From positions 2,096,566-2,160,565 of the forward strand of contig CANLPY010000001.1 in NCBI GenBank assembly GCA_947493165.1: DNA of 64,000 bases, given 5' to 3'. The notes beneath the pieces are model-generated. The model worked only from the letters and a program-made list of their open reading frames with translations, did no database searches and was not told the origin of the DNA. Made by a program: the position numbers and the translations under genes. The stretch comes from an uncultured Erythrobacter sp. Its GTDB lineage: Bacteria > Pseudomonadota > Alphaproteobacteria > Sphingomonadales > Sphingomonadaceae. The first letter of the stretch is position 1; each line of letters begins with the position of its first letter. Shown here one piece after another: positions 1-64,000 of the stretch.

Positions 1-1
1 T

Positions 2-820
2 GAGATCCATGAGAATGTCCGCGGTGAGGATGTGTTTGTGGTCCAATCCACCGGCTATCCGGCTAACGACAATCTCATGGAATTGCTGATCTGCATCGAT
101 GCGCTGAAACGCGCGTCTGCCAAGCGGATCACGGCGGTTGTGCCATATTTTGGCTATGCCCGTCAGGACAGGAAGCCCGGCCCGCGCACGCCGATCTCTG
201 CCAAGCTTGTGGCGAACCTGATTACCGAGGCCGGCGCAGACCGCGTCTTGGCGGTTGATCTGCATGCGGGGCAGATACAGGGCTTTTTCGATATTCCGAC
301 CGATAACCTATACGCAGCGCCGGTGATGGCGGCGGATATTCAGGCGCGTTATGGCGATCAGGATTTGATGGTTGTCTCACCTGATGTTGGCGGCGTGGTT
401 CGCGCCCGCGCGCTCGCGAAACGGCTCGACAACGCGCCGCTCGCCATTGTCGATAAACGCCGCGATCGCCCCGGCGAAAGCGAAGTGATGAACATCATCG
501 GTGATGTTCAGGGACGCCATTGCATCATGATCGATGACATCGTCGATTCCGGCGGAACGCTCTGCAATGCAGCGGAAGCCTTGCTGGAAAACGGCGCGAA
601 AAGCGTTGTCGCTTACATCACGCACGGCGTTTTATCAGGCGGCGCTGTGGCGCGCGTGGACGGATCAAAATTGACCGAACTGGTCATAACAGATTCGATC
701 CTGCCGACAGAGGCGTGTGAAAACTCTGAGCGTATTCGCGTGCTGACAATGGCGCCGTTGGTCGGTGAAGCGATCCGCCGCATCGCAGATGAAAGCTCCG
801 TGTCCAGTCTGTTTGATTGA
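2..820 (+). CDS. prs: Ribose-phosphate pyrophosphokinase, 5'-truncated by window edge
   Basis: Makes PRPP from ribose 5-phosphate and ATP for nucleotide, histidine and tryptophan synthesis in the cytosol. The reading frame is open from the window edge (first full codon GAG at 2), so roughly 39 N-terminal residues are missing. The visible 272 residues match a family of about 310. Visible motifs are RQDRK at about 54-58 of the visible part, DLHAGQ at about 86-91, and the PRPP-binding loop DDIVDSGGT at about 178-186, followed by the usual C-terminal half. The internal GTG at 32 is not the true start, because conserved sequence ([10 protein letters not shown]) precedes it in frame. The gene converges on an AraC-type regulator 40 bp away. 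Confidence 0.95.
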
Positions 821-860
821 TTTCGGACGGCTCAGTGGAGCCGCCGAAGCGCCCCAAACC

Positions 861-1907
861 CTACTTCGCCGCGTCCAAAAACGGTTTGCGCATCCACGGC
901 CGCACGGCGTCTGGTTCAATCCGTTCGAGCAGTTCCAACCGGCGCGCTTGCCTTATCTCTAGGCTGAGCGTCAGCAGCGATGACCGGCGGCGCTTAAATT
1001 CAGCCGGGGTTACACCGAAAAAGGTTTGAAACTCGCGGATTTGATGCGCCTGATCGAAAAAGCGCAGCATGATATCTTCCTCTTCCTCATCGGCGACGCC
1101 GCACAGGCGGGCGGCCAGATCAAGGATTCGCGCTCGGCGCATCACGTTTTTCGGACTTAAACCAAAATCACGTTTCGCTGTTCGTTCGACCGTCCGCTGA
1201 GACACGCTCTGCTCATCAGCAAATTCGCCGATCTCGCGGTTTGGATCGACAAAGGCTTGCAGTTCTAGGGCTTGCGATAACGGTTCTGGCGGGGCGATCC
1301 CATTGTTCTCAACATAATCCGCCAGCCAATCCTCCATGGATTTGAGCCACTCGGCTGGTTCAAGATCAAGATTGTAGAGCCCCGTTATTTCGGTATCTTT
1401 GATGCCAGCGGTTTCGATCGAACAAATGCGGTCCACCATATCTGTATCGTTCAACCCAAACAGCGCGCGCAGTGCGCCGGGGCGAAGCATCATACCGGCG
1501 ACTTTGATCCCCCCGGAATAGCGCAATGGCATTACCTTGGTATGCTGCCCGCACAAAAACGTCTCATCACGAATGGGCAGATTGCCATCCGCTGTTCCGG
1601 CCAGCCAATCGACGCCGACGGCAGAGCGAAGGTAAGCGGAATCGTTGAACAACTGGCCATCCACGGTGTGACCGGCGCGCTCATATGCGAAGGCCACCAT
1701 CGACCGGCCCAGCCACGGCTTCAGGCGCGGATCGGGCGGACGGTTCAGCGCGAGCGGCGTGCCTGCTTGGGTGCTGCCAGTTTCAGAGCGAAATTCCGCC
1801 ACTGCACTTTCACGAGGGGAACTGTACGAGCCGTCGGACCGGTCAAACCCGCCATCGCTCCCCCTGTTGATGTTGATAGTCACACCTAAGCTGCCCGTCC
1901 TTTTCAT
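861..1907 (-). CDS. AraC-type helix-turn-helix regulator (paralogue 1)
   Basis: A cytosolic transcription regulator of the AraC type with unknown effector. The C-terminal third carries a helix-turn-helix region (around SVSQRTVERTAKRDFG) followed by a second half ending in FFGVTP, the usual close of an AraC domain. The N-terminal 200 residues look like a ligand-sensing domain that I cannot name. The ATG at 1907 gives 348 residues. The frame stays open to a GTG at 1991, but that extension has no convincing ribosome site, and a GTG at 1883 is also possible. It lies directly downstream of a close paralogue on the same strand, suggesting tandem duplication. Targets are unknown. Confidence 0.8.
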   Translation of the reverse strand: MKRTGSLGVTININRGSDGGFDRSDGSYSSPRESAVAEFRSETGSTQAGTPLALNRPPDPRLKPWLGRSMVAFAYERAGHTVDGQLFNDSAYLRSAVGVDWLAGTADGNLPIRDETFLCGQHTKVMPLRYSGGIKVAGMMLRPGALRALFGLNDTDMVDRICSIETAGIKDTEITGLYNLDLEPAEWLKSMEDWLADYVENNGIAPPEPLSQALELQAFVDPNREIGEFADEQSVSQRTVERTAKRDFGLSPKNVMRRARILDLAARLCGVADEEEEDIMLRFFDQAHQIREFQTFFGVTPAEFKRRRSSLLTLSLEIRQARRLELLERIEPDAVRPWMRKPFLDAAK

Positions 1908-2012
1908 GCGGATCTTCAGGCTGAAACCAGTGCAAAATACTGCGGCCCGTGATCGCTCTATTTTCGTGTAGATTTTTTTATTGCAGCGCACAATTGCGCG
2001 GTGCCGTTTAAT

Positions 2013-3017
2013 TCATTTCTTTGTTAGCTTGGCCGTATCCGTTGATGCTTCACAGTCGGCTCTCCAACTGTGTCGTTCCCCCGGCCTATGCAGTTCCAGC
2101 TCTTCGAGTCTCCGCGCTTGGCGTTGCTCTAGCGTGATGGTGAGCAAGGGCCGCGGCTGGGCGCGGAGCTTTTGCGGCGTGACGCCAAAAAAGCTCTGAA
2201 ATTCGTGGATTTGATGCGCTTGATCAAAAAAGCGCAGCATCATCTCATCTGCCTCTTCCTCATTCGCGACGCCGCACAATTGCGAAGCCAGATCGAGCGC
2301 CCGTGCACGGCGCATCACAAGCCGGGGCGAAACGCCAAAATCGCGCTTCACAATCCGCTGAAGTTTACGGATGTTGATGTTATGCGCCTCGGCAAAATCG
2401 CCCAGCGGCTGGGTCGGATCCTCAAAAGCAGCCAATTCAAACGCGACTGAAATGGGATCTGGCGGCGGCGGGTCATGCCTTTCAATATAACGCCGCAAAC
2501 ACTCCTCAATCGCCAAATTCCACTGCTGCGGTGCATAGTCAGCACTAAAGATTTCACGAAAATCATCGTGCATCAGGCCGAACATATCGGTCCGTTCGAT
2601 CCGGTCGACCAGCTCGCTGGCAGCGCGGCCGGTTAGCGCATAAAAAGCGCCTGCGCGCAGGCCGAAACCGGCGGACATAATATCGCCTGTGCAGGTGAGC
2701 GGCATATATTTGGAGTGCTGGCCGAACAGCAGGACTTCATTCTCGTGTGTTTCATGCGCGTCTGCCGTCACGGCGGTCCATCGGCCGTTGAAGATGTGGC
2801 GCACATACGTCAGGTCATTGCACATGCCGCACGCGATCAACATTTCAGGATCATTGGTGGCTTTGGCAGAAACGAGCCGCGCGATCCACGGTGATAGGTC
2901 ATCGCTCGCTGCGCGATTGGCAGACAGCGGCAAGCCAGCACGTGACGTGCCGGAAAAGGACGCCAAATTGCGGCGCCAAATCTCTGTCGAGCTGTCTAAG
3001 TTTTGTTTGCTGACCAT
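2013..3017 (-). CDS. AraC-type helix-turn-helix regulator (paralogue 2)
   Basis: 334-residue AraC-type regulator, transcribed just before paralogue 1 on the minus strand. The two share long near-identical stretches in the DNA-binding half (for example MLRFFDQAHQI and FFGVTP) and the same C-terminal tail pattern (LEQRQARRLEELE against LEIRQARRLELLE). The N-terminal sensing domains align more loosely (LFGQHSKYMPL against LCGQHTKVMPL). The start ATG at 3017 opens with MVSKQNLDSS and agrees in length with the paralogue if that begins near 1907. It is divergent from hisN with a short shared upstream region. Role unknown. Confidence 0.82.
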   Translation of the reverse strand: MVSKQNLDSSTEIWRRNLASFSGTSRAGLPLSANRAASDDLSPWIARLVSAKATNDPEMLIACGMCNDLTYVRHIFNGRWTAVTADAHETHENEVLLFGQHSKYMPLTCTGDIMSAGFGLRAGAFYALTGRAASELVDRIERTDMFGLMHDDFREIFSADYAPQQWNLAIEECLRRYIERHDPPPPDPISVAFELAAFEDPTQPLGDFAEAHNINIRKLQRIVKRDFGVSPRLVMRRARALDLASQLCGVANEEEADEMMLRFFDQAHQIHEFQSFFGVTPQKLRAQPRPLLTITLEQRQARRLEELELHRPGERHSWRADCEASTDTAKLTKK

Positions 3018-3193
3018 TCCCCACCTGATCTAGCTCTACGCTATAGCACAGTTCTTGTATGAAAGTCCTTAGCAGAGGGCTGGGCCCAAGGATTGGACGT
3101 ATCCGTCATTTTTGCCGCCTTTCAGACTAGCTCTTGACGGATGGCGCCGCGCTCGCGACGGGATCGGGCAATAACGAAAAGGCCAAGAATCCG

Positions 3194-3961
3194 ATGACCG
3201 CCAAAGACACCGCCCTTGCGCAAAGGCTCGCTGATGCCGCCGGCGCTGCAATACGCCCGCTGTTTCGCGGGGACTGGGCGCAGGAGCGCAAAGCCGATGC
3301 CTCACCCGTGACAGAGGCTGACCGCGCGGCCGAGGCCGCCATGCGTGCGATTATCGAGGCGGAATTTCCTGATGATGGGATCATTGGTGAGGAATATGGC
3401 ACTCGCAATGAGGGTGTGGGCCGGCAATGGGTGCTTGATCCAATCGATGGCACGATCAGCTTTATGGCAGGTCGGCCGATCTTCGGCACGCTGATTGCGC
3501 TGCTGCAGGACGGCTGGCCGGTGCTGGGCGTGATCGACCAACCGATTGCAGGGGAACGCTGGGTCGGCCGCATTGGCGAGGGCACGACCTTGAATGGTCT
3601 GCCGGTGCGCACGCGCGCATGCAAAGAGCTGTCAGATGCGACCATCGCCTCGTCCGGTCCGCAATATTTCACCGACGATCAAGGCGCCGCGTTCATGTCG
3701 CTGGCCGCGCAAACATCGCAAATCGCGGTGTGGGGCGGGGATTGCTACAATTACGGCCTGCTGGCGAGCGGGCACTTGGATATTGTGTGCGAGGCGGGGC
3801 TGAAACTTTATGATTACGCCGCGCTGGTGCCGATTGTAGAGGGCGCCGGCGGAATGATGAGCGATTGGCAGGGCAACCCGCTGGATGCCAATTCCGATGG
3901 CACCGTTCTGGCGCTGGGCGAGCCTGCGCGGCTTGAAGAAGCGCTAGAGGCGATGGGGTGA
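3194..3961 (+). CDS. hisN: Inositol-monophosphatase-family phosphatase, probable histidinol-phosphatase
   Basis: Predicted Mg-dependent phosphatase of the inositol monophosphatase fold. The sphingomonad orthologues are annotated as histidinol-phosphatase, the penultimate step of histidine synthesis. The metal-binding motif LDPIDGT is present, preceded by GEEYG (the usual GEE metal ligand), and a later WGGDCYNYGLLASG segment matches the second metal site region. I chose ATG 3194 (255 residues, MTAKDTALAQ) because it matches the family length. A TTG at 3134 would add 20 residues of low conservation. Substrate assignment is by family resemblance only; a general sugar or inositol phosphatase is the alternative. 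Confidence 0.82.
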   Translation: MTAKDTALAQRLADAAGAAIRPLFRGDWAQERKADASPVTEADRAAEAAMRAIIEAEFPDDGIIGEEYGTRNEGVGRQWVLDPIDGTISFMAGRPIFGTLIALLQDGWPVLGVIDQPIAGERWVGRIGEGTTLNGLPVRTRACKELSDATIASSGPQYFTDDQGAAFMSLAAQTSQIAVWGGDCYNYGLLASGHLDIVCEAGLKLYDYAALVPIVEGAGGMMSDWQGNPLDANSDGTVLALGEPARLEEALEAMG

Positions 3962-4128
3962 GTGTGAGCTGTCAATCTGGAGCATGAGCGCGGGGCGCAA
4001 AAACACTTGCAATTGCCCGAGTGCTGCACTAGTTCGCGCGCCTTCACCGACACATGAATCGGAGATTGGCCTGGCCAGATAGGGCTGCCAGGGCTGATCG
4101 AATGTGTCTCTGACTTTAGGAGATAAAA

Positions 4129-4332
4129 ATGCCCAAGCTGAAGACCAAAAGCGGTGTGAAGAAACGTTTCAAAATCACCGCAACTGGCAAGGTTAAGCAC
4201 GGCGTCGCTGGTAAGCGTCACCGTCTGATCAGCCATAATGCGAAGTATATTCGCCAGAACCGCGGCACAACTGTCCTGTCGGATGCCGACACGAAGACAG
4301 TCAAGAAATGGGCCCCATACGGGCTTAGCTAA
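4129..4332 (+). CDS. rpmI: 50S ribosomal protein L35
   Basis: 67 residues, rich in Lys and Arg, with the typical opening [15 protein letters not shown] and the [15 protein letters not shown] blocks of bacterial L35. It has a good ribosome site (AGGAG, about 7 bases before ATG). It is followed 27 bp later by rplT, the standard pairing. infC, which often precedes this pair, is not adjacent here. The 167-bp upstream region holds only a weak promoter-like pair near 4007-4035 and a short CCTGGC/GCCAGG inverted repeat. Confidence 0.97.
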
Positions 4333-4359
4333 GCGCGCTGGTTCTAAGGAGAATTTGAA

Positions 4360-4719
4360 ATGCCTCGCATTAAACGCGGCGTCACCACACGCCAGAAACA
4401 CAAGCGCCTACTCGAACAAGCCAAGGGCTATCGCGGTCGTCGCAAGAACACCATTCGCATCGCCCGTCAGGCCGTCGAAAAGGCTGGCCAATATGCGTAT
4501 CGCGATCGCAAAACCAAGAAGCGCAATTTCCGCGCGATCTGGATCCAGCGCATCAACGCGGCTGTCCGCGCTGAAGGCCTGACATATTCGCAATTCATGC
4601 ATGGCGTGAAGCTGGCGGGTATTGAGCTGGACCGTAAGGTTATGGCCGATCTCGCGATGAACGAAACTGCGGCGTTCAAGTCGATTATCGACCAAGCGAA
4701 AGCTGCATTGCCAGCATAA
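4360..4719 (+). CDS. rplT: 50S ribosomal protein L20
   Basis: 119 residues, the family's usual length, with the hallmark start [16 protein letters not shown], the YRGRRKNT block and the C-terminal [11 protein letters not shown] segment. L20 is an early 23S rRNA-binding protein needed for large-subunit assembly. Ribosome site AAGGAG lies upstream of ATG. It is co-transcribed with rpmI and closed by the intrinsic terminator at 4787-4819. Confidence 0.97.
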
Positions 4720-4786
4720 GGATTTTTGGAGAGCTATTCGCCTGGTGAGAACTACGCGTTTAAGTTCTTAAATTTACGACATAAGT

Positions 4787-4820
4787 AAGGGCGTTCTCCG
4801 AACAGGAGGACGCCCTTTTA
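4787..4820 (+). terminator. Intrinsic terminator after rplT
   Basis: A 13-bp stem (AAGGGCGTTCTCC at 4787-4799 with GGAGGACGCCCTT at 4805-4817, one G-T wobble), a 5-base loop and a short T run. It lies 67 bp after the rplT stop and before the third AraC-type gene. Confidence 0.9.
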
Positions 4821-4899
4821 TTGTATGTTTGCGCCTTAAGCTTTGTAGCGACGCGTCACAAACCTTGTAAATTCGCGCCAAACTCGTAACAATTTTTGC

Positions 4900-5802
4900 A
4901 TGGTGGGGTCGGTCAAACAGGAATCGAATTCAGGCGCGGACTTTAAAGTGCGCAGCCGTTTCTTCACGCCCTCTGAACAATTCGACGGATGCTTCACCAC
5001 ATTCTATCACATGGCCCTTGAGGTCGATGATGGCGATGAAGTGGGCGACTATCTTCAGCCGGAATGGGGCAATATCCGCTTTTTCGCAGGCAGCCGCCCC
5101 ACTTCAAGCATCGGCACATCAAAAGCCGCTGGCGTGCGCTTTTCCGCCACCGGACCCAGCTCGCTGCCGTGCCAATTTGAGCTTGGCTCCTCGCGCATGT
5201 GGGGCATTGGTTTTCTACCCTTAGGTTGGGCGCGCTTTATTGACGTGGATGCCCGCGATCTCGCCAATGTGGTGTGCGAAGGTGCGCGCCACGCTGCGTT
5301 TGAGAAATTCGCCTGCCTTACTGATACGCTGTGCGACACGGGCGCCAGCGATGAAGATCAGTTGGCCGCGATTGAAGAGACAATGGCCCGGCTGATGCGC
5401 CCGAGCCGCGATGAGCCAAAGATCATTCGCATCCATCAGGCGCTGGTTGAACCATCGCTTTCTACGGTTGATGATCTGGCGCAGGCCAGCGGCATGAGCG
5501 TGCGCACGTTGGAACGGATGTGCCGCCGATACTTTGGATTCACGCCAAAAATGCTGATGCGCCGGCAACGCTTCATGCGCAGCCTCAGCGCATGGATGCT
5601 GCATGGCAAGCGGTTGTGGACCGACGCGATGGATGATCATTACCACGATCAGGCGCAATTCACGCGCGAATTCCACGAGTTTATGACTATGAATCCGAGC
5701 GAATATGCCGCGCTTGATCATCCGATACTTGCCTCGTTTATGGAAGCGCGCGCGCGCATCTGGGGTAGCGCAGCGCAGACGCTGGATAAACCAGCGCGCT
5801 GA
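4900..5802 (+). CDS. AraC-type helix-turn-helix regulator (third copy in the region)
   Basis: 300-residue AraC-type regulator. The DNA-binding half includes SVRTLERMCRRYFGFTPK followed by a second helix-turn-helix half containing HYHDQAQFTREFHEFMTMNPSEY, the normal AraC layout. The N-terminal 150 residues are a separate domain of unknown ligand. It resembles the two AraC genes at 0.8-3.0 kb in overall plan but is clearly more diverged. ATG 4900 has no strong ribosome site; GTG 4903 is an alternative. It lies between the rplT terminator and pheS, with no sign of co-transcription with either. Confidence 0.8.
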   Translation: MVGSVKQESNSGADFKVRSRFFTPSEQFDGCFTTFYHMALEVDDGDEVGDYLQPEWGNIRFFAGSRPTSSIGTSKAAGVRFSATGPSSLPCQFELGSSRMWGIGFLPLGWARFIDVDARDLANVVCEGARHAAFEKFACLTDTLCDTGASDEDQLAAIEETMARLMRPSRDEPKIIRIHQALVEPSLSTVDDLAQASGMSVRTLERMCRRYFGFTPKMLMRRQRFMRSLSAWMLHGKRLWTDAMDDHYHDQAQFTREFHEFMTMNPSEYAALDHPILASFMEARARIWGSAAQTLDKPAR

Positions 5803-5907
5803 TCTGCGAATACGCTGATCGACAGCGCTAAGCCTCACCCCAGCAAATCCACCCCAATTCCACTTTGCCATAACGCGCAAATCCCGCTAGCGGACGCGCT
5901 CAATCCA

Positions 5908-7020
5908 ATGGGCAAAACCATGACCGAAATGACATCACAACAAGACGCTGCTCTAACCGCAATCAGCAGTGCAGCAACGCTGGAGGCGCTAGACGAACAG
6001 CGCGTGGCGGCGCTCGGCAAAAAAGGCTGGGTCAGCTTGGCGTTGAAAACACTGGGCGGGATGAGCCCGGATGAGCGCGCTGAAGCAGCCCCTGCGATTC
6101 AGGCTGTGCGCGCTAAAGTGGCCGATGCGATTGCAGCGAAGAAGGACGAGCTAGAAGCCGCCGAATTAGAAGCGCAATTGGCAAGCGAAACTGTTGACCT
6201 GACGCTGCCAGCGCCCGACACAGCCAGCGGTTCTGTCCACCCGGTCAGCCAAGTTATGGATGAGCTGGCGGAAATTTTCGCTGACCTAGGGTTCGCGGTC
6301 GCAACCGGTCCAGAGATTGAAGACGACTGGCACAATTTCACCGCGCTCAATATGGATGAAAGCCATCCTGCGCGGGCAATGCACGATACGTTCTACTTTC
6401 CTGATACCGCGCCAAATGAAGGGCGGATGCTCTTGCGTACGCACACTTCTCCTGTGCAAATTCGCAGCATGAAGGAGCAGGGCGCGCCGATCCGCATTAT
6501 CGCGCCGGGCCGCGTCTATCGCAGCGATAGCGATGCGACCCACACGCCGATGTTCCATCAGGTCGAAGGGCTGGTGGTGGATCGCGGTATCCATTTGGGG
6601 CATCTCAAATGGACGCTTGAGACTTTCTTTAAGGCATTCTTTGAACGCGAAGATATCACCTTGCGACTGCGCCCATCCTATTTCCCCTTCACCGAACCCA
6701 GCGTGGAAGTGGATGTGGGTTATTCCAATGAAGGCGACCGCCGCGTTGTCGGCGGGCATGGTGATGCGGAGGGCCACGATTGGATGGAATTGGGCGGCAG
6801 CGGTATGGTCAACCGCCGCGTTCTGGAAATGGCCGGTGTTGGTCCCGATGAATATCAAGGATTTGCCTTTGGTCTGGGGATCGATCGTATTGCGATGCTC
6901 AAATACGGAATGAACGATCTACGCGCCTTCTTTGATGGCGATCCGCGTTGGCTGGCGCATTATGGCTTTTCGCCGTTCGACCAGCCGACCCTTTCCGCCG
7001 GTGTGGGAGCGAAAGCATGA
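5908..7020 (+). CDS. pheS: Phenylalanyl-tRNA synthetase alpha subunit
   Basis: Catalytic subunit of the alpha2-beta2 enzyme that charges tRNA-Phe. At 370 residues it has an N-terminal coiled-coil region (about 10-100) followed by the class II synthetase core with [41 protein letters not shown], the [12 protein letters not shown] block and the C-terminal [13 protein letters not shown] motif 3. ATG 5908 is used; ATG 5920 (MTEMTSQQ) is equally possible. The stop overlaps the pheT start (ATGA), so the two are translationally coupled. I saw no attenuator or leader peptide upstream. Confidence 0.96.
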
Positions 7021-9413
7021 AGTTCTCCGTCACATGGCTGAAAGACCATCTCGAAACCGATGCTACGCTGAGCGAAATCACCGATTGCCTGACCGCAATC
7101 GGCCTTGAGGTGGAGGGCGTTGAAGATCCGGCAGAAAAGCTCGAAGGGTTTAAAGTCGCGCATGTTCTGAGCGCGGAAAAGCACCCGGATGCTGATAAGC
7201 TGCAAGTGCTCAGCGTCGACACCGGTGAAGGCGATCCGCTGCAGGTTGTCTGCGGCGCGCCCAATGCGCGCGCTGGGATGAAAGGTGTGCTCGGCCTACC
7301 CGGGGCGGTCGTGCCGTCAAACGGTATGGAATTGCGCAAGAGCGCCATTCGCGGCGTCGAATCCAATGGCATGATGTGCAGCGTACGGGAGCTGGAGCTG
7401 GGCGATGAGCATGATGGCATTATCGAATTGCCAGATGACGCCAGTGTCGGTCACAGCTTTGCTGATTATCAGGGATCTTCCCCGATTATCGATGTGGCGA
7501 TCACGCCAAACCGGCCTGATTGCATGGGCGTTTATGGGATTGCGCGCGATTTGGCCGCAGCGGGCCTTGGCACGCTGAAACCGATTGCCATTCCCAGCTT
7601 TGAAGAAAGCGGCGCGTGTCCGGTGGAAATTCGCACCGAAGACCCACAAGGATGCCCGGCGTTTTATGGCCGCGTGATCAGCGGCGTGAAAAACGGGCCA
7701 TCGCCTGAATGGCTGCAACAGCGGCTCGCCAGCGCCGGTCAAAAGCCGATTTCGCTCGTGGTTGATTTGACCAATTATCTGATGCTGGCCTTTGGCCGCC
7801 CAACCCACGCTTATGACGTGGCAAAACTCAAAGGGGCAGTGGTCGCGCGCCGTGCGAAGAATGGCGAGCAGATGACCGCTCTCAACGAGAAAACCTATAC
7901 GCTGGACGACTCCATGGTCGTGATCGCCGATGATAATGGCGCGCATGATATTGGCGGCATTATGGGCGGCGAATTAACTGGCGTGTCTGATGACACCACA
8001 GATGTGCTGCTTGAGGTCGCGTATTTTGAACCAGCGCGCATCGGCGTCACTGGACGCAAGCTGGGTTTGGCATCTGACGCGCGCACCCGGTTTGAGCGCG
8101 GGGTTGATCCAGAGTTTCTGTCGGATGGGCTTGATCTGCTGACCGGCATGATTGCTGAATTGGGCGGCGGCAAGCCGAGTGAGGCTGTGCGTACGGGATC
8201 ACCGCCAAGTGAGCCGAAAGTGGTCGCGTTTGATACTGGCCTGACCGCGCGATTGGGCGGGGTTGATGTGCCAGTTGATGAGCAGCGGCGAATTTTGGAA
8301 AGCCTTGGTTTTGCGGTCGATGGCGATTTCAATGTGACTTGCCCTTTACGCCGTCACGATATTGAGGGTGCGGCCGATCTGGTCGAAGAAGTGGTGCGCA
8401 TTCACGGCCTTGATAAGGTCGAAAGCGTGGCTCTGCCCCGCGCCGATGGCGTGGCGCGGCCAACCGCTACGGCAAGCCAAGTGTTGGAGCGCAAATTGCG
8501 CCGCGCAGCGGCGGCCAGCGGCTTTGACGAAGCGATCACATGGTCGTTCCTGCCCAGCGATGCAGTCGAGCATTTTGCGCCAGAGGGTGAACAGCTGTGG
8601 GTGCTGGACAACCCGATCAGCGAAGACATGAAGGCCATGCGGTCCTCGCTGATCCCTGGTCTGCTCATGGCGGCTCAGCGCAATGCGGATCACGGGGCCA
8701 GCACCACGCGGCTGTTTGAGCTGGGACGGCGCTATTTCCGCGGCTCTGATGGCACAAGCGACGAACGCGCGACTTTGGGCATCGTGCTGGCCGGTGAGAA
8801 GGTTCAGCGCGGCTGGGCCGCTGGCAAGGCGCAAACGTTTGATGCGTTCGACGCAAAGGCGGCAGCGCTCAATTTGCTTGAGGCTGCCGGTGCGCCAACC
8901 GGCAATTTGATGGTGATGGGTGAGGCTGGGGATCAGTTTCATCCGGGTCAGTCTGCGACTTTGCGGCTGGGTCCGAAAAATGTTCTCGCGCGCTTTGGAA
9001 TGCTGCATCCCGCGACGTTGAAGGCGTTTGATATGGACGGGCCGGTGGCAGCAGTTGAGCTGTTCCTTGATGCTTTGCCGCGCAAGAAGGGCGCAAATGT
9101 TGGATTTGCGAGGGCTTCCTACAGCCCTCCAGCCTTGCAGGCCGTGACCCGCGACTTCGCCTTTCTTGTGGCGGATGACCTTGCCGCGGAAGACTTGCTC
9201 AAAGCGGTGCGCAGCGCGGACAAAGTGAACATTACGTCAGCGCGCGTCTTCGACGTTTTCACCGGGCAAGGCGTGCCTGAAGGAAAGAAATCGATCGCGA
9301 TTGAGGTCACTCTGCAACCGCAAGAGAAGAGCTATAAAGATGCCGATCTGAAAGCGATCTCTGACGCGATTGTCGCAAGTGCCGCGAAGAAGGGGGCGGA
9401 GCTGCGCGGCTAA
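7017..9413 (+). CDS. pheT: Phenylalanyl-tRNA synthetase beta subunit
   Basis: Partner of PheS. At 798 residues it has the usual architecture: an N-terminal domain starting [13 protein letters not shown], a tRNA-binding OB domain (about 40-150, VVCGAPNAR), the B3/B4 editing domain (about 210-390), the B5 domain, the inactive synthetase-like core, and a C-terminal ferredoxin-fold anticodon-binding domain (last ~95 residues, beginning near [19 protein letters not shown]). The start at 7017 is fixed by the ATGA overlap with pheS and by homology. The longer open frame from 6948 runs through pheS and is not coding. Confidence 0.97.
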
Positions 9414-9434
9414 GCGCGGCCTTGGAAAAACCCT

Positions 9435-10967
9435 ATGTCCAATAGACGCACCTTCGCGATTATTTCGCACCCAGATGCTGGTAAGACGACGCTGACGGAA
9501 AAGCTGCTGCTGCAAGGCGGCGCGATCCATCTGGCTGGGGAGGTAAAGGCGCGAGGACAGCAAAGGCGGGCGCGATCCGACTGGATGAAGATCGAGCAGC
9601 AGCGCGGCATCTCTGTCACTTCGTCGGTGATGACCTTTGAGAAGGAATACGAAGGCGAGACAATCACCTTCAACCTGCTCGATACACCGGGTCACGAGGA
9701 CTTTTCCGAAGACACTTATCGCACGCTCACCGCGGTCGACAGCGCCGTTATGGTGATCGACGCTGCGAAAGGGATTGAGCCGCAAACGCTCAAATTGTTT
9801 GAGGTCTGCCGCTTGCGTAGCGTGCCGATTATCACCTTCATCAACAAGGTTGACCGCGAAGGGCGCCCCGGCTTTGAGCTGATGGATGAGGTTGCTGATC
9901 AGCTTGCGCTGGATGTTTCGCCGCAGATGTGGCCGATTGGCATGGGCGGTCAGTTTGAAGGCATTCTCGATTTCGCCAGTGGCAAAGTCAGTCGTCCGGA
10001 AGGACCGTCAAAAGAGTTCCTCGGTACGCGCGAGGCTGACGCTCAGATACCAGAGGAATGGGCCGAAGAAATCGAACTTGCGAAGATCGGCTATCCCGAA
10101 TTTGATCTTGAGGCCTATCGCAATGGCGATCTCACCCCGGTCTATTTTGGGTCGGCACTCAAGAACTTCGGCGTCAGCGAGCTGATCGACGCGATCGCGA
10201 CCCATGCTCCCCCACCTCGCCCGCAGCCGGCAGGTGAAGGGCAAATTGCGCCTGATCACGGCGAAGTCACTGGGTTCATCTTCAAGGTTCAGGCGAACAT
10301 GGACCCAAACCACCGCGACCGGATCGCGTTTATGCGGCAGGTGTCCGGCACATTCAAACGCGGCATGAAGCTGACGCCTTCAGGGCTGGGTAAGCCCATC
10401 GCGATACATTCCCCGATTATGTTTTTCGCGCAAGACCGCGAGATCGCTGACACGGCTGAGGCGGGCGACATCATCGGCATTCCCAATCACGGGACTTTGC
10501 GTGTCGGCGATACCCTGTCGGAAAAGGACCAGCTGCGCTTCACTGGCTTACCCAATTTTGCTCCAGAAATTCTTCGCCGCGTCCAGCTCAAAGATCCGAC
10601 CAAAACCAAGCAGCTTAGAAAAGCGCTCGATGACCTTTCGGAAGAAGGTGTGATTCAAGTGTTTTATCCAGAACTTGGCGCGCAGCATATTGTCGGCGTA
10701 GTCGGGCAGCTCCAGCTCGAAGTGCTGATCTCGCGGCTGTCCGCAGAATATAAGGTTGAGGCTGCGCTGGAGGCGGCTCCATTCGCCACGGCCCGCTGGA
10801 TCAAAGGTGAAGGCCAAGCGCTTGCCGATTTTGAGAGCTTTAACAGGCCGAACCTTGCCAAGGATCGCGATGGCGATCTGGTCTTTATGGCCAAAAGTCC
10901 GTGGGACGTGAATTACCAGATGGAAAAGAACCCGGACCTGACTTTCTCGGCCACCAAAGAGCGTTAA
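9435..10967 (+). CDS. prfC: Peptide chain release factor 3 (GTPase)
   Basis: 510-residue translational GTPase that recycles RF1/RF2 from the ribosome. The P-loop SHPDAGKTTLTEKLLL is near residue 13, switch II DTPGHEDFSEDTY near 85, and NKVDREG near 138. Domain II and the RF3-specific C-terminal domain follow (ARWIKGEGQALADFESFN, ending in a region with SPWDVNYQMEKNPDL). The length is at the short end of the usual 520-530. It begins 21 bp after pheT on the same strand. Confidence 0.96.
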   Translation: MSNRRTFAIISHPDAGKTTLTEKLLLQGGAIHLAGEVKARGQQRRARSDWMKIEQQRGISVTSSVMTFEKEYEGETITFNLLDTPGHEDFSEDTYRTLTAVDSAVMVIDAAKGIEPQTLKLFEVCRLRSVPIITFINKVDREGRPGFELMDEVADQLALDVSPQMWPIGMGGQFEGILDFASGKVSRPEGPSKEFLGTREADAQIPEEWAEEIELAKIGYPEFDLEAYRNGDLTPVYFGSALKNFGVSELIDAIATHAPPPRPQPAGEGQIAPDHGEVTGFIFKVQANMDPNHRDRIAFMRQVSGTFKRGMKLTPSGLGKPIAIHSPIMFFAQDREIADTAEAGDIIGIPNHGTLRVGDTLSEKDQLRFTGLPNFAPEILRRVQLKDPTKTKQLRKALDDLSEEGVIQVFYPELGAQHIVGVVGQLQLEVLISRLSAEYKVEAALEAAPFATARWIKGEGQALADFESFNRPNLAKDRDGDLVFMAKSPWDVNYQMEKNPDLTFSATKER

Positions 10968-11017
10968 GCTCGTATCCGAGTGTTGCGATGCAGCAATGTT
11001 CGCGGCATGGGGTTGCC

Positions 11018-11899
11018 ATGACGATTTCAGGCCCAACTTCGCAGACCTTCATTTCTCAGCGCCTAAAGCTCAATTATTTCGATTGGGCGCAGACAGAGGC
11101 AGATCGCAAAAAGCCTCCACTGGTGCTTGTCCATGGTGGGCGCGATCACGCGCGCAGCTGGGATTGGACCGCTGAACAACTATGTGAAGACTACCATGTC
11201 GTTGCCATGGATCATCGGGGACACGGTGACAGTGATTGGGTGTCAGATGGAAACTATAATTCGAACGACATGGTCTATGACCTTGCGCAATTGATCCACC
11301 AATTGGGCCGCGGACCCGTTGCGATCGTTAGCCATTCGATGGGCGGCAATGTCGCGCTGCGCTATACCGGTATGTTTCCGGATATGGTAACGAAATTGGT
11401 CGCGATCGAAGGGTTGGGGCCTAGTCCTGAATGGAAAGAGAAACAGCGCGCGACACCCTATCCAGAGCGGATGGCAGAATGGATTGCGAAAAAGCGCAAG
11501 GCGGCCGGGCGCATCCCGCGCAAATATGAAAGTATCGAAACAGCCTTTGCTCGAATGATCGAAGAAAACTCATATCTGACTGAAGAGCAGGCCCGCCACC
11601 TCACGGTTCATGGCGTAAATCGCAACGAAGACGGCACATACAGCTGGAAGTTTGACCCGCACCTCAATGTTTGGGGCGTTGAAGATGTGGCGGATGAATT
11701 CATCGAGCAGACGTGGGCGGCCATCACTTGCCCGACATTGCTGCTCTATGGCGCGGACAGTTGGGCCTCCAATCCTGAGAAAGATGGCCGGCTTGAACAT
11801 TTCAACACCGCCCAGGTGATCGAATTTGAGCAGGCGGGACACTGGCTGCACCATGATCAGTTCGACAAATTCATGAGTGTATTGCGCGATTTTTTATGA
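11018..11899 (+). CDS. Alpha/beta-fold hydrolase
   Basis: 293-residue serine hydrolase of the alpha/beta fold. The oxyanion region LVHGGRDHARSWD, nucleophile elbow SHSMGG, acid region LLYGADSW and catalytic His in AGHWLHHDQ are in the expected order. Substrate cannot be told from sequence. Start ATG 11018 was chosen over an in-frame ATG at 10988; the frame upstream of that overlaps prfC. The stop overlaps the next gene (ATGA), so it appears to head a short operon with the GFA-like and PNPOx-like genes. Confidence 0.85.
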   Translation: MTISGPTSQTFISQRLKLNYFDWAQTEADRKKPPLVLVHGGRDHARSWDWTAEQLCEDYHVVAMDHRGHGDSDWVSDGNYNSNDMVYDLAQLIHQLGRGPVAIVSHSMGGNVALRYTGMFPDMVTKLVAIEGLGPSPEWKEKQRATPYPERMAEWIAKKRKAAGRIPRKYESIETAFARMIEENSYLTEEQARHLTVHGVNRNEDGTYSWKFDPHLNVWGVEDVADEFIEQTWAAITCPTLLLYGADSWASNPEKDGRLEHFNTAQVIEFEQAGHWLHHDQFDKFMSVLRDFL

Positions 11900-12261
11900 T
11901 GGGTGCGAGGCCGAAAGAGCGCCTCAAAGGCAATTGTCATTGCGGTACGGTGCAATTCTCGATCATGACTGATTTTCCCGAGCTAACAACCTGTGATTGC
12001 TCCATCTGCATTCGTAAGAATGCGCTTATGGTCAAAGTGCATGAGAGCGACTTCGAATTGCTTACGGGCGAGGCTTCGCTCAGCGAGTATCAATTCCATA
12101 CACATACCGCACGGCATTTTTTCTGCTCAACCTGCGGAATTTATCCCTTCCACCGCAAGCGGGTGACACCAGACTTTGTCGGCATAAACGTGTATTGCTT
12201 GGATGGGTTTGAGCCGGCGGGCATTCCTGTGCGCGCGACCGTAGGTAAGGAGATGGATTGA
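11896..12261 (+). CDS. GFA-family (CENP-V/Mss4-like fold) protein
   Basis: 121 residues with the zinc-binding cysteine pattern of the GFA family: CHCG near the N-terminus, CDCSIC near residues 33-38 and CSTCGIYPFH near residue 81. The founding member acts on glutathione and formaldehyde, but most relatives have no proven activity and none should be assumed. It overlaps the hydrolase stop by 4 bases, and its own stop shares a base with the next start. Confidence 0.85.
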   Translation: MMGARPKERLKGNCHCGTVQFSIMTDFPELTTCDCSICIRKNALMVKVHESDFELLTGEASLSEYQFHTHTARHFFCSTCGIYPFHRKRVTPDFVGINVYCLDGFEPAGIPVRATVGKEMD

Positions 12262-12818
12262 TGGCTGATTTCTTTGATGCGCTGAATGACAAGCATATCG
12301 CGATGATCGAAGCTCAACCAGTTTTCTTTGTCGCTACATCTGCTCCTATTGGGCGGATCAATCTGTCGCCTAAGGGATATGATGCCTTTCGGATCCTCGG
12401 GCCCAAGCGGGTCGCTTATCTCGACCTTGGTGGCTCGGGAAATGAGACACACGCGCATCTGGGCGCTGATGGCCGGATCACAGTGATGTTCTGCAATTTT
12501 CAGCAGCCCGCCAATATCCTACGCATCTATGGCCGCGGCGTGCCTATCCTGCCGCAGGATGATGAGTGGGAGAAGCTGGCTGAGAATTTCACCCTTCTGC
12601 CCGGCACGCGCCAGATATTCGTGATCCAGATTGAAAGTGTGCAGACCAGCTGCGGCTGGGGAGTGCCGCTGATGACGATGGAGGCCGAGCGCGAGACGCT
12701 GAAGAAAGCGCATCGCCAGTCAAATCCCGCTGAATGGGAGGCGAAGATGGCGACGCGCATATCCAGCATTGATGGCCTGCCGACCCGGCCTACGGATCGC
12801 TATATTGCGGGCGAATAA
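12261..12818 (+). CDS. Pyridoxamine 5'-phosphate oxidase-family (FMN-binding split barrel) protein
   Basis: 185 residues. The N-terminal two-thirds resemble a flavin-binding split barrel (FFVATSAPIGRINLSPKGYD, then RVAYLDLGGSGNETHAHL and ITVMFCNFQQPANILRIYGRG). Relatives are mostly uncharacterised and are not the PdxH enzyme itself. Start ATG 12261 overlaps the preceding stop (TGATG). Third gene of the 11.0-12.8 kb run. Activity unknown. Confidence 0.85.
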   Translation: MADFFDALNDKHIAMIEAQPVFFVATSAPIGRINLSPKGYDAFRILGPKRVAYLDLGGSGNETHAHLGADGRITVMFCNFQQPANILRIYGRGVPILPQDDEWEKLAENFTLLPGTRQIFVIQIESVQTSCGWGVPLMTMEAERETLKKAHRQSNPAEWEAKMATRISSIDGLPTRPTDRYIAGE

Positions 12819-12830
12819 GGGGGTGAGTCG

Positions 12831-13538
12831 GTGGAGCTGACCTTCGCCACTTATAACATTCACAAAGCCGTGGGCTTGGATCGGCGGCGCGATCCAGATC
12901 GCATCATGGCGGTTCTGCGCGAAGTGGATGCCGATGTAATTGCTCTTCAAGAAGCTGATATGCGTTTTGGTGATAGAGCCAGCGTAATCCCGCGAGCGAT
13001 CTTGGATGATAGTCCATGGGATGATGTGCGCGTAGCTAAGCGTGCGCGGAGTATTGGCTGGCATGGCAACGCGCTTTTGCTGCGCAGAACTATAAGAAGT
13101 ACGGAGGCAGGCGCGCTTGATCTGCCCATGCTTGAGCCACGCGGCGCGGTGTTCGCGTTGCTGGAGGTGGACGGTGCGCGTTTTCAAGTTGCGGGTGCGC
13201 ATCTCGACATTTCAGGTCTGCGCCGCGGCGATCAGGTCCGTGCCATTCAGCGCTCGCTCGATAACGCAGAAGCTGGCCTGCCGCGCGTTGTCATGGGAGA
13301 CTTCAACCATTGGGGTAGGCAAAACGGCGCCATGCGGGCGTTTGGAAAGGGTTGGACTATCACCGCCCCAGGGCGCTCATTCCCCGCGCGTCGACCAGTG
13401 GCGAGGCTCGATCGGATTGTCTCTTCAAACGATTGGGACGTTTTGGAGGCGGGTGTGCACCACAGCGCGCTTGCTGCGCAGGCATCGGACCACTTGCCAG
13501 TATGGGCGCGCCTTCGACTGCCTAAAAAATGGCAATAG
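12831..13538 (+). CDS. Endonuclease/exonuclease/phosphatase-family protein, 3' end rewritten by a transposon
   Basis: 235 residues of the EEP fold: N-terminal TYNIHKAVGLDRRRDPDRI, catalytic VIALQEAD, MGDFNHWG and the closing SDHLPVWA. Function could be nuclease or lipid phosphodiesterase. It starts with GTG behind a GGGGG-rich ribosome site, 12 bp after the PNPOx-like gene. The last two codons (Trp, Gln) and the stop TAG come from the left end of the IS1595 element. Joining the flanks without the element restores CCT AAA AAA TAA, so the ancestral protein ended two residues earlier and the insertion is essentially harmless to it. Confidence 0.88.
   Translation: MELTFATYNIHKAVGLDRRRDPDRIMAVLREVDADVIALQEADMRFGDRASVIPRAILDDSPWDDVRVAKRARSIGWHGNALLLRRTIRSTEAGALDLPMLEPRGAVFALLEVDGARFQVAGAHLDISGLRRGDQVRAIQRSLDNAEAGLPRVVMGDFNHWGRQNGAMRAFGKGWTITAPGRSFPARRPVARLDRIVSSNDWDVLEAGVHHSALAAQASDHLPVWARLRLPKKWQ
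13523..13530. repeat. Left target-site duplication
   Basis: TAAAAAAT, immediately outside the left inverted repeat and identical to 16006-16013. Eight bases is the size expected for IS1595-family insertion. Confidence 0.92.
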
Positions 13539-13557
13539 TATACTTGACACAGCAGGG
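13531..13557 (+). repeat. Left terminal inverted repeat of the IS1595 element
   Basis: Begins GGCAATAGTATACTTGACAC and matches the reverse complement of 15979-16005 at 23 of 27 positions. It supplies the final codons and stop of the upstream EEP gene. Confidence 0.9.
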
Positions 13558-13591
13558 TTCGGGGTTTTGATTCGTGAATTCTGATTTAGCC

Positions 13592-14356
13592 CTACCTGAA
13601 GGTTTCGCAGAACGCCTCGATTGTCTCGCTGGCCACTTTGCTAAAATTGAGAAGCGTTGGGATGAGAGACTCGTTCTCGACAAGCTCGTGAGCGCCGAGG
13701 ATTATTTCAATTGCGGCGTCACCTTCGTGGCTCACATTAGGCCTGTTGGGTCCTCCAACGGCAATTGCGCCCTTTATGTCGCCATCACTTTGGACCGAGC
13801 CAATAGAGATGTTCTCGTTGATCTGGACGTTTTTGAGGATTGTTCTTCTAGTTTGAATAATCAGCCTGTTGTGCTTGTTCCAGTTGCAGAGTTCATTGAG
13901 CGCAATCAACGGGCGATTTCCACCGGCGGCAAAGTCTCGATGCGATTTTATCGTGTCGATGATCAGAGGCTTCGCCTTACTGAGGGTCCCACCTATCGGA
14001 GCCTTGTCGATCATAGATACGAGGCCCTTCCTGTTATCAGCGATGGGGAGAGTTTTCTTTTCGCTTGTGTTAACCCCTTCGGCAGAGCGGACCAGGCCCA
14101 TCCAGCAGTAGTCAAGGGAGGCCCTAAGATTGGAAACAATGTCGCCTGCCAAGAGGAAGAATTCAGCGGGCAATCCTTTTTCAGAGTTTCCGACGCTGAG
14201 CGTGTATGCTTCGCCCTCTCCTTGCAGCTTCATAGATGCGCGCTTTGGAGCCGAGTTGATTTCTTGAGTGATTGCGGTTTTGAGATTGTTGATCAGTTCA
14301 TTGGACCATTCGACCTTTAGTTTTGCGTGCTCGAAAGATATTTGAGGCTCATTCAT
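13592..14356 (-). CDS. Hypothetical protein, transposon passenger
   Basis: 254 residues starting MNEPQISFEH. No catalytic motif or membrane segment is visible. The middle contains NLRASLDYCWMGLV, a pattern I associate with a widespread uncharacterised bacterial family, which supports this strand over the 248-residue frame on the plus strand. The open frame extends upstream to 14464, but the ATG at 14356 marks where conserved-looking sequence begins. No good ribosome site is seen. It lies wholly inside the IS1595 element, and its start codon overlaps the divergent 42-residue ORF. Role unknown. Confidence 0.65.
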   Translation of the reverse strand: MNEPQISFEHAKLKVEWSNELINNLKTAITQEINSAPKRASMKLQGEGEAYTLSVGNSEKGLPAEFFLLAGDIVSNLRASLDYCWMGLVRSAEGVNTSEKKTLPIADNRKGLVSMIDKAPIGGTLSKAKPLIIDTIKSHRDFAAGGNRPLIALNELCNWNKHNRLIIQTRRTILKNVQINENISIGSVQSDGDIKGAIAVGGPNRPNVSHEGDAAIEIILGAHELVENESLIPTLLNFSKVASETIEAFCETFR

Positions 14357-14483
14357 GAGTGACACCATTAAAAAAGAAGACGAAGTGCTCAAGCGGATGC
14401 TGCGGACGCCGCCTAAGCCGCATGAAAAGAAAAGTGGGGCGGACCCGAAGACCCGCCCCGACAACGTTAAGCCGCGGGCCTAA
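14355..14483 (+). CDS. Small hypothetical protein (42 aa), transposon passenger
   Basis: Short highly charged ORF, opening MSDTIKKEDEVLKRMLRTPP and ending in a Lys/Pro/Asp-rich tail. The KRMLxTPPKPH pattern recurs in small alphaproteobacterial proteins I have seen annotated as hypothetical. The ribosome site GAGG lies 7 bases before ATG. Its start codon shares two bases with the start of the divergent 254-residue gene, and its 3' end overlaps the HTH-like gene by 17 bp. Function unknown. Confidence 0.5.
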   Translation: MSDTIKKEDEVLKRMLRTPPKPHEKKSGADPKTRPDNVKPRA

Positions 14484-14658
14484 TGCCTGTTATATGACTG
14501 CCGCGCAGGCCAGTGTTAACTTCAGAAACGCGCCCGGGATTTAGCCCGAGGTCTGCCGCAATATCATGCTGGAGATCGCCTAGTTGCAGGCGACCCCAAA
14601 TAATGCGGATAGTTTCGTCAGTCAGTTTAGCGCGAAAGCGCCCGTTGCGATGTGCCAT
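14467..14658 (-). CDS. Small helix-turn-helix-like protein (63 aa), transposon passenger
   Basis: 63 residues starting MAHRNGRFRAKLTDE. The segment LGDLQHDIAADLGLNPGRVSEVNTG reads as a compact helix-turn-helix (first helix around HDIAADLG, recognition helix around PGRVSEVNTG). It lies between the transposase and the other passengers on the same strand as the transposase. It could regulate the element, but this is inferred only from the fold and position. Confidence 0.6.
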   Translation of the reverse strand: MAHRNGRFRAKLTDETIRIIWGRLQLGDLQHDIAADLGLNPGRVSEVNTGLRGSHITGIRPAA

Positions 14659-14980
14659 GCTATATCACCTTTGGGTTGGCACGATCTAAGAGCTTGACTG
14701 GAGACTCCGGGTTGACGTACTCGTCAAAAATCAGGTTTCACCAGCCTCGCGCTCTTAGAACAGTTTTTGCGAGGCTATCCTGATCGGAAAGCCCAGCGTC
14801 CTACCGCTGGGCTTTCGTCATTTCAGGACAATCGTTTGTTAGTTTGAGGAAGCAGTCTTCGAGAGTCGAGGGCGAACGGCTGATTCATACGGGGATAAAC
14901 CGTGCAAAATGCGAGTCGAGCCGTTTTAACGCGTCAAACGTTTCCGTTTCTCGCCAATAAAACGACGAGGTTTGAATGGA
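14659..14980. other. Non-coding stretch inside the IS1595 element
   Basis: 322 bp without a supported gene. It holds nested inverted repeats: CTAAGAGC/GCTCTTAG (near 14688 and 14750), CCTCGC/GCGAGG around 14745-14775, and the strong hairpin listed separately. Probably the 3' region of the transposase transcript and the upstream region of the HTH-like gene. Confidence 0.5.
14788..14815. terminator. Strong hairpin, terminator-like, inside the transposon
   Basis: Perfect 11-bp stem AAAGCCCAGCG/CGCTGGGCTTT with a 6-base loop (TCCTAC). The terminal TTT/AAA makes it plausible as a weak bidirectional terminator. It lies 166 bp downstream of the transposase stop and 130 bp upstream of the HTH-like gene start on the minus strand. 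Confidence 0.6.
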
Positions 14981-15958
14981 TCAGGCTGGGATTGTGCTAG
15001 TCCGCCGATAGGTAAGACGCTTGCCAGCGATGCCTTTTAGTGCCTCATTGGAGCGTTCAAAGTCGTTTAGCTTGCGAGTATTGTAGCGGAAGTCGAATTC
15101 AGTGACGTAACGCTTGAGGTGTTGCTCGCTGACATGGTGGTAAACGCCAGTGATACCGCGCTTGAGGATGGAGAAGAAATTTTCAACGGTGTTGGAGTGG
15201 AACACGCCATCGCGGCCATATTCGCCGCGAGAGTGAGAAACCACACCGTGGCCGACATATTCCCTGCCGACTGTTTTGTAGGCTTGGAGTTCATCAGTCA
15301 TGAGCCAGCTCCCGCGATCCACGTTGGTAACCAGAACCTCGCGCAGAGTGTTGGCGTTGACCTTGGCAACATGGAATGAACGCACCTTACCGTCGCGCTC
15401 AACCAGTGAGACGACAGGTTGTTTGTCACGAAAGGGGCTGCTTTTCTTGTCGCCGAAGCGCTTGCTTGCATGGCGGTTGGTGACTTTGCCGCCAACATAG
15501 GTTTCATCGGCTTCCACAGTCTTGCCGTAGCCGCCAATCGGACCGCCATCAGTATCGGTCATAGCTTCGCGAATGCGGTGCATCATAAACCAAGCGGTCT
15601 TGTAAGTGACGCCGAGCATACGTGCCATCTGATGGCCGCTGATGCCTTTCTTAGAGGCGCAAAGCATATGTGTGGCGAGCAGCCACTTATTGAGAGGAAC
15701 TTTTGAGCGTTCAAACACTGTGCCGACAGTGACGGTGTATTGCTTGCGGCAATTGTTGCACTGGATCACGCCTTTGCGGGTTGTCCCGCCGGGGTGGGCT
15801 TTAGTCGGCTTACGCTTTTGCGGTGGAAGCCGTTTCGCATCGCCCGACTGACAATGTGGGCACACAGGACCATCCGCCCAATGAATGGATTCTAGGTGCT
15901 CACGTGCTGCGTCTTCGCTTTGAAAGCGGGGTGCAAAAATATCGACTGCGTTTTCCAT
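14981..15958 (-). CDS. IS1595-family (ISXO2-like) transposase
   Basis: 325 residues. The N-terminal zinc ribbon (CPHC near residue 33, CNNC near residue 73) is followed by the family signature FERSKVPLNKW. The DDE-type catalytic core includes VEADETYVGGK (first Asp, near residue 150), SWLMTDELQAY (second Asp) and FHSNTVENFFSILKRG (final catalytic region). The length is normal and the frame intact, so the element may be active. The start ATG at 15958 lies only a few bases from a -10-like TATCCA, implying a leaderless or nearly leaderless message. Confidence 0.95.
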   Translation of the reverse strand: MENAVDIFAPRFQSEDAAREHLESIHWADGPVCPHCQSGDAKRLPPQKRKPTKAHPGGTTRKGVIQCNNCRKQYTVTVGTVFERSKVPLNKWLLATHMLCASKKGISGHQMARMLGVTYKTAWFMMHRIREAMTDTDGGPIGGYGKTVEADETYVGGKVTNRHASKRFGDKKSSPFRDKQPVVSLVERDGKVRSFHVAKVNANTLREVLVTNVDRGSWLMTDELQAYKTVGREYVGHGVVSHSRGEYGRDGVFHSNTVENFFSILKRGITGVYHHVSEQHLKRYVTEFDFRYNTRKLNDFERSNEALKGIAGKRLTYRRTSTIPA

Positions 15959-15964
15959 GGTTTA

Positions 15965-15992
15965 TGGATAGCACACACCCTTGCTTTGCCAA
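15965..15992 (-). promoter_or_regulatory. Predicted transposase promoter inside the right inverted repeat
   Basis: On the minus strand, TTGGCA (15987-15992), 16-bp spacer, TATCCA (15965-15970). Transcription would start about at the A of the transposase ATG (15958). Motif match only. Confidence 0.45.
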
Positions 15993-16005
15993 GTATACAA
16001 TTGCC
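15979..16005 (-). repeat. Right terminal inverted repeat of the IS1595 element
   Basis: Read inward on the minus strand it begins GGCAATTGTATACTTGGCAA. It also contains the -35-like TTGGCA of the predicted transposase promoter. Confidence 0.9.
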
Positions 16006-16013
16006 TAAAAAAT
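16006..16013. repeat. Right target-site duplication
   Basis: TAAAAAAT, immediately outside the right inverted repeat. Its final T plus the following AA form the ancestral stop codon of the EEP gene. Confidence 0.92.
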
Positions 16014-16062
16014 AAACAATAGATTAAAAGTTAGGCAGAGATTTTCCGCAACTGCGAGATGA

Positions 16063-16500
<438 letters not shown>

Positions 16501-16515
16501 CGGGGGACAAAGACA

Positions 16516-17853
16516 ATGAAAAACACTCTTTTGAAATGTGCCGCGCTCGGCGCAACAGGCTTGTTAGCCGCGCAGCCTGCATTTGCAGCGCCAGCGGCAG
16601 AGGCTGCCGCCGCGGTACCCAAGGCTGGCAACAACGCCTGGATGATGACCTCAACGGTCCTCGTCCTGCTCATGATCCTTCCGGGTCTTGCGCTGTTTTA
16701 TGGCGGTTTGACCCGCTCAAAGAACATGCTTTCGACCATGACCCAGATTGGCGCTACGGCTGCTCTGGCGATGCTCGTGTGGGTGATGTGGGGCTTCTCA
16801 CTCGCCTTTGGCTCAACCCCAATCGAAGGGTTCCTGGGCCAGTTCATCAGTGGGGGTAGTTACTTCCTCGCCGGTATGAGCGCGGAAACGACAGCGGCAA
16901 CCTTCACTGACGAAGTGATCAGTGAATATGTCTTTGTCAGTTTCCAAATGACCTTCGCAGCAATCACCGCTGCGCTGATCCTAGGTGCGACGGCTGAACG
17001 GATGAAGTTCAATGCCGTCATGATGTTCGTGCCGATTTGGTTGACCATCGTATACTTCCCAATCGCGCACATGGTGTGGGCTGGCGACGGACTGCTGTTT
17101 GAAGCTGGCGCGCTGGATTTTGCGGGCGGCACCGTGGTGCACATTAACGCCGGTGTCTCTGGCCTCGTCCTAGCGTACCTCTTGGGCAAACGCCGCGGCT
17201 ATCCGCAAGAGCCTATGCCACCGCACTCGCTTACCATGACCATGATCGGCACAGGCCTGCTGTGGGTTGGCTGGTTCGGTTTCAACGCTGGCTCTGCCCT
17301 CGAAGCAGACGGCTTTGCTGGTCTTGCGATGATCAACACCTTCGTTGCGACCGCAGCTGGTGCGCTGACCTGGATGGTGATCGAACGCATGGCCGGGCAC
17401 AAAGGCTCAGCTCTGGGCTTCTGTTCAGGCGTCATCGCTGGTCTTGTGGCAGTCACCCCTGCAGCGGGTAACAGCGGGCCATTCGGCGCTATACTGCTTG
17501 GCATCCTCTCATCTGTTGTCTGCTACTTCTTCGTGGCGAAGGTGAAGGCCAAGTTCGGCTATGACGACTCGCTCGATGCATTTGGCATTCACGGCATTGG
17601 CGGCATCGTCGGGGCGATCGGTACCGGCATTGTCTATCAGCCATTCCTTGGCGGCCCTGGCGACGGTTCAACTGGCCTTGGCGCTCAGCTCTGGATCCAA
17701 ACCGAAGGCGTGCTTGTGACGATCGCTTGGGCCGGTATCGGCACCCTGATCGCTGCCTACGTCGTCAAGATGGTTATCGGCCTTCGGGTTGACGAAGAAA
17801 CCGAAGTCGACGGGCTCGATATCTCTGAACACGGAGAACGTGCCTACAATTGA
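16516..17853 (+). CDS. amtB: Ammonium transporter
   Basis: 445-residue inner-membrane ammonium channel. An N-terminal signal peptide (hydrophobic to about residue 24, ending AFA) precedes a TM core of about 11 helices. Pore landmarks are visible: VVHINAGVSG (first pore His), WFGFNAGSAL, and DAFGIHGIGGIVG (second pore His). It is the second gene of the glnK-amtB operon, expected to be induced under nitrogen limitation from the sigma-54 promoter. A stem-loop follows the stop. Confidence 0.97.
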   Translation: MKNTLLKCAALGATGLLAAQPAFAAPAAEAAAAVPKAGNNAWMMTSTVLVLLMILPGLALFYGGLTRSKNMLSTMTQIGATAALAMLVWVMWGFSLAFGSTPIEGFLGQFISGGSYFLAGMSAETTAATFTDEVISEYVFVSFQMTFAAITAALILGATAERMKFNAVMMFVPIWLTIVYFPIAHMVWAGDGLLFEAGALDFAGGTVVHINAGVSGLVLAYLLGKRRGYPQEPMPPHSLTMTMIGTGLLWVGWFGFNAGSALEADGFAGLAMINTFVATAAGALTWMVIERMAGHKGSALGFCSGVIAGLVAVTPAAGNSGPFGAILLGILSSVVCYFFVAKVKAKFGYDDSLDAFGIHGIGGIVGAIGTGIVYQPFLGGPGDGSTGLGAQLWIQTEGVLVTIAWAGIGTLIAAYVVKMVIGLRVDEETEVDGLDISEHGERAYN

Positions 17854-17862
17854 TTACCCAGA

Positions 17863-17903
17863 TTAGCGGGGGGAGCTCTCTCCTCTCCCTCTCTCCCCGC
17901 TAA
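17863..17903 (+). terminator. Stem-loop after amtB
   Basis: TTAGCGGGG (17863-17871) pairs with CCCCGCTAA (17895-17903), extended by four more pairs including one wobble. No U tract follows, so it may stabilise the 3' end rather than terminate. Confidence 0.55.
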
Positions 17904-17938
17904 CCCATGTTCCTCCTGCGAACATACAACTTTAATAA

Positions 17939-17972
17939 GGCCGGGGCGCACAGCGCGCTCCGGCCTCTTTTT
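17939..17972 (+). terminator. Intrinsic terminator between amtB and the GMC oxidoreductase gene
   Basis: GGCCGG (17939-17944) pairs with CCGGCC (17960-17965), with an inner GC-rich extension and then a run of Ts (TCTTTTTT). Oriented to end the amtB transcript before the converging gene. Confidence 0.8.
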
Positions 17973-18013
17973 TGCTTTGGTTGTAAGGTGCGGGCGTCTG
18001 CGCCCTCAAACCG

Positions 18014-19600
18014 CTACGCCGTCGCAGCTTTCACGAAGTCTGCGCATCGCTCACCGATCATGATACTCGGAGCGTTCGTATTGCCGCTGACGATTTTGGG
18101 CATCACGCTGGCATCTGCGATCCATAGACCGTCTAATCCGCGAACTTTCAGTGTTGGATCAACCACGCTCTGTGCATCTGCGCCCATTCGGCATGTGCCA
18201 ACAGGGTGATAGACAGTGTCCGCCCGCTCACGGATCAATTCATCAAGAGCCGCGTCGTCATTAATATCGATGGGATAGCGATCGGTCGGACCATATTCCT
18301 GTAGGGCGGGCGCTTCGACAATGCGGTGCGATAGGCGAATACCTGCGCGCAGAACCGCAAGATCGCGTTCATCATCGAGGAAATTCGGATCGAGAACCGG
18401 GGCAGCGGCTGCGTCTTTTGAACCCAGCCGCACGGTGCCCTTGCTTTCTGGGCGCAGCACACAGGCATGGAGTGAAAAGCCATGTTCCTTAACTTTCTCG
18501 CGGCCATGATCCTCCAATACGGCAGGCACGAAATGCCACTGAATATCCGGCGCTGGGCTATCAGGCATCACAGTCCAAAACCCGCCGGCCTCCGCATAGC
18601 AGGTGGTCATTGCGCCGGTGCGACTTTTGCGATGTTCGAGCATCGCCGCCGCCATCCGCAGGGTGCCTTTGATTGTGCCGCCTATCGGAACATCGCTCTC
18701 CGTTTCCCAGGCCGATACGTAATCGAGGTGATCTTGCAGGTTTGAACCAACGGCAGGGTGATCCAGCGCGACATCTATGCCATTGTCTTTGAGATGCTGG
18801 GCAGGGCCAACGCCAGATAACATAAGAATTTGAGGAGAATTGAATGCCCCCGCGGCTAAGATAACGCCGCGGCGCGCATACAGCATCTCGCTGCGCTTTC
18901 CGCGCCTCACGCGGACCCCAGTAACCCGGCCTTGTTCGATAACCAGCTTTTCAACCAGAGTGTTCGTGCGGATCGAGAAATTGCCTTGCTCACGAATTGG
19001 CTCAACATAAGCGCGCGCGGCTGACCAGCGCTCGCCGTTGCGCTGTGTCACTTGATACAGGCCAAAGCCTTCTTGGCTTTCATCGTTGAAGTCATCATTG
19101 CGGCGCAACTGCATCTCGCTCGCCGCCTCGACAAAGGAATGGCTGGCGGGGTTGGGAGAGATCAGGTCAGAGACAAACAGCGGTCCGCCTGCTCCGTGAA
19201 AATCATTCGCGCCGCGCTCATTGGCTTCGGCCTTTTTGAAATAAGGCAGCACATCTTTGTAAGCCCAACCATCGCAGCCCATTGCTGCCCAATTGTCGTA
19301 ATCCCACGCATTTCCGCGAATATAGACCATGGCGTTGATCGCAGAAGATCCGCCTAAACCTTTGCCGCGCGGTTGATAGCCGATCCGCCCATTCAATCCC
19401 TTTTGTGGAACAGTATCGAACTTGTAATTTGCGGAATTGCGGATGAAGGGCATGAAGCCCGGTGTATTGATCAGGACATTGTCATTGCGGCCGCCAGCCT
19501 CAATCAAGCACACACGCTTGGTCCCGTCGACGGCCAGCCGTCCGGCTGCTGCGCTGCCGCCGCTGCCACCTCCAATGACGATGTAATCAAAACTTTCCAT
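18014..19600 (-). CDS. GMC-family FAD-dependent oxidoreductase (choline dehydrogenase-like)
   Basis: 528 residues. The N-terminal Rossmann motif is GGGSGGSAAAGRL (about residues 9-21), followed by the GMC signature GKGLGGSSAINAMVYIRG near residue 79, the second signature around GVILAAGAFNSPQILMLSG, the catalytic His in YHPVGTCRMG, and SGNTNAPSIMIGERCADF at the C-terminus. It oxidises an alcohol of unknown identity. Choline is possible, but the family is broad. Probably the last gene of a three-gene minus-strand operon with the sterol desaturase-like and TM proteins. Confidence 0.93.
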   Translation of the reverse strand: MESFDYIVIGGGSGGSAAAGRLAVDGTKRVCLIEAGGRNDNVLINTPGFMPFIRNSANYKFDTVPQKGLNGRIGYQPRGKGLGGSSAINAMVYIRGNAWDYDNWAAMGCDGWAYKDVLPYFKKAEANERGANDFHGAGGPLFVSDLISPNPASHSFVEAASEMQLRRNDDFNDESQEGFGLYQVTQRNGERWSAARAYVEPIREQGNFSIRTNTLVEKLVIEQGRVTGVRVRRGKRSEMLYARRGVILAAGAFNSPQILMLSGVGPAQHLKDNGIDVALDHPAVGSNLQDHLDYVSAWETESDVPIGGTIKGTLRMAAAMLEHRKSRTGAMTTCYAEAGGFWTVMPDSPAPDIQWHFVPAVLEDHGREKVKEHGFSLHACVLRPESKGTVRLGSKDAAAAPVLDPNFLDDERDLAVLRAGIRLSHRIVEAPALQEYGPTDRYPIDINDDAALDELIRERADTVYHPVGTCRMGADAQSVVDPTLKVRGLDGLWIADASVMPKIVSGNTNAPSIMIGERCADFVKAATA

Positions 19601-19624
19601 GATATCTCCTCGTGAGGGAGATGA

Positions 19625-20590
19625 TTAGGCGGCCTTATTGGTTCCCGCAATCGGGTTTCGATCCGCTACCGGATTTGAGGGCTCGGCTTGGCCATTGCGT
19701 TCACGCCACCTTGCACGGATCATATCGGATGTGTCGCGGCTGCCATCGTGCGACCATCCCGGTTCGCGCAAAAGATACGACAGTTTATGACGCCATGGCG
19801 CGCGCCGGATATCACCAATCATGCCGACCCACTCATGAAACACAGACCAAAGCAAATTGAAACTGCCCAATTGCTTGACGATGCCATAGCGGATTTCTTC
19901 CTCGCCGTGCTCTGGCTCAAACGTGCCGAACATCTTGTCCCAAATGATGAAAACTCCGGCATAATTGCGATCAAGATAGCGCGGATTGGTTGCATGATGC
20001 ACACGGTGATGGCTAGGCGTATTCATCACTGCCTCGAACCAACGCGGCATTTTGCCAATCGCCTCGGTATGGATCCAAAATTGGTAGACTAGGTTGATCC
20101 CGCCACACACCGCAATCATGCCCGGATGAAAGCCGATCAGAACAAAGGGAAGCGCGAAAAGAAATCCAAACGTGAACGATCCAGTCCACGTTTGGCGCAG
20201 CGCGGTTGAGAGATTGTAGTGCTGGCTCGAATGATGGTTCACATGGGCAGCCCACATCCAGCGGATGCGATGCCCAGCGCGGTGCACCCAGTAATATTTG
20301 AGGTCATCGAGCAGAAAAACCAGCGGCCATGCCCACAAGGGATCCCACCAGTTCTCGCTAATATCGAATAAGCGGTATTCGTATGCGCCAATGAAGATCG
20401 CGAGCGCAAACCCGCCGAACAACGCTCCTGAAACTGTAGAGCCAAGGCCAAAGGCAAGGCTGACGAGCGTGTCCTTGGGTTCATAGCTTTCCGGCGCCCG
20501 AAGCCGCGCCCAGCCGAGTTCGACCAGCATCGCAAGTACGAAGAACGGTACGGCGACTTGTGTCACCGAGAAATCAGGCAGGTCGAGCAT
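19625..20590 (-). CDS. Sterol desaturase-family (fatty acid hydroxylase superfamily) membrane protein
   Basis: 321-residue polytopic membrane di-iron protein. Several hydrophobic segments surround the histidine clusters HRAGH, HVNHHSSQHYN and HRVHHATNPRYLDRNY, which is the superfamily's metal-binding signature. Substrate is unknown; carotenoid, hopanoid, fatty acid and sphingolipid hydroxylases all share this fold. Its start overlaps the preceding 145-residue gene by 17 bp, and the GMC oxidoreductase begins 24 bp downstream. Confidence 0.9.
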   Translation of the reverse strand: MLDLPDFSVTQVAVPFFVLAMLVELGWARLRAPESYEPKDTLVSLAFGLGSTVSGALFGGFALAIFIGAYEYRLFDISENWWDPLWAWPLVFLLDDLKYYWVHRAGHRIRWMWAAHVNHHSSQHYNLSTALRQTWTGSFTFGFLFALPFVLIGFHPGMIAVCGGINLVYQFWIHTEAIGKMPRWFEAVMNTPSHHRVHHATNPRYLDRNYAGVFIIWDKMFGTFEPEHGEEEIRYGIVKQLGSFNLLWSVFHEWVGMIGDIRRAPWRHKLSYLLREPGWSHDGSRDTSDMIRARWRERNGQAEPSNPVADRNPIAGTNKAA

Positions 20591-21011
20591 GGTCTGGGCT
20601 TCCTAGCTGATTGATAGCGCTTGCCCAAGTGTCTGGTCCAGTGTCGGCCTTCGTGAGGGTGAGCGATACTGTACCAAAGCGAGCCTCTCCGGTCGCGATG
20701 GACAGTACATTGCCCTGCACACTTGCGCTTGCTTCAGCTCCCAATAAACGCCCAGCGAAGTGCGCGCCATGCGCTTTGATGACCATGATTTGTCCGGCCT
20801 TGTCGCTTAGGACCGCCGCATTGCCGGCTTCGCTGATGGCGCTTTGGTTTGCAGCATATCCATCATGAACCTGGGCGGCAGCGCGTGCCGCATCTGTATG
20901 AGTGGAAAGGCTTGTGCTGCGACCCAGCTTCAAGGCAACGACCAATGCACCGACCACAAGTATCGCGATCAGCGAGCCAGCGAATTGTAAAATGCGCGGG
21001 TCAATTTCCAT
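20574..21011 (-). CDS. Membrane-anchored hypothetical protein
   Basis: 145 residues with one N-terminal TM helix (about residues 10-28) and a soluble remainder, probably periplasmic, with no motif I recognise. It overlaps the sterol desaturase-family gene and so is likely first in that operon. It is divergent from the secreted M20 amidohydrolase with 58 bp between starts. Confidence 0.75.
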   Translation of the reverse strand: MEIDPRILQFAGSLIAILVVGALVVALKLGRSTSLSTHTDAARAAAQVHDGYAANQSAISEAGNAAVLSDKAGQIMVIKAHGAHFAGRLLGAEASASVQGNVLSIATGEARFGTVSLTLTKADTGPDTWASAINQLGSPDHARPA

Positions 21012-21069
21012 GGTTCAAGGATTGGCATGTGCGTCCGTTTACGGCAAGCAGGGCGGCAAGGAGAATGCA

Positions 21070-22494
21070 ATGAAGTTTCTTACCCACACCGTTGTTTGCG
21101 CGTTTGCTCTTGTCTCTGCGCCTCTGGCTGCTGACAATCATGATCCAGCCGGATTGGTGGCCGCTCAGAAGGAGCGCACTGAACGGGTTGCCCAGCAATT
21201 GTGGGAGCTGGCTGAGGTTGGCTATCTCGAAACGCAGACCACGGCTCTATTGCAGACCGAGCTTGCAAAAGAAGGCTTTGAAGTCACACCTGGCATCGCT
21301 GAAATTCCCACCGCCTTTGTCGCGGAATGGGGTAGTGAAGGTCCGGTGATCGCGATATTGGCTGAAATGGATGCCTTGCCCGGCATCAACCAATCAGCTG
21401 CAGCAACCCGCGATCCAATAGCGGGCAAACACGCTGGCCACGCTTGCGGTCACAACTTGTTCGGCGCAGCGTCACTGACAGCAGCGATAGCGGTAAAGCA
21501 ATGGCTTGAGGCCACCGGTACACCGGGCCGCATCCGCCTTTATGGGACACCTGCTGAAGAAGGCGGCTCAGGCAAAGTGTACATGACGCGCGCTGGCATG
21601 TTCGATGATGTCGACATTGCGATCCACTGGCACGCTGATGATGAAAATAGCGCAGCGGCGCAAACCAGCCTCGCCAATCGCTCGGCCAAATTCCGCTTCA
21701 CGGGGATCTCCGCCCATGCGGCAGGAGCGCCCGAACGTGGTCGCTCGGCGCTTGATGGCGCAGAGGCGATGAACATGATGGCGAACATGCTGCATGAACA
21801 CATGCCGCAAGATGCGCGAATGCATTATGTTATCACGTCGGGCGGCAATGCGCCTAATGTCGTGCCTGATTTTGCCGAAGTGTTCTACTATGTCCGTCAC
21901 CCGGATCCTGATGGTGTCGAGGAAATTTGGACTAGGTTGGAGAATGCAGCCAAGGGTGCGGCATTGGGCACGGGGACGCAGGTTGAATGGGAAGTGATCC
22001 ATGGCAACAACCCGCTGCTGGTCAATGAATCGCTTGCTCGGGTGATGGATTCCAAGCTGCGCACGGTTGGCGGCGTTGAATACACTGCAGAAGAACGCGC
22101 CTGGGCTGAGGAAATCCAAAAATCCCTAGGCGATGCGGCCAAACCGCTCGATAGTGCGGCACAGATCGGAGCGTACTCCAAGAGCTTGGGCTATGGTTCA
22201 ACCGATGTCGGAGATGTGTCCTATGCGACGCCAACTGTCGGGGTTCGCACGGCGACTTGGATACCAGGGACAAGCGCGCACACTTGGCAAGCGGTAGCGG
22301 CCAGCGGTCATTCCATCGGCTACAAGGGCGCGCAAGTTGCGGCCAAGGCAATGGCTCTGATGGCTGCTGAACTTTATACCAACCCGCAATTGCGCGCTGA
22401 TGCCAGGGCGGAATTCAATGCCGCGCGCGGGCCGGATTACCAGTACAAATCGCTGCTTGGAGACCGCGAGCCGCCGCTGGATTACCGTAAGTAG
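21070..22494 (+). CDS. Secreted M20-family amidohydrolase (AbgB-like)
   Basis: 474 residues. It has a clear signal peptide (first ~20 residues, ending APLAA) and then an M20 metallopeptidase fold: ILAEMDALPG, HACGHNLFGAASL, GTPAEEGGSGK and the dimerisation-domain segment KFRFTGISAHAAGAPERGRSALDG. It resembles p-aminobenzoyl-glutamate hydrolase subunit B and related amidohydrolases that split N-acyl amino acids or peptides, here in the periplasm. Start 21070 is fixed by the AAGGAG ribosome site and the signal peptide; the frame open from 20902 is not coding upstream. Confidence 0.92.
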   Translation: MKFLTHTVVCAFALVSAPLAADNHDPAGLVAAQKERTERVAQQLWELAEVGYLETQTTALLQTELAKEGFEVTPGIAEIPTAFVAEWGSEGPVIAILAEMDALPGINQSAAATRDPIAGKHAGHACGHNLFGAASLTAAIAVKQWLEATGTPGRIRLYGTPAEEGGSGKVYMTRAGMFDDVDIAIHWHADDENSAAAQTSLANRSAKFRFTGISAHAAGAPERGRSALDGAEAMNMMANMLHEHMPQDARMHYVITSGGNAPNVVPDFAEVFYYVRHPDPDGVEEIWTRLENAAKGAALGTGTQVEWEVIHGNNPLLVNESLARVMDSKLRTVGGVEYTAEERAWAEEIQKSLGDAAKPLDSAAQIGAYSKSLGYGSTDVGDVSYATPTVGVRTATWIPGTSAHTWQAVAASGHSIGYKGAQVAAKAMALMAAELYTNPQLRADARAEFNAARGPDYQYKSLLGDREPPLDYRK

Positions 22495-22507
22495 CCGGGC
22501 GTAGCGC

Positions 22508-22948
22508 TCAGCCGTCTGCTTGAGCTGCAAGCATGTCGAGCATCGGTTTCACTGGCGTTACATCATAGCCCGCAGCAGCGGCGGAACGCATAATCTTATC
22601 GGGATCGTGACCGCTCTTGGCCTGCGCGAGCGACCATAGAAAGGTCGAACGTGTGCCAGAGCGGCAATATGCGAGCACCTTACCTTCTGCTGTTTTTAGC
22701 GCCGACTGCATTTGAACGATCTGCGGCTCGCTAAATCCAGAATGGCCGATTGGAATAGAGACATATTGCAGTCCAGCCGCCGAGGCTGCGGCGCTAATCT
22801 CTTCGCTTTGGGGTGCGCTGGGTTCTTCGCCATCTGGACGATTGTTGACGATCAATGTCACGCCCGCATCCTTCGCGGCAGTAATGTCACTAGTACCGAT
22901 CTGTGGGCTCGCAAACATAGTGTCAGAAAGCTGGCGAAATTCACTCAT
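22508..22948 (-). CDS. TIGR01244-family phosphatase/sulfurtransferase-like protein
   Basis: 146 residues of the DUF442/TIGR01244 family, which has a dual-specificity-phosphatase-like fold and is often found near persulfide or beta-lactamase-like hydrolases. The P-loop is YCRSGTRS (about residues 94-101), with a preceding RPDGEEPSAPQ segment typical of the family. Converges on the M20 gene with a 13-bp gap. Substrate unknown. Confidence 0.88.
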   Translation of the reverse strand: MSEFRQLSDTMFASPQIGTSDITAAKDAGVTLIVNNRPDGEEPSAPQSEEISAAASAAGLQYVSIPIGHSGFSEPQIVQMQSALKTAEGKVLAYCRSGTRSTFLWSLAQAKSGHDPDKIMRSAAAAGYDVTPVKPMLDMLAAQADG

Positions 22949-23254
22949 TTGTACGATTCCTTGATGCGAAGAGTAACAGCTGACCCACAGTTTGGGAGGC
23001 GCAATTGTTAAATTTTATGGCTGACTGCGTGTTGCGAAGCAAGAACACAAAGTGTTCGAAAGTGTCACAATTCTCCGACATAACGCACATGTTCGGTTAA
23101 ATCGTTCGCAAAGCATGACTTTGTGCGCTATGCATCCGAATCTACGAGGTGAGACTTCCGAGTTTCCTTGGATATCACCTGCGCCAAGCGCGGCTTGCTG
23201 TCCCTGCGCTGGTGCATAGGAGGATGGGCAGTCTGGTAAGGTACGTTTTGAGTT
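22949..23254. other. Leader and promoter region of the cold-shock gene
   Basis: 306 bp with no supported gene. It includes a perfect palindrome GAACAC-AAA-GTGTTC at 23043-23057 and an AGGAGG at 23218-23223 that abuts an ATG opening a 14-codon frame overlapping the next gene's start. A long structured 5' leader is typical of cold-shock messages, but no known thermosensor was identified. Confidence 0.5.
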
Positions 23255-24040
23255 ATGGGTTACGATAGAGGCCGTCGGCGCGGCCGGGACAAGCGCGACG
23301 GATTCGGCGAAGACAGCTATGATCCATTTGGCGGTGGCGGTGATGGATTTCCACCTCCGGGCAATTATGGAAATGACAGGCACGGCGGGGGCGGTGGTGA
23401 TCGCTTCGGCGGCGGTGGTGGCGGCGACCGTTACGGTGGCGGAGGCGGCGGTGACCGTTTCGGCGGCGGTGGCGGTGATCGCGGCGGCCCACGTGGCGGC
23501 GGCGGCGATCGCGGTGGCGGTGCTGGTGGCGGCGGTTTCAACCGCATGCCCGCTCAAGTCGTTGGCACGGGCAAAGGCACTGTAAAGTTCTTCAACAGCC
23601 AAAAAGGATTTGGCTTTGTCGCACAAGAAGGCGGCGGCGAAGATGTGTTTGTGCATATCAGTGCGGTTGAACGTGCTGGCCTTGAAGGGCTGGCAGAAGG
23701 CCAAGAGCTGGAGTTCAATCTGGTTGATCGCGGGGGCAAAGTTTCCGCACAGGATCTGCAAGTCGTCGGCGATGTTATTGCTGTCGAATCGAAGCCTGCT
23801 GCACCTCAGCGTGAACTGACCGGTGAAAAAGCGACTGGGACAGTCAAGTTTTTCAACTCGATGAAGGGCTTTGGCTTTTTGGTTCGCGACGATGGCCAAC
23901 CAGATGCGTTCGTTCACATCAGTGCAGTCGAGCGCTCAGGCTTGCAAGAGATCAATGAAGGCGAACGTTATGAGTTCGATCTCGAAGTTGATCGACGAGG
24001 CAAGCATTCTGCGGTCAATCTGGTGCCTGCTCAGGGCTAA
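23255..24040 (+). CDS. Cold-shock protein with Gly-rich N-terminus and two CSD domains
   Basis: 261 residues. Residues 1-100 are Gly/Arg/Asp-rich with repeated [13 protein letters not shown] units. Two cold-shock domains follow, each with the RNA-binding signature: [15 protein letters not shown] (about 108-122) with VFVHISAVE, and [15 protein letters not shown] (about 198-212) with AFVHISAVE. Nucleic-acid chaperone in the cytosol; the RG/GG-type head may add RNA binding or phase-separating behaviour (inference). The 300-residue frame on the opposite strand is a mirror of the Gly codons. A stop lies just before ATG 23255, so this is the only start. Confidence 0.93.
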
Positions 24041-24107
24041 TCCTGTGCATCATATAGAGGCCGTTTGACCGGACACGAGAGCGGCCTTACCCAATCACTT
24101 TCCGGAG

Positions 24108-24138
24108 ATGGCGGCTTTCAAAAGGCCGCCATTTCCTT
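24108..24138 (+). terminator. Hairpin between the cold-shock gene and argD
   Basis: ATGGCGGC (24108-24115) pairs with GCCGCCAT (24125-24132), with two further inner pairs, followed by TTCCTTTC. Likely terminator of the cold-shock transcript; its position 41 bp before argD also allows a role as a leader structure. Confidence 0.6.
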
Positions 24139-24172
24139 TCATAATTCAAATCCCAGTTCCAAGGATCAAACT

Positions 24173-25372
24173 ATGTCGATCACACCGCTCATGCCAGTCT
24201 ATCCGCGTTGCGGGGTTCGGCCTGTTCGTGGGGAGCATTGCCACCTGATTGATGAGGATGGCACGCGCTATCTCGATTTTGCCAGCGGCATTGCTGTAAA
24301 TCTTTTGGGACACTCGCACGAAGGTTTGATTGGCGCGATCCAAAAGCAAGCCGCCACGCTGATGCATGTGTCCAATCTGTATGGTAGCCCACAAGGTGAA
24401 AAGTTGGCTCAGATGCTGGTTGATCACACTTTTGCTGATACGGTGTTCTTTACGAACTCAGGCGCAGAGGCGGTGGAGACGGCGATCAAGACCGCCCGTG
24501 CCTATCATCAGAACGCTGGTGAAGAAGGTGACGCAAATAGATTTGAGCTGATTACCTTTGCCAACGCATTTCATGGCCGGACGATGGCGACAATCAGTGC
24601 CTCAAACCAAACCAAGATGCACCATGGCTTTTCGCCGATGCTCGATGGATTCAAATATGCTGAGTTTGATGATTTGGAATCAGCCAAAGCGCTGATGGGT
24701 CCGAATACAGCTGGATTCTTGGTTGAGCCAATTCAAGGTGAGGGGGGTATTCGCCCAGCTTCACAGGAATTTATGGCTGGTCTGCGAGCGCTCGCCGATC
24801 AGCATGATCTGATGTTGGTTCTGGATGAGGTGCAGTGCGGCGTCGCGCGCACAGGAACCCTTTATGCTTATGAGCAATATGGGATCACGCCGGATATCGT
24901 GGCCACTGCTAAGGGCATTGGCGGGGGCTTCCCATTCGGAGCCTGTCTGGCGACTGAGAAAGCCGCGCGCGGCATGACCTTTGGTACTCATGGCTCCACT
25001 TATGGCGGAAACCCTTTAGCGATGGCGGCGGGCTGCGCCGTATTGGAAGCGGTTGCGAATGAGGAGTTCTTGGCGTCAGTCCGCGACAAGGGTGAGCGGA
25101 TCCGCACACGGCTTGAGCAATTCATCGGAAATTACCCGGAATTGTTCGAGCTTGTTCGCGGGAAAGGCTTGATGCTGGGCATCAAAATGAAGGTCGAAAG
25201 CCGCCCATTCTTCGTGCATCTGCGCGACAATCACGACCTTCTGACTGTGGCCGCCGGTGACAACACCTTGCGTGTGCTCCCACCGCTGGTGATCGGTGAT
25301 GCGGAGATTGACGAATTTTTCGATAAGCTATCGGCTGGTGCAGCCAGTTTCGCGATTCCAGAGCCTGCTTGA
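24173..25372 (+). CDS. argD: Acetylornithine aminotransferase family protein
   Basis: 399-residue class III PLP aminotransferase. It has [17 protein letters not shown], the [14 protein letters not shown] block, [14 protein letters not shown], and the PLP lysine in [15 protein letters not shown]. Converts N-acetylglutamate semialdehyde to acetylornithine in arginine synthesis; the immediate coupling to argF (TGATG overlap) supports that role over other class III aminotransferases. ATG 24173 is chosen by homology; the longer frame from 24065 spans the hairpin and is not coding. Confidence 0.94.
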
Positions 25373-26304
25373 TGGCGTATCAACACTTTCTTGACCTCAG
25401 TGATGCTGGTGCCAATGTGATCGCGGCGATGATTGCTGACGCGGTTGATCGCAAAGCGGCAAGAACTGGCTTTGGCAAAGGTCAGCCCGATTCTGACGCG
25501 CCACTCGCGGGTAAAGTACTTGCACTGGTGTTTGAGAAAAACTCGACACGTACCCGCGTCAGCTTTGACATTGCCATGCGTCAACTGGGTGGCAGCGTAT
25601 TGATTCTAGACAGCGCATCCAGCCAATTGGGGCGGGGTGAAACTATCGCCGATACAGCCCGCGTGCTTAGCCGGATGGTCGATGGAATCATGATGCGTAC
25701 CGATGATCACGCAAAGATCGAAGAGATGGCTCGCCATGCCACGGTGCCGGTCATCAACGGGCTGACCGATCGCTCTCACCCGTGCCAGATTGCCGCTGAC
25801 CTTTTGACAGTGATTGAACAAGGCAAGTCGTTACCTGGGCTTGAGGTCGCGTGGTTTGGTGACGGCAACAATGTGCTGCATTCGATCTTAGAGGCGGCCG
25901 GGCTGATGAAGTTCAATGTGCGTGTGGCAACTCCAACCGGATACGAACCGGTCGTGGAGTTCGTTGATAAGGCTCGCGCGGGCGGTGCGACCATTACAAT
26001 GACGCAGGACGTTGGCGAAGCAGCGCGCGATGCCGATGTGCTGGTCACCGATACGTGGATCTCGATGGGGCAGGAGGATGCCGATGAGAAGCGCGCAGCA
26101 ATGCAGCCTTATCAAGTCAACGCAGCTCTAATGGCGGAAGCCAAATCCGATGCTGTGTTTCTTCATTGCCTTCCAGCTCATGTGGGTGAAGAAGTAAGCG
26201 ACGAAGTCTTTGAGGGGCCACAATCGGTGGTCTTCGACGAGGCAGAAAACCGTATCCACGCGCAAAAGTCGGTTTTACTGTGGGGCTTTGGTTTGCTCAG
26301 CTGA
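25372..26304 (+). CDS. argF: Ornithine carbamoyltransferase
   Basis: 310 residues. Carbamoyl phosphate motif STRTR (in [12 protein letters not shown]), HPCQ (in [12 protein letters not shown]), ornithine-side DTWISMGQE and HCLPAH are all present and in order. Makes citrulline. Start ATG 25372 overlaps the argD stop, indicating one operon. Confidence 0.97.
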
Positions 26305-26360
26305 TCGAAGAGATGCTGCTGCATCTTCATAAAGGCGCGGCCCTTACCATATAGCTTTGC

Positions 26361-27272
26361 ATGGATCAGACCCAAGATACCTCGGCGCAAGAGCCGGAGA
26401 CATTTTCTGACAAGTTGCTTGGTTTCACTCTGCCAGCACGCAATGCGCGTGGGCGATTGGTTCGCCTTGATAAGACGCTGAATGATGTTTTAGCGGCACA
26501 TGACTATCCCGCCCCAATCAAACATTTGTTGTGTGAGGCGCTCGTGCTGGGCTCTTTGATGGGCGGCCTGCTAAAAGGTGAGGAAGCGCAGCTTACTATG
26601 CAGGCGCAGACCAAAGCTGGGCCGGTCACTCTGCTGGTATGCGATTACCGCGGCGGGGTGATGCGCGGGTATGCTGAGTTTGATGAAACAAAGCTAAGCG
26701 ATCTCGGCGTCAACCCGGCCCTTCCTGCGCTGTTTGGTGACGGGTTTTTGGCGATCACTTTTGAGACCGGTGCTGGCAAACGCTATCAAGGCATTGTGCC
26801 GCTGGAAGGCGATACCCTGTCTGAAGCGTGTGAGAGCTACTTTGTGCAATCAGAGCAAGTGCCTACACTGATCCGCGTTGCCAGCCAGTCATACCAAGGC
26901 AGGCATCATGCAGCCGGAATTCTGATCCAGCATTTGGCCGATGGCGAGGAAGGGCGAGAGCGGCTCAATGTCCGGCTCGATCATCCCGATTGGGAGCATA
27001 TTGTCGCTCTAGGCGGGACAATTAGCCATGAAGAGCTGCTCGATGAAGGGCTTTCAATGGAGGGGATCGTTTGGCGGTTATTCCACGAAGAAGGCACCGT
27101 CATGGTGCAGCCTGGCGCCGGACTGAAGCGGGGATGCCGTTGTAGCGCGGAGCATTACCACACGGTCATTACGCGTTTTCCTGTCGATGAGCAGGATGCG
27201 ATGCGCAATAGTGATGGGCAGATCGTGGTCGACTGCCAGTTCTGTTCGAAACAATTCATCTTGGCGATTTAA
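26361..27272 (+). CDS. hslO: Hsp33 redox-regulated chaperone
   Basis: 303 residues. The C-terminal redox switch has the four zinc-binding cysteines, CRC near residue 253 and CQFC near residue 292, which oxidise to activate the holdase. The N-terminal substrate-binding domain matches the family (GSLMGGLLKGEEAQLTMQ, ADGEEG). Begins 56 bp after argF and could be co-transcribed. Confidence 0.95.
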   Translation: MDQTQDTSAQEPETFSDKLLGFTLPARNARGRLVRLDKTLNDVLAAHDYPAPIKHLLCEALVLGSLMGGLLKGEEAQLTMQAQTKAGPVTLLVCDYRGGVMRGYAEFDETKLSDLGVNPALPALFGDGFLAITFETGAGKRYQGIVPLEGDTLSEACESYFVQSEQVPTLIRVASQSYQGRHHAAGILIQHLADGEEGRERLNVRLDHPDWEHIVALGGTISHEELLDEGLSMEGIVWRLFHEEGTVMVQPGAGLKRGCRCSAEHYHTVITRFPVDEQDAMRNSDGQIVVDCQFCSKQFILAI

Positions 27273-27357
27273 CGATTCGTCCCTATTCAGGAACGGCTCA
27301 TCGTGCAATGGCTAATTCTTACAACCATCTAGACCGAGAATGTGGCGAGGTGCCGAC

Positions 27358-27771
27358 ATGGAACAGCGATTGAAGAAACGAAATATACGCTCCGCCCTTT
27401 TGGGCGCATTCGTTTTGTCGGCGGGAGCTTTCCCGCTACTGGCACAGTCCGATGGGCTTGCTATGCTTGCTGGTCTGAGCAAAGGTGAGTGGACCATCAC
27501 TTCTCGAGATGGAGCTGCTGCGCGCAGAATCTGTGTACGCACCGGGCGAGAGTTGATCCAGATCAGACATTCGCAACCTAACTGCAATCGCTTTGTTGTC
27601 GAGGATGGTTCAGCGGAAGTGAGTGTTCAATACACTTGTCCGGGCAATGGTTATGGTCGGACAAGCATCCGCCGCGAAACCGCGTCCTTGGTTCAGATCG
27701 AAAGCCAGGGGATTGCTGACGGATTGCCGTTTCAAGTAGCGGCTGAGGCTCGCCGAACTGGAACCTGTTGA
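27358..27771 (+). CDS. Secreted small protein of unknown function
   Basis: 137 residues with a signal peptide (MEQRLKKRNIRSALLGAFVL, hydrophobic to about residue 27, ending LLAQ). The mature part has three or four cysteines (RRICVRTG, QPNCNRFVV, YTCPGNGYG, C-terminal GTC), suggesting disulphides in the periplasm. I recall similar proteins widely conserved in Sphingomonadales and resembling DUF3617, but the family is uncertain. Start 27358 is preferred to 27340 because it opens the signal peptide. Confidence 0.75.
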   Translation: MEQRLKKRNIRSALLGAFVLSAGAFPLLAQSDGLAMLAGLSKGEWTITSRDGAAARRICVRTGRELIQIRHSQPNCNRFVVEDGSAEVSVQYTCPGNGYGRTSIRRETASLVQIESQGIADGLPFQVAAEARRTGTC

Positions 27772-27829
27772 CTTGCATAGGATGGGTACAGCGATTGCTT
27801 AATAAGAGCAGAGCGTTAAGCCATTAGAA

Positions 27830-28534
27830 ATGAGCACTCTTCAAAAAACTGACCGACCGAAAGCGGTCGTATTGCTGTCTGGCGGCCTAGATTCAATGGT
27901 CACCGCGGCGATCGCGAAAGAGCAGGGGTTTGATGTTCACGCATTGACCATCAATTATGGGCAACGCCATGTGCGCGAGCTAAAATCTGCACGTGCGATT
28001 GCAGCCAAGTTATGCTTGGAAAGGCAAGTTGAGTTATCGCTTGATCTGCGTGCCTTTGGAGGTTCGGCACTTACTGCAGATATTGAAGTCCCCAAGGAAG
28101 GTGTCGGTGCTGATATTCCGGTCACTTATGTACCAGCGCGCAACTTAGTATTTTTGTCACTTACAGTTGCATTCGCGGAATCTGCAGGTGCCAGTGATGT
28201 CTTCATTGGCGTCAATGCGCTGGACTATTCGGGATATCCCGATTGCCGGCCAGAGTTTATCTCCAGCTTTGCGGAGACTGCGCGACTAGGGAGCAAAGCC
28301 GGCGTCGAAGGCGACGCCTTTACAATTCATGCACCGCTTCAGCAAATGACAAAATCGGATATTGTAAAGGAATGCGCCCGTTTAGCGTTAGACCCATCAT
28401 GGAGCTGGTCATGCTACGATCCCGCCGTGAATGGCGAGGCTTGCGGGCGCTGCGATTCATGCAGATTGAGGCGCAAAGGCTTCGATGATGCAGGCCTGCA
28501 AGATCGCACGAGCTATGCCAAACTTTCAATTTAG
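27830..28534 (+). CDS. queC: 7-cyano-7-deazaguanine synthase
   Basis: 234-residue PP-loop ATPase making preQ0 for queuosine. The ATP pyrophosphatase motif SGGLDSM is near residue 19, and the zinc site CYDPAVNGEACGRCDSC is near the C-terminus (4 Cys). Length is normal. queD/queE are not adjacent here. A hairpin lies 10 bp after the stop. Confidence 0.96.
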   Translation: MSTLQKTDRPKAVVLLSGGLDSMVTAAIAKEQGFDVHALTINYGQRHVRELKSARAIAAKLCLERQVELSLDLRAFGGSALTADIEVPKEGVGADIPVTYVPARNLVFLSLTVAFAESAGASDVFIGVNALDYSGYPDCRPEFISSFAETARLGSKAGVEGDAFTIHAPLQQMTKSDIVKECARLALDPSWSWSCYDPAVNGEACGRCDSCRLRRKGFDDAGLQDRTSYAKLSI

Positions 28535-29172
28535 TTGATTGACTTCGGATATGCGTGGCGAGCGATAAAGGACTCGCATCCGAATGGTGTTCTAGGGACA
28601 GGCGATCAATAGCACTGAGCAGCGGTCAAGAATTTGACCCTCCGTGTCGAGCGCGCTTTTATAGCCCATCTCAGAGCCCCTGTTTTTTACAATCTTGCCC
28701 TCTGAGGTACGCAGCTGGCCGACGCACTCTCATCTATTTCGGCATGCGTGTCCTCTTTCAAATCTAATTACCGGTTGCAATGAGCCCGCTCAATGCAAGA
28801 CCTTGCCGCGCTGCTCGAGTGTGGGCACCGTAGAACATCAAGCCTGAACCACAGCATCATTGCTGATTGGCACCCGCAATAGCATAGGGCCAATTTCCCG
28901 TTAGTTATATAGATTGGACTGCGAAGTGCATCGACTCTGATGAAGCCTGTCTCATTGCGCAAGGTCACAAACAAGTGAAAGTGCAACTCGTGATGGTCGG
29001 CTGCATGGTTGAATCATCTTGCGAGCAATTAGAGTTTGCGGCCTTCATGAGTGCAGCCCTGACCTGATCAATGCTTTATTGTACAACCAGCCTGGCGCTG
29101 AACTTACAAACACAAAAAAGGGGCTGGATCGCTCCAGCCCCTTTCTAGATTTTCAAGCAGTCGAATATGCTC
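28535..29172. other. 638-bp stretch without a recognised gene
   Basis: Short frames exist on both strands (up to about 72 codons), but none shows a ribosome site or familiar motif. Structure seen: a long imperfect hairpin at 28544-28584 (TTCGGAT/ATCCGAA outside, GCGAG/CTCGC inside, 7-base bulge), and at the far end the intrinsic terminator of the OmpA gene. It may hold gene remnants or an unrecognised RNA. Confidence 0.5.
29115..29144 (-). terminator. Intrinsic terminator of the OmpA-family gene
   Basis: Perfect 12-bp stem AAAGGGGCTGGA (29117-29128) with TCCAGCCCCTTT (29133-29144), loop TCGC. On the minus strand it is followed by a run of Ts, 29 bp after the OmpA stop. Confidence 0.92.
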
Positions 29173-30294
29173 TTACATACCTGAACCAGGTCCGTAAGTA
29201 ACTTCAACGCGGCGGTTCTGGAGTTCGCGAACACCGTCCGCCGTTGGAACGCGTGGTTGCGTTTCACCGAACGCTTCGCCAGTGATCCGGCCTTCCGGAA
29301 CACCCCGACCAGCAAGATATGACCGTACAGACGCGTTACGACGCTCTGAAAGCCCGCGATTGTATGTCACATTGCCCGAACGGTCAGCGTGACCGGCGAG
29401 CATTACGCTAGCCATTCCACAATCAGCATACGCGGTGACTGCGTTATCCAGGATTGTCGCCGCCTCAGGTGTAATTGCCGATTCATCCCAATCGAAAAAT
29501 ACGATGTAAGGACCAGTATTACAAGCCGGCGCCGGTGGAGGCGGCGGTGGAGGTGGAGGAGGCGGAGGCGGTGGCGGTGGCGGTGGCGGAGGCGGTGGCG
29601 GTGGTGGTGCCACATCGCCGCCAAAGTTATAAATCACCGAACCTAGCAGCGAGTGCGTGCTCACGTCTGTTTCAAAGTCGTTTCCGAGCGTATCGACGAT
29701 GTTCACGTCGACAGCGTTGAAGTAACGGTACTTGATGCCGACATCCCAGCGATCATTCAATGGCGCACGAAGACCAGCAAGAGCTTGCCATGCAAGGCCT
29801 GTATCTGAGTCGTCAAAAGCACCTGGGCCGAATGATGCGATAGTCGCATCAAGATCGACACGTGCTACGCCGACGCCCGCGCCGACGAATGCCTGAAGGC
29901 CGTCGTCATCACCAAAATCCAACATGCCGTTAAGCATAAAGCTAAGTGCGTTGACTTCACCAGATGCTGGGAAGATGCCATTGGCGGTTACAACAGATGT
30001 CTGGGCTTGGACCGGTGTGCCGATCGTAGATAGATCTTCAAGATCAGCCTTACGATAGCTAGCTTCAGCTTCCAAACGGAAGACACCGAAATCATAACCA
30101 ACAGCAGCACCGAAGTCGTATCCGGTATCATAACCGGTTTGGACAGCTTCTTCATTTCCATCGACGTCGAAGCCAATATCTTCGACGAGCATGACTCCAC
30201 CATCGCCCTGGATGTACCATTGGCCCTCACGAGCCATTGCAGGCGCAGTAAGCGCCGTTGAAGCCATCGCCATTCCTATGACGAGATTGCGCAT
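29173..30294 (-). CDS. OmpA-family outer-membrane protein with polyproline linker
   Basis: 373 residues. A signal peptide (about 1-20, ending AMA) precedes an eight-strand-type beta-barrel domain (about 25-225), a linker of about 25 consecutive prolines, and a C-terminal OmpA peptidoglycan-binding domain (YIVFFDWDESAITPEA, LAGHADRSGNVTYNRGLSERRNASV). Anchors the outer membrane to peptidoglycan. It lies just downstream of the GTA cluster on the same strand, with a 182-bp gap containing a possible promoter and its own terminator, so it is probably an independent host gene. Confidence 0.95.
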   Translation of the reverse strand: MRNLVIGMAMASTALTAPAMAREGQWYIQGDGGVMLVEDIGFDVDGNEEAVQTGYDTGYDFGAAVGYDFGVFRLEAEASYRKADLEDLSTIGTPVQAQTSVVTANGIFPASGEVNALSFMLNGMLDFGDDDGLQAFVGAGVGVARVDLDATIASFGPGAFDDSDTGLAWQALAGLRAPLNDRWDVGIKYRYFNAVDVNIVDTLGNDFETDVSTHSLLGSVIYNFGGDVAPPPPPPPPPPPPPPPPPPPPPPPPPAPACNTGPYIVFFDWDESAITPEAATILDNAVTAYADCGMASVMLAGHADRSGNVTYNRGLSERRNASVRSYLAGRGVPEGRITGEAFGETQPRVPTADGVRELQNRRVEVTYGPGSGM

Positions 30295-30476
30295 TCCAAT
30301 AATCCCCTTTACTTAGCGTTCTTGGAGCCAGTGGGGTCTCTAACTTTTCCCCCTCGCCGTTGCAAGCAGTCAATCATTGGGAACTGTTGCAATAAAGTCG
30401 CTATTGGGGGAGCCTGTCGTAAAAAAGGCAAGTCTCGTCATGTCGCTTTGTCTGGCGATGTGAGTTGGGCCTCAAG

Positions 30477-30947
30477 CTATGCTTCTGTATCGATCAATCC
30501 GAATGAGCGAAGGTTCTGAATAATCTCGTCAATTGCGTTACGGGCCTCCACATCGATAACACTTCCTCCTTGCGGGCTCGAAAGTGTATTGGGTGAAACC
30601 CAACCATTGAGAAACTGCAAAAAGACGCCAGCGCCTTGATCGAATATAAGTGCTCCATTGGTAGGAGAGATGAAGTGCCAAGAGCCGCCGATCCAAGCAG
30701 CGAGCTTATCACTTTCATCGGTCCATTCCGCAGTACCGGAGGTTACGCGAAATATTTCCCCTTCTGCCGGTGCTGGTGGAGGCGCGGACTGGGATGCAGT
30801 CACAGTTCGCGCCAATGTCGCATCAATCAAAGATAAGGCTTCGTTGACGAAGAACTCTTTTTGCGATTGCCCGCTAAATAATAGGGGCAATGCAAAATTT
30901 GTCGTCGTAGAGGGAAAGGCAAAAGGTTCGCTCATTGTCTGCTCCAA
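30477..30947 (-). CDS. DUF2793 domain protein at the end of the GTA cluster
   Basis: 156 residues. The opening MEQTMSEPFAFPSTTTNFAL leads into LPLLFSGQSQKEFFVNEALSLID, a signature of DUF2793, and later WIGGSWHFISPTNGALIFDQ. DUF2793 proteins are found at the tail end of phage and GTA clusters and are thought to be fibre or receptor-related; that role is inference. It follows gp15 by 9 bp. ATG 30935 (MSEPFAF) is an alternative start. Confidence 0.8.
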   Translation of the reverse strand: MEQTMSEPFAFPSTTTNFALPLLFSGQSQKEFFVNEALSLIDATLARTVTASQSAPPPAPAEGEIFRVTSGTAEWTDESDKLAAWIGGSWHFISPTNGALIFDQGAGVFLQFLNGWVSPNTLSSPQGGSVIDVEARNAIDEIIQNLRSFGLIDTEA

Positions 30948-30956
30948 AAATCTGAT

Positions 30957-33128
30957 TTATGACAGGTAAGCCAATAGGGTTGCCGGAGAGGTCGAGAACG
31001 TCCCTTGTTGTTTGACCCACAAATTGTTTGGTCCGTGGGTACTCACGAGATCGTCAAGCTCTGTTCGCGGAATTGATAATTCTGGCAGACTAGCAACCCA
31101 AGTTGCGATCGCGTCGCTTGTCGGCCCGAAACCCACGATATACGACTCGACGTCTTCGACGAGCGAGGTTTCGATCTCGTCTTCCCATAGCCATTGACCG
31201 CGCCCACGTCTCGTCCATGCGAACGCTACATCTCCGGTCGCATTTGAATTTTGTCTTGGATGCACTGGGGCAAGAGGCCGCCTAGACAAGCCGGGGTTCT
31301 CAAGCCGAGCGCTGACGGGGTTGGTGTCACCAAGGCCAATCGCGGCCAGCTTAGTAGCTGAGTGCGAAACCACCACTGATGGATCGAGTAAAAACAGCTT
31401 ATCGTCGATGAAGGTTAATGGTGTGCCGGCTGCGTGTCCCAAAATTGACGCATTTTCTGTTCCACCCCTTCCACGCAAAAGGCCAGATAGCTCCCATTGA
31501 GTTTCGCTGATTGGTTTAGCTCTTGCGAACTGCAGAACTTCTGCACCGATCCTAAGGCGATTCACCCCTTGGGCTAAACCAGCAATCGTAGTCTCCTCTA
31601 TGTTCGTTTCCGGAACTGATAAAACGATTGTCATTGTAGATGACGCTTCGAAATGAGTGCCCGAAGATGCTCCAAGATCATTGATGAGAATTCCGCTCAG
31701 GGCAGAGGTCTTGTCGCTTGACCCAAGCGACACCAAACCGTCCGCCTGTTCGACATACAGAGCAGCTCCGCGCCAACCAGAAGAACTTGAGGAGGTCGCG
31801 GCGAACATAAGCGGCCTTGCGGGCTCGCTACCGTTCTCTGCTGGCAACTCAAATGCATTAAGTACGGTAGGCCCAGCAATTGCATCCACTGGAGTATTCG
31901 CTGACCCTGGGTCGCTCGGAAGCCCATTCGAAATTTCGGGCGCCATTCGCGTCAATCGAAGTTCGACTCCTTTGTCCAACCATTCCCAGCTAGCAACTAT
32001 CCAAAATCCGCTTTGGCGAGGTACACGCACGACGCTTCCCGGTTTGATAGCCGGGTCAAGTTCGGCAAGCAGCCAAAGAGTTTGCTCTCCCTGCCAGCGA
32101 ACGCGCTGCGCAATCCTGTTAGCAAGAAAGCGAGCACCATTAGCATTCATTGTTGCTGGCAAATCAATCATTACCTCTTTGCCGCTCGATCTAAGGCCAA
32201 TGGCGCGTTGCACACCAGGTTGATAGTCGCGGGCCTCATCGTAGTAGCGCACGGACTGCGGTTCACGATTAGTTTGAGCACTGCGATTGCGATATTTGCC
32301 GGTCTCAGAAGGGTCCTTTAGTCTATCGGTGAGTTCCGGAACGCTTGAGCCTTCGATCTCAATCGTGTCTAACTGTAAACCCGTATTGGCAGTCACACAT
32401 GCCAAGGGAAGCACTCTGTCGATCACTGACAGCGTGCCAGATAAAGGTCCGCCTTGGTCTGCAAATCCATCAATATGCTTCAAAGGGTTTCTTGCGCCCG
32501 AGTTGGACGCTGACGGGGCAATATCACTTAGCGAAACAGAAGAAGGCTGGTTTCCAAGAACCTCAAAAGTCATAGCTGGTATGCGATTGCCAAACTCTGC
32601 TAGCTGCAAATCTTCAAAGACCACATAGGCACAATCTCTGAACGCCGTTGCGGTGCTGCCAACGGCTGCGGCAATAAGTGGGTCTGCTTGCTCATCGCCT
32701 TGCCCTCTGTAAACGCGGACATTGCCTTCTACCTTTAGGTCGCCAGCGCCGCCTCGCAATAGTTCTCCATCTGCCCAAATTCTGCCAACAGATGAGATGG
32801 GTTCGCTGCTGAGAGCAACGGCAAAAGATGAGGAATAGCTGTAAGTCTTGGTGGATGGTCGCCCTTTTCCACCACTAGTCTTTTCGGTTGATTCGATCAG
32901 GTCAGTGGACCAAATGATGGTTCCAGGTACGCGCATGTGGCCGAATATTCTTGAAATTGGTTGGCCATAGCTCGAAGTCGAAACCGCTAACTCTTGCAAT
33001 CTTGGCCCTTCGCGAGTGCCTGGACCAAAAATCGTTTGGTCAATTTGTTGACCAATGAGCGAGCCAATCGCACCGCCGATAGGGCCACCGACAGCTGAGC
33101 CCACTGCAGTGAGGATGATCGTAGCCAT
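30957..33128 (-). CDS. GTA tail tip/host-specificity protein (gp15-like, short form)
   Basis: 723 residues. The N-terminus (MATIILTAVGSAVGGPIGGAIGS, a glycine-rich hydrophobic stretch, then GPRLQELAVSTSSYGQPISRIFG) matches the start of Rhodobacter GTA gp15 and other tail-tip J-like proteins. The Rhodobacter protein is about 1,300 residues with a TIM-barrel-like domain after this region; that domain appears absent here, which accounts for most of the shortfall. Forms the tail tip with gp13 and gp14. Confidence 0.88.
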   Translation of the reverse strand: MATIILTAVGSAVGGPIGGAIGSLIGQQIDQTIFGPGTREGPRLQELAVSTSSYGQPISRIFGHMRVPGTIIWSTDLIESTEKTSGGKGRPSTKTYSYSSSFAVALSSEPISSVGRIWADGELLRGGAGDLKVEGNVRVYRGQGDEQADPLIAAAVGSTATAFRDCAYVVFEDLQLAEFGNRIPAMTFEVLGNQPSSVSLSDIAPSASNSGARNPLKHIDGFADQGGPLSGTLSVIDRVLPLACVTANTGLQLDTIEIEGSSVPELTDRLKDPSETGKYRNRSAQTNREPQSVRYYDEARDYQPGVQRAIGLRSSGKEVMIDLPATMNANGARFLANRIAQRVRWQGEQTLWLLAELDPAIKPGSVVRVPRQSGFWIVASWEWLDKGVELRLTRMAPEISNGLPSDPGSANTPVDAIAGPTVLNAFELPAENGSEPARPLMFAATSSSSSGWRGAALYVEQADGLVSLGSSDKTSALSGILINDLGASSGTHFEASSTMTIVLSVPETNIEETTIAGLAQGVNRLRIGAEVLQFARAKPISETQWELSGLLRGRGGTENASILGHAAGTPLTFIDDKLFLLDPSVVVSHSATKLAAIGLGDTNPVSARLENPGLSRRPLAPVHPRQNSNATGDVAFAWTRRGRGQWLWEDEIETSLVEDVESYIVGFGPTSDAIATWVASLPELSIPRTELDDLVSTHGPNNLWVKQQGTFSTSPATLLAYLS

Positions 33129-33133
33129 GCAGG

Positions 33134-33556
33134 TTATTCCTCTAAGTCATTGAGTAGGCGCCAGTGGCGCACAATATTATTGTTTGTCGCAGCCCGTTCA
33201 CAAACCACTTTTCTCAGCCCAGCATGCGCATGAATGAATTCCATGTGCTCTGAAGCGATCATGAGGTGACATTGTCCGGCCGACGGCGCTGATAAGACGA
33301 TGTCGCCTGGCCACGGATGGCCTGACGCGGGCAGCAGCCCCGAGCGCTCAGCGCATGATAGCCACCGTGCAAAATTGAGATTTCTTAGTCGATATCCGCG
33401 CGGTAAAATCGGACGAATACCGATTGCGCGAAGACTCACATCGACTAACCCAACACAATCCAGTCCGGTTTGCGGATCTCTACCATGCAAACGGAAAGGC
33501 ACGCCCAAAAAGGATTTTGCAGCTTCAACGAGCTGTTCACCAATTATAGAGTTCAC
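33134..33556 (-). CDS. GTA NlpC/P60-family cell-wall peptidase (gp14)
   Basis: 140 residues. The catalytic Cys lies in TGLDCVGL (near residue 34) and the His in the CHLMIASEHMEFIHAHAG region, the NlpC/P60 arrangement. Probably opens the peptidoglycan for DNA entry. Start overlaps the gp13 stop by 4 bases (ATGA); gp15 follows after 5 bp. Confidence 0.9.
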   Translation of the reverse strand: MNSIIGEQLVEAAKSFLGVPFRLHGRDPQTGLDCVGLVDVSLRAIGIRPILPRGYRLRNLNFARWLSCAERSGLLPASGHPWPGDIVLSAPSAGQCHLMIASEHMEFIHAHAGLRKVVCERAATNNNIVRHWRLLNDLEE

Positions 33557-34362
33557 GAGCGTCCGTATCGCGCCAGAAGGTCATTGCCAGGCAAGAAAGG
33601 CTCTCCCCTAAAATTATGAGAATTGCCAAATCTCCCTGCACACGTCGTGATGGTATGATCGCAGCCTTGCCGAAGCTCTGCTCGCGTCCCGATTTTGACA
33701 CCATCTGACAAAGGCCGATTGAGGACAAAGCCATCCTCACTGGTCGTGACAATTCGAAACGAAAGACCAGTTTGCGGCCCACTCAAGAAGCGAACCTTAC
33801 CGTCTGCAAAGAGTGACTGATCCAGATCAGCGAATTTTACGCTGTTAGTATCTAGATTGAGCGATACGACAGGATGCACTTGTGTGAATGAAGCTGCCGA
33901 AAGACCGCAACCAACACCGCAAAACTCTGCTCTGCACGTAGGGCTTGTACGAGGGACTAGGTCCTGTTCGAGCTCGGCCTTCACAGACCGAAGTTCGGCA
34001 ACAAAACCGCTTTCATTGTTTTCGATCCTGCCAAGTGTTCCTTGGAATACACAAGTGTGGGTCCGACCGATCCAATCGACCGCGCCAATCTCGATAGCTG
34101 CGGCGTCGTACAGGCCTGCGGCAAGTGCATCTTCCCGAATGGCTTCATGGCTTAGTGCGCCTTCTACTTCGGCATCATCATCAGCGATTTCGATCGTTCG
34201 CCGGATCGCTGCAGGCACCATGCCGGGAGCCGCATAATGGTTTATGCCGGAAAAATAGAGATCGCAGTCGTGGCTGGTGAAGCCAAGCGTCGTACCGTCA
34301 CTGCGGAAGACTCGCCAGTATGTCGCCACGGTATCGAGTTCACGGTCAAAGTAGACGCGCAT
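33553..34362 (-). CDS. GTA baseplate hub protein, DUF2163 (gp13)
   Basis: 269 residues. N-terminal RVFRSDGTTLGFTSHDCDLYFSG is the DUF2163/TIGR02218 signature, and the C-terminal region is cysteine-rich (CRAEFCGVGCG and GCDHTITTCAGRFGNSHNFRGEPFLPG). In Rhodobacter GTA the homologue is a hub protein holding an iron-sulphur cluster; the cysteines here are compatible. Its ATG shares one base with the gp12 stop (TGATG). Confidence 0.9.
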   Translation of the reverse strand: MRVYFDRELDTVATYWRVFRSDGTTLGFTSHDCDLYFSGINHYAAPGMVPAAIRRTIEIADDDAEVEGALSHEAIREDALAAGLYDAAAIEIGAVDWIGRTHTCVFQGTLGRIENNESGFVAELRSVKAELEQDLVPRTSPTCRAEFCGVGCGLSAASFTQVHPVVSLNLDTNSVKFADLDQSLFADGKVRFLSGPQTGLSFRIVTTSEDGFVLNRPLSDGVKIGTRAELRQGCDHTITTCAGRFGNSHNFRGEPFLPGNDLLARYGRS

Positions 34363-36686
34363 CAGGATATCTCGCGGACTTCAACAACAGGTATACTAGG
34401 TGCTTCACCTGCTTGGAAATTCAAACCTGACACATCGATCCTATCGTTTGCAAAACGCACGGGGACGTCGAATAGGAATCCAGCCCTTACTTCTGCACCA
34501 GCTGGCGCAGCCTCGTTCAGGATTAATTTGCCTCGTTCTCCTAGGGACCAATCGTTTGTTTCAAGACCGCCCACACTCACTTTGATCGTTTCCAAACGCG
34601 GTCTGGAAATCAATCTCTCTTGCTGGTCCGGACTGGTCCCATATCTCTTCAAAAGTTGGTATTCAGACTTCGATCCATCGCCGAGGCCGAGCAATTGGTC
34701 TGAGAAACTAGGAGACCCAGTCATTCCATTGGAACTAAAGTCATATGGATCGGTCAATCGAAAACCCCTCGCAGCACCGCGCCTGGCCCTGAAGAATTCG
34801 ATCAGTGTGGTAAGCTCACTTTCTGAACGGATGCCAGGTCCGATATCAAAGTTGAGGCGTGCATCGCTCCACAAAGAGTTGCGGCGTTCATGCCCGGAAG
34901 CCGTTACTGTGACCGACGTAGAAAATTCGGGCGCAACTGCTGTGTCGTTGCCAAGGGGGAGCGGAAATAGGACGTCATCGAAGGCTTGCATGGGATCTTC
35001 TCCGAAGTTGAGCAGGCGGGTGTATCCATCTCGAGCAACCTGCGGCAAAGCCCAGACAAACCGCCGTTCAATCCCGCGTTCGCGCGCTTCATCGAGGCCT
35101 GTATCAATGAGCTGCCATAGAGCTTCAGCGTCAGGAGGGCTGAGGACAAACCCAGACAAGTAGTCTTGCTTAGTAATAGGGTAGCCAAGCCACGAGTTCA
35201 CGAAGTCATAGGCCTGGCGCCGGGGACCCTGGGCATTGGCAGTCAACCAATCGTAATCCTCCAGCTGCAGGCGATCAAATGCGGGTAGGGCCCATCCGAC
35301 TGGTAGATTGGCCCGATACATTTCGGGTGTTTCAGGGTTCAAAATCGTCGGCGTAAACGCCAGTAGGAGTATTTCGGCATGACCATTTGTGGCATCGCGC
35401 ACTGCTTGCCCAAGCGATTGTGTGGATTGAGCCAACAAAGCGCCTGCTTGATCAAGGAGCGTAGTCTGGGCGATGCTCATGGATGCTTTAACATCGTTGA
35501 TTATTGGTGGTGATCCACCAAAAGCGGTAACGGCTGCGTTATCGTAGAGGCATATCTCGTTATCAGGGGTTACCCACCACCATGGCTCACCGATCTGAAA
35601 ACGTACAGGCAGCTGCTCGCCTTCCAAGAGCTCAGTGAATTTGGTCGCGCTGGTTTGCAGCCAAGCCATCGCATCGGCATTGGCAGGCGAAAGCAGTGTA
35701 GAAGGCGGAACCCACCCGGTCAGTGCTTGTGCACCGCTCGCAGTTCTTTGCTTCCAATCTTCAGGGCAATAGGCGTCAAACAGCTCATAGGAAATCGAAG
35801 CGATCGCCTCTAGTTCGTTTGCTTTGCAAGCTGCGAAAAAGTTCTGATGCCACGTCTCGGCAGGTGTACAGAGCACTCCGCTCTCGACGACGTTTAGTTC
35901 GCCTCCACCAACTTGTTCAAGCCGCATGAAGTGGCTCATCCCAACATAGTGAAGGACCTGCTCTCTATAGCCCAAGCCAACAATACTTCTAAGCAATCTT
36001 GCTGGTGTCTGATTATATGCATCGTCATATGCCGTTGCCATGCGCTCTTCATGCGGGGGCATCAGGATATCACCAATTTGAAGCATCGCATGCTTGCCGT
36101 CGGAGACTATGTTTGAGACGATCACATGCCCGTTTAGTCGCGACGCTAGCGGAGTTTGGCTTTGGGGCGAAAAGTTTGGCGCGACTACCGATATAAACAA
36201 TCTGTCGATATCGGAAGGATAGACGAGCTCGCCCGGCAATTCCCAACCGCTTTCCAGATTGGAAAAGGGTAAGGTGATCGTCGCATCGGTCGGTGAGCCG
36301 ATCGCGTAATTCCAAAGGCGTACATACCATGTGCGACGTTGGCCGCTCGCATCACGCCCCTCAATCGTTAGCGTCGGACCGCTGGCCTGATCCAGTGTCG
36401 CAACCCCTTGGGATTGCCAACGAAACGAAAGGCTCGTGTGGGAATAGTCACGACTAGCTTCGTAGGCGAGTAACGGATGGTCGAGCGTATCGACACTATC
36501 CCAGATCAGTCCGACCAGCTCTCCTTCGTGATGCAATTCCACATCGACGCGAAAGGCATCTGGAGCGGTTGTGACAATTGAACCCATCGCAGGACGTGGA
36601 AAGTCAATTGTCCAAAAGCGCGGATCGAACCGCTGAATGTGGCTCGATTCTTGGCCGCGACGCTCGCGGGCCAACCAAAATGACAT
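34362..36686 (-). CDS. GTA distal tail protein with large N-terminal extension (gp12-like, DUF2460 at C-terminus)
   Basis: 774 residues against about 210 for Rhodobacter gp12. Residues about 572-772 form the DUF2460/TIGR02217 domain (VLFPLPLGNDTAVAPEFSTS, GFRLTDPYDF). Residues 1-210 look like beta-rich tail structural sequence, and about 215-560 look like a TIM-barrel-like domain, with FQIGEPWWWV at 364-372 recalling a glycoside-hydrolase active-site strand. Sphingomonad GTAs carry this long form, and I recall database names of the non-contractile tail sheath type. Enzymatic activity is unproven. Confidence 0.85.
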   Translation of the reverse strand: MSFWLARERRGQESSHIQRFDPRFWTIDFPRPAMGSIVTTAPDAFRVDVELHHEGELVGLIWDSVDTLDHPLLAYEASRDYSHTSLSFRWQSQGVATLDQASGPTLTIEGRDASGQRRTWYVRLWNYAIGSPTDATITLPFSNLESGWELPGELVYPSDIDRLFISVVAPNFSPQSQTPLASRLNGHVIVSNIVSDGKHAMLQIGDILMPPHEERMATAYDDAYNQTPARLLRSIVGLGYREQVLHYVGMSHFMRLEQVGGGELNVVESGVLCTPAETWHQNFFAACKANELEAIASISYELFDAYCPEDWKQRTASGAQALTGWVPPSTLLSPANADAMAWLQTSATKFTELLEGEQLPVRFQIGEPWWWVTPDNEICLYDNAAVTAFGGSPPIINDVKASMSIAQTTLLDQAGALLAQSTQSLGQAVRDATNGHAEILLLAFTPTILNPETPEMYRANLPVGWALPAFDRLQLEDYDWLTANAQGPRRQAYDFVNSWLGYPITKQDYLSGFVLSPPDAEALWQLIDTGLDEARERGIERRFVWALPQVARDGYTRLLNFGEDPMQAFDDVLFPLPLGNDTAVAPEFSTSVTVTASGHERRNSLWSDARLNFDIGPGIRSESELTTLIEFFRARRGAARGFRLTDPYDFSSNGMTGSPSFSDQLLGLGDGSKSEYQLLKRYGTSPDQQERLISRPRLETIKVSVGGLETNDWSLGERGKLILNEAAPAGAEVRAGFLFDVPVRFANDRIDVSGLNFQAGEAPSIPVVEVREIS

Positions 36687-36703
36687 GATGCAGTGCTCCG
36701 CTT

Positions 36704-37279
36704 TTAGGCGCTTTGAAGTGCGCGGCGTACAGCGCTTGCGACTTGCCTTGACGACCGACGCATAGCTGTTGGCGCAGTTTGTCCTTGCGGCGCTGCTACC
36801 TGGATCGCGACCCTGACGTCACGGCCAGAAGACGCTAGGCTAGCGTTGGGCTCAACACGGCCCGAGCTGGTTGGCACAAACACTTCTGGTCCGCGCTCAC
36901 CAACTAGATAACTCGCGCCAGGGCTCACGGGTCCGCCGGTTGCGCGCCCTGGCAAGCCGAGCAGTGCGCCAAGTGACTGCCCCAATGCATCTCCGAAACC
37001 CGACGAACTGGAGCCACCGAAAAGGGAGCCAATCCCAGCAGTGATCGCATAACTTGCGATCTGTTCCAGCGCGGCAAAAGCGGTCTTTTTGAGGTCATCG
37101 AACCCAAGGCTGCCACTGCGCAACGCGGAGAGCAGTCCACGTTCTAGGACACTACCGGCCTTCTCAAAGCCATCCAACAAAGACGTATCCAGCGCTGATC
37201 GCATGACCTCCAAATCGGTGGCAAAACCATCAGTTGTAGCGCGTACGTCAATTGTCAGCTCTTCGATATTATCGTCCAT
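36704..37279 (-). CDS. GTA tape measure protein (gp11)
   Basis: 191 residues. Alanine/glycine-rich helical N-terminus, hydrophobic middle (YAITAGIGSLFGG), then GRATGGPVSPGASYLVGERGPEVFVP, the typical C-terminal motif of short phage tape measure proteins. The short length implies a short tail, as in Rhodobacter GTA. Start overlaps gp10.1 by 11 bp. Confidence 0.9.
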   Translation of the reverse strand: MDDNIEELTIDVRATTDGFATDLEVMRSALDTSLLDGFEKAGSVLERGLLSALRSGSLGFDDLKKTAFAALEQIASYAITAGIGSLFGGSSSSGFGDALGQSLGALLGLPGRATGGPVSPGASYLVGERGPEVFVPTSSGRVEPNASLASSGRDVRVAIQVAAPQGQTAPTAMRRSSRQVASAVRRALQSA

Positions 37280-37469
37280 CGCTATCAGCTTTCATAAGAG
37301 TGTTGAGTTGAGCCCGGTCGAACGAAGCCGTCGGTTCAGAATTCGGATTGTGCAGTGCCATTGCCAATTCGTCGGGAGTGGATGACCAAAAATCGTCTGG
37401 CCGCCAGCGTAGAAATTGCGCGGAGAGCCCGCACAATTGCGGAACAGTCTCAGCAAAGCTCTGGGTCAT
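37269..37469 (-). CDS. GTA tail assembly chaperone-like small protein (gp10.1, DUF2376/TIGR02216)
   Basis: 66 residues beginning MTQSFAETVPQLCGLSAQFL. The segment RWRPDDFWSSTPDELAMAL is diagnostic of this small family encoded between gp10 and the tape measure. Start 37469 overlaps the gp10 stop by 4 bp; the longer frame from 37598 lies inside gp10 and is not used. Confidence 0.88.
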   Translation of the reverse strand: MTQSFAETVPQLCGLSAQFLRWRPDDFWSSTPDELAMALHNPNSEPTASFDRAQLNTLMKADSDGR

Positions 37470-37780
37470 TTCTGACCCTTGAGGACCTGCGCTAAAATTT
37501 TGCGGATCGGTTTGGTCGCCTCCAATAGCCCCATCGCTATTACGCACCGGCCCAAGGCCTCTCGTGATGGGCGAGTGTTTGATGGGAGGCAGTGCCAAAG
37601 CAGCGCCGTTATCTCGGTGATGCTCAAGGCTCCCTGTGATGCTCTTTCAACCAAGCTAAATAGCGATCCTAGTTCCTCTTCCGCAGCGACAAGAGCCTCA
37701 AATGTCGGGCGCAGGATGTAACTCTGGCGATCAATTATAAGCTCTGCCTCGCCTCGCAGGGCGTTCGCACTGCTGCTCAT
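37466..37780 (-). CDS. GTA tail assembly chaperone (gp10 family)
   Basis: 104 residues. Contains GEAELIIDRQSYILRPTFEALVAAEE and an ITEITALLWHCL helix, matching the GTA-gp10 family. Overlaps gp9 and gp10.1 by 4 bp each side. Confidence 0.88.
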   Translation of the reverse strand: MSSSANALRGEAELIIDRQSYILRPTFEALVAAEEELGSLFSLVERASQGALSITEITALLWHCLPSNTRPSREALGRCVIAMGLLEATKPIRKILAQVLKGQK

Positions 37781-38184
37781 GCAGGCACCACTGGCCCCGA
37801 GCTCTCCAGCTGCAAAGTGTAATTGCGTTCTCCGTTGAAATCGCCCGAATAGTCCAAGCGCTGGACCAGAAAGCGGCCACGAAGTTTTTCGCCATCTTCG
37901 AAAGACAATTCATAGTCATCGACGGTTCCGGCTAGCGCGTGGGCTCTAACGCTGTTTTCTGCCGCGCTGCCGAGGAAAATACCTGCGGCACTCACCGAAA
38001 CAGAGCGCGTTCCAGCGCCTGATAGCAAATCGCGCCAGCCACCCGATTCTTTATGAGTTACAACAATTGTATCGCCGTTGATGCTCATTTGTGTCGTGCG
38101 CAGACCGGCAACGGTTTCGTAGGTAGGGGTTGATGCTCCGTCGCTGATTTTCAGCAAGAAGGCAGAGCCATTTTGTGCAGGCAT
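37777..38184 (-). CDS. GTA major tail tube protein (gp9, TP901-1 family)
   Basis: 135 residues. MPAQNGSAFLLKISDG at the start and KESGGWRDLLSGAGTRSVSVSAAGIF in the middle are characteristic of the TP901-1-type major tail protein. Polymerises into the tail tube around the tape measure. 5 bp after gp8. Confidence 0.93.
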   Translation of the reverse strand: MPAQNGSAFLLKISDGASTPTYETVAGLRTTQMSINGDTIVVTHKESGGWRDLLSGAGTRSVSVSAAGIFLGSAAENSVRAHALAGTVDDYELSFEDGEKLRGRFLVQRLDYSGDFNGERNYTLQLESSGPVVPA

Positions 38185-38189
38185 AGTGC

Positions 38190-38585
38190 TTACTCCGTAA
38201 TCGGTTCTAGGATGCGGAAACGGTATTCGATGAGCGCGCCGCGCAGGTTGTTCGGCCGCCGCTCGCTGCGTGCTCGTAGAAAGCGTGACGAGGCCAACTC
38301 AAACCCAACCTGTTCGCGTGCGAACAGTGATATTCGGCGCTCGATGGCTTCGACTTTCTCGGCATCAGCGGCTGGATCATCGGCTCGGCTTTCAAGCTCC
38401 AGAGCAATGCGGACTTCTCGGCCCGCGCGTTCCTTTGTCCCCCAGTCAGTCGAGGCGCTGGCGGCAATGCCAAGCCAAGGAGGGCTCGCACGTAGAGGGC
38501 TTTCTTCCTCGATTGCATTGATGTTCTGCAATGAGGGATCAGCCCGCAACCATTCTATTAACGCGGCGCGCAGGAGGCTTTCCAT
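38190..38585 (-). CDS. GTA tail terminator-like protein (gp8, DUF3168)
   Basis: 131 residues. DUF3168 features: LLRAALIEWLRAD opening, a WGTKERAGREVRIALELES core and the closing RGALIEYRFRI. Thought to cap the tail tube at the neck. Confidence 0.88.
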   Translation of the reverse strand: MESLLRAALIEWLRADPSLQNINAIEEESPLRASPPWLGIAASASTDWGTKERAGREVRIALELESRADDPAADAEKVEAIERRISLFAREQVGFELASSRFLRARSERRPNNLRGALIEYRFRILEPITE

Positions 38586-38590
38586 GTGCT

Positions 38591-38758
38591 CTATTTCCTC
38601 GTGAAATCAGGCCACAATGACGTGGCAGAGCGCCACACATGGCGCCCACTTCTTGAGTGTTCTTGGCGCTGCTTAGTGCGGCTTAAACCAGTTGTTTCGG
38701 CTCTCAATCTCAACCGCTCCGCAGTTTCGTGAAGTGCAGCTGATCGGGCGGTGATCAC
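38591..38758 (-). CDS. Small Arg-rich ORF in the gp7 (head-tail adaptor) position
   Basis: 55 codons from a GTG at 38758 whose last two bases are part of the gp6 stop (GTGA overlap), ending 5 bp before gp8. The sequence is basic, with about 12 Arg in 55. Rhodobacter GTA has a head-closure protein of about 110 residues here. This could be a shortened functional version, a remnant, or chance; the overlap start and tight spacing favour translation. No family recognised. Confidence 0.45.
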   Translation of the reverse strand: MITARSAALHETAERLRLRAETTGLSRTKQRQEHSRSGRHVWRSATSLWPDFTRK

Positions 38759-39303
38759 GCCAAGCTGACGCTACGCCAGGGACACCAAAGTGCCCTGACA
38801 GTGAGAGGGATCTCTGATGGAGTTGATTGGTCGCGGTCGCGATATTGATGAGCGGCCAGCCTTATAATCCCTTGGCGCAGCGGTGCTGGTAGTGTCGCCC
38901 AATTGCTTGCCAATCCGGTTTGGACTTCAAAAATGACGGCCCGAGCATTCTCGGGTGCACTGATGATGCAAATGTGCGCGCGACCAGATGCGCAAATGTC
39001 GACCTCATAGCGTTCCGCCTGGAATGGGCGGCGAGTGCCATTAGCCTCAAGCACTTCTGCCGAATTGACTGCAATAACCGGCTTTGAGGCCAGTCTGCTG
39101 TGCCCCGCTTGTGCAGCTACGCTTTCTTCTACGCTCACTTGCATAGGCATTTGTCCAATGAAGGCTTCGCATAATTGGGCTGAGCAATTAAGCAGGTCAG
39201 TCAGGGCATGATCCTCGGAATTGCGAGTGATGCTGAGCCACGCTTTTAGATCGCTAAGCGCTGCACCACTGAGGTCGGCAGGTGTCACAATAGTACGCCG
39301 CAT
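38755..39303 (-). CDS. GTA head-tail connector protein (gp6)
   Basis: 182 residues. Helical N-terminus (SDLKAWLSITRNSEDHALTDLLNCSAQLCEAFIG) typical of gp6-like connectors, and a C-terminal LRQGIIRLAAHQYRDRD segment. Binds below the portal in the neck. 138 bp separate it from the capsid gene. Confidence 0.88.
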   Translation of the reverse strand: MRRTIVTPADLSGAALSDLKAWLSITRNSEDHALTDLLNCSAQLCEAFIGQMPMQVSVEESVAAQAGHSRLASKPVIAVNSAEVLEANGTRRPFQAERYEVDICASGRAHICIISAPENARAVIFEVQTGLASNWATLPAPLRQGIIRLAAHQYRDRDQSTPSEIPLTVRALWCPWRSVSLA

Positions 39304-39392
39304 TGCGGTCTCCAGAATGGTTGTGAAATAGAGTGCACCCGCGCCGCTCTGGTCGGCGGGAGGGGCGCCGTTGGCGGCGCGGGCGCGGTGTG

Positions 39393-39428
39393 CCGGCGAG
39401 GGAGCAAGGGGCTACTCAACCTCGCCGG
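39393..39428 (-). other. Hairpin between capsid and connector genes
   Basis: Perfect 9-bp stem CCGGCGAGG/CCTCGCCGG with an 18-base loop, 14-49 bp after the capsid stop on the coding strand. No T run, so more likely an RNA-stability or processing element than a terminator. Confidence 0.5.
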
Positions 39429-39441
39429 GTTATCGTTTCGA

Positions 39442-40590
39442 TCAGGCCTCGATCTTGAGCAGCTTGATCGCGTTGCTATCGAGCACTTTGCCGCCGATCC
39501 GCTTGGTCGCGTAGAAGTGGACGAAGGGCTTATTCGTGAACGGGTCACGCAAGATCTGTGTCGCGCTGCGCTCCGCGATCAAATAGCCGTGGCGGAAGTT
39601 ACCGAAGGCAATTGGGAAAGTGCCTGATGCGATATCCGGCATATCTTCAGCCTCCACCACTGGATAGCCGAGTAGCCGATCCGGCTGACCTTCAACCATG
39701 CCAGGCTGCCACAAGAAGGCACCATCAGCAGTTTTTAGCTTTCGCACTTCTGCAAGCGTGGCTGAGTTCATTACAAAGCTGGCGCCCTGACGATGCCCAG
39801 ACTTCATGGTGTGGATCAGATCGATCAGTTTGGCGTCTGGCGCACCATCAAACCCGCTGGCATCGCCTGAGCCTAAATATTGCAAGGTTCCGAAGGCCCG
39901 AACGCCGTCTTCGCCGATACCATTGGGCGCTGAGAGGAAACCTTCAGGCTGATCAGAACCCGAGCCGGATACAAAGGCTGCACCTTCTGCACGTGCGAAT
40001 TCGCTGGCAATCTCGCTAGAAAGCCAGCGTTCAAGGTCGAAACCTGCATCGTCCAGCATCGATTGGCTCGCTGCTGGATTGGCGTACAGATCACCGGTTG
40101 GCGGTGCGATTTCAGCAAATTCTGGCGCGTCTGTTTCAGGACGAGAAGCAGTTTCACTCACCCAACCAGAGGCTGTGCCGCCAGTCGAAACCAGCTTGCG
40201 ATAGCCTGCGCTGCCAGTTTGCACCACTTGAGCGATGCTGCGGATCGGGCTGATTTCTGCCAGTTCAGCTGCGATCAAAGCATCAATCTCGCGAGGCACC
40301 GCATATCCGCCATCAGTCGGAACTGCACCGCTAATCGATTTGATCTCACTTTCGTTGCCGCGTCGCAGATAGCCGTCCACAAAGCCTTTCACTTCGCCTG
40401 ATGATTGCGCATTGCCCATCGCAGGGCGCGAGGCTGCACGGGACACTTTATCAAGGCGAGCCTTCACTTCATCGACATCTTGGCGAAGTCCCGTGATTTC
40501 GGTTTCGGCTTTGTCTTGACGAGCGACGATGTCGAAACTCTCTTCCAGTTGAGCTTCGGGCTGAGTTTTAGGGATGGGTGTGATTTCCAT
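39442..40590 (-). CDS. GTA major capsid protein (gp5, HK97 fold)
   Basis: 382 residues from ATG 40590 (MEITPIPKTQPEAQLEESFD). The N-terminal coiled-coil scaffold-like delta region (about 10-80) is normally removed by the prohead protease; mature HK97-fold sequence follows (GAVPTDGGYAVPREIDALI, AAFVSGSGSDQPEGFL, GYPVVEAEDMPDI). The open frame also has an ATG at 40617, but that codon abuts the T run of a terminator hairpin and has no ribosome site, whereas AGAAAGG precedes 40590. The most abundant particle protein. Confidence 0.93.
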   Translation of the reverse strand: MEITPIPKTQPEAQLEESFDIVARQDKAETEITGLRQDVDEVKARLDKVSRAASRPAMGNAQSSGEVKGFVDGYLRRGNESEIKSISGAVPTDGGYAVPREIDALIAAELAEISPIRSIAQVVQTGSAGYRKLVSTGGTASGWVSETASRPETDAPEFAEIAPPTGDLYANPAASQSMLDDAGFDLERWLSSEIASEFARAEGAAFVSGSGSDQPEGFLSAPNGIGEDGVRAFGTLQYLGSGDASGFDGAPDAKLIDLIHTMKSGHRQGASFVMNSATLAEVRKLKTADGAFLWQPGMVEGQPDRLLGYPVVEAEDMPDIASGTFPIAFGNFRHGYLIAERSATQILRDPFTNKPFVHFYATKRIGGKVLDSNAIKLLKIEA

Positions 40591-40617
40591 GGGGCATGCA
40601 ACCTTTCTGTTGGGCAT

Positions 40618-40642
40618 AAAAAAGGCCGCCCCGTTGGCGGCC
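40618..40642 (-). terminator. Intrinsic terminator-like hairpin between prohead protease and capsid genes
   Basis: On the minus strand, a perfect 7-bp GC stem GGCCGCC/GGCGGCC with a 5-base loop, followed directly by TTTTTT. It lies 28 bp after the protease stop and 28 bp before the capsid ATG. Meets the formal description of a rho-independent terminator inside the operon. Confidence 0.75.
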
Positions 40643-40669
40643 GGTTGGGAAATGGGACTTGATTGGCAG

Positions 40670-41074
40670 TTAGGTAACGAAATGAACGCGGGCGCTGTGC
40701 TGAAGCGGGTGGCTAACCAAGCTCACTTCAAACAAATCAATGCCTAGCAATTCACGACCTTGTTCGGACGAGCGAAATTCGCGTGCGCGATAACCAAAAC
40801 TTAGGCCGCTGACCTCGCTGGCCTCGAGCAGTTTTGCAGCGCGGGAGGCAACCATGTCGATCCGAGCAATTACGCGAAGTCCTCGTGCGTCTTCGACAAT
40901 ACTCTCTATTTCGCCAATTTTTTGATCTGGCCGGTGTTGCCATAATAATGGCAGCGGATCACAGCGTTCACTTATCGTCTTGACGAATGCCCCGCGGCGG
41001 ACGGTGTCTTGCGATGCGTCAGGAATATCAAAGACGCTTGCATAGCCTGCGAAGCGGATTGATGCCTCAGTCAT
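40670..41074 (-). CDS. GTA prohead protease (gp4, HK97 family)
   Basis: 134 residues. Matches HK97-type prohead proteases: RFAGYASVFDIPDASQDTVRRGAF opening, the LLWQHRPDQKIGEI His region and GLSFGYRA with the catalytic Ser. Shorter than free-standing proteases, as in GTAs. Overlaps the portal gene by 4 bp. Confidence 0.92.
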   Translation of the reverse strand: MTEASIRFAGYASVFDIPDASQDTVRRGAFVKTISERCDPLPLLWQHRPDQKIGEIESIVEDARGLRVIARIDMVASRAAKLLEASEVSGLSFGYRAREFRSSEQGRELLGIDLFEVSLVSHPLQHSARVHFVT

Positions 41075-42231
41075 GGGAATGCTCCGTCTGGTCGAATGCC
41101 TAGCAATTTGCGCTTTTCCTCATCGCTTAGGAAATCAGCATCCGACACCTGTTTCCAGAGTCGCTCACGGTCTTCTGAGAGCGCGGGGACGCGGTCCAGA
41201 TCAACCGACAGCTCGCCATCTTTGAACCACGGTCTTAGGCCTTCATCCAAAGCCGAGAATATTTTGTCAGCAAGAGGCAGCAGAGTCAGCCTCCACAGCG
41301 CGCGATTTGCCTCACGATAATTGGAGTACGTGTTATCCCCCGGGAGCCCAAGCAACATTGGTGGTACGCCGAAGGCTAGGGCAATATCACGAGCTGCAGC
41401 GCTTTTCAGCGTCGCGAAGTCCATATCGGCAGGAGAAAGCGCCATGCTCTGCCATTTTAGCCCGCCATCCAGCAGCATTGGTCGCCCTGCATTGGTGGAC
41501 CCTGAAAATGCCGTGGCGAGCTCGTCTTTCAGTCGCTCTAATTGGTCTGGTGACAAGGCCATTCCATCATCAGAATCGTAAACCAAGGCACCAGATGGCC
41601 GCGCAGCGTTTTCTAGCAGCGCTCTATTCCATTGAGCCGCGGCATTGTGGACAGCGATGGCTTGATGGGCCGCTGCGAGTGCACCTGCGCCATATAAGTC
41701 TTCGACAGGATGCATCGCCTTGATATGAATGATATTAGGCCAGCCATTGTCATCCTCGACAGAAATCTTGCTCGCCACCTCACCAGGCCGATACTCGTAT
41801 GCGCATGGCCAACCATCCCCTCCTGATTTGATGGTGACACGATCAGGCCGGAGAGCGAACAGTTCAACTGGCGTCCCTGAACCATCTTTGATGATTTGAA
41901 CGAAACTGTTGCCGTGGAGCAAGACATGTGCGGCAATAGTCTCAATCAATGATTGGCCCGCACTTGTAGCTGTGACCAGCTGCCTAAGATCGGAGTCGTT
42001 TGCAGTAAGCGGAGATTGGCCTACCCCTTCCGCAACGATCCTGACAGCGCGCTGTGCAATTGGGTTGCTAACAAAGCCATCACGAATTGCCCGGTTATAT
42101 TCATAACCCGATCCGCTTTGCCCGGTGTCAAATGCTGGAGCCCAAGTGGGCAGAAAGCTCGGTGCCAATGGTGCACGTGCATCTTTGCCACCCTTAAAGG
42201 CGGCAGCGATTGTTTCTAGCAAGGCCATCAA
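41071..42231 (-). CDS. GTA portal protein (gp3, HK97 family)
   Basis: 386 residues. HK97-type portal features: NPIAQRAVRIVAEGVGQSP, HVLLHGNSFVQII, and the C-terminal stem region with ARDIALAFGVPPMLLGLPGDNTYSNYREANRALWR. Forms the dodecameric DNA gate at the capsid vertex. Starts 14 bp after TerL. Confidence 0.94.
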   Translation of the reverse strand: MMALLETIAAAFKGGKDARAPLAPSFLPTWAPAFDTGQSGSGYEYNRAIRDGFVSNPIAQRAVRIVAEGVGQSPLTANDSDLRQLVTATSAGQSLIETIAAHVLLHGNSFVQIIKDGSGTPVELFALRPDRVTIKSGGDGWPCAYEYRPGEVASKISVEDDNGWPNIIHIKAMHPVEDLYGAGALAAAHQAIAVHNAAAQWNRALLENAARPSGALVYDSDDGMALSPDQLERLKDELATAFSGSTNAGRPMLLDGGLKWQSMALSPADMDFATLKSAAARDIALAFGVPPMLLGLPGDNTYSNYREANRALWRLTLLPLADKIFSALDEGLRPWFKDGELSVDLDRVPALSEDRERLWKQVSDADFLSDEEKRKLLGIRPDGAFP

Positions 42232-42245
42232 AGTTCCTTTTGTAG

Positions 42246-43571
42246 TCAGATTGACAGGACGCGTGGTCTGCTGGCCCGACCAAGTAGTAATTCGGTTAGG
42301 CCCCAGACGAGCGCATCGGCACGATCGGGGCTGCGACCTGCCCCTGCATATTCGCCGCCAGCTTTAAGGTTGCACATTTCATCTTCGAGCTGGGGGAAGT
42401 GCCCGCAATGCTTGACGCGTCCAGTTTCATAGAGCGCTGCAATGGGCTCAGCCCGCGCAGCTTTTGATCTGCTTGCATGCACCAACTTTATTGGCAGCTG
42501 ATGGTTCGCAGCGCGCAAGACGCTTGCAACCATTGAGCCGCCTTGATTGGCTTCAGCTACAACTCTGTCAGCCGCCCACTCTTCAGCTGTAAGCGCGACG
42601 CGGCGGGCCCATTGTTCAGGACTTGGTTTTTCTATTGAACAGTCTGCTAGCACATAGGCTTTACCGTCAATGCCGAGCGCGACCGCAATAATGCCGCAAG
42701 CATCACCATTCGATGATGCGGGTGGATCGACTGCGACGACGACACGCTTTATTTCTGCAGGGTTCGGTGATGTGCGAGATTGTTCTAGGAGAGCTCTGTT
42801 CCAAAGAGCGCCTTCGACATCCTTTAACAATTCACCGGCGATTTCTTGACGTGCTAGCTGACTGTTGCCGAACTCTTCCTTAATCGCTGTCAGAAATCGA
42901 TCTGGCAGATTGGCTGAATTTTCGTAGGTGTTCCCACGCGTTACGGCTGTCGCTCCTTCATCTTCTTTCTCTAGCAGTCGTCTAATGAGAGGCACACTGC
43001 GCGGGGTGGTGGTGGCCGTAATGCGAGGATCGTCGCACAGCCTCATCCCCATCAGTAGGTTGTCCCAGCATCGTGTTGCGCGGTCGTGCGCTAGCGGCCA
43101 TTTACCAATCTCATCGCACCAGGCGTGCGAATGTTGAGGGCCGCGGAGCGCGTCAGGCTCAGAGGCAGAAAACAATTGCGCTTGTGCGCCATTTGCGAAT
43201 TTGAGCCGCCTTAAAGAAGACTCGAAAACTGGCCGCCGCTCTGGAGGGCAGCATGCAAGAATTCCGCTTTCGCCTTCTACCATCACCGCGCGAGCTTCCG
43301 CCAATGATGTCGCAACAAGTGCAATCCGGGCTTTGGGATTGCTCTCAGCAATAGACCGGACCCACTCTGAGCCAGCTCGTGTCTTCCCGAACCCGCGACC
43401 TGCGAGAACGAGCCAAACCCGCCAATCACCTGATGGCGGCAATTGAGCGCTGCGCGCGAACAAAGCCCAGTGATAGGTGAACTCTGCGCGCTCCTGTTCG
43501 TCAAAAGTATGAGCGAGCGTGTCCCGAGCATAAATCGGTGCATTGGTCAGCCAATCGAGAGGCTCTTTCAA
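42246..43571 (-). CDS. GTA terminase large subunit (gp2)
   Basis: 441 residues. Walker A AGRGFGKT (57-64), Walker B-like AWCDEIGKW (150-158), motif III region ATTTPRS near 186-192 and the RNase H-like nuclease Asp in VAVDPPASS (D282). The ATP-driven motor that packages host DNA at random in GTAs. Overlaps the upstream small protein gene by 4 bp. Confidence 0.95.
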   Translation of the reverse strand: MKEPLDWLTNAPIYARDTLAHTFDEQERAEFTYHWALFARSAQLPPSGDWRVWLVLAGRGFGKTRAGSEWVRSIAESNPKARIALVATSLAEARAVMVEGESGILACCPPERRPVFESSLRRLKFANGAQAQLFSASEPDALRGPQHSHAWCDEIGKWPLAHDRATRCWDNLLMGMRLCDDPRITATTTPRSVPLIRRLLEKEDEGATAVTRGNTYENSANLPDRFLTAIKEEFGNSQLARQEIAGELLKDVEGALWNRALLEQSRTSPNPAEIKRVVVAVDPPASSNGDACGIIAVALGIDGKAYVLADCSIEKPSPEQWARRVALTAEEWAADRVVAEANQGGSMVASVLRAANHQLPIKLVHASRSKAARAEPIAALYETGRVKHCGHFPQLEDEMCNLKAGGEYAGAGRSPDRADALVWGLTELLLGRASRPRVLSI

Positions 43572-44029
43572 CTTTCGTCCTCTTGAGGTGCGCGGGGCTC
43601 TTTAACTCTCGATCGAATGTCTTCAATCTTACGATCAATTGACGCTCGGATTTCCTCTGCGGTTACGCTGCGCTGAATACTTTGAGCAGTCGCTGCACTC
43701 TCGCGATGATAGTTCAAAAGACGCATAGCATTGGCGAAATCATATTTGGTTTCGTCGGCTGCCTGTTGGTCCCCGTGACGCAACCTTCGGAGCAATTCCA
43801 TCTCTAGTCGCGCATACCCTTCTTCTAACGCGGCTTGCCAGTTTTCTGCGAACTTGGGGTCATTTGCCTTCGCCTGATAAACGGTTTTTTCGCAAACGCG
43901 AGCGGCTCTCGCCGCGCATGAAACGTCTGAAGTCAATGCGAGTTGTTGGATAAAGGCTTTCCGCCAATGCGGATTTTTGCGACAAGATGGAGCACAGACA
44001 ATTGCACGCGATCGCGCTTCTTGAGCCAT
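43568..44029 (-). CDS. Putative small terminase subunit (gp1-like)
   Basis: 153 residues. RKAFIQQLALTSDVSCAARAARVCEKTVYQAKANDPKFAENWQAAL reads as a helix-turn-helix of the type found in small terminases, and the C-terminal third is helical and charged. First gene of the GTA operon, with ribosome site GGAGA and ATGA overlap to terL. In Rhodobacter GTA the small terminase has lost specific packaging-site recognition; whether that holds here cannot be read from the sequence. Confidence 0.82.
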   Translation of the reverse strand: MAQEARSRAIVCAPSCRKNPHWRKAFIQQLALTSDVSCAARAARVCEKTVYQAKANDPKFAENWQAALEEGYARLEMELLRRLRHGDQQAADETKYDFANAMRLLNYHRESAATAQSIQRSVTAEEIRASIDRKIEDIRSRVKEPRAPQEDES

Positions 44030-44122
44030 TGCCGTTCTCCAGATTATTGGGGTACGAACGTTGAGTTTTGCGGGAGCAGCCTTGGCTAACGACGCCGACT
44101 CACACTATCGCGATGTTGAGTT

Positions 44123-44151
44123 CTTCTAACCAAATAGCGTGACAATGTCAA
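44123..44151 (-). promoter_or_regulatory. Predicted promoter of the GTA operon
   Basis: On the minus strand, a perfect -35 TTGACA (44146-44151), 17-bp spacer, and -10-like TAGAAG (44123-44128). The implied start is near 44116, giving a leader of about 87 bases before the first GTA gene. Motif match only. Confidence 0.6.
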
Positions 44152-44267
44152 TACAAAAGTGCCAAATGGGTTATTAATTTGCAGTTGCGTGACCTATGCA
44201 GGTGCATTACGCGGCACCGCTATAGAGCGCTGCACCCGGCGTCTCATCGCCTGAAAGGTGTCGAATA

Positions 44268-44933
44268 TTGGCTTGGCTTCGTGGTCTCTACAATTGGACG
44301 ATGGATAAGGCGTCCCACCCGCAAGCGGTTTGGTGGCTCGCTTTCTTCTGCTTTATCGAATCTAGCTTTTTCCCAATCCCGCCACATCCCTTGTTGGGAT
44401 TGATGTGCTTAGCTGAGCCGAGGAAAGCCTTGCGGTTCGCGATGGTCGCGACGGTTGCGTCGGTGCTCGGCGGGCTGTTTGGTTATGGAATCGGATATGC
44501 GCTCTACGAAACTGTTGGCGTACCGCTGCTCACTGCTATCGGATTGATCGACAGCGTACCTGCCGCACAATGCACGTTTAACGAATATGGGGTGTATGCG
44601 GTAACGATCGCCGCAGCCACCCCGGTTCCCTTCAAACTCCTGACCATCACAGCGGGGGCGCTGCAAATGGACTTGGTCCCATTCATGCTCGCGTCAATTG
44701 CTGGCCGCGCGCTGATTTTTGTTACTGTCGGGCTGCTGTTTCAGTTTTTCGGGGCGCCAATCAAGCGCGTCATCGACAAGTATCTTGGGACTGTCACCAC
44801 GATTTTCGTGCTGCTAGTCGTCGGTGGATTCTTCGCCATTGCACAGCTAGGCGGCGACAACGACAACGCAAATGACGGAAATACTTGCGAGGTAGCTACT
44901 CAGATCAGCGTGGAAGAGCCGGAAACGAGCTAA
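44268..44933 (+). CDS. yqaA: YqaA-family small VTT-type inner-membrane protein
   Basis: 221 residues with about four or five TM segments. FIESSFFPIPPHPLLGLMCL and the GYGIGYALYETVG region place it in the YqaA/SNARE-associated (DedA-like, VTT) group. The C-terminal tail is acidic and soluble. The TTG at 44268 is preferred because GAAAGG lies 9 bases upstream and the family retains the LRGLYNWTM segment; ATG 44301 would remove it. Role in Sphingomonadales unknown. Divergent from the GTA operon. Confidence 0.82.
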   Translation: MAWLRGLYNWTMDKASHPQAVWWLAFFCFIESSFFPIPPHPLLGLMCLAEPRKALRFAMVATVASVLGGLFGYGIGYALYETVGVPLLTAIGLIDSVPAAQCTFNEYGVYAVTIAAATPVPFKLLTITAGALQMDLVPFMLASIAGRALIFVTVGLLFQFFGAPIKRVIDKYLGTVTTIFVLLVVGGFFAIAQLGGDNDNANDGNTCEVATQISVEEPETS

Positions 44934-44948
44934 CGCCAACGCCGCACG

Positions 44949-46181
44949 TCAGGATAGAATTCCAGTAGCCTTTCCCGCGCGTTCGAACATCGACAGGATG
45001 GTTTCGACTTCTTCAGACGAGTGTTCAGCGCAGAGTGAGCAACGCAACAAAGTCATATTGGCAGGTGTCGCCGGTGGTCGGGCCAAGTTGACGTAGAGCC
45101 CTTCCTTCAAAAGCGCTTCCCACATTCCCGCGCCGCGCTCTAGGTCAGGCATGATCACCGCAACAATAGCGCTTTGTGGTTCGCTCGTCCCAAGTTCGAA
45201 ACCAAGCTCCGTAAGTCCTTGGTGGAGACGTTTAGAATTCTCCCAAAGATGCGCGCGCTTGTTCGAGCCGTGCATCAGCTTGCGAATTGAAGTTGCGGCT
45301 GTGGCGACCACGCTCGGTGGAAGGCTAGCGGTGAAAACATATGGTCGGCAAACAAGCCGCATGATGTCGAATTTCGGATGGTTGGACACACAAAAACCGC
45401 CGACTGTTCCAACGCTCTTAGAAAAGGTGCCAATGATGAAGTCGACATCCTCGATGACACCCTGCTCTTCACAAACCCCGCGGCCGTTCTCACCGATAAA
45501 GCCCATAGAATGCGCTTCATCTACCAAAACCATTGCGCCATACTTCTTGGCAATCGCGACCATCTCTTTGAGCGGAGCAACGTCGCCAAGCATTGAGTAA
45601 ACGCCTTCAAGGATGACAAGCTTGCCTGCACCCTCGGGTATGCGACGGAGCCGTTTTTCCATCGCTTCGATATCGTTGTGCTTGAATGGCACGACTTCGG
45701 CGTTGCCCATCGCGCACCCATCCCAGATTGACGCATGGCTATCGATGTCGAGTACGATATAATCACCCTTGCCAGCAATCGTGGCGATGATGCCAAGGTT
45801 AGCTTGGTATCCCGTCGAAAAGACCATTGCATGGTCCATGTCGTAGAATTCGCGAAGCGCATCCTCGCATTCGCGGTGGCCTTGGTAAGTGCCATTTAGC
45901 ACTCGGCTGCCAGTGGTACCTGAACCGTAATCAGCCAATGCCTGCTTGCCAGCATCAATTACATCCGGATCGAACGTCATCCCCATGTAATTGTAGGTCC
46001 CGAGCAAAATTGTCTCTCGCCCATTGCAAATCGCAGTGGTTGGAGAGAGAACCTTTTCCATCACGAGATTGAACGGGTCTTCAACACCGCTTGCGAGCAA
46101 TGTTTCCCGCGTTTGAATAAGCTCATCGAATTTTGAGAACAGATCACCCTTGGGTGTCGTATCGGTCATCGCTTCAGTCAT
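44949..46181 (-). CDS. spt: Serine palmitoyltransferase (alpha-oxoamine synthase family)
   Basis: 410 residues, soluble, homodimeric class II PLP enzyme. LGTYNYMGM, GSGTTGSRVLNGTYQGH, DIDSHASIWDG, LVDEAHSMGFIG (D221) and the PLP lysine in TFSKSVGTVGGF (K255) match the Sphingomonas enzyme that condenses serine with palmitoyl thioester to 3-ketosphinganine. ALAS and 2-amino-3-ketobutyrate ligase share the fold, but the adjacent dedicated acyl carrier protein and the order Sphingomonadales favour SPT. 15 bp after acp on the same strand. Confidence 0.93.
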   Translation of the reverse strand: MTEAMTDTTPKGDLFSKFDELIQTRETLLASGVEDPFNLVMEKVLSPTTAICNGRETILLGTYNYMGMTFDPDVIDAGKQALADYGSGTTGSRVLNGTYQGHRECEDALREFYDMDHAMVFSTGYQANLGIIATIAGKGDYIVLDIDSHASIWDGCAMGNAEVVPFKHNDIEAMEKRLRRIPEGAGKLVILEGVYSMLGDVAPLKEMVAIAKKYGAMVLVDEAHSMGFIGENGRGVCEEQGVIEDVDFIIGTFSKSVGTVGGFCVSNHPKFDIMRLVCRPYVFTASLPPSVVATAATSIRKLMHGSNKRAHLWENSKRLHQGLTELGFELGTSEPQSAIVAVIMPDLERGAGMWEALLKEGLYVNLARPPATPANMTLLRCSLCAEHSSEEVETILSMFERAGKATGILS

Positions 46182-46196
46182 GGGCTGGGCCTTTTA

Positions 46197-46439
46197 TCAG
46201 CTATCCTGCATCTTGTGCACTGCACTCACCAATTGGCCGTAATTTTCGATCTCGGCCTGTTGGTTCATTGTGATAATTATGTCGAATTCATCCTCAATCT
46301 CCGCTACGAAATCCATGACGGTCAAACTGTCAAATTCGAGGTCGTTTGCGAATGTGGTCGAATCCTCAACCGTCACTCCCTTCTTATTAAAGGGCTCAAT
46401 CAATGTGCGGATGCGCTCATCAACTTGGGCAGAATCCAT
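46197..46439 (-). CDS. acpR: Acyl carrier protein for sphingolipid synthesis
   Basis: 80 residues. The phosphopantetheine attachment serine is S38 in LEFDSLTVMDF. Acidic, four-helix ACP length. Position immediately before spt matches the known Caulobacter/Sphingomonas arrangement in which a specialised ACP supplies the acyl thioester to SPT. The symbol follows the Caulobacter usage as I recall it and is less certain than the function. Confidence 0.9.
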   Translation of the reverse strand: MDSAQVDERIRTLIEPFNKKGVTVEDSTTFANDLEFDSLTVMDFVAEIEDEFDIIITMNQQAEIENYGQLVSAVHKMQDS

Positions 46440-46445
46440 GACTAT

Positions 46446-46562
46446 TTATCTCACTTCTAATGATTGGCGCTGTGCGAAAGCTCTAGCTGCTAGAACGTTT
46501 ATCGCAAAGGCTTGTTCGGCTGGAGATGGGTGTAAGCCAATCGGCTGCAAGAGCTGTGTCAC
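46446..46562 (-). CDS. Possible small ORF between divK-like gene and acp
   Basis: 38 codons from GTG 46562 (or TTG 46565), stop TAA 7 bp before the acp ATG. The frame reads TQLLQPIGLHPSPAEQAF then an Ala-rich helix, which looks protein-like rather than random. AAAGAG lies upstream as a weak ribosome site. No family recognised; may be a translated leader, a remnant or chance. Confidence 0.3.
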   Translation of the reverse strand: MTQLLQPIGLHPSPAEQAFAINVLAARAFAQRQSLEVR

Positions 46563-46575
46563 CAATTGAAGCTCT

Positions 46576-46938
46576 TTAGACCAGCTCTTTGACTGCATTC
46601 ATGAACGGCATGATCGAGACCGGTTTGGCTAAGTAGCCGGCAGCCCCAGCCAAGCGAATGCGTTCTTCATCACCTTTTCCGGCGAATGCTGTCACAGCCA
46701 GCACCGGGATCTGCGCTAGTGATGCATCGCGTTTTGCAGCCTCGATCAGATCGACGCCAGAAATGCCCGGCAACTGTATGTCCATTATGATAAGATCAGG
46801 CGTGACTGACCGCGCAGTATCTAAAACCTCATCGCCGTTTGCGACGGGTTCAACCTCAAAGCCATTAGCCATAAGGACGTCGCAGAACAATTTTCGATTC
46901 AGGTCATTATCCTCGACAACCAAGATTCGCTTTGCCAC
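46576..46938 (-). CDS. divK: Single-domain response regulator, DivK-like
   Basis: 120-residue receiver domain without output domain. Phospho-acceptor D53 in IIMDIQLPG, acidic pair VVEDNDLNRKLF, Thr in AVTAFAGKG and conserved K105 in LAKPVS. Close in sequence style to Caulobacter DivK, which controls the CtrA pathway. Divergent from DUF3572, an arrangement I recall as common in alphaproteobacteria. A partner kinase is not in the window. Confidence 0.85.
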   Translation of the reverse strand: MAKRILVVEDNDLNRKLFCDVLMANGFEVEPVANGDEVLDTARSVTPDLIIMDIQLPGISGVDLIEAAKRDASLAQIPVLAVTAFAGKGDEERIRLAGAAGYLAKPVSIMPFMNAVKELV

Positions 46939-47031
46939 TGACTACCCCGCTCCCTCATTCACGGGGAGTAGCTTGAGCAAGAGGTTACGACAATTCAAAA
47001 AAGCACGTCTAAAAATATTGAGGAGAAGCAA

Positions 47032-47280
47032 TTGAGTAGCGAAACGCTTGCTCTTGCTGCGCTTAGTTGGGTTATGAGCGAGGACGACCGAGCGGAAAGG
47101 TACCTTAGTCTAACTGGCCTTGATGCTGACACTTTGCGGCAAGGGTTGGACGACCCGGCCATGCTGGCATCGGTGCTGGATTTTCTAGCCAATCATGAAC
47201 CAGATTTGTTGCGTGCGGCAGAGGCGCTGGCAATCACACCTGAAGAATTAATTTTTGCTCGTAAGGATATTAATCGATGA
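47032..47280 (+). CDS. DUF3572 protein
   Basis: 82 residues, all-helical in appearance (LALAALSWVMSEDDRAERYLSLTGLDADTLR, DPAMLASVLDFLANHEPDLL), matching DUF3572. Start is a TTG at 47032 supported by AGGAGAAG 5 bases upstream. Its stop overlaps the HAD gene start. Function unknown; the divergent DivK-like neighbour hints at cell-cycle association only by position. Confidence 0.85.
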   Translation: MSSETLALAALSWVMSEDDRAERYLSLTGLDADTLRQGLDDPAMLASVLDFLANHEPDLLRAAEALAITPEELIFARKDINR

Positions 47281-47906
47281 ACCGCCCGCTTATCATTAGC
47301 GATTGTGACGAAGTAATCCTGCATATGGTCGTCCATTTCAAAGACTGGTTGGAAGAAAGCCAGGGCGTAGATTTCCAGCTTGAGGGAAATAATTTCGCTA
47401 ATGCGCTGCGGTGGCAGAATTCAGGAAAGGTGCTGGAGCAAAAGGATGTTTGGCGCTTCCTTGGAGGCTTCTTTGACACCGAAATGGACAAACAGGCCCC
47501 CATTGCTGGAGCGATTGAGGGGATCAATCAACTGGCTGAGGAGGCAGATGTGGTCGTCCTCACGAACCTCGTAGACGAACGACGCGATCGAAGGGCTGAG
47601 CAGCTTGCGGCCTTTGGGCTTCACGCGCGCGTCTTCACAAATCAGGGTCCAAAGGGCCCGGCACTTAAGGCTATCATTGAAGAATATGCGCCTAGCAAGG
47701 CGATCTTTATCGACGACTTGGCTCAACATCATGAATCGGCGTCGCAAATTGTTCCATTGACCAAGAGGCTTCACTTATGCGGGGAACCCATGATTGCTGC
47801 CCATATTGAGTGTGCGCACAAAGCTGGGCATGCCGACGCCAGAATTGATCAATGGTCACACGCCCTTCCGTGGCTAAAGGGTCAATTGCAGGAGACGAAA
47901 GTATGA
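47277..47906 (+). CDS. HAD-family hydrolase
   Basis: 209 residues. HAD motif I DCDEV (nucleophile Asp in IISDCDEVILHM), motif II-like VVLTNL, motif III Lys in NQGPKGPAL and motif IV IFIDDL. Small-molecule phosphatase of unknown substrate. Fourth-base overlaps on both sides (ATGA) make it part of a translationally coupled run. Confidence 0.85.
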   Translation: MNRPLIISDCDEVILHMVVHFKDWLEESQGVDFQLEGNNFANALRWQNSGKVLEQKDVWRFLGGFFDTEMDKQAPIAGAIEGINQLAEEADVVVLTNLVDERRDRRAEQLAAFGLHARVFTNQGPKGPALKAIIEEYAPSKAIFIDDLAQHHESASQIVPLTKRLHLCGEPMIAAHIECAHKAGHADARIDQWSHALPWLKGQLQETKV

Positions 47907-48364
47907 TTATTGAGACGCGCCTCAAGGAATTGAACATTGAGTTGCCGGAAGCGGCTGCACCGGTTGCCAGCTACGTTCCGGTCGTGTTGCAGGATCGTAT
48001 TGCATATGTTTCAGGGCAGCTACCATTCGTCGATGGCGAGCTGATCGCGGGCCGATTGGGTCAAAATGTCTCGCTTGAGCAAGGGCAGGCGGCGGCGCGT
48101 GCATGCGGGCTGATGATCCTTGCTCAGCTTAAAGCGGCGGGGATCGACCTGGACCGGGTCGAGAAAGTCGTCAAACTCGGGGCCTTTGTTAGTTCGACTT
48201 CAGACTATTTTGATCAACCAAAGATTGCGAATGGTGCGTCGGATCTAATGTATGAAGTGTTTGGCGATGCAGGCCGTCACGCCCGAGCGGCAGTTGGCGT
48301 ACCAGTCCTCCCATTGGGCGCGGCTGTAGAGGTTGATGCGATTATCGCCGTGCGAAGTGCATAA
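47903..48364 (+). CDS. RidA-family (YjgF/YER057c) protein
   Basis: 153 residues of the longer RidA-like subfamily: VVLQDRIAYVSGQLPFVDG, GQNVSLEQGQAAARACGLMILAQLKAAG, and VPVLPLGAAVEVDAIIAV with the usual C-terminal pattern. RidA proteins hydrolyse reactive enamines and imines released by PLP enzymes; the nearby PLP enzyme is Spt, but a direct link is conjecture. Start 47903 set by ATGA overlap and GGAGACG. Confidence 0.87.
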   Translation: MIIETRLKELNIELPEAAAPVASYVPVVLQDRIAYVSGQLPFVDGELIAGRLGQNVSLEQGQAAARACGLMILAQLKAAGIDLDRVEKVVKLGAFVSSTSDYFDQPKIANGASDLMYEVFGDAGRHARAAVGVPVLPLGAAVEVDAIIAVRSA

Positions 48365-49085
48365 GCCACGAAATTTCGATTGGTTGACAAGGTGGGAATA
48401 TGCTCATCGTGGCTTGCATCGCAAAGGTGTGCCGGAGAACTCTTTGTCGGCGGCCCGCGCAGCTATTTTGGCAGGGCTTGGAATCGAATGCGACATTCAG
48501 CTGAGCAAAGACGATCAGCCGATTGTGTTTCATGATTGGGAGCTTGATCGCCTCACAGATAGAACGGGGCTGGTCTCGGATATCGAGGCTGATAAGCTTG
48601 AGAAACTACCGTTGCTTGGGACCGAGGAAACGCCAACACATCTGGCGAAGTTTCTTGCAAATATCGGGCATCAAGCACCCGTTCTAATAGAGATTAAAAG
48701 CAAGTCGCAATTTGATGTCGGTCGCAGCTGTGAGCAGGTTTTTGCAGTTATTGCGACTTATCAAGGCCCATTCGCCGTTATGAGCTTTGACCCCCTTGTG
48801 GGAGCATGGTTCGCAAAGAACGCGCCAGATGTTCCTCGCGGCCTCGTCTGTACGGATTCACTCGATTTGGGTTTTCTCAATGCATGGCGCAGTCCCGGTG
48901 TGATCGAAATGGCTCAACCTGATTTTTTGGCGGTTGATATTCGAAATATTCCTAACTCGATCTGTTCGCTCTGGCGGTTGGCAGGCCATCCGCTCTTGAG
49001 TTGGACCATTCGCAGCCGGGAATTGCGAGAGAAATCCATCGGCTTGATTGATGCGCCAATTGCTGAGGGGGAGGGCGTGCTTTGA
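48357..49085 (+). CDS. Glycerophosphodiester phosphodiesterase family protein
   Basis: About 242 residues. AHRGLHRKGVPENSLSAARAAILAGLGIECDIQLSKDDQPIVFHD is the classic GDPD signature split here by function: HRG substrate site, E-N-S, EcD metal site and FHD. C-terminal half ends SWTIRS. Cytosolic because no signal is seen. Start uncertain: GTG 48357 gives MHKPRNFDW; ATG 48336 with GAGG upstream is possible, both overlapping ridA. Confidence 0.88.
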   Translation: MHKPRNFDWLTRWEYAHRGLHRKGVPENSLSAARAAILAGLGIECDIQLSKDDQPIVFHDWELDRLTDRTGLVSDIEADKLEKLPLLGTEETPTHLAKFLANIGHQAPVLIEIKSKSQFDVGRSCEQVFAVIATYQGPFAVMSFDPLVGAWFAKNAPDVPRGLVCTDSLDLGFLNAWRSPGVIEMAQPDFLAVDIRNIPNSICSLWRLAGHPLLSWTIRSRELREKSIGLIDAPIAEGEGVL

Positions 49086-50218
49086 TCAGCGATGATTTGA
49101 TCGTGCGGTTGGCTCCTTCCATTGGTGCAGTTGATGCTGATGCTTGGAATGCACTCAACCCGGCGGGAAACCCATTCGTTAGCCACGAATTCCTGACGGC
49201 CTTGGAAGATTCCGGAAGCGTCGGTCCTGGCTCCGGCTGGGAGGCTGCGCCGATATTGATTTCTGGTCCGGATGGAAAGCTTCTGGCCGCAATGCCGAGC
49301 TATGCCAAAGGCCACAGTCAAGGCGAATATGTCTTCGACCATTCATGGGCCGATGCGTATCAGCGTGCAGGTGGCAGCTATTATCCAAAGCTGCAGATCG
49401 CCGCCCCCTTCACGCCGGCTAGCGGACCACGCCTTCTGCTGTCAGAACCAGCGTTGAGTGCGCCCCTATTGAAGGGTGCCGAGATGGTTTGCGAACAGAA
49501 TGGATTTTCATCAGCACACGCCACCTTTGTGGAGCAGCAGCAAATCAGTCACTTTGAAGATGCTGGTTGGCTCGTTCGTGCCGATATTCAATTCCACTGG
49601 TTGAACCGTGGCTATAGCACTTTTGAGGGATTCTTGGACGTGCTTGCATCCCGAAAACGCAAGAACGTTAAAAAAGAGCGTGCTGCTGCTCAAAAAGATG
49701 TGAAGATTGTCCGACTTTCTGGCGATGACATTAAGCAAGAGCATTGGGACGTTTTTTGGATCTTTTATCAGGATACAGGAGCCAGAAAATGGGGGACGCC
49801 TTATCTGACCAGAGAAGCGTTCACTCTTTTCGGAGAGCGCCTCGGAGAAAAGTTGATTTTAATTCTGGCGTATGACGGCGATGAAGCGATTGCCGGAGCG
49901 CTCAACTTCATTGGGCAAGACGCAATTTATGGCCGATATTGGGGATGCACGCGTGATGTGCGTTTTCTGCATTTCGAGCTTTGCTATTATCAAGCGATTG
50001 ACATCGCAATTGAGTTCAGTCTGGGCCGTGTCGAAGCCGGCGCTCAGGGTGGCCACAAACTTGTCAGAGGCTATGAACCAGTAAAGACTTGGTCTGCCCA
50101 TTGGATCGCAGACTCAGGCTTTCGCGCTGCGATTGAAGACTTTTTAGAGCGCGAGCGCGAAGGCGTCTCAACCGAACAGATGTTTCTGGGTCGAAGAATG
50201 CCGTTCAAAAAGAATTAG
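49082..50218 (+). CDS. DUF482/FemAB-like GNAT-fold acyltransferase, candidate ceramide synthase
   Basis: 378 residues. N-terminal GNAT-like half (WNALNPAGNPFVSHEFLTALEDSGS), ASRKRKNVKKERAAA helix, YQDTGARKWGTPYLTREAF and the C-terminal VEAGAQGGHKLVRGYEPVKTWSAHW motif define the DUF482/PF04339 family. In Caulobacter a member encoded near spt is reported, as I recall, to N-acylate the sphingoid base; position here about 3 kb from spt and acp supports that. TTG start overlaps the GDPD stop by 4 bp. General N-acyltransferase of unknown substrate is the alternative. Confidence 0.83.
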   Translation: MISDDLIVRLAPSIGAVDADAWNALNPAGNPFVSHEFLTALEDSGSVGPGSGWEAAPILISGPDGKLLAAMPSYAKGHSQGEYVFDHSWADAYQRAGGSYYPKLQIAAPFTPASGPRLLLSEPALSAPLLKGAEMVCEQNGFSSAHATFVEQQQISHFEDAGWLVRADIQFHWLNRGYSTFEGFLDVLASRKRKNVKKERAAAQKDVKIVRLSGDDIKQEHWDVFWIFYQDTGARKWGTPYLTREAFTLFGERLGEKLILILAYDGDEAIAGALNFIGQDAIYGRYWGCTRDVRFLHFELCYYQAIDIAIEFSLGRVEAGAQGGHKLVRGYEPVKTWSAHWIADSGFRAAIEDFLEREREGVSTEQMFLGRRMPFKKN

Positions 50219-50544
50219 GCTACCTCGCGCTTGCCTTCAGATAGCCATTGTCGTGCACGACGCTGAGCTTCAGCAATTTCACGCGCTGTCATTTCATCAG
50301 AGATGTCCGCGCGGCACCAGGCAGCTTCCTCATGACCTTGTGCTGCAGCAAGGTTAAACCATTTATGCGCTTCGATGAGATCGCAATCGACACCGTTACT
50401 ACCGGTAGAGAATGTAACGCCCAGATCAAAATGGGCGGCTAGATCACCTTGCGAAGCAGCAGCAATAAACAGCGCCACGATCACATCGTTTTCTTTCGCG
50501 CTGATTGGTGTCGCCTCGACACTTCTAATTGGCTTCAATTCCAT
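50215..50544 (-). CDS. Sel1-like repeat protein
   Basis: 109 residues with one full Sel1/TPR-like repeat (AAHFDLGVTFSTGSNGVDCDLIEAHKWFNLAAAQGHEEAA) followed by a charged helix (REIAEAQRRARQWL). Protein-protein interaction module. Converges on the DUF482 gene, overlapping by 4 bp at the stops. Confidence 0.8.
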   Translation of the reverse strand: MELKPIRSVEATPISAKENDVIVALFIAAASQGDLAAHFDLGVTFSTGSNGVDCDLIEAHKWFNLAAAQGHEEAAWCRADISDEMTAREIAEAQRRARQWLSEGKREVA

Positions 50545-50859
50545 TTCGGTTGCCCCTAGTTTAAACGGTTACCTGCCCCCCCGGGCTGGACCGCTTTCAC
50601 TAGATTTCGCCAATCATGGTCAACAATTGATTAACGCGAATAGAAATTTTCAGCTGGCGGGTGTTGCCACCGAACAATTTTTCAACATTGCGACCTGGAT
50701 TGGGAGTAGCCCAGCAAAGCGGCTTGTGTGCAATGAAGTGCGCGCCTATAGGCCCGATCAACGCGTTGATTATCTTGGGGGTCGGCGCAGCCAACGGAAA
50801 CAATCCGGGCTCGAGTTTTTGAGATGTCTCGCGGGAATTGATTGGGTTACGAGGACCAT
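50545..50859. other. Intergenic region upstream of dksA
   Basis: 315 bp between divergent Sel1 and dksA genes. No supported gene or RNA; one 88-codon minus frame lacks motifs and a ribosome site. Probably holds both promoters, but no clear -35/-10 pair was found. Confidence 0.5.
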
Positions 50860-51318
50860 ATGGCAAGTGCCGCGACTGACGATATTGATATTCTAGCGAA
50901 AGCGAAACGTACGCTCGCGCCTGGCTATGTGCCGAGCGATGACGAAGAGTATATGAATGAGCAGCAGCAAAACTATTTCAGGATGCTATTGATTGAATGG
51001 AAGCGTTCAATCCACGACGCTGCCGATCAAACCCTGCAATCATTGCAAGATGGCCCGATCCGCGAAGCTGACCTTAATGATCGAGCTTCTAGCGAAACGG
51101 ATTGGGGAATTGAGCTGCGGACGCGTGACCGTCAACGAAAGCTTGTGTCCAAGATTGAATCCGCGCTGCGCAGGATTGATCAGGGTGAATATGGTTATTG
51201 CGAGGTGACTGGTGACCCGATTGGTCTCAAGCGATTGATTGCGCGTCCTGTGGCTACGATGACGGTCGAGGCGCAAGAAGCGCATGAACGCAAAGAAAAG
51301 ATATCAAGAGACGATTGA
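50860..51318 (+). CDS. dksA: RNA polymerase-binding transcription factor DksA, cysteine-poor
   Basis: 152 residues. Long coiled coil with the functional tip D71-x-x-D74-x-A76, placed exactly as in E. coli DksA, so ppGpp-linked control of RNA polymerase is likely kept. The zinc-finger region reads YGYCEVTGDPIGLKRL and ATMTVEAQE: only one of four cysteines remains (C114), so zinc is probably not bound. Start 50860 from ribosome site ACGAGGA; the earlier GTG/ATG frame is not needed. Confidence 0.92.
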   Translation: MASAATDDIDILAKAKRTLAPGYVPSDDEEYMNEQQQNYFRMLLIEWKRSIHDAADQTLQSLQDGPIREADLNDRASSETDWGIELRTRDRQRKLVSKIESALRRIDQGEYGYCEVTGDPIGLKRLIARPVATMTVEAQEAHERKEKISRDD

Positions 51319-51505
51319 TACCCACTTCGTATCAGATTGGGACGGCTGGCTTTTTGATCTGCGTTTCGCGCTCTAATTAAATAATCATTAGCCAACGACC
51401 AGTAGCCACTGCTCCATGTGCTGCCTGCGACGCGTTTTGCAGGATGGATAGAATTGACGACTCCTGATGTCAGGCGTTTTGGTGGATGCGTAGGAGATTA
51501 TTGAG

Positions 51506-51883
51506 ATGACGGGTGTCGAGACGCGCAGCTTATCGCGCGATAGCCTCTTTCTTCTTGCCGGCATTCGCGTTGAGTCGGATGCCGAAACGCACCGTGTTCG
51601 CGTTCGAAATCTTTCGGATGGCGGCATGATGGGTGAAGGCAACATCAAGGTGCAACGCGGCAACCGCTTGGATATCGAATTGCGCAATGTTGGCCCTGTG
51701 ACCGGCATCGTAGCGTGGGTTCAAGACGATCGTTTCGGAATCGCATTTGACGAAGAAATTGACGCGCATGAGGCACGCAAACCCGCAAATCCGGAACAGG
51801 GTGCGCCAGCTGATACCCTCGATCGGCCGAGTGTTCATCGCGCGCCACCTCCGCCGGATCCGAAGAACCTTCGCAAGGTCTAA
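51506..51883 (+). CDS. PilZ-domain protein
   Basis: 125 residues. Arg-rich start of the PilZ domain (SLSRDSLFLLAGIRVESDAETHRVRVRNLSDGGMMGEGNIKVQRG) with the D/NxSxxG motif NLSDGG; the upstream RxxxR is not clear, so c-di-GMP binding is uncertain. C-terminal 40 residues are Pro-rich and disordered. Confidence 0.85.
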   Translation: MTGVETRSLSRDSLFLLAGIRVESDAETHRVRVRNLSDGGMMGEGNIKVQRGNRLDIELRNVGPVTGIVAWVQDDRFGIAFDEEIDAHEARKPANPEQGAPADTLDRPSVHRAPPPPDPKNLRKV

Positions 51884-51944
51884 CTAATCTAAAATGGTTT
51901 TGCGCTGAACTTGCACAAGACTGTTGTTAGGCTAGATCGCTCTT

Positions 51945-53411
51945 ATGCGGTCAAGTGTCATCCTCTTATGTGCTCTACTTCTGTCGGCGTGCAATTCTGC
52001 TGGCGCTGATGGAGATGTCAATGTTGTGATCATTGGCGCGCAGAGTGAGCTGTTCCCGGAAGGAGTGCGGCTCTCTGCGGCTGCACAGCATTTGCGCGGC
52101 GCAACGACCGAGGGAATTGTGTCGCTTGATTCGTCAGGCCAGATCGTTCCAGCAATAGCAGAGAGGTGGATCGTCACTGATGATGGCCTTGGATATATCT
52201 TTCGTCTTCGTGCTTCGGATTGGCCCGATGGCTCAGAAATATCCGCTGCAGACGTTCGGGTCTTACTGACCGACAACCTGCGCCGTCTGGAGGGGACCAG
52301 CCTTGGGCTGGACCTTGCGAAAATCACTGAAGTCCGCGCAATGACCGGACGAGTTATCGAGGTCCGACTTTCTAGCCCGATGCCAGAATTCTTGCGCGTG
52401 CTGGCACAGCCTGAGCTTGGGTTGATAAAAGACGGTGGCGGTGCAGGTCCGATGATCGCGTCGAGCCCCAACAGCACACAAATGGCCCAGTTGAATGCCA
52501 TGCCACCGGAATCCCGCGGATTGGCTCCGCGCGAGGATTGGGAGGAAACTGCGCGTGTGTTAACTGTGCAAGCGCTTCCGGCAGGTACAGCGGTTGATGC
52601 TTTTGCTGATGGCGCCGTCGATGTCGTGCTCAACGGGAGGCTCACAGACTTTCCTGAAGCCCAGCTCGGTCCGCTGGCTCAAGGTAATGTGCGAATTGAC
52701 CCAACATTTGGAATCTTTGGTTTTCTCATTCGCAATCAATCAGGGTTTCTGGCGCGACGCGAGCACCGCGAAGCCTTGTCCATGGCTATTGATCGAGAGG
52801 CCGTTGTGTCGCCGTTTTCGATCGGCGGCTGGCAGTCGACGAGTTGGATAATTCCACCTGAATTGCTTGGCGCTCCCGAGGTTGGCTTGGAACGTTGGGC
52901 AGAACAATCTCGTTTGGACCTCCGCGCTATTGCGGCACGCAGGGTGGCCGACTGGGAGGCGAGTAGCGGCGAGAAGGCGGCTTTGAAAATCGGACTGCCC
53001 GAAGGCGAAGGCAGTGAATTGCTTTTTCGCCAAGTTGCAGCAGATTGGCGGGATATTGGCATAGATGTTGAGCGAGTTCTGCCTGAAGAGAGTCCAGACC
53101 TAGTCCTGCGAGATCGGTTGGCTCGCTATTCATCGCCGCGATGGTTTCTTAATCAATTTAATTGCAGTCTCCGTATTGGTCTTTGTTCAGAGGCGGCTGA
53201 TGCCTTAGTAATAGAGTCACTGAGCGCACTTGACCCGGCCAGGAAGACGGAATTGCTCGCTGACGCGCATGCGCTGCTAGTGGAGGAAGAAGCCTTCATT
53301 CCCCTAGGTGCACCAATCCGCTGGTCGCTTGTAAGAGGATCAGTAACGTCTTTCGAACCAAATCGCTGGGGCATGCACCCCTTGTTCCCACTGTCTCAGC
53401 CCACCATTTAG
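51945..53411 (+). CDS. Extracellular solute-binding lipoprotein (SBP_bac_5, oligopeptide type)
   Basis: 488 residues. Signal peptide with lipobox LLSAC (Cys16). SBP_bac_5-like body: HLRGATTEGIVSLDSSGQIVPAIAERW, FRLRASDWPDGSEISAADV, EHREALSMAIDREAVV. Usually delivers peptides to an ABC permease, but no permease or ATPase genes are next to it, so it is an orphan here and may have another ligand. Confidence 0.88.
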   Translation: MRSSVILLCALLLSACNSAGADGDVNVVIIGAQSELFPEGVRLSAAAQHLRGATTEGIVSLDSSGQIVPAIAERWIVTDDGLGYIFRLRASDWPDGSEISAADVRVLLTDNLRRLEGTSLGLDLAKITEVRAMTGRVIEVRLSSPMPEFLRVLAQPELGLIKDGGGAGPMIASSPNSTQMAQLNAMPPESRGLAPREDWEETARVLTVQALPAGTAVDAFADGAVDVVLNGRLTDFPEAQLGPLAQGNVRIDPTFGIFGFLIRNQSGFLARREHREALSMAIDREAVVSPFSIGGWQSTSWIIPPELLGAPEVGLERWAEQSRLDLRAIAARRVADWEASSGEKAALKIGLPEGEGSELLFRQVAADWRDIGIDVERVLPEESPDLVLRDRLARYSSPRWFLNQFNCSLRIGLCSEAADALVIESLSALDPARKTELLADAHALLVEEEAFIPLGAPIRWSLVRGSVTSFEPNRWGMHPLFPLSQPTI

Positions 53412-53422
53412 AGGACAGGAGA

Positions 53423-53845
53423 ATGTTTATGGACGGGCCAAACAGGCCGCAAGTGGTCGATTTTCAGCTACCAACGGGGACGGATCCTGGGTCTGTTAGG
53501 CAACGGGTTGAAGCAATGGAAAAGTTGCTGGAACGCAGCTTTGTGGTTCCTGGCACGAAAATACCGGTTGGGCTGGATGCATTGGTGGGGCTTATTCCAG
53601 TTTTGGGCGACATCATCACGACAGCGCTTGGCGCATATGTCGTTTGGGAGGCTCGCAATCTTAATATGCCCAAATGGAAGCTGATGCGCATGGGTGCGCA
53701 TGTTGCGGTCGATACTGTACTTGGTCTGGTGCCAGTGGTCGGCGATGCGGCGGATTTTCTTTATCGGTCGAATTCAAAAAACCTGAAGATCATCAAAAAG
53801 CATCTGGACAAGCATCACCCGGAAACCCGGATTATCGAAGGCTAA
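53423..53845 (+). CDS. DUF4112 membrane protein
   Basis: 140 residues. GLDALVGLIPVLGDIITTALGAYVVWEA and AVDTVLGLVPVVGDAADFLYRSNSKN are the paired hydrophobic repeats of DUF4112. Starts 11 bp after the lipoprotein gene behind AGGACAGGAG. Function unknown. Confidence 0.9.
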   Translation: MFMDGPNRPQVVDFQLPTGTDPGSVRQRVEAMEKLLERSFVVPGTKIPVGLDALVGLIPVLGDIITTALGAYVVWEARNLNMPKWKLMRMGAHVAVDTVLGLVPVVGDAADFLYRSNSKNLKIIKKHLDKHHPETRIIEG

Positions 53846-53870
53846 CTCCCCCCCCAGTCCTAGTGGTTGC

Positions 53871-54479
53871 TTACTCTTCGAGCTCAATGTCCCAGTAAAG
53901 CCAATCGCGCCATGTTTCGTGCAGATAGTTGGGTGGAAACATCTTACCATATTGTTGCAATTGCCAGCTGGTTGGCCTGATCGGCTTCATCACCAAGTTC
54001 ATATTCGACTGCTTAGGAGTGCGACCACCCTTTTTCATGTTGCATGGTGCACAGGCCGTTGCGATGTTTTCCCAACTGGTTTTTCCGCCCAAACGGCGCG
54101 GCGTCACGTGATCGAATGTTAGTTGCTGACCGCTGCCGCAATACTGACATTGAAAATGATCGCGCAGGAATAAATTAAATCGCGTGAAGGCGGGAAATTC
54201 GCTCTGCTTCACATATTGTCTGAGCGCGATCACACTCGGGATTTTCATATCCAAGGATGGTGAATGCACCTCGCGGTCATAGCTTGCTACGATGTCGACG
54301 CGGTCAAGAAAAACAGCCTTGATCGCCGTTTGCCAAGGCCAAATACTTAGCGGGTAATATGACAGCGGCGTATAATCTGCATTTAACACCAGCGCAGGGC
54401 ATGCCGACGGATTGCGCGTTGGGTCTTCATCTGCGCTACGAAAGCGCGCTACACGTTCAATCAGTTCTGCTTTGAACAC
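53871..54479 (-). CDS. HNH endonuclease family protein
   Basis: 202 residues from GTG 54479, chosen for the strong GGAAGGAG seven bases upstream and the family-like opening MFKAELIERVARF. ALVLNADYTPLSYYPLSIWPW, then CQYCG, LTFDHVTPRRLGGKTSWENIATACAPCNMKKGGRTP give a complete zinc-linked HNH motif. Widely conserved chromosomal HNH protein of alphaproteobacteria; biological role unclear. Confidence 0.88.
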   Translation of the reverse strand: MFKAELIERVARFRSADEDPTRNPSACPALVLNADYTPLSYYPLSIWPWQTAIKAVFLDRVDIVASYDREVHSPSLDMKIPSVIALRQYVKQSEFPAFTRFNLFLRDHFQCQYCGSGQQLTFDHVTPRRLGGKTSWENIATACAPCNMKKGGRTPKQSNMNLVMKPIRPTSWQLQQYGKMFPPNYLHETWRDWLYWDIELEE

Positions 54480-54610
54480 TTGGTGCTCCTTCCCTGACAA
54501 ATGGGAATATGCCGTGGCATTGGAAAGAGTCAAAGCTGCGAAAGCTATGATTTCCACAAACTATTTTGTCTGCTCGATTCTTTTCCGCAGGCGTGCGATT
54601 GAGCAACACA

Positions 54611-55441
54611 ATGTTCGTCACTCGGTTCGCCCCAAGCCCCAACGGCCATCTTCATCTGGGTCATGCCTATTCTGCAATCACTGCTTTTGATTTGGCGCGG
54701 AGTAACAACGGCCGATTTCTTTTGAGGATAGAGGATATTGACGGCGCGCGCTCACGCCCTGAACTTTGTGATGAATTCCGCAAAGATTTAGACTGGCTTG
54801 GGCTTGAATGGGATGAGGTTCCAGCGCAATCGACGCGGCTCGATAGTTACGACAGTGCCGTCACTAGCTTGATTAGAAGAGGACTGCTCTACCGGTGCAC
54901 TTGCACTCGGGCGCAAATTGGTGCGGCTACTTTATTAGGCGGCAGCGAGGGACCGCTTTATCCTGGAACCTGCAAGGGGACCGAGACAGATCCAGCATTG
55001 CCAGCGGTTATGCGGTTGGATCTCGACAAAGCCATGACAAACGTCGGAGAGTTAATTTGGACCGATGAGGAGCACGGAGCGATTGTTTGCGATCCGCGAG
55101 ATTTCGGTGATGTGGTGCTCGTGCGTAAAGATGAGCCTGCAAGCTATCATCTTGCCGCAACTTTGGATGATGCCGCAGACGGCGTCACTCACGTAACGCG
55201 AGGTTCAGACCTATTCGCAGCAAGTCACGTCCACAGGCTGCTGCAAGAGCTTTTGGATCTACCAATACCGCACTGGCATCATCACGCTCTGCTGCTCGAT
55301 ACGGATGGACGCAAGCTTGCCAAAAGGCGAAATTCTGCTTCTCTGGCGGATCTCAGGAACGCAGGCGAGGATGGTAGGTTGTTGGCAGAGCAACTGCGAT
55401 TGCGCCGTTTGCCGTCTGGTATCTCAATGGAAAGCGCCTAA
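54611..55441 (+). CDS. gluQRS: Glutamyl-Q tRNA(Asp) synthetase
   Basis: 276 residues, resembling the catalytic half of GluRS without the anticodon domain. HIGH-type FAPSPNGHLHLGHAYSA at the start and KMSK-type GRKLAKR near 238. CTCTRAQI and the region near YPGTC supply zinc-site cysteines. Attaches glutamate to queuosine in tRNA-Asp; queC is in the same window. ATG 54611 chosen by homology. Confidence 0.92.
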   Translation: MFVTRFAPSPNGHLHLGHAYSAITAFDLARSNNGRFLLRIEDIDGARSRPELCDEFRKDLDWLGLEWDEVPAQSTRLDSYDSAVTSLIRRGLLYRCTCTRAQIGAATLLGGSEGPLYPGTCKGTETDPALPAVMRLDLDKAMTNVGELIWTDEEHGAIVCDPRDFGDVVLVRKDEPASYHLAATLDDAADGVTHVTRGSDLFAASHVHRLLQELLDLPIPHWHHHALLLDTDGRKLAKRRNSASLADLRNAGEDGRLLAEQLRLRRLPSGISMESA

Positions 55442-55450
55442 ATACCCATC

Positions 55451-55681
55451 ATGACATATTTTCTCGCAGCAGTGCTGGTTGTTTTATGCATCCTCGTGGT
55501 CGTTTCGTTAGTGAGAGGCGTAATCGCCTTCCTAAAGACGACGAAAATTGATCTTGAGACCGGTGAAGGTGAGACCGCAACAGACATGCAATTGGCTCAG
55601 AACAAAGCGATGTTTGCGCGGATTAAATATCAAGCGCTTGCCATCGCCGTTGTGGCGATCATTCTCGCGGTCTCCCGATAG
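55451..55681 (+). CDS. Twin transmembrane helix small protein (HIG1-like)
   Basis: 76 residues with two TM helices (about 3-25 and 55-74) and a short polar loop (KTTKIDLETGEGETATDMQLAQNK split across). Matches the HIG1/RCF1-like bacterial group that associates with respiratory supercomplexes. 9 bp after gluQRS, 30 bp before the adenosyltransferase gene. Confidence 0.85.
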   Translation: MTYFLAAVLVVLCILVVVSLVRGVIAFLKTTKIDLETGEGETATDMQLAQNKAMFARIKYQALAIAVVAIILAVSR

Positions 55682-55711
55682 TCATCCCCTCCCATCGGAA
55701 GACGACAATTC

Positions 55712-56287
55712 ATGGTCAAGCTCAATAAAATCTACACGCGCACAGGCGATGATGGGACGACAGGTTTGGTCGACGGCTCCCGCACCGCCAAAAACTCAGC
55801 GAGAATTGCCGCAATCGGTAAGGTCGATGAGGCAAATAGTGCGATCGGCTTGGCGATTTGCGCGGTGCCAAACATCCAGCATCGAGATTTGCTTACCAAA
55901 ATCCAAAATGACCTCTTCGATCTGGGGGCCGATCTGGCCACTCCGAGCGCTGATGGCAAATTTGAGCCGTCCGATATGGTTTTGCGCATGGTCAGGGCCC
56001 AAACGGACTGGATCGAGCAGAAGATTGATCAGCTCAATGAAGCGCTTGAGCCGCTCACGAGCTTTGTTCTGCCAGGCGGCAGTGAAGCTGCAGCTCGCGT
56101 GCATGTGTCGCGCGTGTGTTGCCGTAGTGCAGAGAGGGCTGTGACTGAACTTGCACAACATGAAGACGTAAATCCAGCAGCCTCAAGCTACATCAATCGC
56201 TTGTCGGATTTTCTGTTTGTCCTAGCGCGTGTCGCTAATGACGAGGGTCGCGGTGACGTGAAATGGGTCCCTGGCGCGAATCGCTAG
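55712..56287 (+). CDS. Cob(I)alamin adenosyltransferase, PduO type
   Basis: 191 residues. IYTRTGDDGTTGLVDGSR ATP-binding start, KVDEANSAIGLA, and the C-terminal CRSAERAVTELA and YINRLSDFLFVLARVAN motifs. Converts cobalamin to adenosylcobalamin. Co-directional with HIG1-like and hbd genes. Confidence 0.93.
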   Translation: MVKLNKIYTRTGDDGTTGLVDGSRTAKNSARIAAIGKVDEANSAIGLAICAVPNIQHRDLLTKIQNDLFDLGADLATPSADGKFEPSDMVLRMVRAQTDWIEQKIDQLNEALEPLTSFVLPGGSEAAARVHVSRVCCRSAERAVTELAQHEDVNPAASSYINRLSDFLFVLARVANDEGRGDVKWVPGANR

Positions 56288-56346
56288 CCAAGGGCCTTTC
56301 GCGCCGCTAACAAGCGGCCTTTGCTGCACATGCGAAGGGATTTTTG

Positions 56347-57216
56347 ATGCGGACAATTGCAGTCATCGGCGCGGGCCAAATGGGAACAGGGATCGCGCAA
56401 ACGGTCGCTCAGCACGGTATGTCGGTGCTCTTGGCGGATCTCGATCAAGCTCGGGCAGACGCAGGTAAGGCTGTCATAGAAAAATCTCTGTTGAAATTGG
56501 TTGGGCGCGGCAAAATTGAAGCCGACGCTGCAGAAAGTGTGCTTGAGAAGGTTACGCCGATTGGTGAACACGCACCGTTCGTCGAAGCCAGCCTGATCAT
56601 TGAGGCTGCGACCGAGCAAGAGCCGATCAAGAAGGCTATCTTTGAAGCGGCGGGCAAGTTCTTGGATGCAAATGCCGTTATGGCGAGCAACACAAGTTCA
56701 ATCCCGATCACGCGAATGGCAAATTATTCGCCAGATCCCGAACGCTTCATCGGGTTGCACTTCTTCAATCCTGTTCCGGTGATGGGGTTGATTGAAGTCA
56801 TTCCGGGCCTAGCGACAGCTCAATCGACGACAGATCAAATCACCAATTTTGCCAAGAGTTTGGGCAAAGAAGTGGTGCTGAGTCAGGATGAGCCAGGCTT
56901 TGTGGTCAATCGCATCTTGTTGCCCATGATCAACGAGGCTGTTTTCGTGCTCGGCCAATCGACAGCTGGGATTGAGGATATCGACAAAGGATGCCGCCTT
57001 GGTCTCAACCACCCAATGGGGCCTTTGCAGCTTGCAGACTTCGTGGGTCTCGACACGTGCCTGGATATCATCAAAGTTCTTTACAAGACGACGCGCGATA
57101 CGAAATATCGGCCTGCACCTCTACTTGTGAAATACGTTGAAGCAGGGTGGCTTGGTCGCAAAACCGGACGGGGCTTTTACGATTACACGGGCGATGCGCC
57201 AGTTGCGACGCGATAA
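56347..57216 (+). CDS. hbd: 3-hydroxybutyryl-CoA dehydrogenase
   Basis: 289 residues. NAD-binding [15 protein letters not shown] near residue 5, catalytic region [13 protein letters not shown] and [18 protein letters not shown]-terminal domain [17 protein letters not shown]. Acts in butyrate/PHB and fatty acid oxidation. ATG 56347 has AAGGGA 7 bases upstream. etf genes, common neighbours, are not present. Confidence 0.94.
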
Positions 57217-57234
57217 AGTCGCCTGCCGATGCAA

Positions 57235-57729
57235 CTAATTCCCTGAGATGGGGATTATTGGCTGGCCACCGCCGCTAGATGATGGCTTGCCTGGCACCAT
57301 TCGAGGTCCATCGGAGTTATCTCTATAGCTGCGAGAGCTCGAAGAAGGAGGCGGCCCATCAGCCTGCGTAACTGTAACAGTTGCTGGCCGCTCACTATCC
57401 GGTTTGGTGTTCAAATCCGGAGCTGCGCTGCGATCCGGGCTACCATCGATCAATGGCTCCGGGTCAAAACCGGCGGTGTCGTCCATTAAATCGTCATCTG
57501 TCGCCCAGCCGGCTGCAGCGAGATCCTCATCAGTCTGACTATCGGCAAGCGCCACACTATTAGTTAGCGCAGAATTCTTTGCTCGCTCTTCCACAGTCTT
57601 TGGCTGATGAGCAGCTTCTCTGGATTTGTCAGAAACCGGCTGAGATTCGGCGAAAAGAGCGGCGAACCCGATCATAGCGCCGGCAAATAGCAGCGGTCCT
57701 TTGTGATTTTGGAACAATGACATCGACAT
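57235..57729 (-). CDS. Hypothetical protein with N-terminal membrane anchor and disordered tail
   Basis: 164 residues. One N-terminal hydrophobic segment (about 12-28) followed by acidic and Pro/Ser-rich, low-complexity sequence (PPPSSSSRSYRDNSDGP). No domain recognised. It lies 26 bp after the mutS-side region start and converges on hbd; codon use looks normal for a coding frame, but function is unknown. Confidence 0.65.
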   Translation of the reverse strand: MSMSLFQNHKGPLLFAGAMIGFAALFAESQPVSDKSREAAHQPKTVEERAKNSALTNSVALADSQTDEDLAAAGWATDDDLMDDTAGFDPEPLIDGSPDRSAAPDLNTKPDSERPATVTVTQADGPPPSSSSRSYRDNSDGPRMVPGKPSSSGGGQPIIPISGN

Positions 57730-57755
57730 AATGCGAAGGCATACACGATTAGCGG

Positions 57756-60383
57756 TTAAGGTTTCGTAGCGTGCAATTCCCGTTTCAGATCATAAAGGAA
57801 ATCAAGGGCTTCGCGGGGGCTCAGGGTATCAAGATCTACCTGAAGCAGCTTATCTGAAAGCCCATCGCCTTGTTCTATGTTTTCATCTTGCGTAGCTGCT
57901 GCGAAGAGTGGCAGTTCGCCAAGACCTGCGGCGATACCGCCGGTCTCAGTCCGCGCTGCCTCTAGCTTCTTTAAGACTTGTCCCGCGCGTTTCACTACCG
58001 GTGCAGGAACACCAGCTAGCTTTGCCACGGCCAAGCCATAGCTTCGGTCGGCCGGTCCTTCGGCTAGCTCATGCAGCAGCACCAGATCGCCTTTCCATTC
58101 GCGTGCTCGTACATGGTGGAGGGATAAGGACGGGCAGCTTTCTGCTAGGCGAGCGAGTTCATGGTAGTGCGTAGCAAACAGGCAGCGACATTCAATGTTG
58201 GAATGGACCGCTTCAACGACCGCCCAAGCCAGTGCTAAACCATCATAAGTCGACGTACCCCGGCCCACCTCGTCCAAAATAACAAAGCTTCGCTCTGTTG
58301 CTTGCGAGAGGATGGCAGCCGTCTCGACCATTTCGACCATGAACGTCGAGCGCCCTCGCGCGAGATTGTCAGAGGCGCCAACTCGGCTGAACATCCGGTC
58401 AACCAAACCGATTTCAGCGGCCTCGGCTGGCACAAAGCCGCCGGCTTGCGCGAGTAAAACGATCAGTGCGTTTTGCCGTAGAAAAGTGGATTTACCGCCC
58501 ATATTCGGCCCGCCAATCAACCAAAGGCGATCGCGGTGTGAAAGCCTACAATCATTGGCGACAAAGCGCTCATTTGTCTTGGCTAACGCCGCCTCGACGA
58601 CAGGATGGCGTCCATTTGAGATATTGAGTTCTAGATCATTTGAGATCACTGGCCGGCACCAATCACCTTCTGCCGCCCGTTCCGCTTGACCAGCAGAAAC
58701 ATCGATACGAGCAAGAGCCGCGGCGGTTTTGGCTATCGCCAATTGAGCGATAACCACTTCGCCTATCAGGTTTTCGAAATGAGCCTCTTCCGCAGCAATC
58801 GCTCGCCCGCTTGCTTCGCCTATCCGCGTTGCTTCTTCGTGCAATGCGATAGAGTTGAAGCGCACTGCGCCTTTCATCGTTTGCCTATGGGTGAACCCGC
58901 TCTCAGGTTCCATCAGCGCGTCAGCGTGGCGGCTGGGGACTTCTATGAAGTAGCCTAGCACGCCGTTGTGTTTAATCTTCAACGAGGCAATATCGGTATC
59001 ATCGCGATAGCGCGCTTCCATCGCTGCAATTGCCCGTCGAGCATTGCCAGAGACTCTGCGAAGTTCATCAAGTGAGGCATCATACCCATCGGCGATGAAG
59101 CCGCCACTCGAACGCTCGGTGGGTGGAGAGGCGACTAGCGCGTTCTGCAATAGCTCTGCCAAAACGCTGTGCCCAGTGAGCTTGGGCAGCAATTCGGTCA
59201 ATAGGTCGGGCTTGTCGTCCATTGCAGACAAGGCGCCGTAAAGCCGCTGCGCATCAGTGAGGCTATCGCGGATCTGCCCTAGATCACGAGGGCTACCGCG
59301 TCCCGCAACGACCCTGCCTAGAGCGCGAGCAAGATCTGGCATTGCCCGCAGTGCATCGCGTAGATCTGAGCGTTCGATTGGTCTGTCGCGCCAGAACTGG
59401 ACGAACGCTAAGCGGTCCTCAATCGCTTTGATATCGAGCAGCGGCGAAGCGAGGTCTTCCGCCAGCTGCCGTGCTCCAGCTCCTGTCACGCAGCGATCAA
59501 TAGACGCGATTAGACTGCCGGACCTGGCGCCATCTTGCGCTACTAATATCTCAAGGCTACTGCGAGTTGCCTCATCCATTGCCATCCCGGCAGATGCATT
59601 TAGGGCAACTGGCGGCAATAGCATGGGAAGCGTGCCGCGTCCGACATGCTCCAAGTATGCGATCAGTCCACCGGCTGCCGCGAGCATTGCCCGAGAGAAA
59701 TCTCCGAAGCCATCTAATGTGGCGACATTGTGAATTGCAGCAAGTCTTTCAGCTCCGGCATCGCTAAGGAACTGGTTGGCCGGGCGTTCGATCACCACGT
59801 GAGGGCCATGTTGCCAGCCTTTCGGTGCCACGATCTCGTTTGCATTCAGTTTGGCTAGCTGCGCGCCCAGCATATCAGGTGCACACTCTTCCAAAGAAAC
59901 CACTCCGGTTGAGATATCACACGATGCAATTCCGATTGTGCTACGCATTTCAGCCAATGCGACCAAGAAATTCGATGCGCGGGGCTCAAGTAAAGCCTCT
60001 TCGGTCAGAGTGCCGGCTGTCACGAATCGGACGATATCGCGTTTCACTAGAGCTTTTGATGCTGGCCTGCCTTCGCGTTTTGCGCGAGCTTTGGCCTCAT
60101 CAGGTGTTTCAACCTGCTCCGCAATAGCAACGCGGCAACCTGCCTTAATCAGCCGCGCAAGATAGCCTTCTGCCGAATGCACGGGCACGCCGCACATAGG
60201 CACAGCTTCCCCGCCATGTTCACCGCGTGTTGTTAGGGCTATGTCGAGAACGCCTGAGGCGACCTTTGCATCGTCGAAAAACAGCTCGAAGAAATCGCCC
60301 ATCCGATAGAACAACAAGCAGTCCTCGGCCTCTTGTTTCAGGGCAAGGAACTGCTCCATCATCGGTGTAGGTTTGGAGGACAT
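57756..60383 (-). CDS. mutS: DNA mismatch repair protein MutS
   Basis: 875 residues. Mismatch-binding Phe-x-Glu in GDFFELF (F31, E33), Walker A GGPNMGGKSTFLRQ, Walker B-region FVILDEVGRGTSTYDG and the LFATHYHEL motif. Normal length with C-terminal dimer/tetramer region. Divergent from maeB with 113 bp between starts. Confidence 0.98.
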   Translation of the reverse strand: MSSKPTPMMEQFLALKQEAEDCLLFYRMGDFFELFFDDAKVASGVLDIALTTRGEHGGEAVPMCGVPVHSAEGYLARLIKAGCRVAIAEQVETPDEAKARAKREGRPASKALVKRDIVRFVTAGTLTEEALLEPRASNFLVALAEMRSTIGIASCDISTGVVSLEECAPDMLGAQLAKLNANEIVAPKGWQHGPHVVIERPANQFLSDAGAERLAAIHNVATLDGFGDFSRAMLAAAGGLIAYLEHVGRGTLPMLLPPVALNASAGMAMDEATRSSLEILVAQDGARSGSLIASIDRCVTGAGARQLAEDLASPLLDIKAIEDRLAFVQFWRDRPIERSDLRDALRAMPDLARALGRVVAGRGSPRDLGQIRDSLTDAQRLYGALSAMDDKPDLLTELLPKLTGHSVLAELLQNALVASPPTERSSGGFIADGYDASLDELRRVSGNARRAIAAMEARYRDDTDIASLKIKHNGVLGYFIEVPSRHADALMEPESGFTHRQTMKGAVRFNSIALHEEATRIGEASGRAIAAEEAHFENLIGEVVIAQLAIAKTAAALARIDVSAGQAERAAEGDWCRPVISNDLELNISNGRHPVVEAALAKTNERFVANDCRLSHRDRLWLIGGPNMGGKSTFLRQNALIVLLAQAGGFVPAEAAEIGLVDRMFSRVGASDNLARGRSTFMVEMVETAAILSQATERSFVILDEVGRGTSTYDGLALAWAVVEAVHSNIECRCLFATHYHELARLAESCPSLSLHHVRAREWKGDLVLLHELAEGPADRSYGLAVAKLAGVPAPVVKRAGQVLKKLEAARTETGGIAAGLGELPLFAAATQDENIEQGDGLSDKLLQVDLDTLSPREALDFLYDLKRELHATKP

Positions 60384-60496
60384 CTTTATGGCCTAGACAG
60401 GCCTGGCGCGATTCGGAACGGCTGGCGCGATCCTTTCCCCTATCGTTTGTCATCTTAGCGGGCTAAGTGCTAATTGAATTTCGACAGGAGACTTTA

Positions 60497-62758
60497 ATGG
60501 CCGACGATCGGCAAGTGACTTTTACGACGCGTGAGGCGCTGTTCTATCACGAGACAATTCGACCAGGAAAAATTGAGATCGTGGCTTCGAAGCCCATGGC
60601 GTCGCAACGTGATCTTAGTTTGGCATACTCCCCTGGTGTCGCAGCGCCTGTCGAAGCTATTGCCGCAGACCCAAGTCTTGCTGCGCGTTACACTGCTCGG
60701 TCCAATTTGGTCGCAGTTATCTCGAATGGCACTGCAATTTTGGGCTTGGGAAACCTCGGCGCGCTCGCATCAAAACCAGTGATGGAAGGCAAGGCGGTAC
60801 TGTTCAAAAGGTTCGCTGACGTTGATTCGATCGATCTGGAACTTGCTACCGAGGATCCTGATGCGTTCATTGAAGCCGTCGCGCTGATGGAGCCAAGCTT
60901 TGGTGGAATAAACCTTGAAGATATCAAGGCACCTGAGTGTTTTATCATAGAGCAGGCTCTGCGCGAGCGGATGAATATCCCGGTCATGCATGACGATCAG
61001 CATGGCACGGCAATTATTGCTGCGGCTGGCCTCATCAATGCATGCCACCTCACTGGTCGCGACTTGAAGGACACGCGAATGGTCGTGAATGGAGCAGGGG
61101 CATCCGCGCTTGCTTGTACAGCGCTGATCAAAGCGATGGGCATACCGCATGAAAATGTGATCGTTTGTGATCGAAAGGGTCCGATTACTCCGGGGCGCGA
61201 TAATGTTGACCAATGGAAGAGTGCGCATGCGGTTGAAACCAAAGCGACTAACCTCGAAGAAGCTTTGGAAGGAGCGGATATTTTCTTGGGTCTTTCGGCA
61301 GCAGGAGCGCTTAAACCTGATTGGGTAAAGAAGATGGCTGATAAGCCGATCATCTTTGCCATGGCGAATCCAACGCCGGAGATTATGCCGGATGAGGCGC
61401 AGGCTGTGCGCCCTGATGCGATCATTGCAACGGGACGCTCTGACTTTCCTAACCAAGTGAACAATGTCCTCGGCTTTCCCTTCATTTTCCGCGGCGCTCT
61501 GGATGTGCAAGCGACGACGATCAACGAAGAGATGAAGATCGCTGCAGCCCTCGCGATTGCTGAATTGGCGCGTGAGCGGGTGCCCGAAGAAGTGGCTAGC
61601 GCTTATGGAAAGAATCAGAAATTCGGCAAAGATTACATCATCCCGGCGCCGTTTGATCCGCGCTTGATTGAGGTTGTTTCGTCAGCAGTTGCCAAGGCCG
61701 CAATGGATTCTGGTGTTGCTCAGGCGCGCATAGAAGATCTTGATGCTTATCGTCATGCGCTAAAATCGCGTCTCAATCCGACGACAGCCGTACTGACCGG
61801 AGCTTACAACGAGGCGAAGGCCAATCCGAAGCGCATGGTCTTCGCCGAGGCGGAAGAGGAAGTGGTGCTGCGCGCGGCAATCCAGTTCCGCGATTTTGGC
61901 TATGGCACCCCGGTTTTGGTGGGGCGGACCAAAGCGGTTGTCGACAAATTGCACCAATTGTCTGTGTCTGACCCTGGTAGTTTTGAAATTCAAAACTCGG
62001 CCACTTCAGAGCACATCCCAGCGATGGTAGAATATCTGTATAAGCGCCTGCAGCGCAAAGGGTATACAGAGCGCGATGTGCGCAGAATGGTTAATCAGGA
62101 GCGCAATGTTTTTGCTGCTCTTCTTGTCGCGCTTGGACACGGAGATGGCATGATCTCTGGCCTAACGCGAACCTTTGCTCAGACCGCGCGAGAGATTAAC
62201 TTGGTGCTTGATCGCAAACCTGATGCGCTTCCTTTCGGCGTGCACATGATGATCGGCAAGAATCATACGACATTCTTGGCTGACACCACCATCAACGAGC
62301 GTCCCAATGCTGAAGAACTCGCGCACATTGCGAAGGAAACAGCAGCAGTGGCCCGGCGGATGGGTCATGAACCGCGGGTTGCTTTCCTATCTTATTCGAC
62401 TTTCGGAAATCCATCGGGCCAATGGCTCGGTAATATTCGGGAAGCTGTCGCCATCCTTGATCGCGAGGATCCAGGCTTTGAGTATGAAGGTGAGATGGCG
62501 CCAGATGCTGCGCTCAACACAAAGGTAATGGAGCTCTACCCGTTCAGTCGCCTGTCTGCTCCAGCAAATGTTCTCATCATGCCGGGACTGCAATCAGCGA
62601 ACCTTTCAGCGAAATTGCTACGTGAACTTGGCGGCGATGCGACGATTGGGCCCATGCTGATCGGGATGGAAAAGCCGGTACAGATTGTTCCGATGACAGC
62701 GATTGCACCTGATGTACTGACTTTGGCTGTGCTAGCTAGTGCTGGAGTGGTCGGCTGA
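60497..62758 (+). CDS. maeB: NADP-dependent malic enzyme, MaeB type
   Basis: 753 residues: N-terminal malic enzyme (SLAYSPGVAAPVEAI, HDDQHGTAIIAAAG, NGAGASALAC) to about 430, then a phosphotransacetylase-like domain that regulates by acetyl-CoA (ARRMGHEPRVAFLSYSTFGNPSG). Decarboxylates malate to pyruvate. ATG 60497 chosen for ACAGGAGAC; the frame from 60467 adds ten unneeded residues. Its 3' end overlaps the converging DUF917 gene by 27 bp. Confidence 0.96.
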   Translation: MADDRQVTFTTREALFYHETIRPGKIEIVASKPMASQRDLSLAYSPGVAAPVEAIAADPSLAARYTARSNLVAVISNGTAILGLGNLGALASKPVMEGKAVLFKRFADVDSIDLELATEDPDAFIEAVALMEPSFGGINLEDIKAPECFIIEQALRERMNIPVMHDDQHGTAIIAAAGLINACHLTGRDLKDTRMVVNGAGASALACTALIKAMGIPHENVIVCDRKGPITPGRDNVDQWKSAHAVETKATNLEEALEGADIFLGLSAAGALKPDWVKKMADKPIIFAMANPTPEIMPDEAQAVRPDAIIATGRSDFPNQVNNVLGFPFIFRGALDVQATTINEEMKIAAALAIAELARERVPEEVASAYGKNQKFGKDYIIPAPFDPRLIEVVSSAVAKAAMDSGVAQARIEDLDAYRHALKSRLNPTTAVLTGAYNEAKANPKRMVFAEAEEEVVLRAAIQFRDFGYGTPVLVGRTKAVVDKLHQLSVSDPGSFEIQNSATSEHIPAMVEYLYKRLQRKGYTERDVRRMVNQERNVFAALLVALGHGDGMISGLTRTFAQTAREINLVLDRKPDALPFGVHMMIGKNHTTFLADTTINERPNAEELAHIAKETAAVARRMGHEPRVAFLSYSTFGNPSGQWLGNIREAVAILDREDPGFEYEGEMAPDAALNTKVMELYPFSRLSAPANVLIMPGLQSANLSAKLLRELGGDATIGPMLIGMEKPVQIVPMTAIAPDVLTLAVLASAGVVG

Positions 62759-63991
62759 TTGGCTGACCAATTTCTCGATCGGTACATATTCCAGATCGTA
62801 ACCGAAATAGCGCGGGCTAAAAACGGCAAGCCCCGCTTCGGTTCGCCACAGCGGGTCGCAGCGGAAGCCAAGTACGGCGACCTGCTGGCCGTTCGTGTAG
62901 TCGGGATTGCCGATGCCTTCCGCGGTCTCAAGATCAATGATAGAAATTGGGTCTGGGCAAGTTGCAAGAACCCGTCCGTCTTTTCGCGCGAGTAGATGCT
63001 CGTTTTTAACCTCAGTCTTTAGGCTTTGCCCAGCGAATCCACCTTCACCCTTGATCAATACCTCGCCTACGAGAAACCCATCCTCGTCGCTCCATTTTGT
63101 GTCCGATACGGTGCCGGTGAATAGCAAATAGCCATCTCCTGCCGCGCGCGCAGCCTCAATTGGATCACCACCCGCCGCTTTGGCTTCGCGAACTGCCGCT
63201 CCGATAGACATTGAGAGCGATAGGCTGTCGGTCACTAGCGTACCACTTTGTTTCGCCTGCTTTCCAGTAATGGGGCTATCCGCAACTCCGCAGACATCGC
63301 TGACAACGGCGATGCTTCGCAAAATATCTTCGCCGCGGGTTGGATCTCCCAGCCTTCCAACGACAATTTCGTCACCGAATGGCGTCGCCGCCCCGATTGG
63401 TGTCAGCGGGATTCCTGCGACTTTGACTGAGTGCTGATTGATTTCTGGCACGGCCCGTCCGACAGTATCAGCATCGAGCGCGGGCACGCCAAGTCGTGCC
63501 GCAATTGACAATCCCTCGGCCAAGCTGAGAGGCCCAATCTCACCTAAAATCACACCAGCAAATTTCTGATTGATGTGGGCCTCTAGCGTTTCGAATGCTG
63601 CTTGAACTGGTTCACCGGTCTTGTCCCCAAGAGCATTGAGCCTCGCGCTCATTTCCTCGTTGGGCGGTGCAAGGCTAGCCAAACCATATGGGCAAGCTAC
63701 CCGGTCATCATCGGCAAGTCCTGAGACAGGTAAGGCGCTGAAGCGATGTCCGGCAGCTAGGTCACTCGCGATCAATTTCCGCGCTTCCGCGAGGCTCCCG
63801 CCGCCGCCAGTCCCAAGGTAGGAACTGCCCACCAATGCCTCTTCAAGATCCTGCTCGCCGAGCAGTCGTCCGCCGGCCTCCATTGCTCCTGCAATGCGAT
63901 CATTGTCGGAGCTGGCCGTGACCTTTTTACAGGCTGAAAGTGCGCCCGCGCTTATCGCTAATCCTGCTAAAACCTGTCGCCGCACTTCCAT
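62732..63991 (-). CDS. DUF917 family lipoprotein
   Basis: 419 residues. MEVRRQVLAGLAISAGALSAC is an N-terminal export signal with twin arginines and a lipobox ending in Cys21. The body matches DUF917 (GSSYLGTGGGGSLAEARKL, PALDADTVGRAVPE, GTVSDTKW). DUF917 enzymes studied are cytosolic hydantoinase-related proteins, so an exported form is unusual. Substrate unknown. The true start could lie just beyond if the gene extended past the window edge, but ATG 63991 is well placed. Confidence 0.85.
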   Translation of the reverse strand: MEVRRQVLAGLAISAGALSACKKVTASSDNDRIAGAMEAGGRLLGEQDLEEALVGSSYLGTGGGGSLAEARKLIASDLAAGHRFSALPVSGLADDDRVACPYGLASLAPPNEEMSARLNALGDKTGEPVQAAFETLEAHINQKFAGVILGEIGPLSLAEGLSIAARLGVPALDADTVGRAVPEINQHSVKVAGIPLTPIGAATPFGDEIVVGRLGDPTRGEDILRSIAVVSDVCGVADSPITGKQAKQSGTLVTDSLSLSMSIGAAVREAKAAGGDPIEAARAAGDGYLLFTGTVSDTKWSDEDGFLVGEVLIKGEGGFAGQSLKTEVKNEHLLARKDGRVLATCPDPISIIDLETAEGIGNPDYTNGQQVAVLGFRCDPLWRTEAGLAVFSPRYFGYDLEYVPIEKLVSQSADHSSTS

Positions 63992-64000
63992 TGATTGCCC

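Follow-up and report, generated by a model that had tools for sequence, protein, structure and literature searches.

A probable sphingomonad-type gene transfer agent cluster in an Erythrobacter-like bacterium and a deletion allele shared among its relatives

A 64,000-nucleotide stretch of DNA from an Erythrobacter-like bacterium (the window) very probably contains a domesticated, mainly vertically inherited gene transfer agent (GTA) of the RcGTA type, in its sphingomonad variant, with a single non-producing allele, formed by deletion, occurring alongside the full one in the family. The cluster consists of 17 open minus-strand genes at positions 30477 to 44029, running from the small terminase to a DUF2793 gene, with host genes on both sides (OmpA on one, VTT and aminotransferase on the other). 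This bears out the original prediction of a tightly packed series of 15 or 16 minus-strand genes between host genes, with the count now at 17. Family matches (Pfam, NCBIfam, PHROG, or PDB) were obtained for 16 of the 17 genes, and to judge from the E values of the capsid, the portal, and the gp12 barrel, chance is not at issue as their source. The features are as follows.

29173..30294, minus strand: flanking host OmpA-family gene, conserved neighbour
30477..30947, minus strand: DUF2793 gene (PF10983, E 4.2e-16)
30957..33128, minus strand: g15, short "megatron" lacking the peripheral block (matches Rcc01698 1-204 and 988-1246)
33134..33556, minus strand: g14, NlpC/P60 peptidase (PF00877, 24.1 bits, cut-off 23)
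33553..34362, minus strand: g13, baseplate hub (TIGR02218, 174.9 bits, cut-off 80.5)
34362..36686, minus strand: g12, NCTSP_N, TIM barrel, and DUF2460 distal tail domain (barrel E 2.8e-163)
36704..37279, minus strand: g11, short tape measure-like protein (phrog_30701, E 9.8e-53, and several tape-measure phrogs)
about 37269..37469, minus strand: tail assembly chaperone, TAC_6 (PF09550, E 1.2e-13, residues 52-107 of ORF 37269-37598)
37466..37780, minus strand: g10 (PF11836 GTA-gp10, E 1.6e-19)
37777..38184, minus strand: g9, tail tube (PF06199, E 1.9e-42)
38190..38585, minus strand: g8, tail terminator-like (PF11367, 43.1 bits, cut-off 24.5)
38591..38758, minus strand: 55-aa ORF at the g7 (stopper) position (GTG start overlapping the g6 stop; C-terminal W..A..LWP motif)
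38755..39303, minus strand: g6, head-tail adaptor (TIGR02215, 64.8 bits, cut-off 39; phrog_442)
39442..40617, minus strand: g5, HK97-fold major capsid protein (PF05065, E 1.7e-85; RcGTA capsid 6tba_C5, E 4.3e-81)
40670..41074, minus strand: g4, prohead protease S78 (PF04586, E 1.8e-23)
41071..42231, minus strand: g3, portal (PF04860, E 1.4e-74)
42246..43571, minus strand: g2, large terminase, TerL (Terminase_6C/6N)
43568..44029, minus strand: g1, small terminase, TerS (phrog_4044 terminase small subunit, E 6.6e-12)
44030..44267, no strand: intergenic sequence between TerS (minus) and the VTT gene (plus), putative promoter region
44268..44933, plus strand: flanking host VTT-domain protein
44949..46181, minus strand: flanking host aminotransferase

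The TAC_6 gene overlaps both g10 and g11 and lies inside the longer ORF 37269-37598, its start being placed at an ATGA overlap with g10. The g14 product scored 25.6 bits against TIGR02219, below its cut-off of 81.9. Position 44151, the end of the element as originally delimited, falls inside the TerS upstream region.

The homologues of TerL, portal, capsid, tail, hub, peptidase, and megatron genes stand in RcGTA order and strand, as expected of the predicted Rhodobacter-type GTA. RcGTA of Rhodobacter capsulatus (structure described in PMC7296036) has a like order, TerS-TerL-portal-protease-capsid-adaptor-terminator-tube-tape measure-distal tail-hub-peptidase-megatron. The capsid protein matches the solved RcGTA chain, and the DUF2793 gene is an addition relative to RcGTA. 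A "conserved prophage" of Sphingomonadales was predicted to be RcGTA-like by GTA-Hunter (PMC6821227). A Pfam scan of the cluster and ten flanking ORFs gave no integrase, repressor, or replication family, in agreement with the original prediction; no tRNA was found at the cluster, and the search for attachment repeats between positions 28000 and 47000 found no direct repeat of at least 16 nt bracketing it. The marks of an active prophage (integrase, attachment repeats, and replication genes) were not seen.

The cluster probably encodes a functional GTA, a reading that we base on its intact ORFs. Its GC content (0.52-0.57) lies inside the range of the window, and dN/dS per gene was 0.01-0.31 in three close pairs of full clusters, which indicates purifying selection; a fourth pair was too distant for most genes. 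Both families sought elsewhere in the genome turned out to be present outside the cluster, namely a DUF6456 gene of the gafA type of activator (G000:C1:941017-941397) and a GTA holin (G000:C1:950087-950455). They are not diagnostic of a working GTA, because genomes devoid of the cluster have them as well; gafA homologues were reported in 196 of 208 genomes by Kogay et al. (PMC9765227). In six of 35 other full clusters the first scoring gave, for one gene or another, a stop within the match or low coverage.

By homology with RcGTA, particle production, DNA delivery, and enzyme activity would take the following course. In a few cells TerS and TerL would load host DNA into an HK97-type head, joined to a short tail, modified at its distal end, where the N4-like TIM-barrel module of gp12 would bind, and perhaps degrade, surface polysaccharide. 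The hub, the peptidase, and the short gp15 would open the envelope, and host lysis genes located outside the cluster would release the particles.

The locus is common to many relatives. An OmpA-family match was obtained in 41 of 41 relatives; the same OmpA gene adjoins the cluster in the genus and, by coordinates, in 9 of 16 sampled genomes from other families of the order. Among the 78 loci studied, 36, the window included, have a capsid gene and were on this ground called full; gene order was verified in four full loci, and the remaining ones were scored for gene presence. In 27 full clusters the trees of the internal genes were correlated with those of the two flanking genes (patristic r 0.81), while 4 of the 10 well-supported splits in the flank trees were in conflict. 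The predicted vertical inheritance thus holds in the main, given the shared OmpA neighbour and this correlation, but not throughout, given the conflicting splits and a truncated clade that spans three genera. That the cluster is instead a cryptic, inactive, RcGTA-related prophage remnant retained by chance is quite unlikely. Loss or breakage of the locus in much of the genus (56 of 114 genomes have a full-length TerL) would fit such a remnant, whereas the open state of every ORF in the window, the low dN/dS of close full pairs, a neighbour gene that stays the same in different genera and families of the order, and the lack of an integrase family or bracketing repeat would not.

About a quarter of the genus genomes (28 of 114) carry one deletion of ~12.2 kb, which takes away most of the cluster, with an identical junction, at which TerL codon 151 is joined to DUF2793 codon 25. 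Its edges, placed in the window by homology with the 28 genomes, are as follows.

43120/43121: left edge, TerL codon 151 (W of HSHAWCDE)
30875/30876: right edge, DUF2793 codon 25

The same deletion is carried by at least 20 loci in 12 other genera, one of them with an additional base; for this count the best 35 of 347 genomes by E value were taken, of which 30 matched and 20 had readable junctions. The 5-nt junction spacing was found at 28/28 genus junctions and 19/20 in the other genera. The first count used a fixed-spacing pattern; when the spacing was left free, 25 of 27 genus loci and two extra contigs were readable, all with 5 nt. The junction of L165 was read by eye, and L283 runs out at the end of its contig, contig L401 of that genome covering the locus. 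With respect to TerL, the 114 genus genomes comprise, by a hand count, 56 with a full-length gene, 30 with one common deletion edge, 3 with other truncations, 3 cut by a contig end, and 22 without a match, this last number being an upper bound, since it includes incomplete assemblies and one genome (G015) that has gp12 in spite of lacking TerL. Up to roughly half of the genus has the cluster deleted or lacks it.

The flanks of the deleted alleles mostly match those of sisters with full clusters and show no relaxed selection, and full and deleted sisters have variants in common (QFSHA, QHTHA, KEPFIN) no farther than about 10-20 nt from the junction. Among those 55 of the 78 loci where both flank genes are present and the cluster is either full or has the common left edge, the deleted state was without phylogenetic signal (18 changes, compared with a shuffled mean of 17.8). 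The tree forces at least 14 changes of state, and a single clade was rejected (p-AU 0.002).

The likeliest reading, which we hold tentatively, is that one old GTA-null allele exists side by side with the allele for GTA production. A single ancient null allele would have been kept beside the producer allele through speciation and genus formation in sphingomonads, as a trans-species producer/non-producer polymorphism; non-producers would remain recipients, and GTA-sized fragments from producers would replace their flanking sequence as far as the edge of the 12-kb gap, being too short to fill it. Such replacement would explain the species-true flanks, the lack of relaxed selection, and, in two genomes, a refill of part of the gap (g13-g15, about 3 kb). 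Repeated origin by a precise, site-specific, perhaps regulated excision between the two codons is a somewhat less likely candidate, to which the variants common to sisters near the junction, the forced changes with rejection of one clade, and the contigs of three assemblies that stop at the junction (G298, G455, and G547) lend weight. It is opposed by the absence of any repeat or microhomology beyond 1-2 nt at either edge, by a cluster without a recombinase, and by 22 genomes in which the TerL match is split or partial, none of which has an insertion at codon 151. The g13-type deletions of G307 and G264, which have the same left edge as the main deletion, also weigh against repeated excision, since they may be derived from the deletion allele, of which the junction TGCCGGGCAG resembles native g13 TGCCGAGCAG. 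In the 22 genomes in-frame splits occur close to residue 270 or 77, none at 151, and a homing endonuclease or intein at TerL W151|C152 was rejected as the cause of the left edge.

The stopping contigs would also fit an artefact of assembly or of the removal of predicted viral regions from genomes, but six one-contig genomes (G021, G003, G277, G274, G294, and G253) are continuous across the junction, and the constant spacing and species-specific flanks make this explanation highly improbable. We consider it unlikely that the remnant, composed of TerS, TerL(1-151), and DUF2793, is a selected, domesticated element such as a packaging decoy. In its favour, omega was 0.02-0.46 for TerS, TerL-N, and DUF2793, with no stop, in chosen truncated-truncated pairs, where several dS values exceeded 1 or were saturated and from which the broken loci L280 and L297 were left out; the TerL-N medians were also alike (0.221 for full-full and 0.208 for truncated-truncated pairs). 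Low omega is, however, equally expected from young deletions or from flanks refreshed by full alleles, Walker B is lost from the TerL fragment, DUF2793 has no in-frame ATG or GTG start left at 14 of 43 junctions (the frame itself being open), and the frame is broken in 3 of 27 truncated genus loci (L165, L280, and L297). Spread of the deletion in long recombination tracts from other species was rejected, as on both sides of the deletion the flanks of truncated genomes in the genus track those of full sisters; contrary to this, one clade of four truncated alleles covers three genera, and the stumps from g258, g246, and g227 are not grouped by genus.

A null allele beside a producer allele would bear on a main open question about GTAs, namely how a trait lethal to its producers can persist in the face of cheaters. 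Kogay and Zhaxybayeva suggested that pseudogenised clusters are perhaps recent cheater lineages (PMC10883770). PCR or read mapping could be used on any population to count a null allele that has one exact junction; this would allow a direct test of that idea, and the occurrence of the allele alongside full clusters in the genus of the window and several other genera offers a route to study the persistence of suicidal DNA sharing.

The tail tip departs from that of RcGTA in gp12 and gp15. The gp12 of the window has 774 aa, compared with 210 aa for Rcc01695, and comprises NCTSP_N (17-205) and a TIM barrel (210-555), both above the cut-offs for NCTSP_N and TIM-barrel_NCTSP, followed by a DUF2460 distal tail domain (570-771); its C-terminus matches the solved RcGTA chains. 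By these domain matches it is an N4-type tail-sheath/TIM-barrel module fused to a distal tail protein. In coliphage N4 the non-contractile tail sheath gp64/gp65 (9lc0, 9yf5), as described in PMC12633501, consists of two separate podovirus proteins, whereas here the module forms a single chain with a siphovirus-type distal tail domain. It might form a sheath around the tail and bind a receptor. The barrel fold resembles beta-amylase, GH35, and PgaB, and E367 and E476 are invariant among 32 sequences and retained in N4 Gp64. The barrel is a candidate glycoside hydrolase of the (beta/alpha)8 kind, and gp12 may thus provide a polysaccharide-degrading tail module. The gp15 has 723 aa, compared with 1304 aa for Rcc01698, and matches the solved RcGTA chains at its ends but lacks the peripheral block of ~570 residues (about 230-800); it scored 339 bits against GTA_megatron (NF048004), under the curated cut-off of 800, and PF13547 gave no match in it even at E 10. 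We do not claim that the gp12 barrel is a relocated megatron domain (best blastp E 0.064, hhalign probability 0.2); the megatron was absent among the matches listed by VIA-align with gp12, which is not proof of its absence. These rearrangements make the RcGTA structure unsafe as a model of the sphingomonad GTA tail tip. Neither they nor the shared deletion were found in the part of the account by Kogay et al. seen by us (PMC9765227), while truncated forms may already be described in the 2017 "conserved prophage" work.

The cluster had been predicted to be complete, and it is so in the sphingomonad sense; by the RcGTA standard g7, g3.5 (in the portal/protease gap), and the gp15 peripheral block are missing. 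The absence of g7 is not decisive for RcGTA-type membership, since g7 is variable in Sphingomonadales: Kogay et al. (PMC9765227) give homologues in only 7 of 55 genomes and describe a shorter family that replaces g7 in 11 genomes, the g7 locus being empty in 26 of 48. In place of the 112-aa RcGTA stopper the locus has the 55-residue ORF, and, compared with those 26 of 48 genomes, a mini-ORF of this type was present in 71 of the 72 relatives in which gp6 and gp8 both occur, under a filter of 40-75 aa with a required WP pair. In view of this conservation we do not take the ORF for a decayed g7. W42, L48, W49, and P50 are invariant in 36 sequences chosen from the relatives with the mini-ORF and the window, WP being part of the filter, and a structure model predicts the product to be a long helix.

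The window, C1:2096566-2160565 of a 2.97-Mb genome, contains one compact cluster of 17 minus-strand ORFs (30477 to 44029). By family matches they encode TerS, TerL, portal, S78 protease, HK97 capsid, connector proteins, tail tube, GTA gp10, a tail chaperone, a tape measure-like protein, a DUF2460 distal tail protein, the hub, an NlpC/P60 peptidase, a megatron-like protein, and DUF2793. This is a full-length sphingomonad gene transfer agent (GTA), of a type already known but variant at its tail tip, set between host genes as originally predicted, with 17 ORFs instead of the 15 or 16 counted there. The flanking host genes are as follows.

29173-30294: OmpA
44268-44933: VTT-domain protein
44949-46181: aminotransferase

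Farther out lie Hsp33, QueC, a response regulator, DksA, and others. The predicted lack of integrase, repressor, and replication genes was borne out for the cluster and the ten flanking ORFs scanned; no direct repeat of at least 16 nt was found bracketing the cluster, and no tRNA was found in the window.

The g7 (stopper) gene of the Rhodobacter capsulatus type is absent between g6 and g8 in the window, and a 55-aa ORF (38591-38758, minus strand) occupies its place. An ORF of this type is present there in 71 of 72 relatives. Residues W42, L48, W49, and P50 are invariant in 36 aligned sequences picked for an ATG start (the WP pair belonged to the search filter); the predicted structure is a long helix (pLDDT 76). 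Of 55 Sphingomonadales, Kogay et al. (PMC9765227) reported that 7 have a g7 homologue; they also described a short replacement family, present in 11 genomes, and at the g7 locus of the remaining 48 they counted unknown genes in 22 and no gene in 26. Going by that description, the 55-aa ORF is probably the replacement family, overlooked by annotation elsewhere.

The genome carries one gafA-like gene and one holin gene, separated by ~9 kb and located near 0.94-0.95 Mb of C1.

G000:C1:941017-941397, minus strand: DUF6456 (gafA-like)
G000:C1:950087-950455, plus strand: GTA holin

Of 25 genomes of the genus, 24 have DUF6456, and 40 of 41 relatives have the holin family, cluster-less ones included. 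Since both occur also where the cluster is gone, their presence is no evidence of GTA activity, and where no GTA head-tail gene exists they may have another role. In six genomes of other families (G025, G027, G030, G033, G035, and G039), just ~3-10 kb separate DUF6456 from the GTA capsid gene, against >1 Mb in the genome of the window.

Among the best 80 of 586 confirmed gp12 candidate loci, the closest gp12 in named records came from Erythrobacter and related genera, and of the 57 loci longer than 22 kb, 56 contained every one of the nine marker genes tested and 40 gave an OmpA match. Among 16 genomes sampled from the order's other families, 9 had an OmpA-like gene at a distance of ~10 kb or less from a GTA gene, three of the nine being matched by capsid alone or part of gp12. 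For 27 full clusters, the two internal-gene trees (inA versus inB) had 17 of 24 splits in common, with 1 of 16 well-supported splits conflicting, while internal and two flanking genes had 9 of 24 in common (patristic r, 0.81), with 4 of 10 supported flank splits conflicting. Because the internal trees agree with each other and less so with the flanks, the sequences point to mainly vertical inheritance with some exchange. The claim of a vertically inherited particle thus held in the main, given the congruent internal trees, the flank correlation, and OmpA beside the GTA in other families, but not for the conflicting flank splits. In IMG/VR, at least 80 "viral" contigs (L195-L274) carry window-type gp12 at 60-70% identity and look like host GTA clusters filed as viruses. 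Loci L085 (G001) and L094 (G033) have one stop each inside the gp12 match; the L094 open frame is just 526 aa, possibly a decayed cluster.

Of 24 genus mates sampled, no more than 7 had the capsid gene, and all 24 had an OmpA-family match. Of 13 capsid-less sites fetched, 6 retain TerS, a TerL stump, and DUF2793, 4 hold other remnants, and 3 lack any GTA gene. By hand tally over 114 genus genomes, TerL was full-length in 56 (at least three of which bear inner deletions), cut by a contig end in 3, ended at about residue 150/151 in 30, was otherwise truncated in 3, and was not found in 22, some of them incomplete assemblies. Of the 30, 28 are joined to DUF2793 codon 25 and 2 to g13. Other internal deletions, with differing edges, occur once each in L316 (G237), L323 (G289), L173 (G019), L169 (G020), and L300 (G305).

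All 28 DUF2793 junctions have five bases from the TerL end to GGN CAR (27 by free-spacing read, from 25 loci plus G298 and G282 contigs; L165 was read manually). The TerL end is CAYGC, except for CATTG once and CATGG once. The equivalent edges in the window are 43120/43121 and 30875/30876, so that 12,245 bp would go; no repeat is common to the two sites. Twelve other genera supplied 20 loci with this junction, spaced by five bases in 19 and by six in one; six of the 20 have an alanine codon in place of the glycine codon. This shared null allele is the broader finding beyond the window; the titles and abstract openings searched held no account of such a deletion, and truncated forms may already be described by Viswanathan et al. 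2017.

The deleted state follows no phylogeny. A tree built from OmpA plus aminotransferase for 55 loci, of which 32 are full and 23 are truncated, required 18 state changes, at least 14 of them forced by supported branches; shuffled labels gave a mean of 17.8, with 313 of 500 shuffles as low, and a single clade of truncated loci was rejected (p-AU, 0.002). In three separate trees the truncated-locus flanks cluster with full sisters, and sister-specific residues extend to ~10-20 nt from the junction. Among other genera, the truncated stump and full genes of its own genus cluster (starred) in g182, g249, and g253 but not in g258, g246, and g227. Four stumps from three genera, L357 (G615), L358 (G544), L359 (G605), and L360 (G575), form one well-supported (starred) clade. 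Given this clade and the off-genus stumps of g258, g246, and g227, the null allele has probably crossed a genus boundary one or more times.

In genome G547, a contig ending in CACAGCCATGCCTG is matched by a second that begins GCCGGGCAGG; G455 has the contig ends CATAGCCATGC and TTGCCGGCCAGG; G298 has a contig that halts at the junction and a further one that bears the deletion, with ~140 nt of overlap. These ends are where full and deleted alleles would separate in the assembly graph. We only infer their coexistence, because TerL past codon 151 was not found in the three assemblies.

In the two genomes with the g13 join (G307 and G264), the same TerL edge runs in frame into g13, and g14, g15, and DUF2793 are present. 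The common-deletion junction motif TGCCGGGCAG resembles native g13 TGCCGAGCAG at the corresponding place, and a crossover there between the deleted allele and an incoming ~3-kb producer fragment would give exactly this form. The g13 form would thus favor one common deletion allele that recombines with DNA from full clusters, rather than a cutting hotspot. In its boldest, trans-species form, as one old coexisting null allele, this reading is tentative and rated below even odds; recurrent excision is rated only slightly lower, and the remaining probability falls to other mixtures, repeated introgression included.

The TerL N-terminal part had an omega of 0.221 in 99 full-full pairs, 0.221 in 220 full-truncated pairs, and 0.208 in 96 truncated-truncated pairs; for TerS the values were 0.390, 0.359, and 0.349, respectively. 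Chosen truncated-only pairs had an omega of 0.02-0.46 where measurable and no stop, several with dS >1. DUF2793 lacks an ATG or GTG start at 14 of 43 junctions, and frames are broken in 3 of 27 truncated loci (L165, L280, and L297), so that a function for the remnant is not clear, and young deletions or refreshed flanks explain the data better. In a different genus, a TerL (L366 of G368; ORF 694-2577, plus strand) carries an in-frame repetitive insert of ~180 residues past its Walker A region, at query residue 77.
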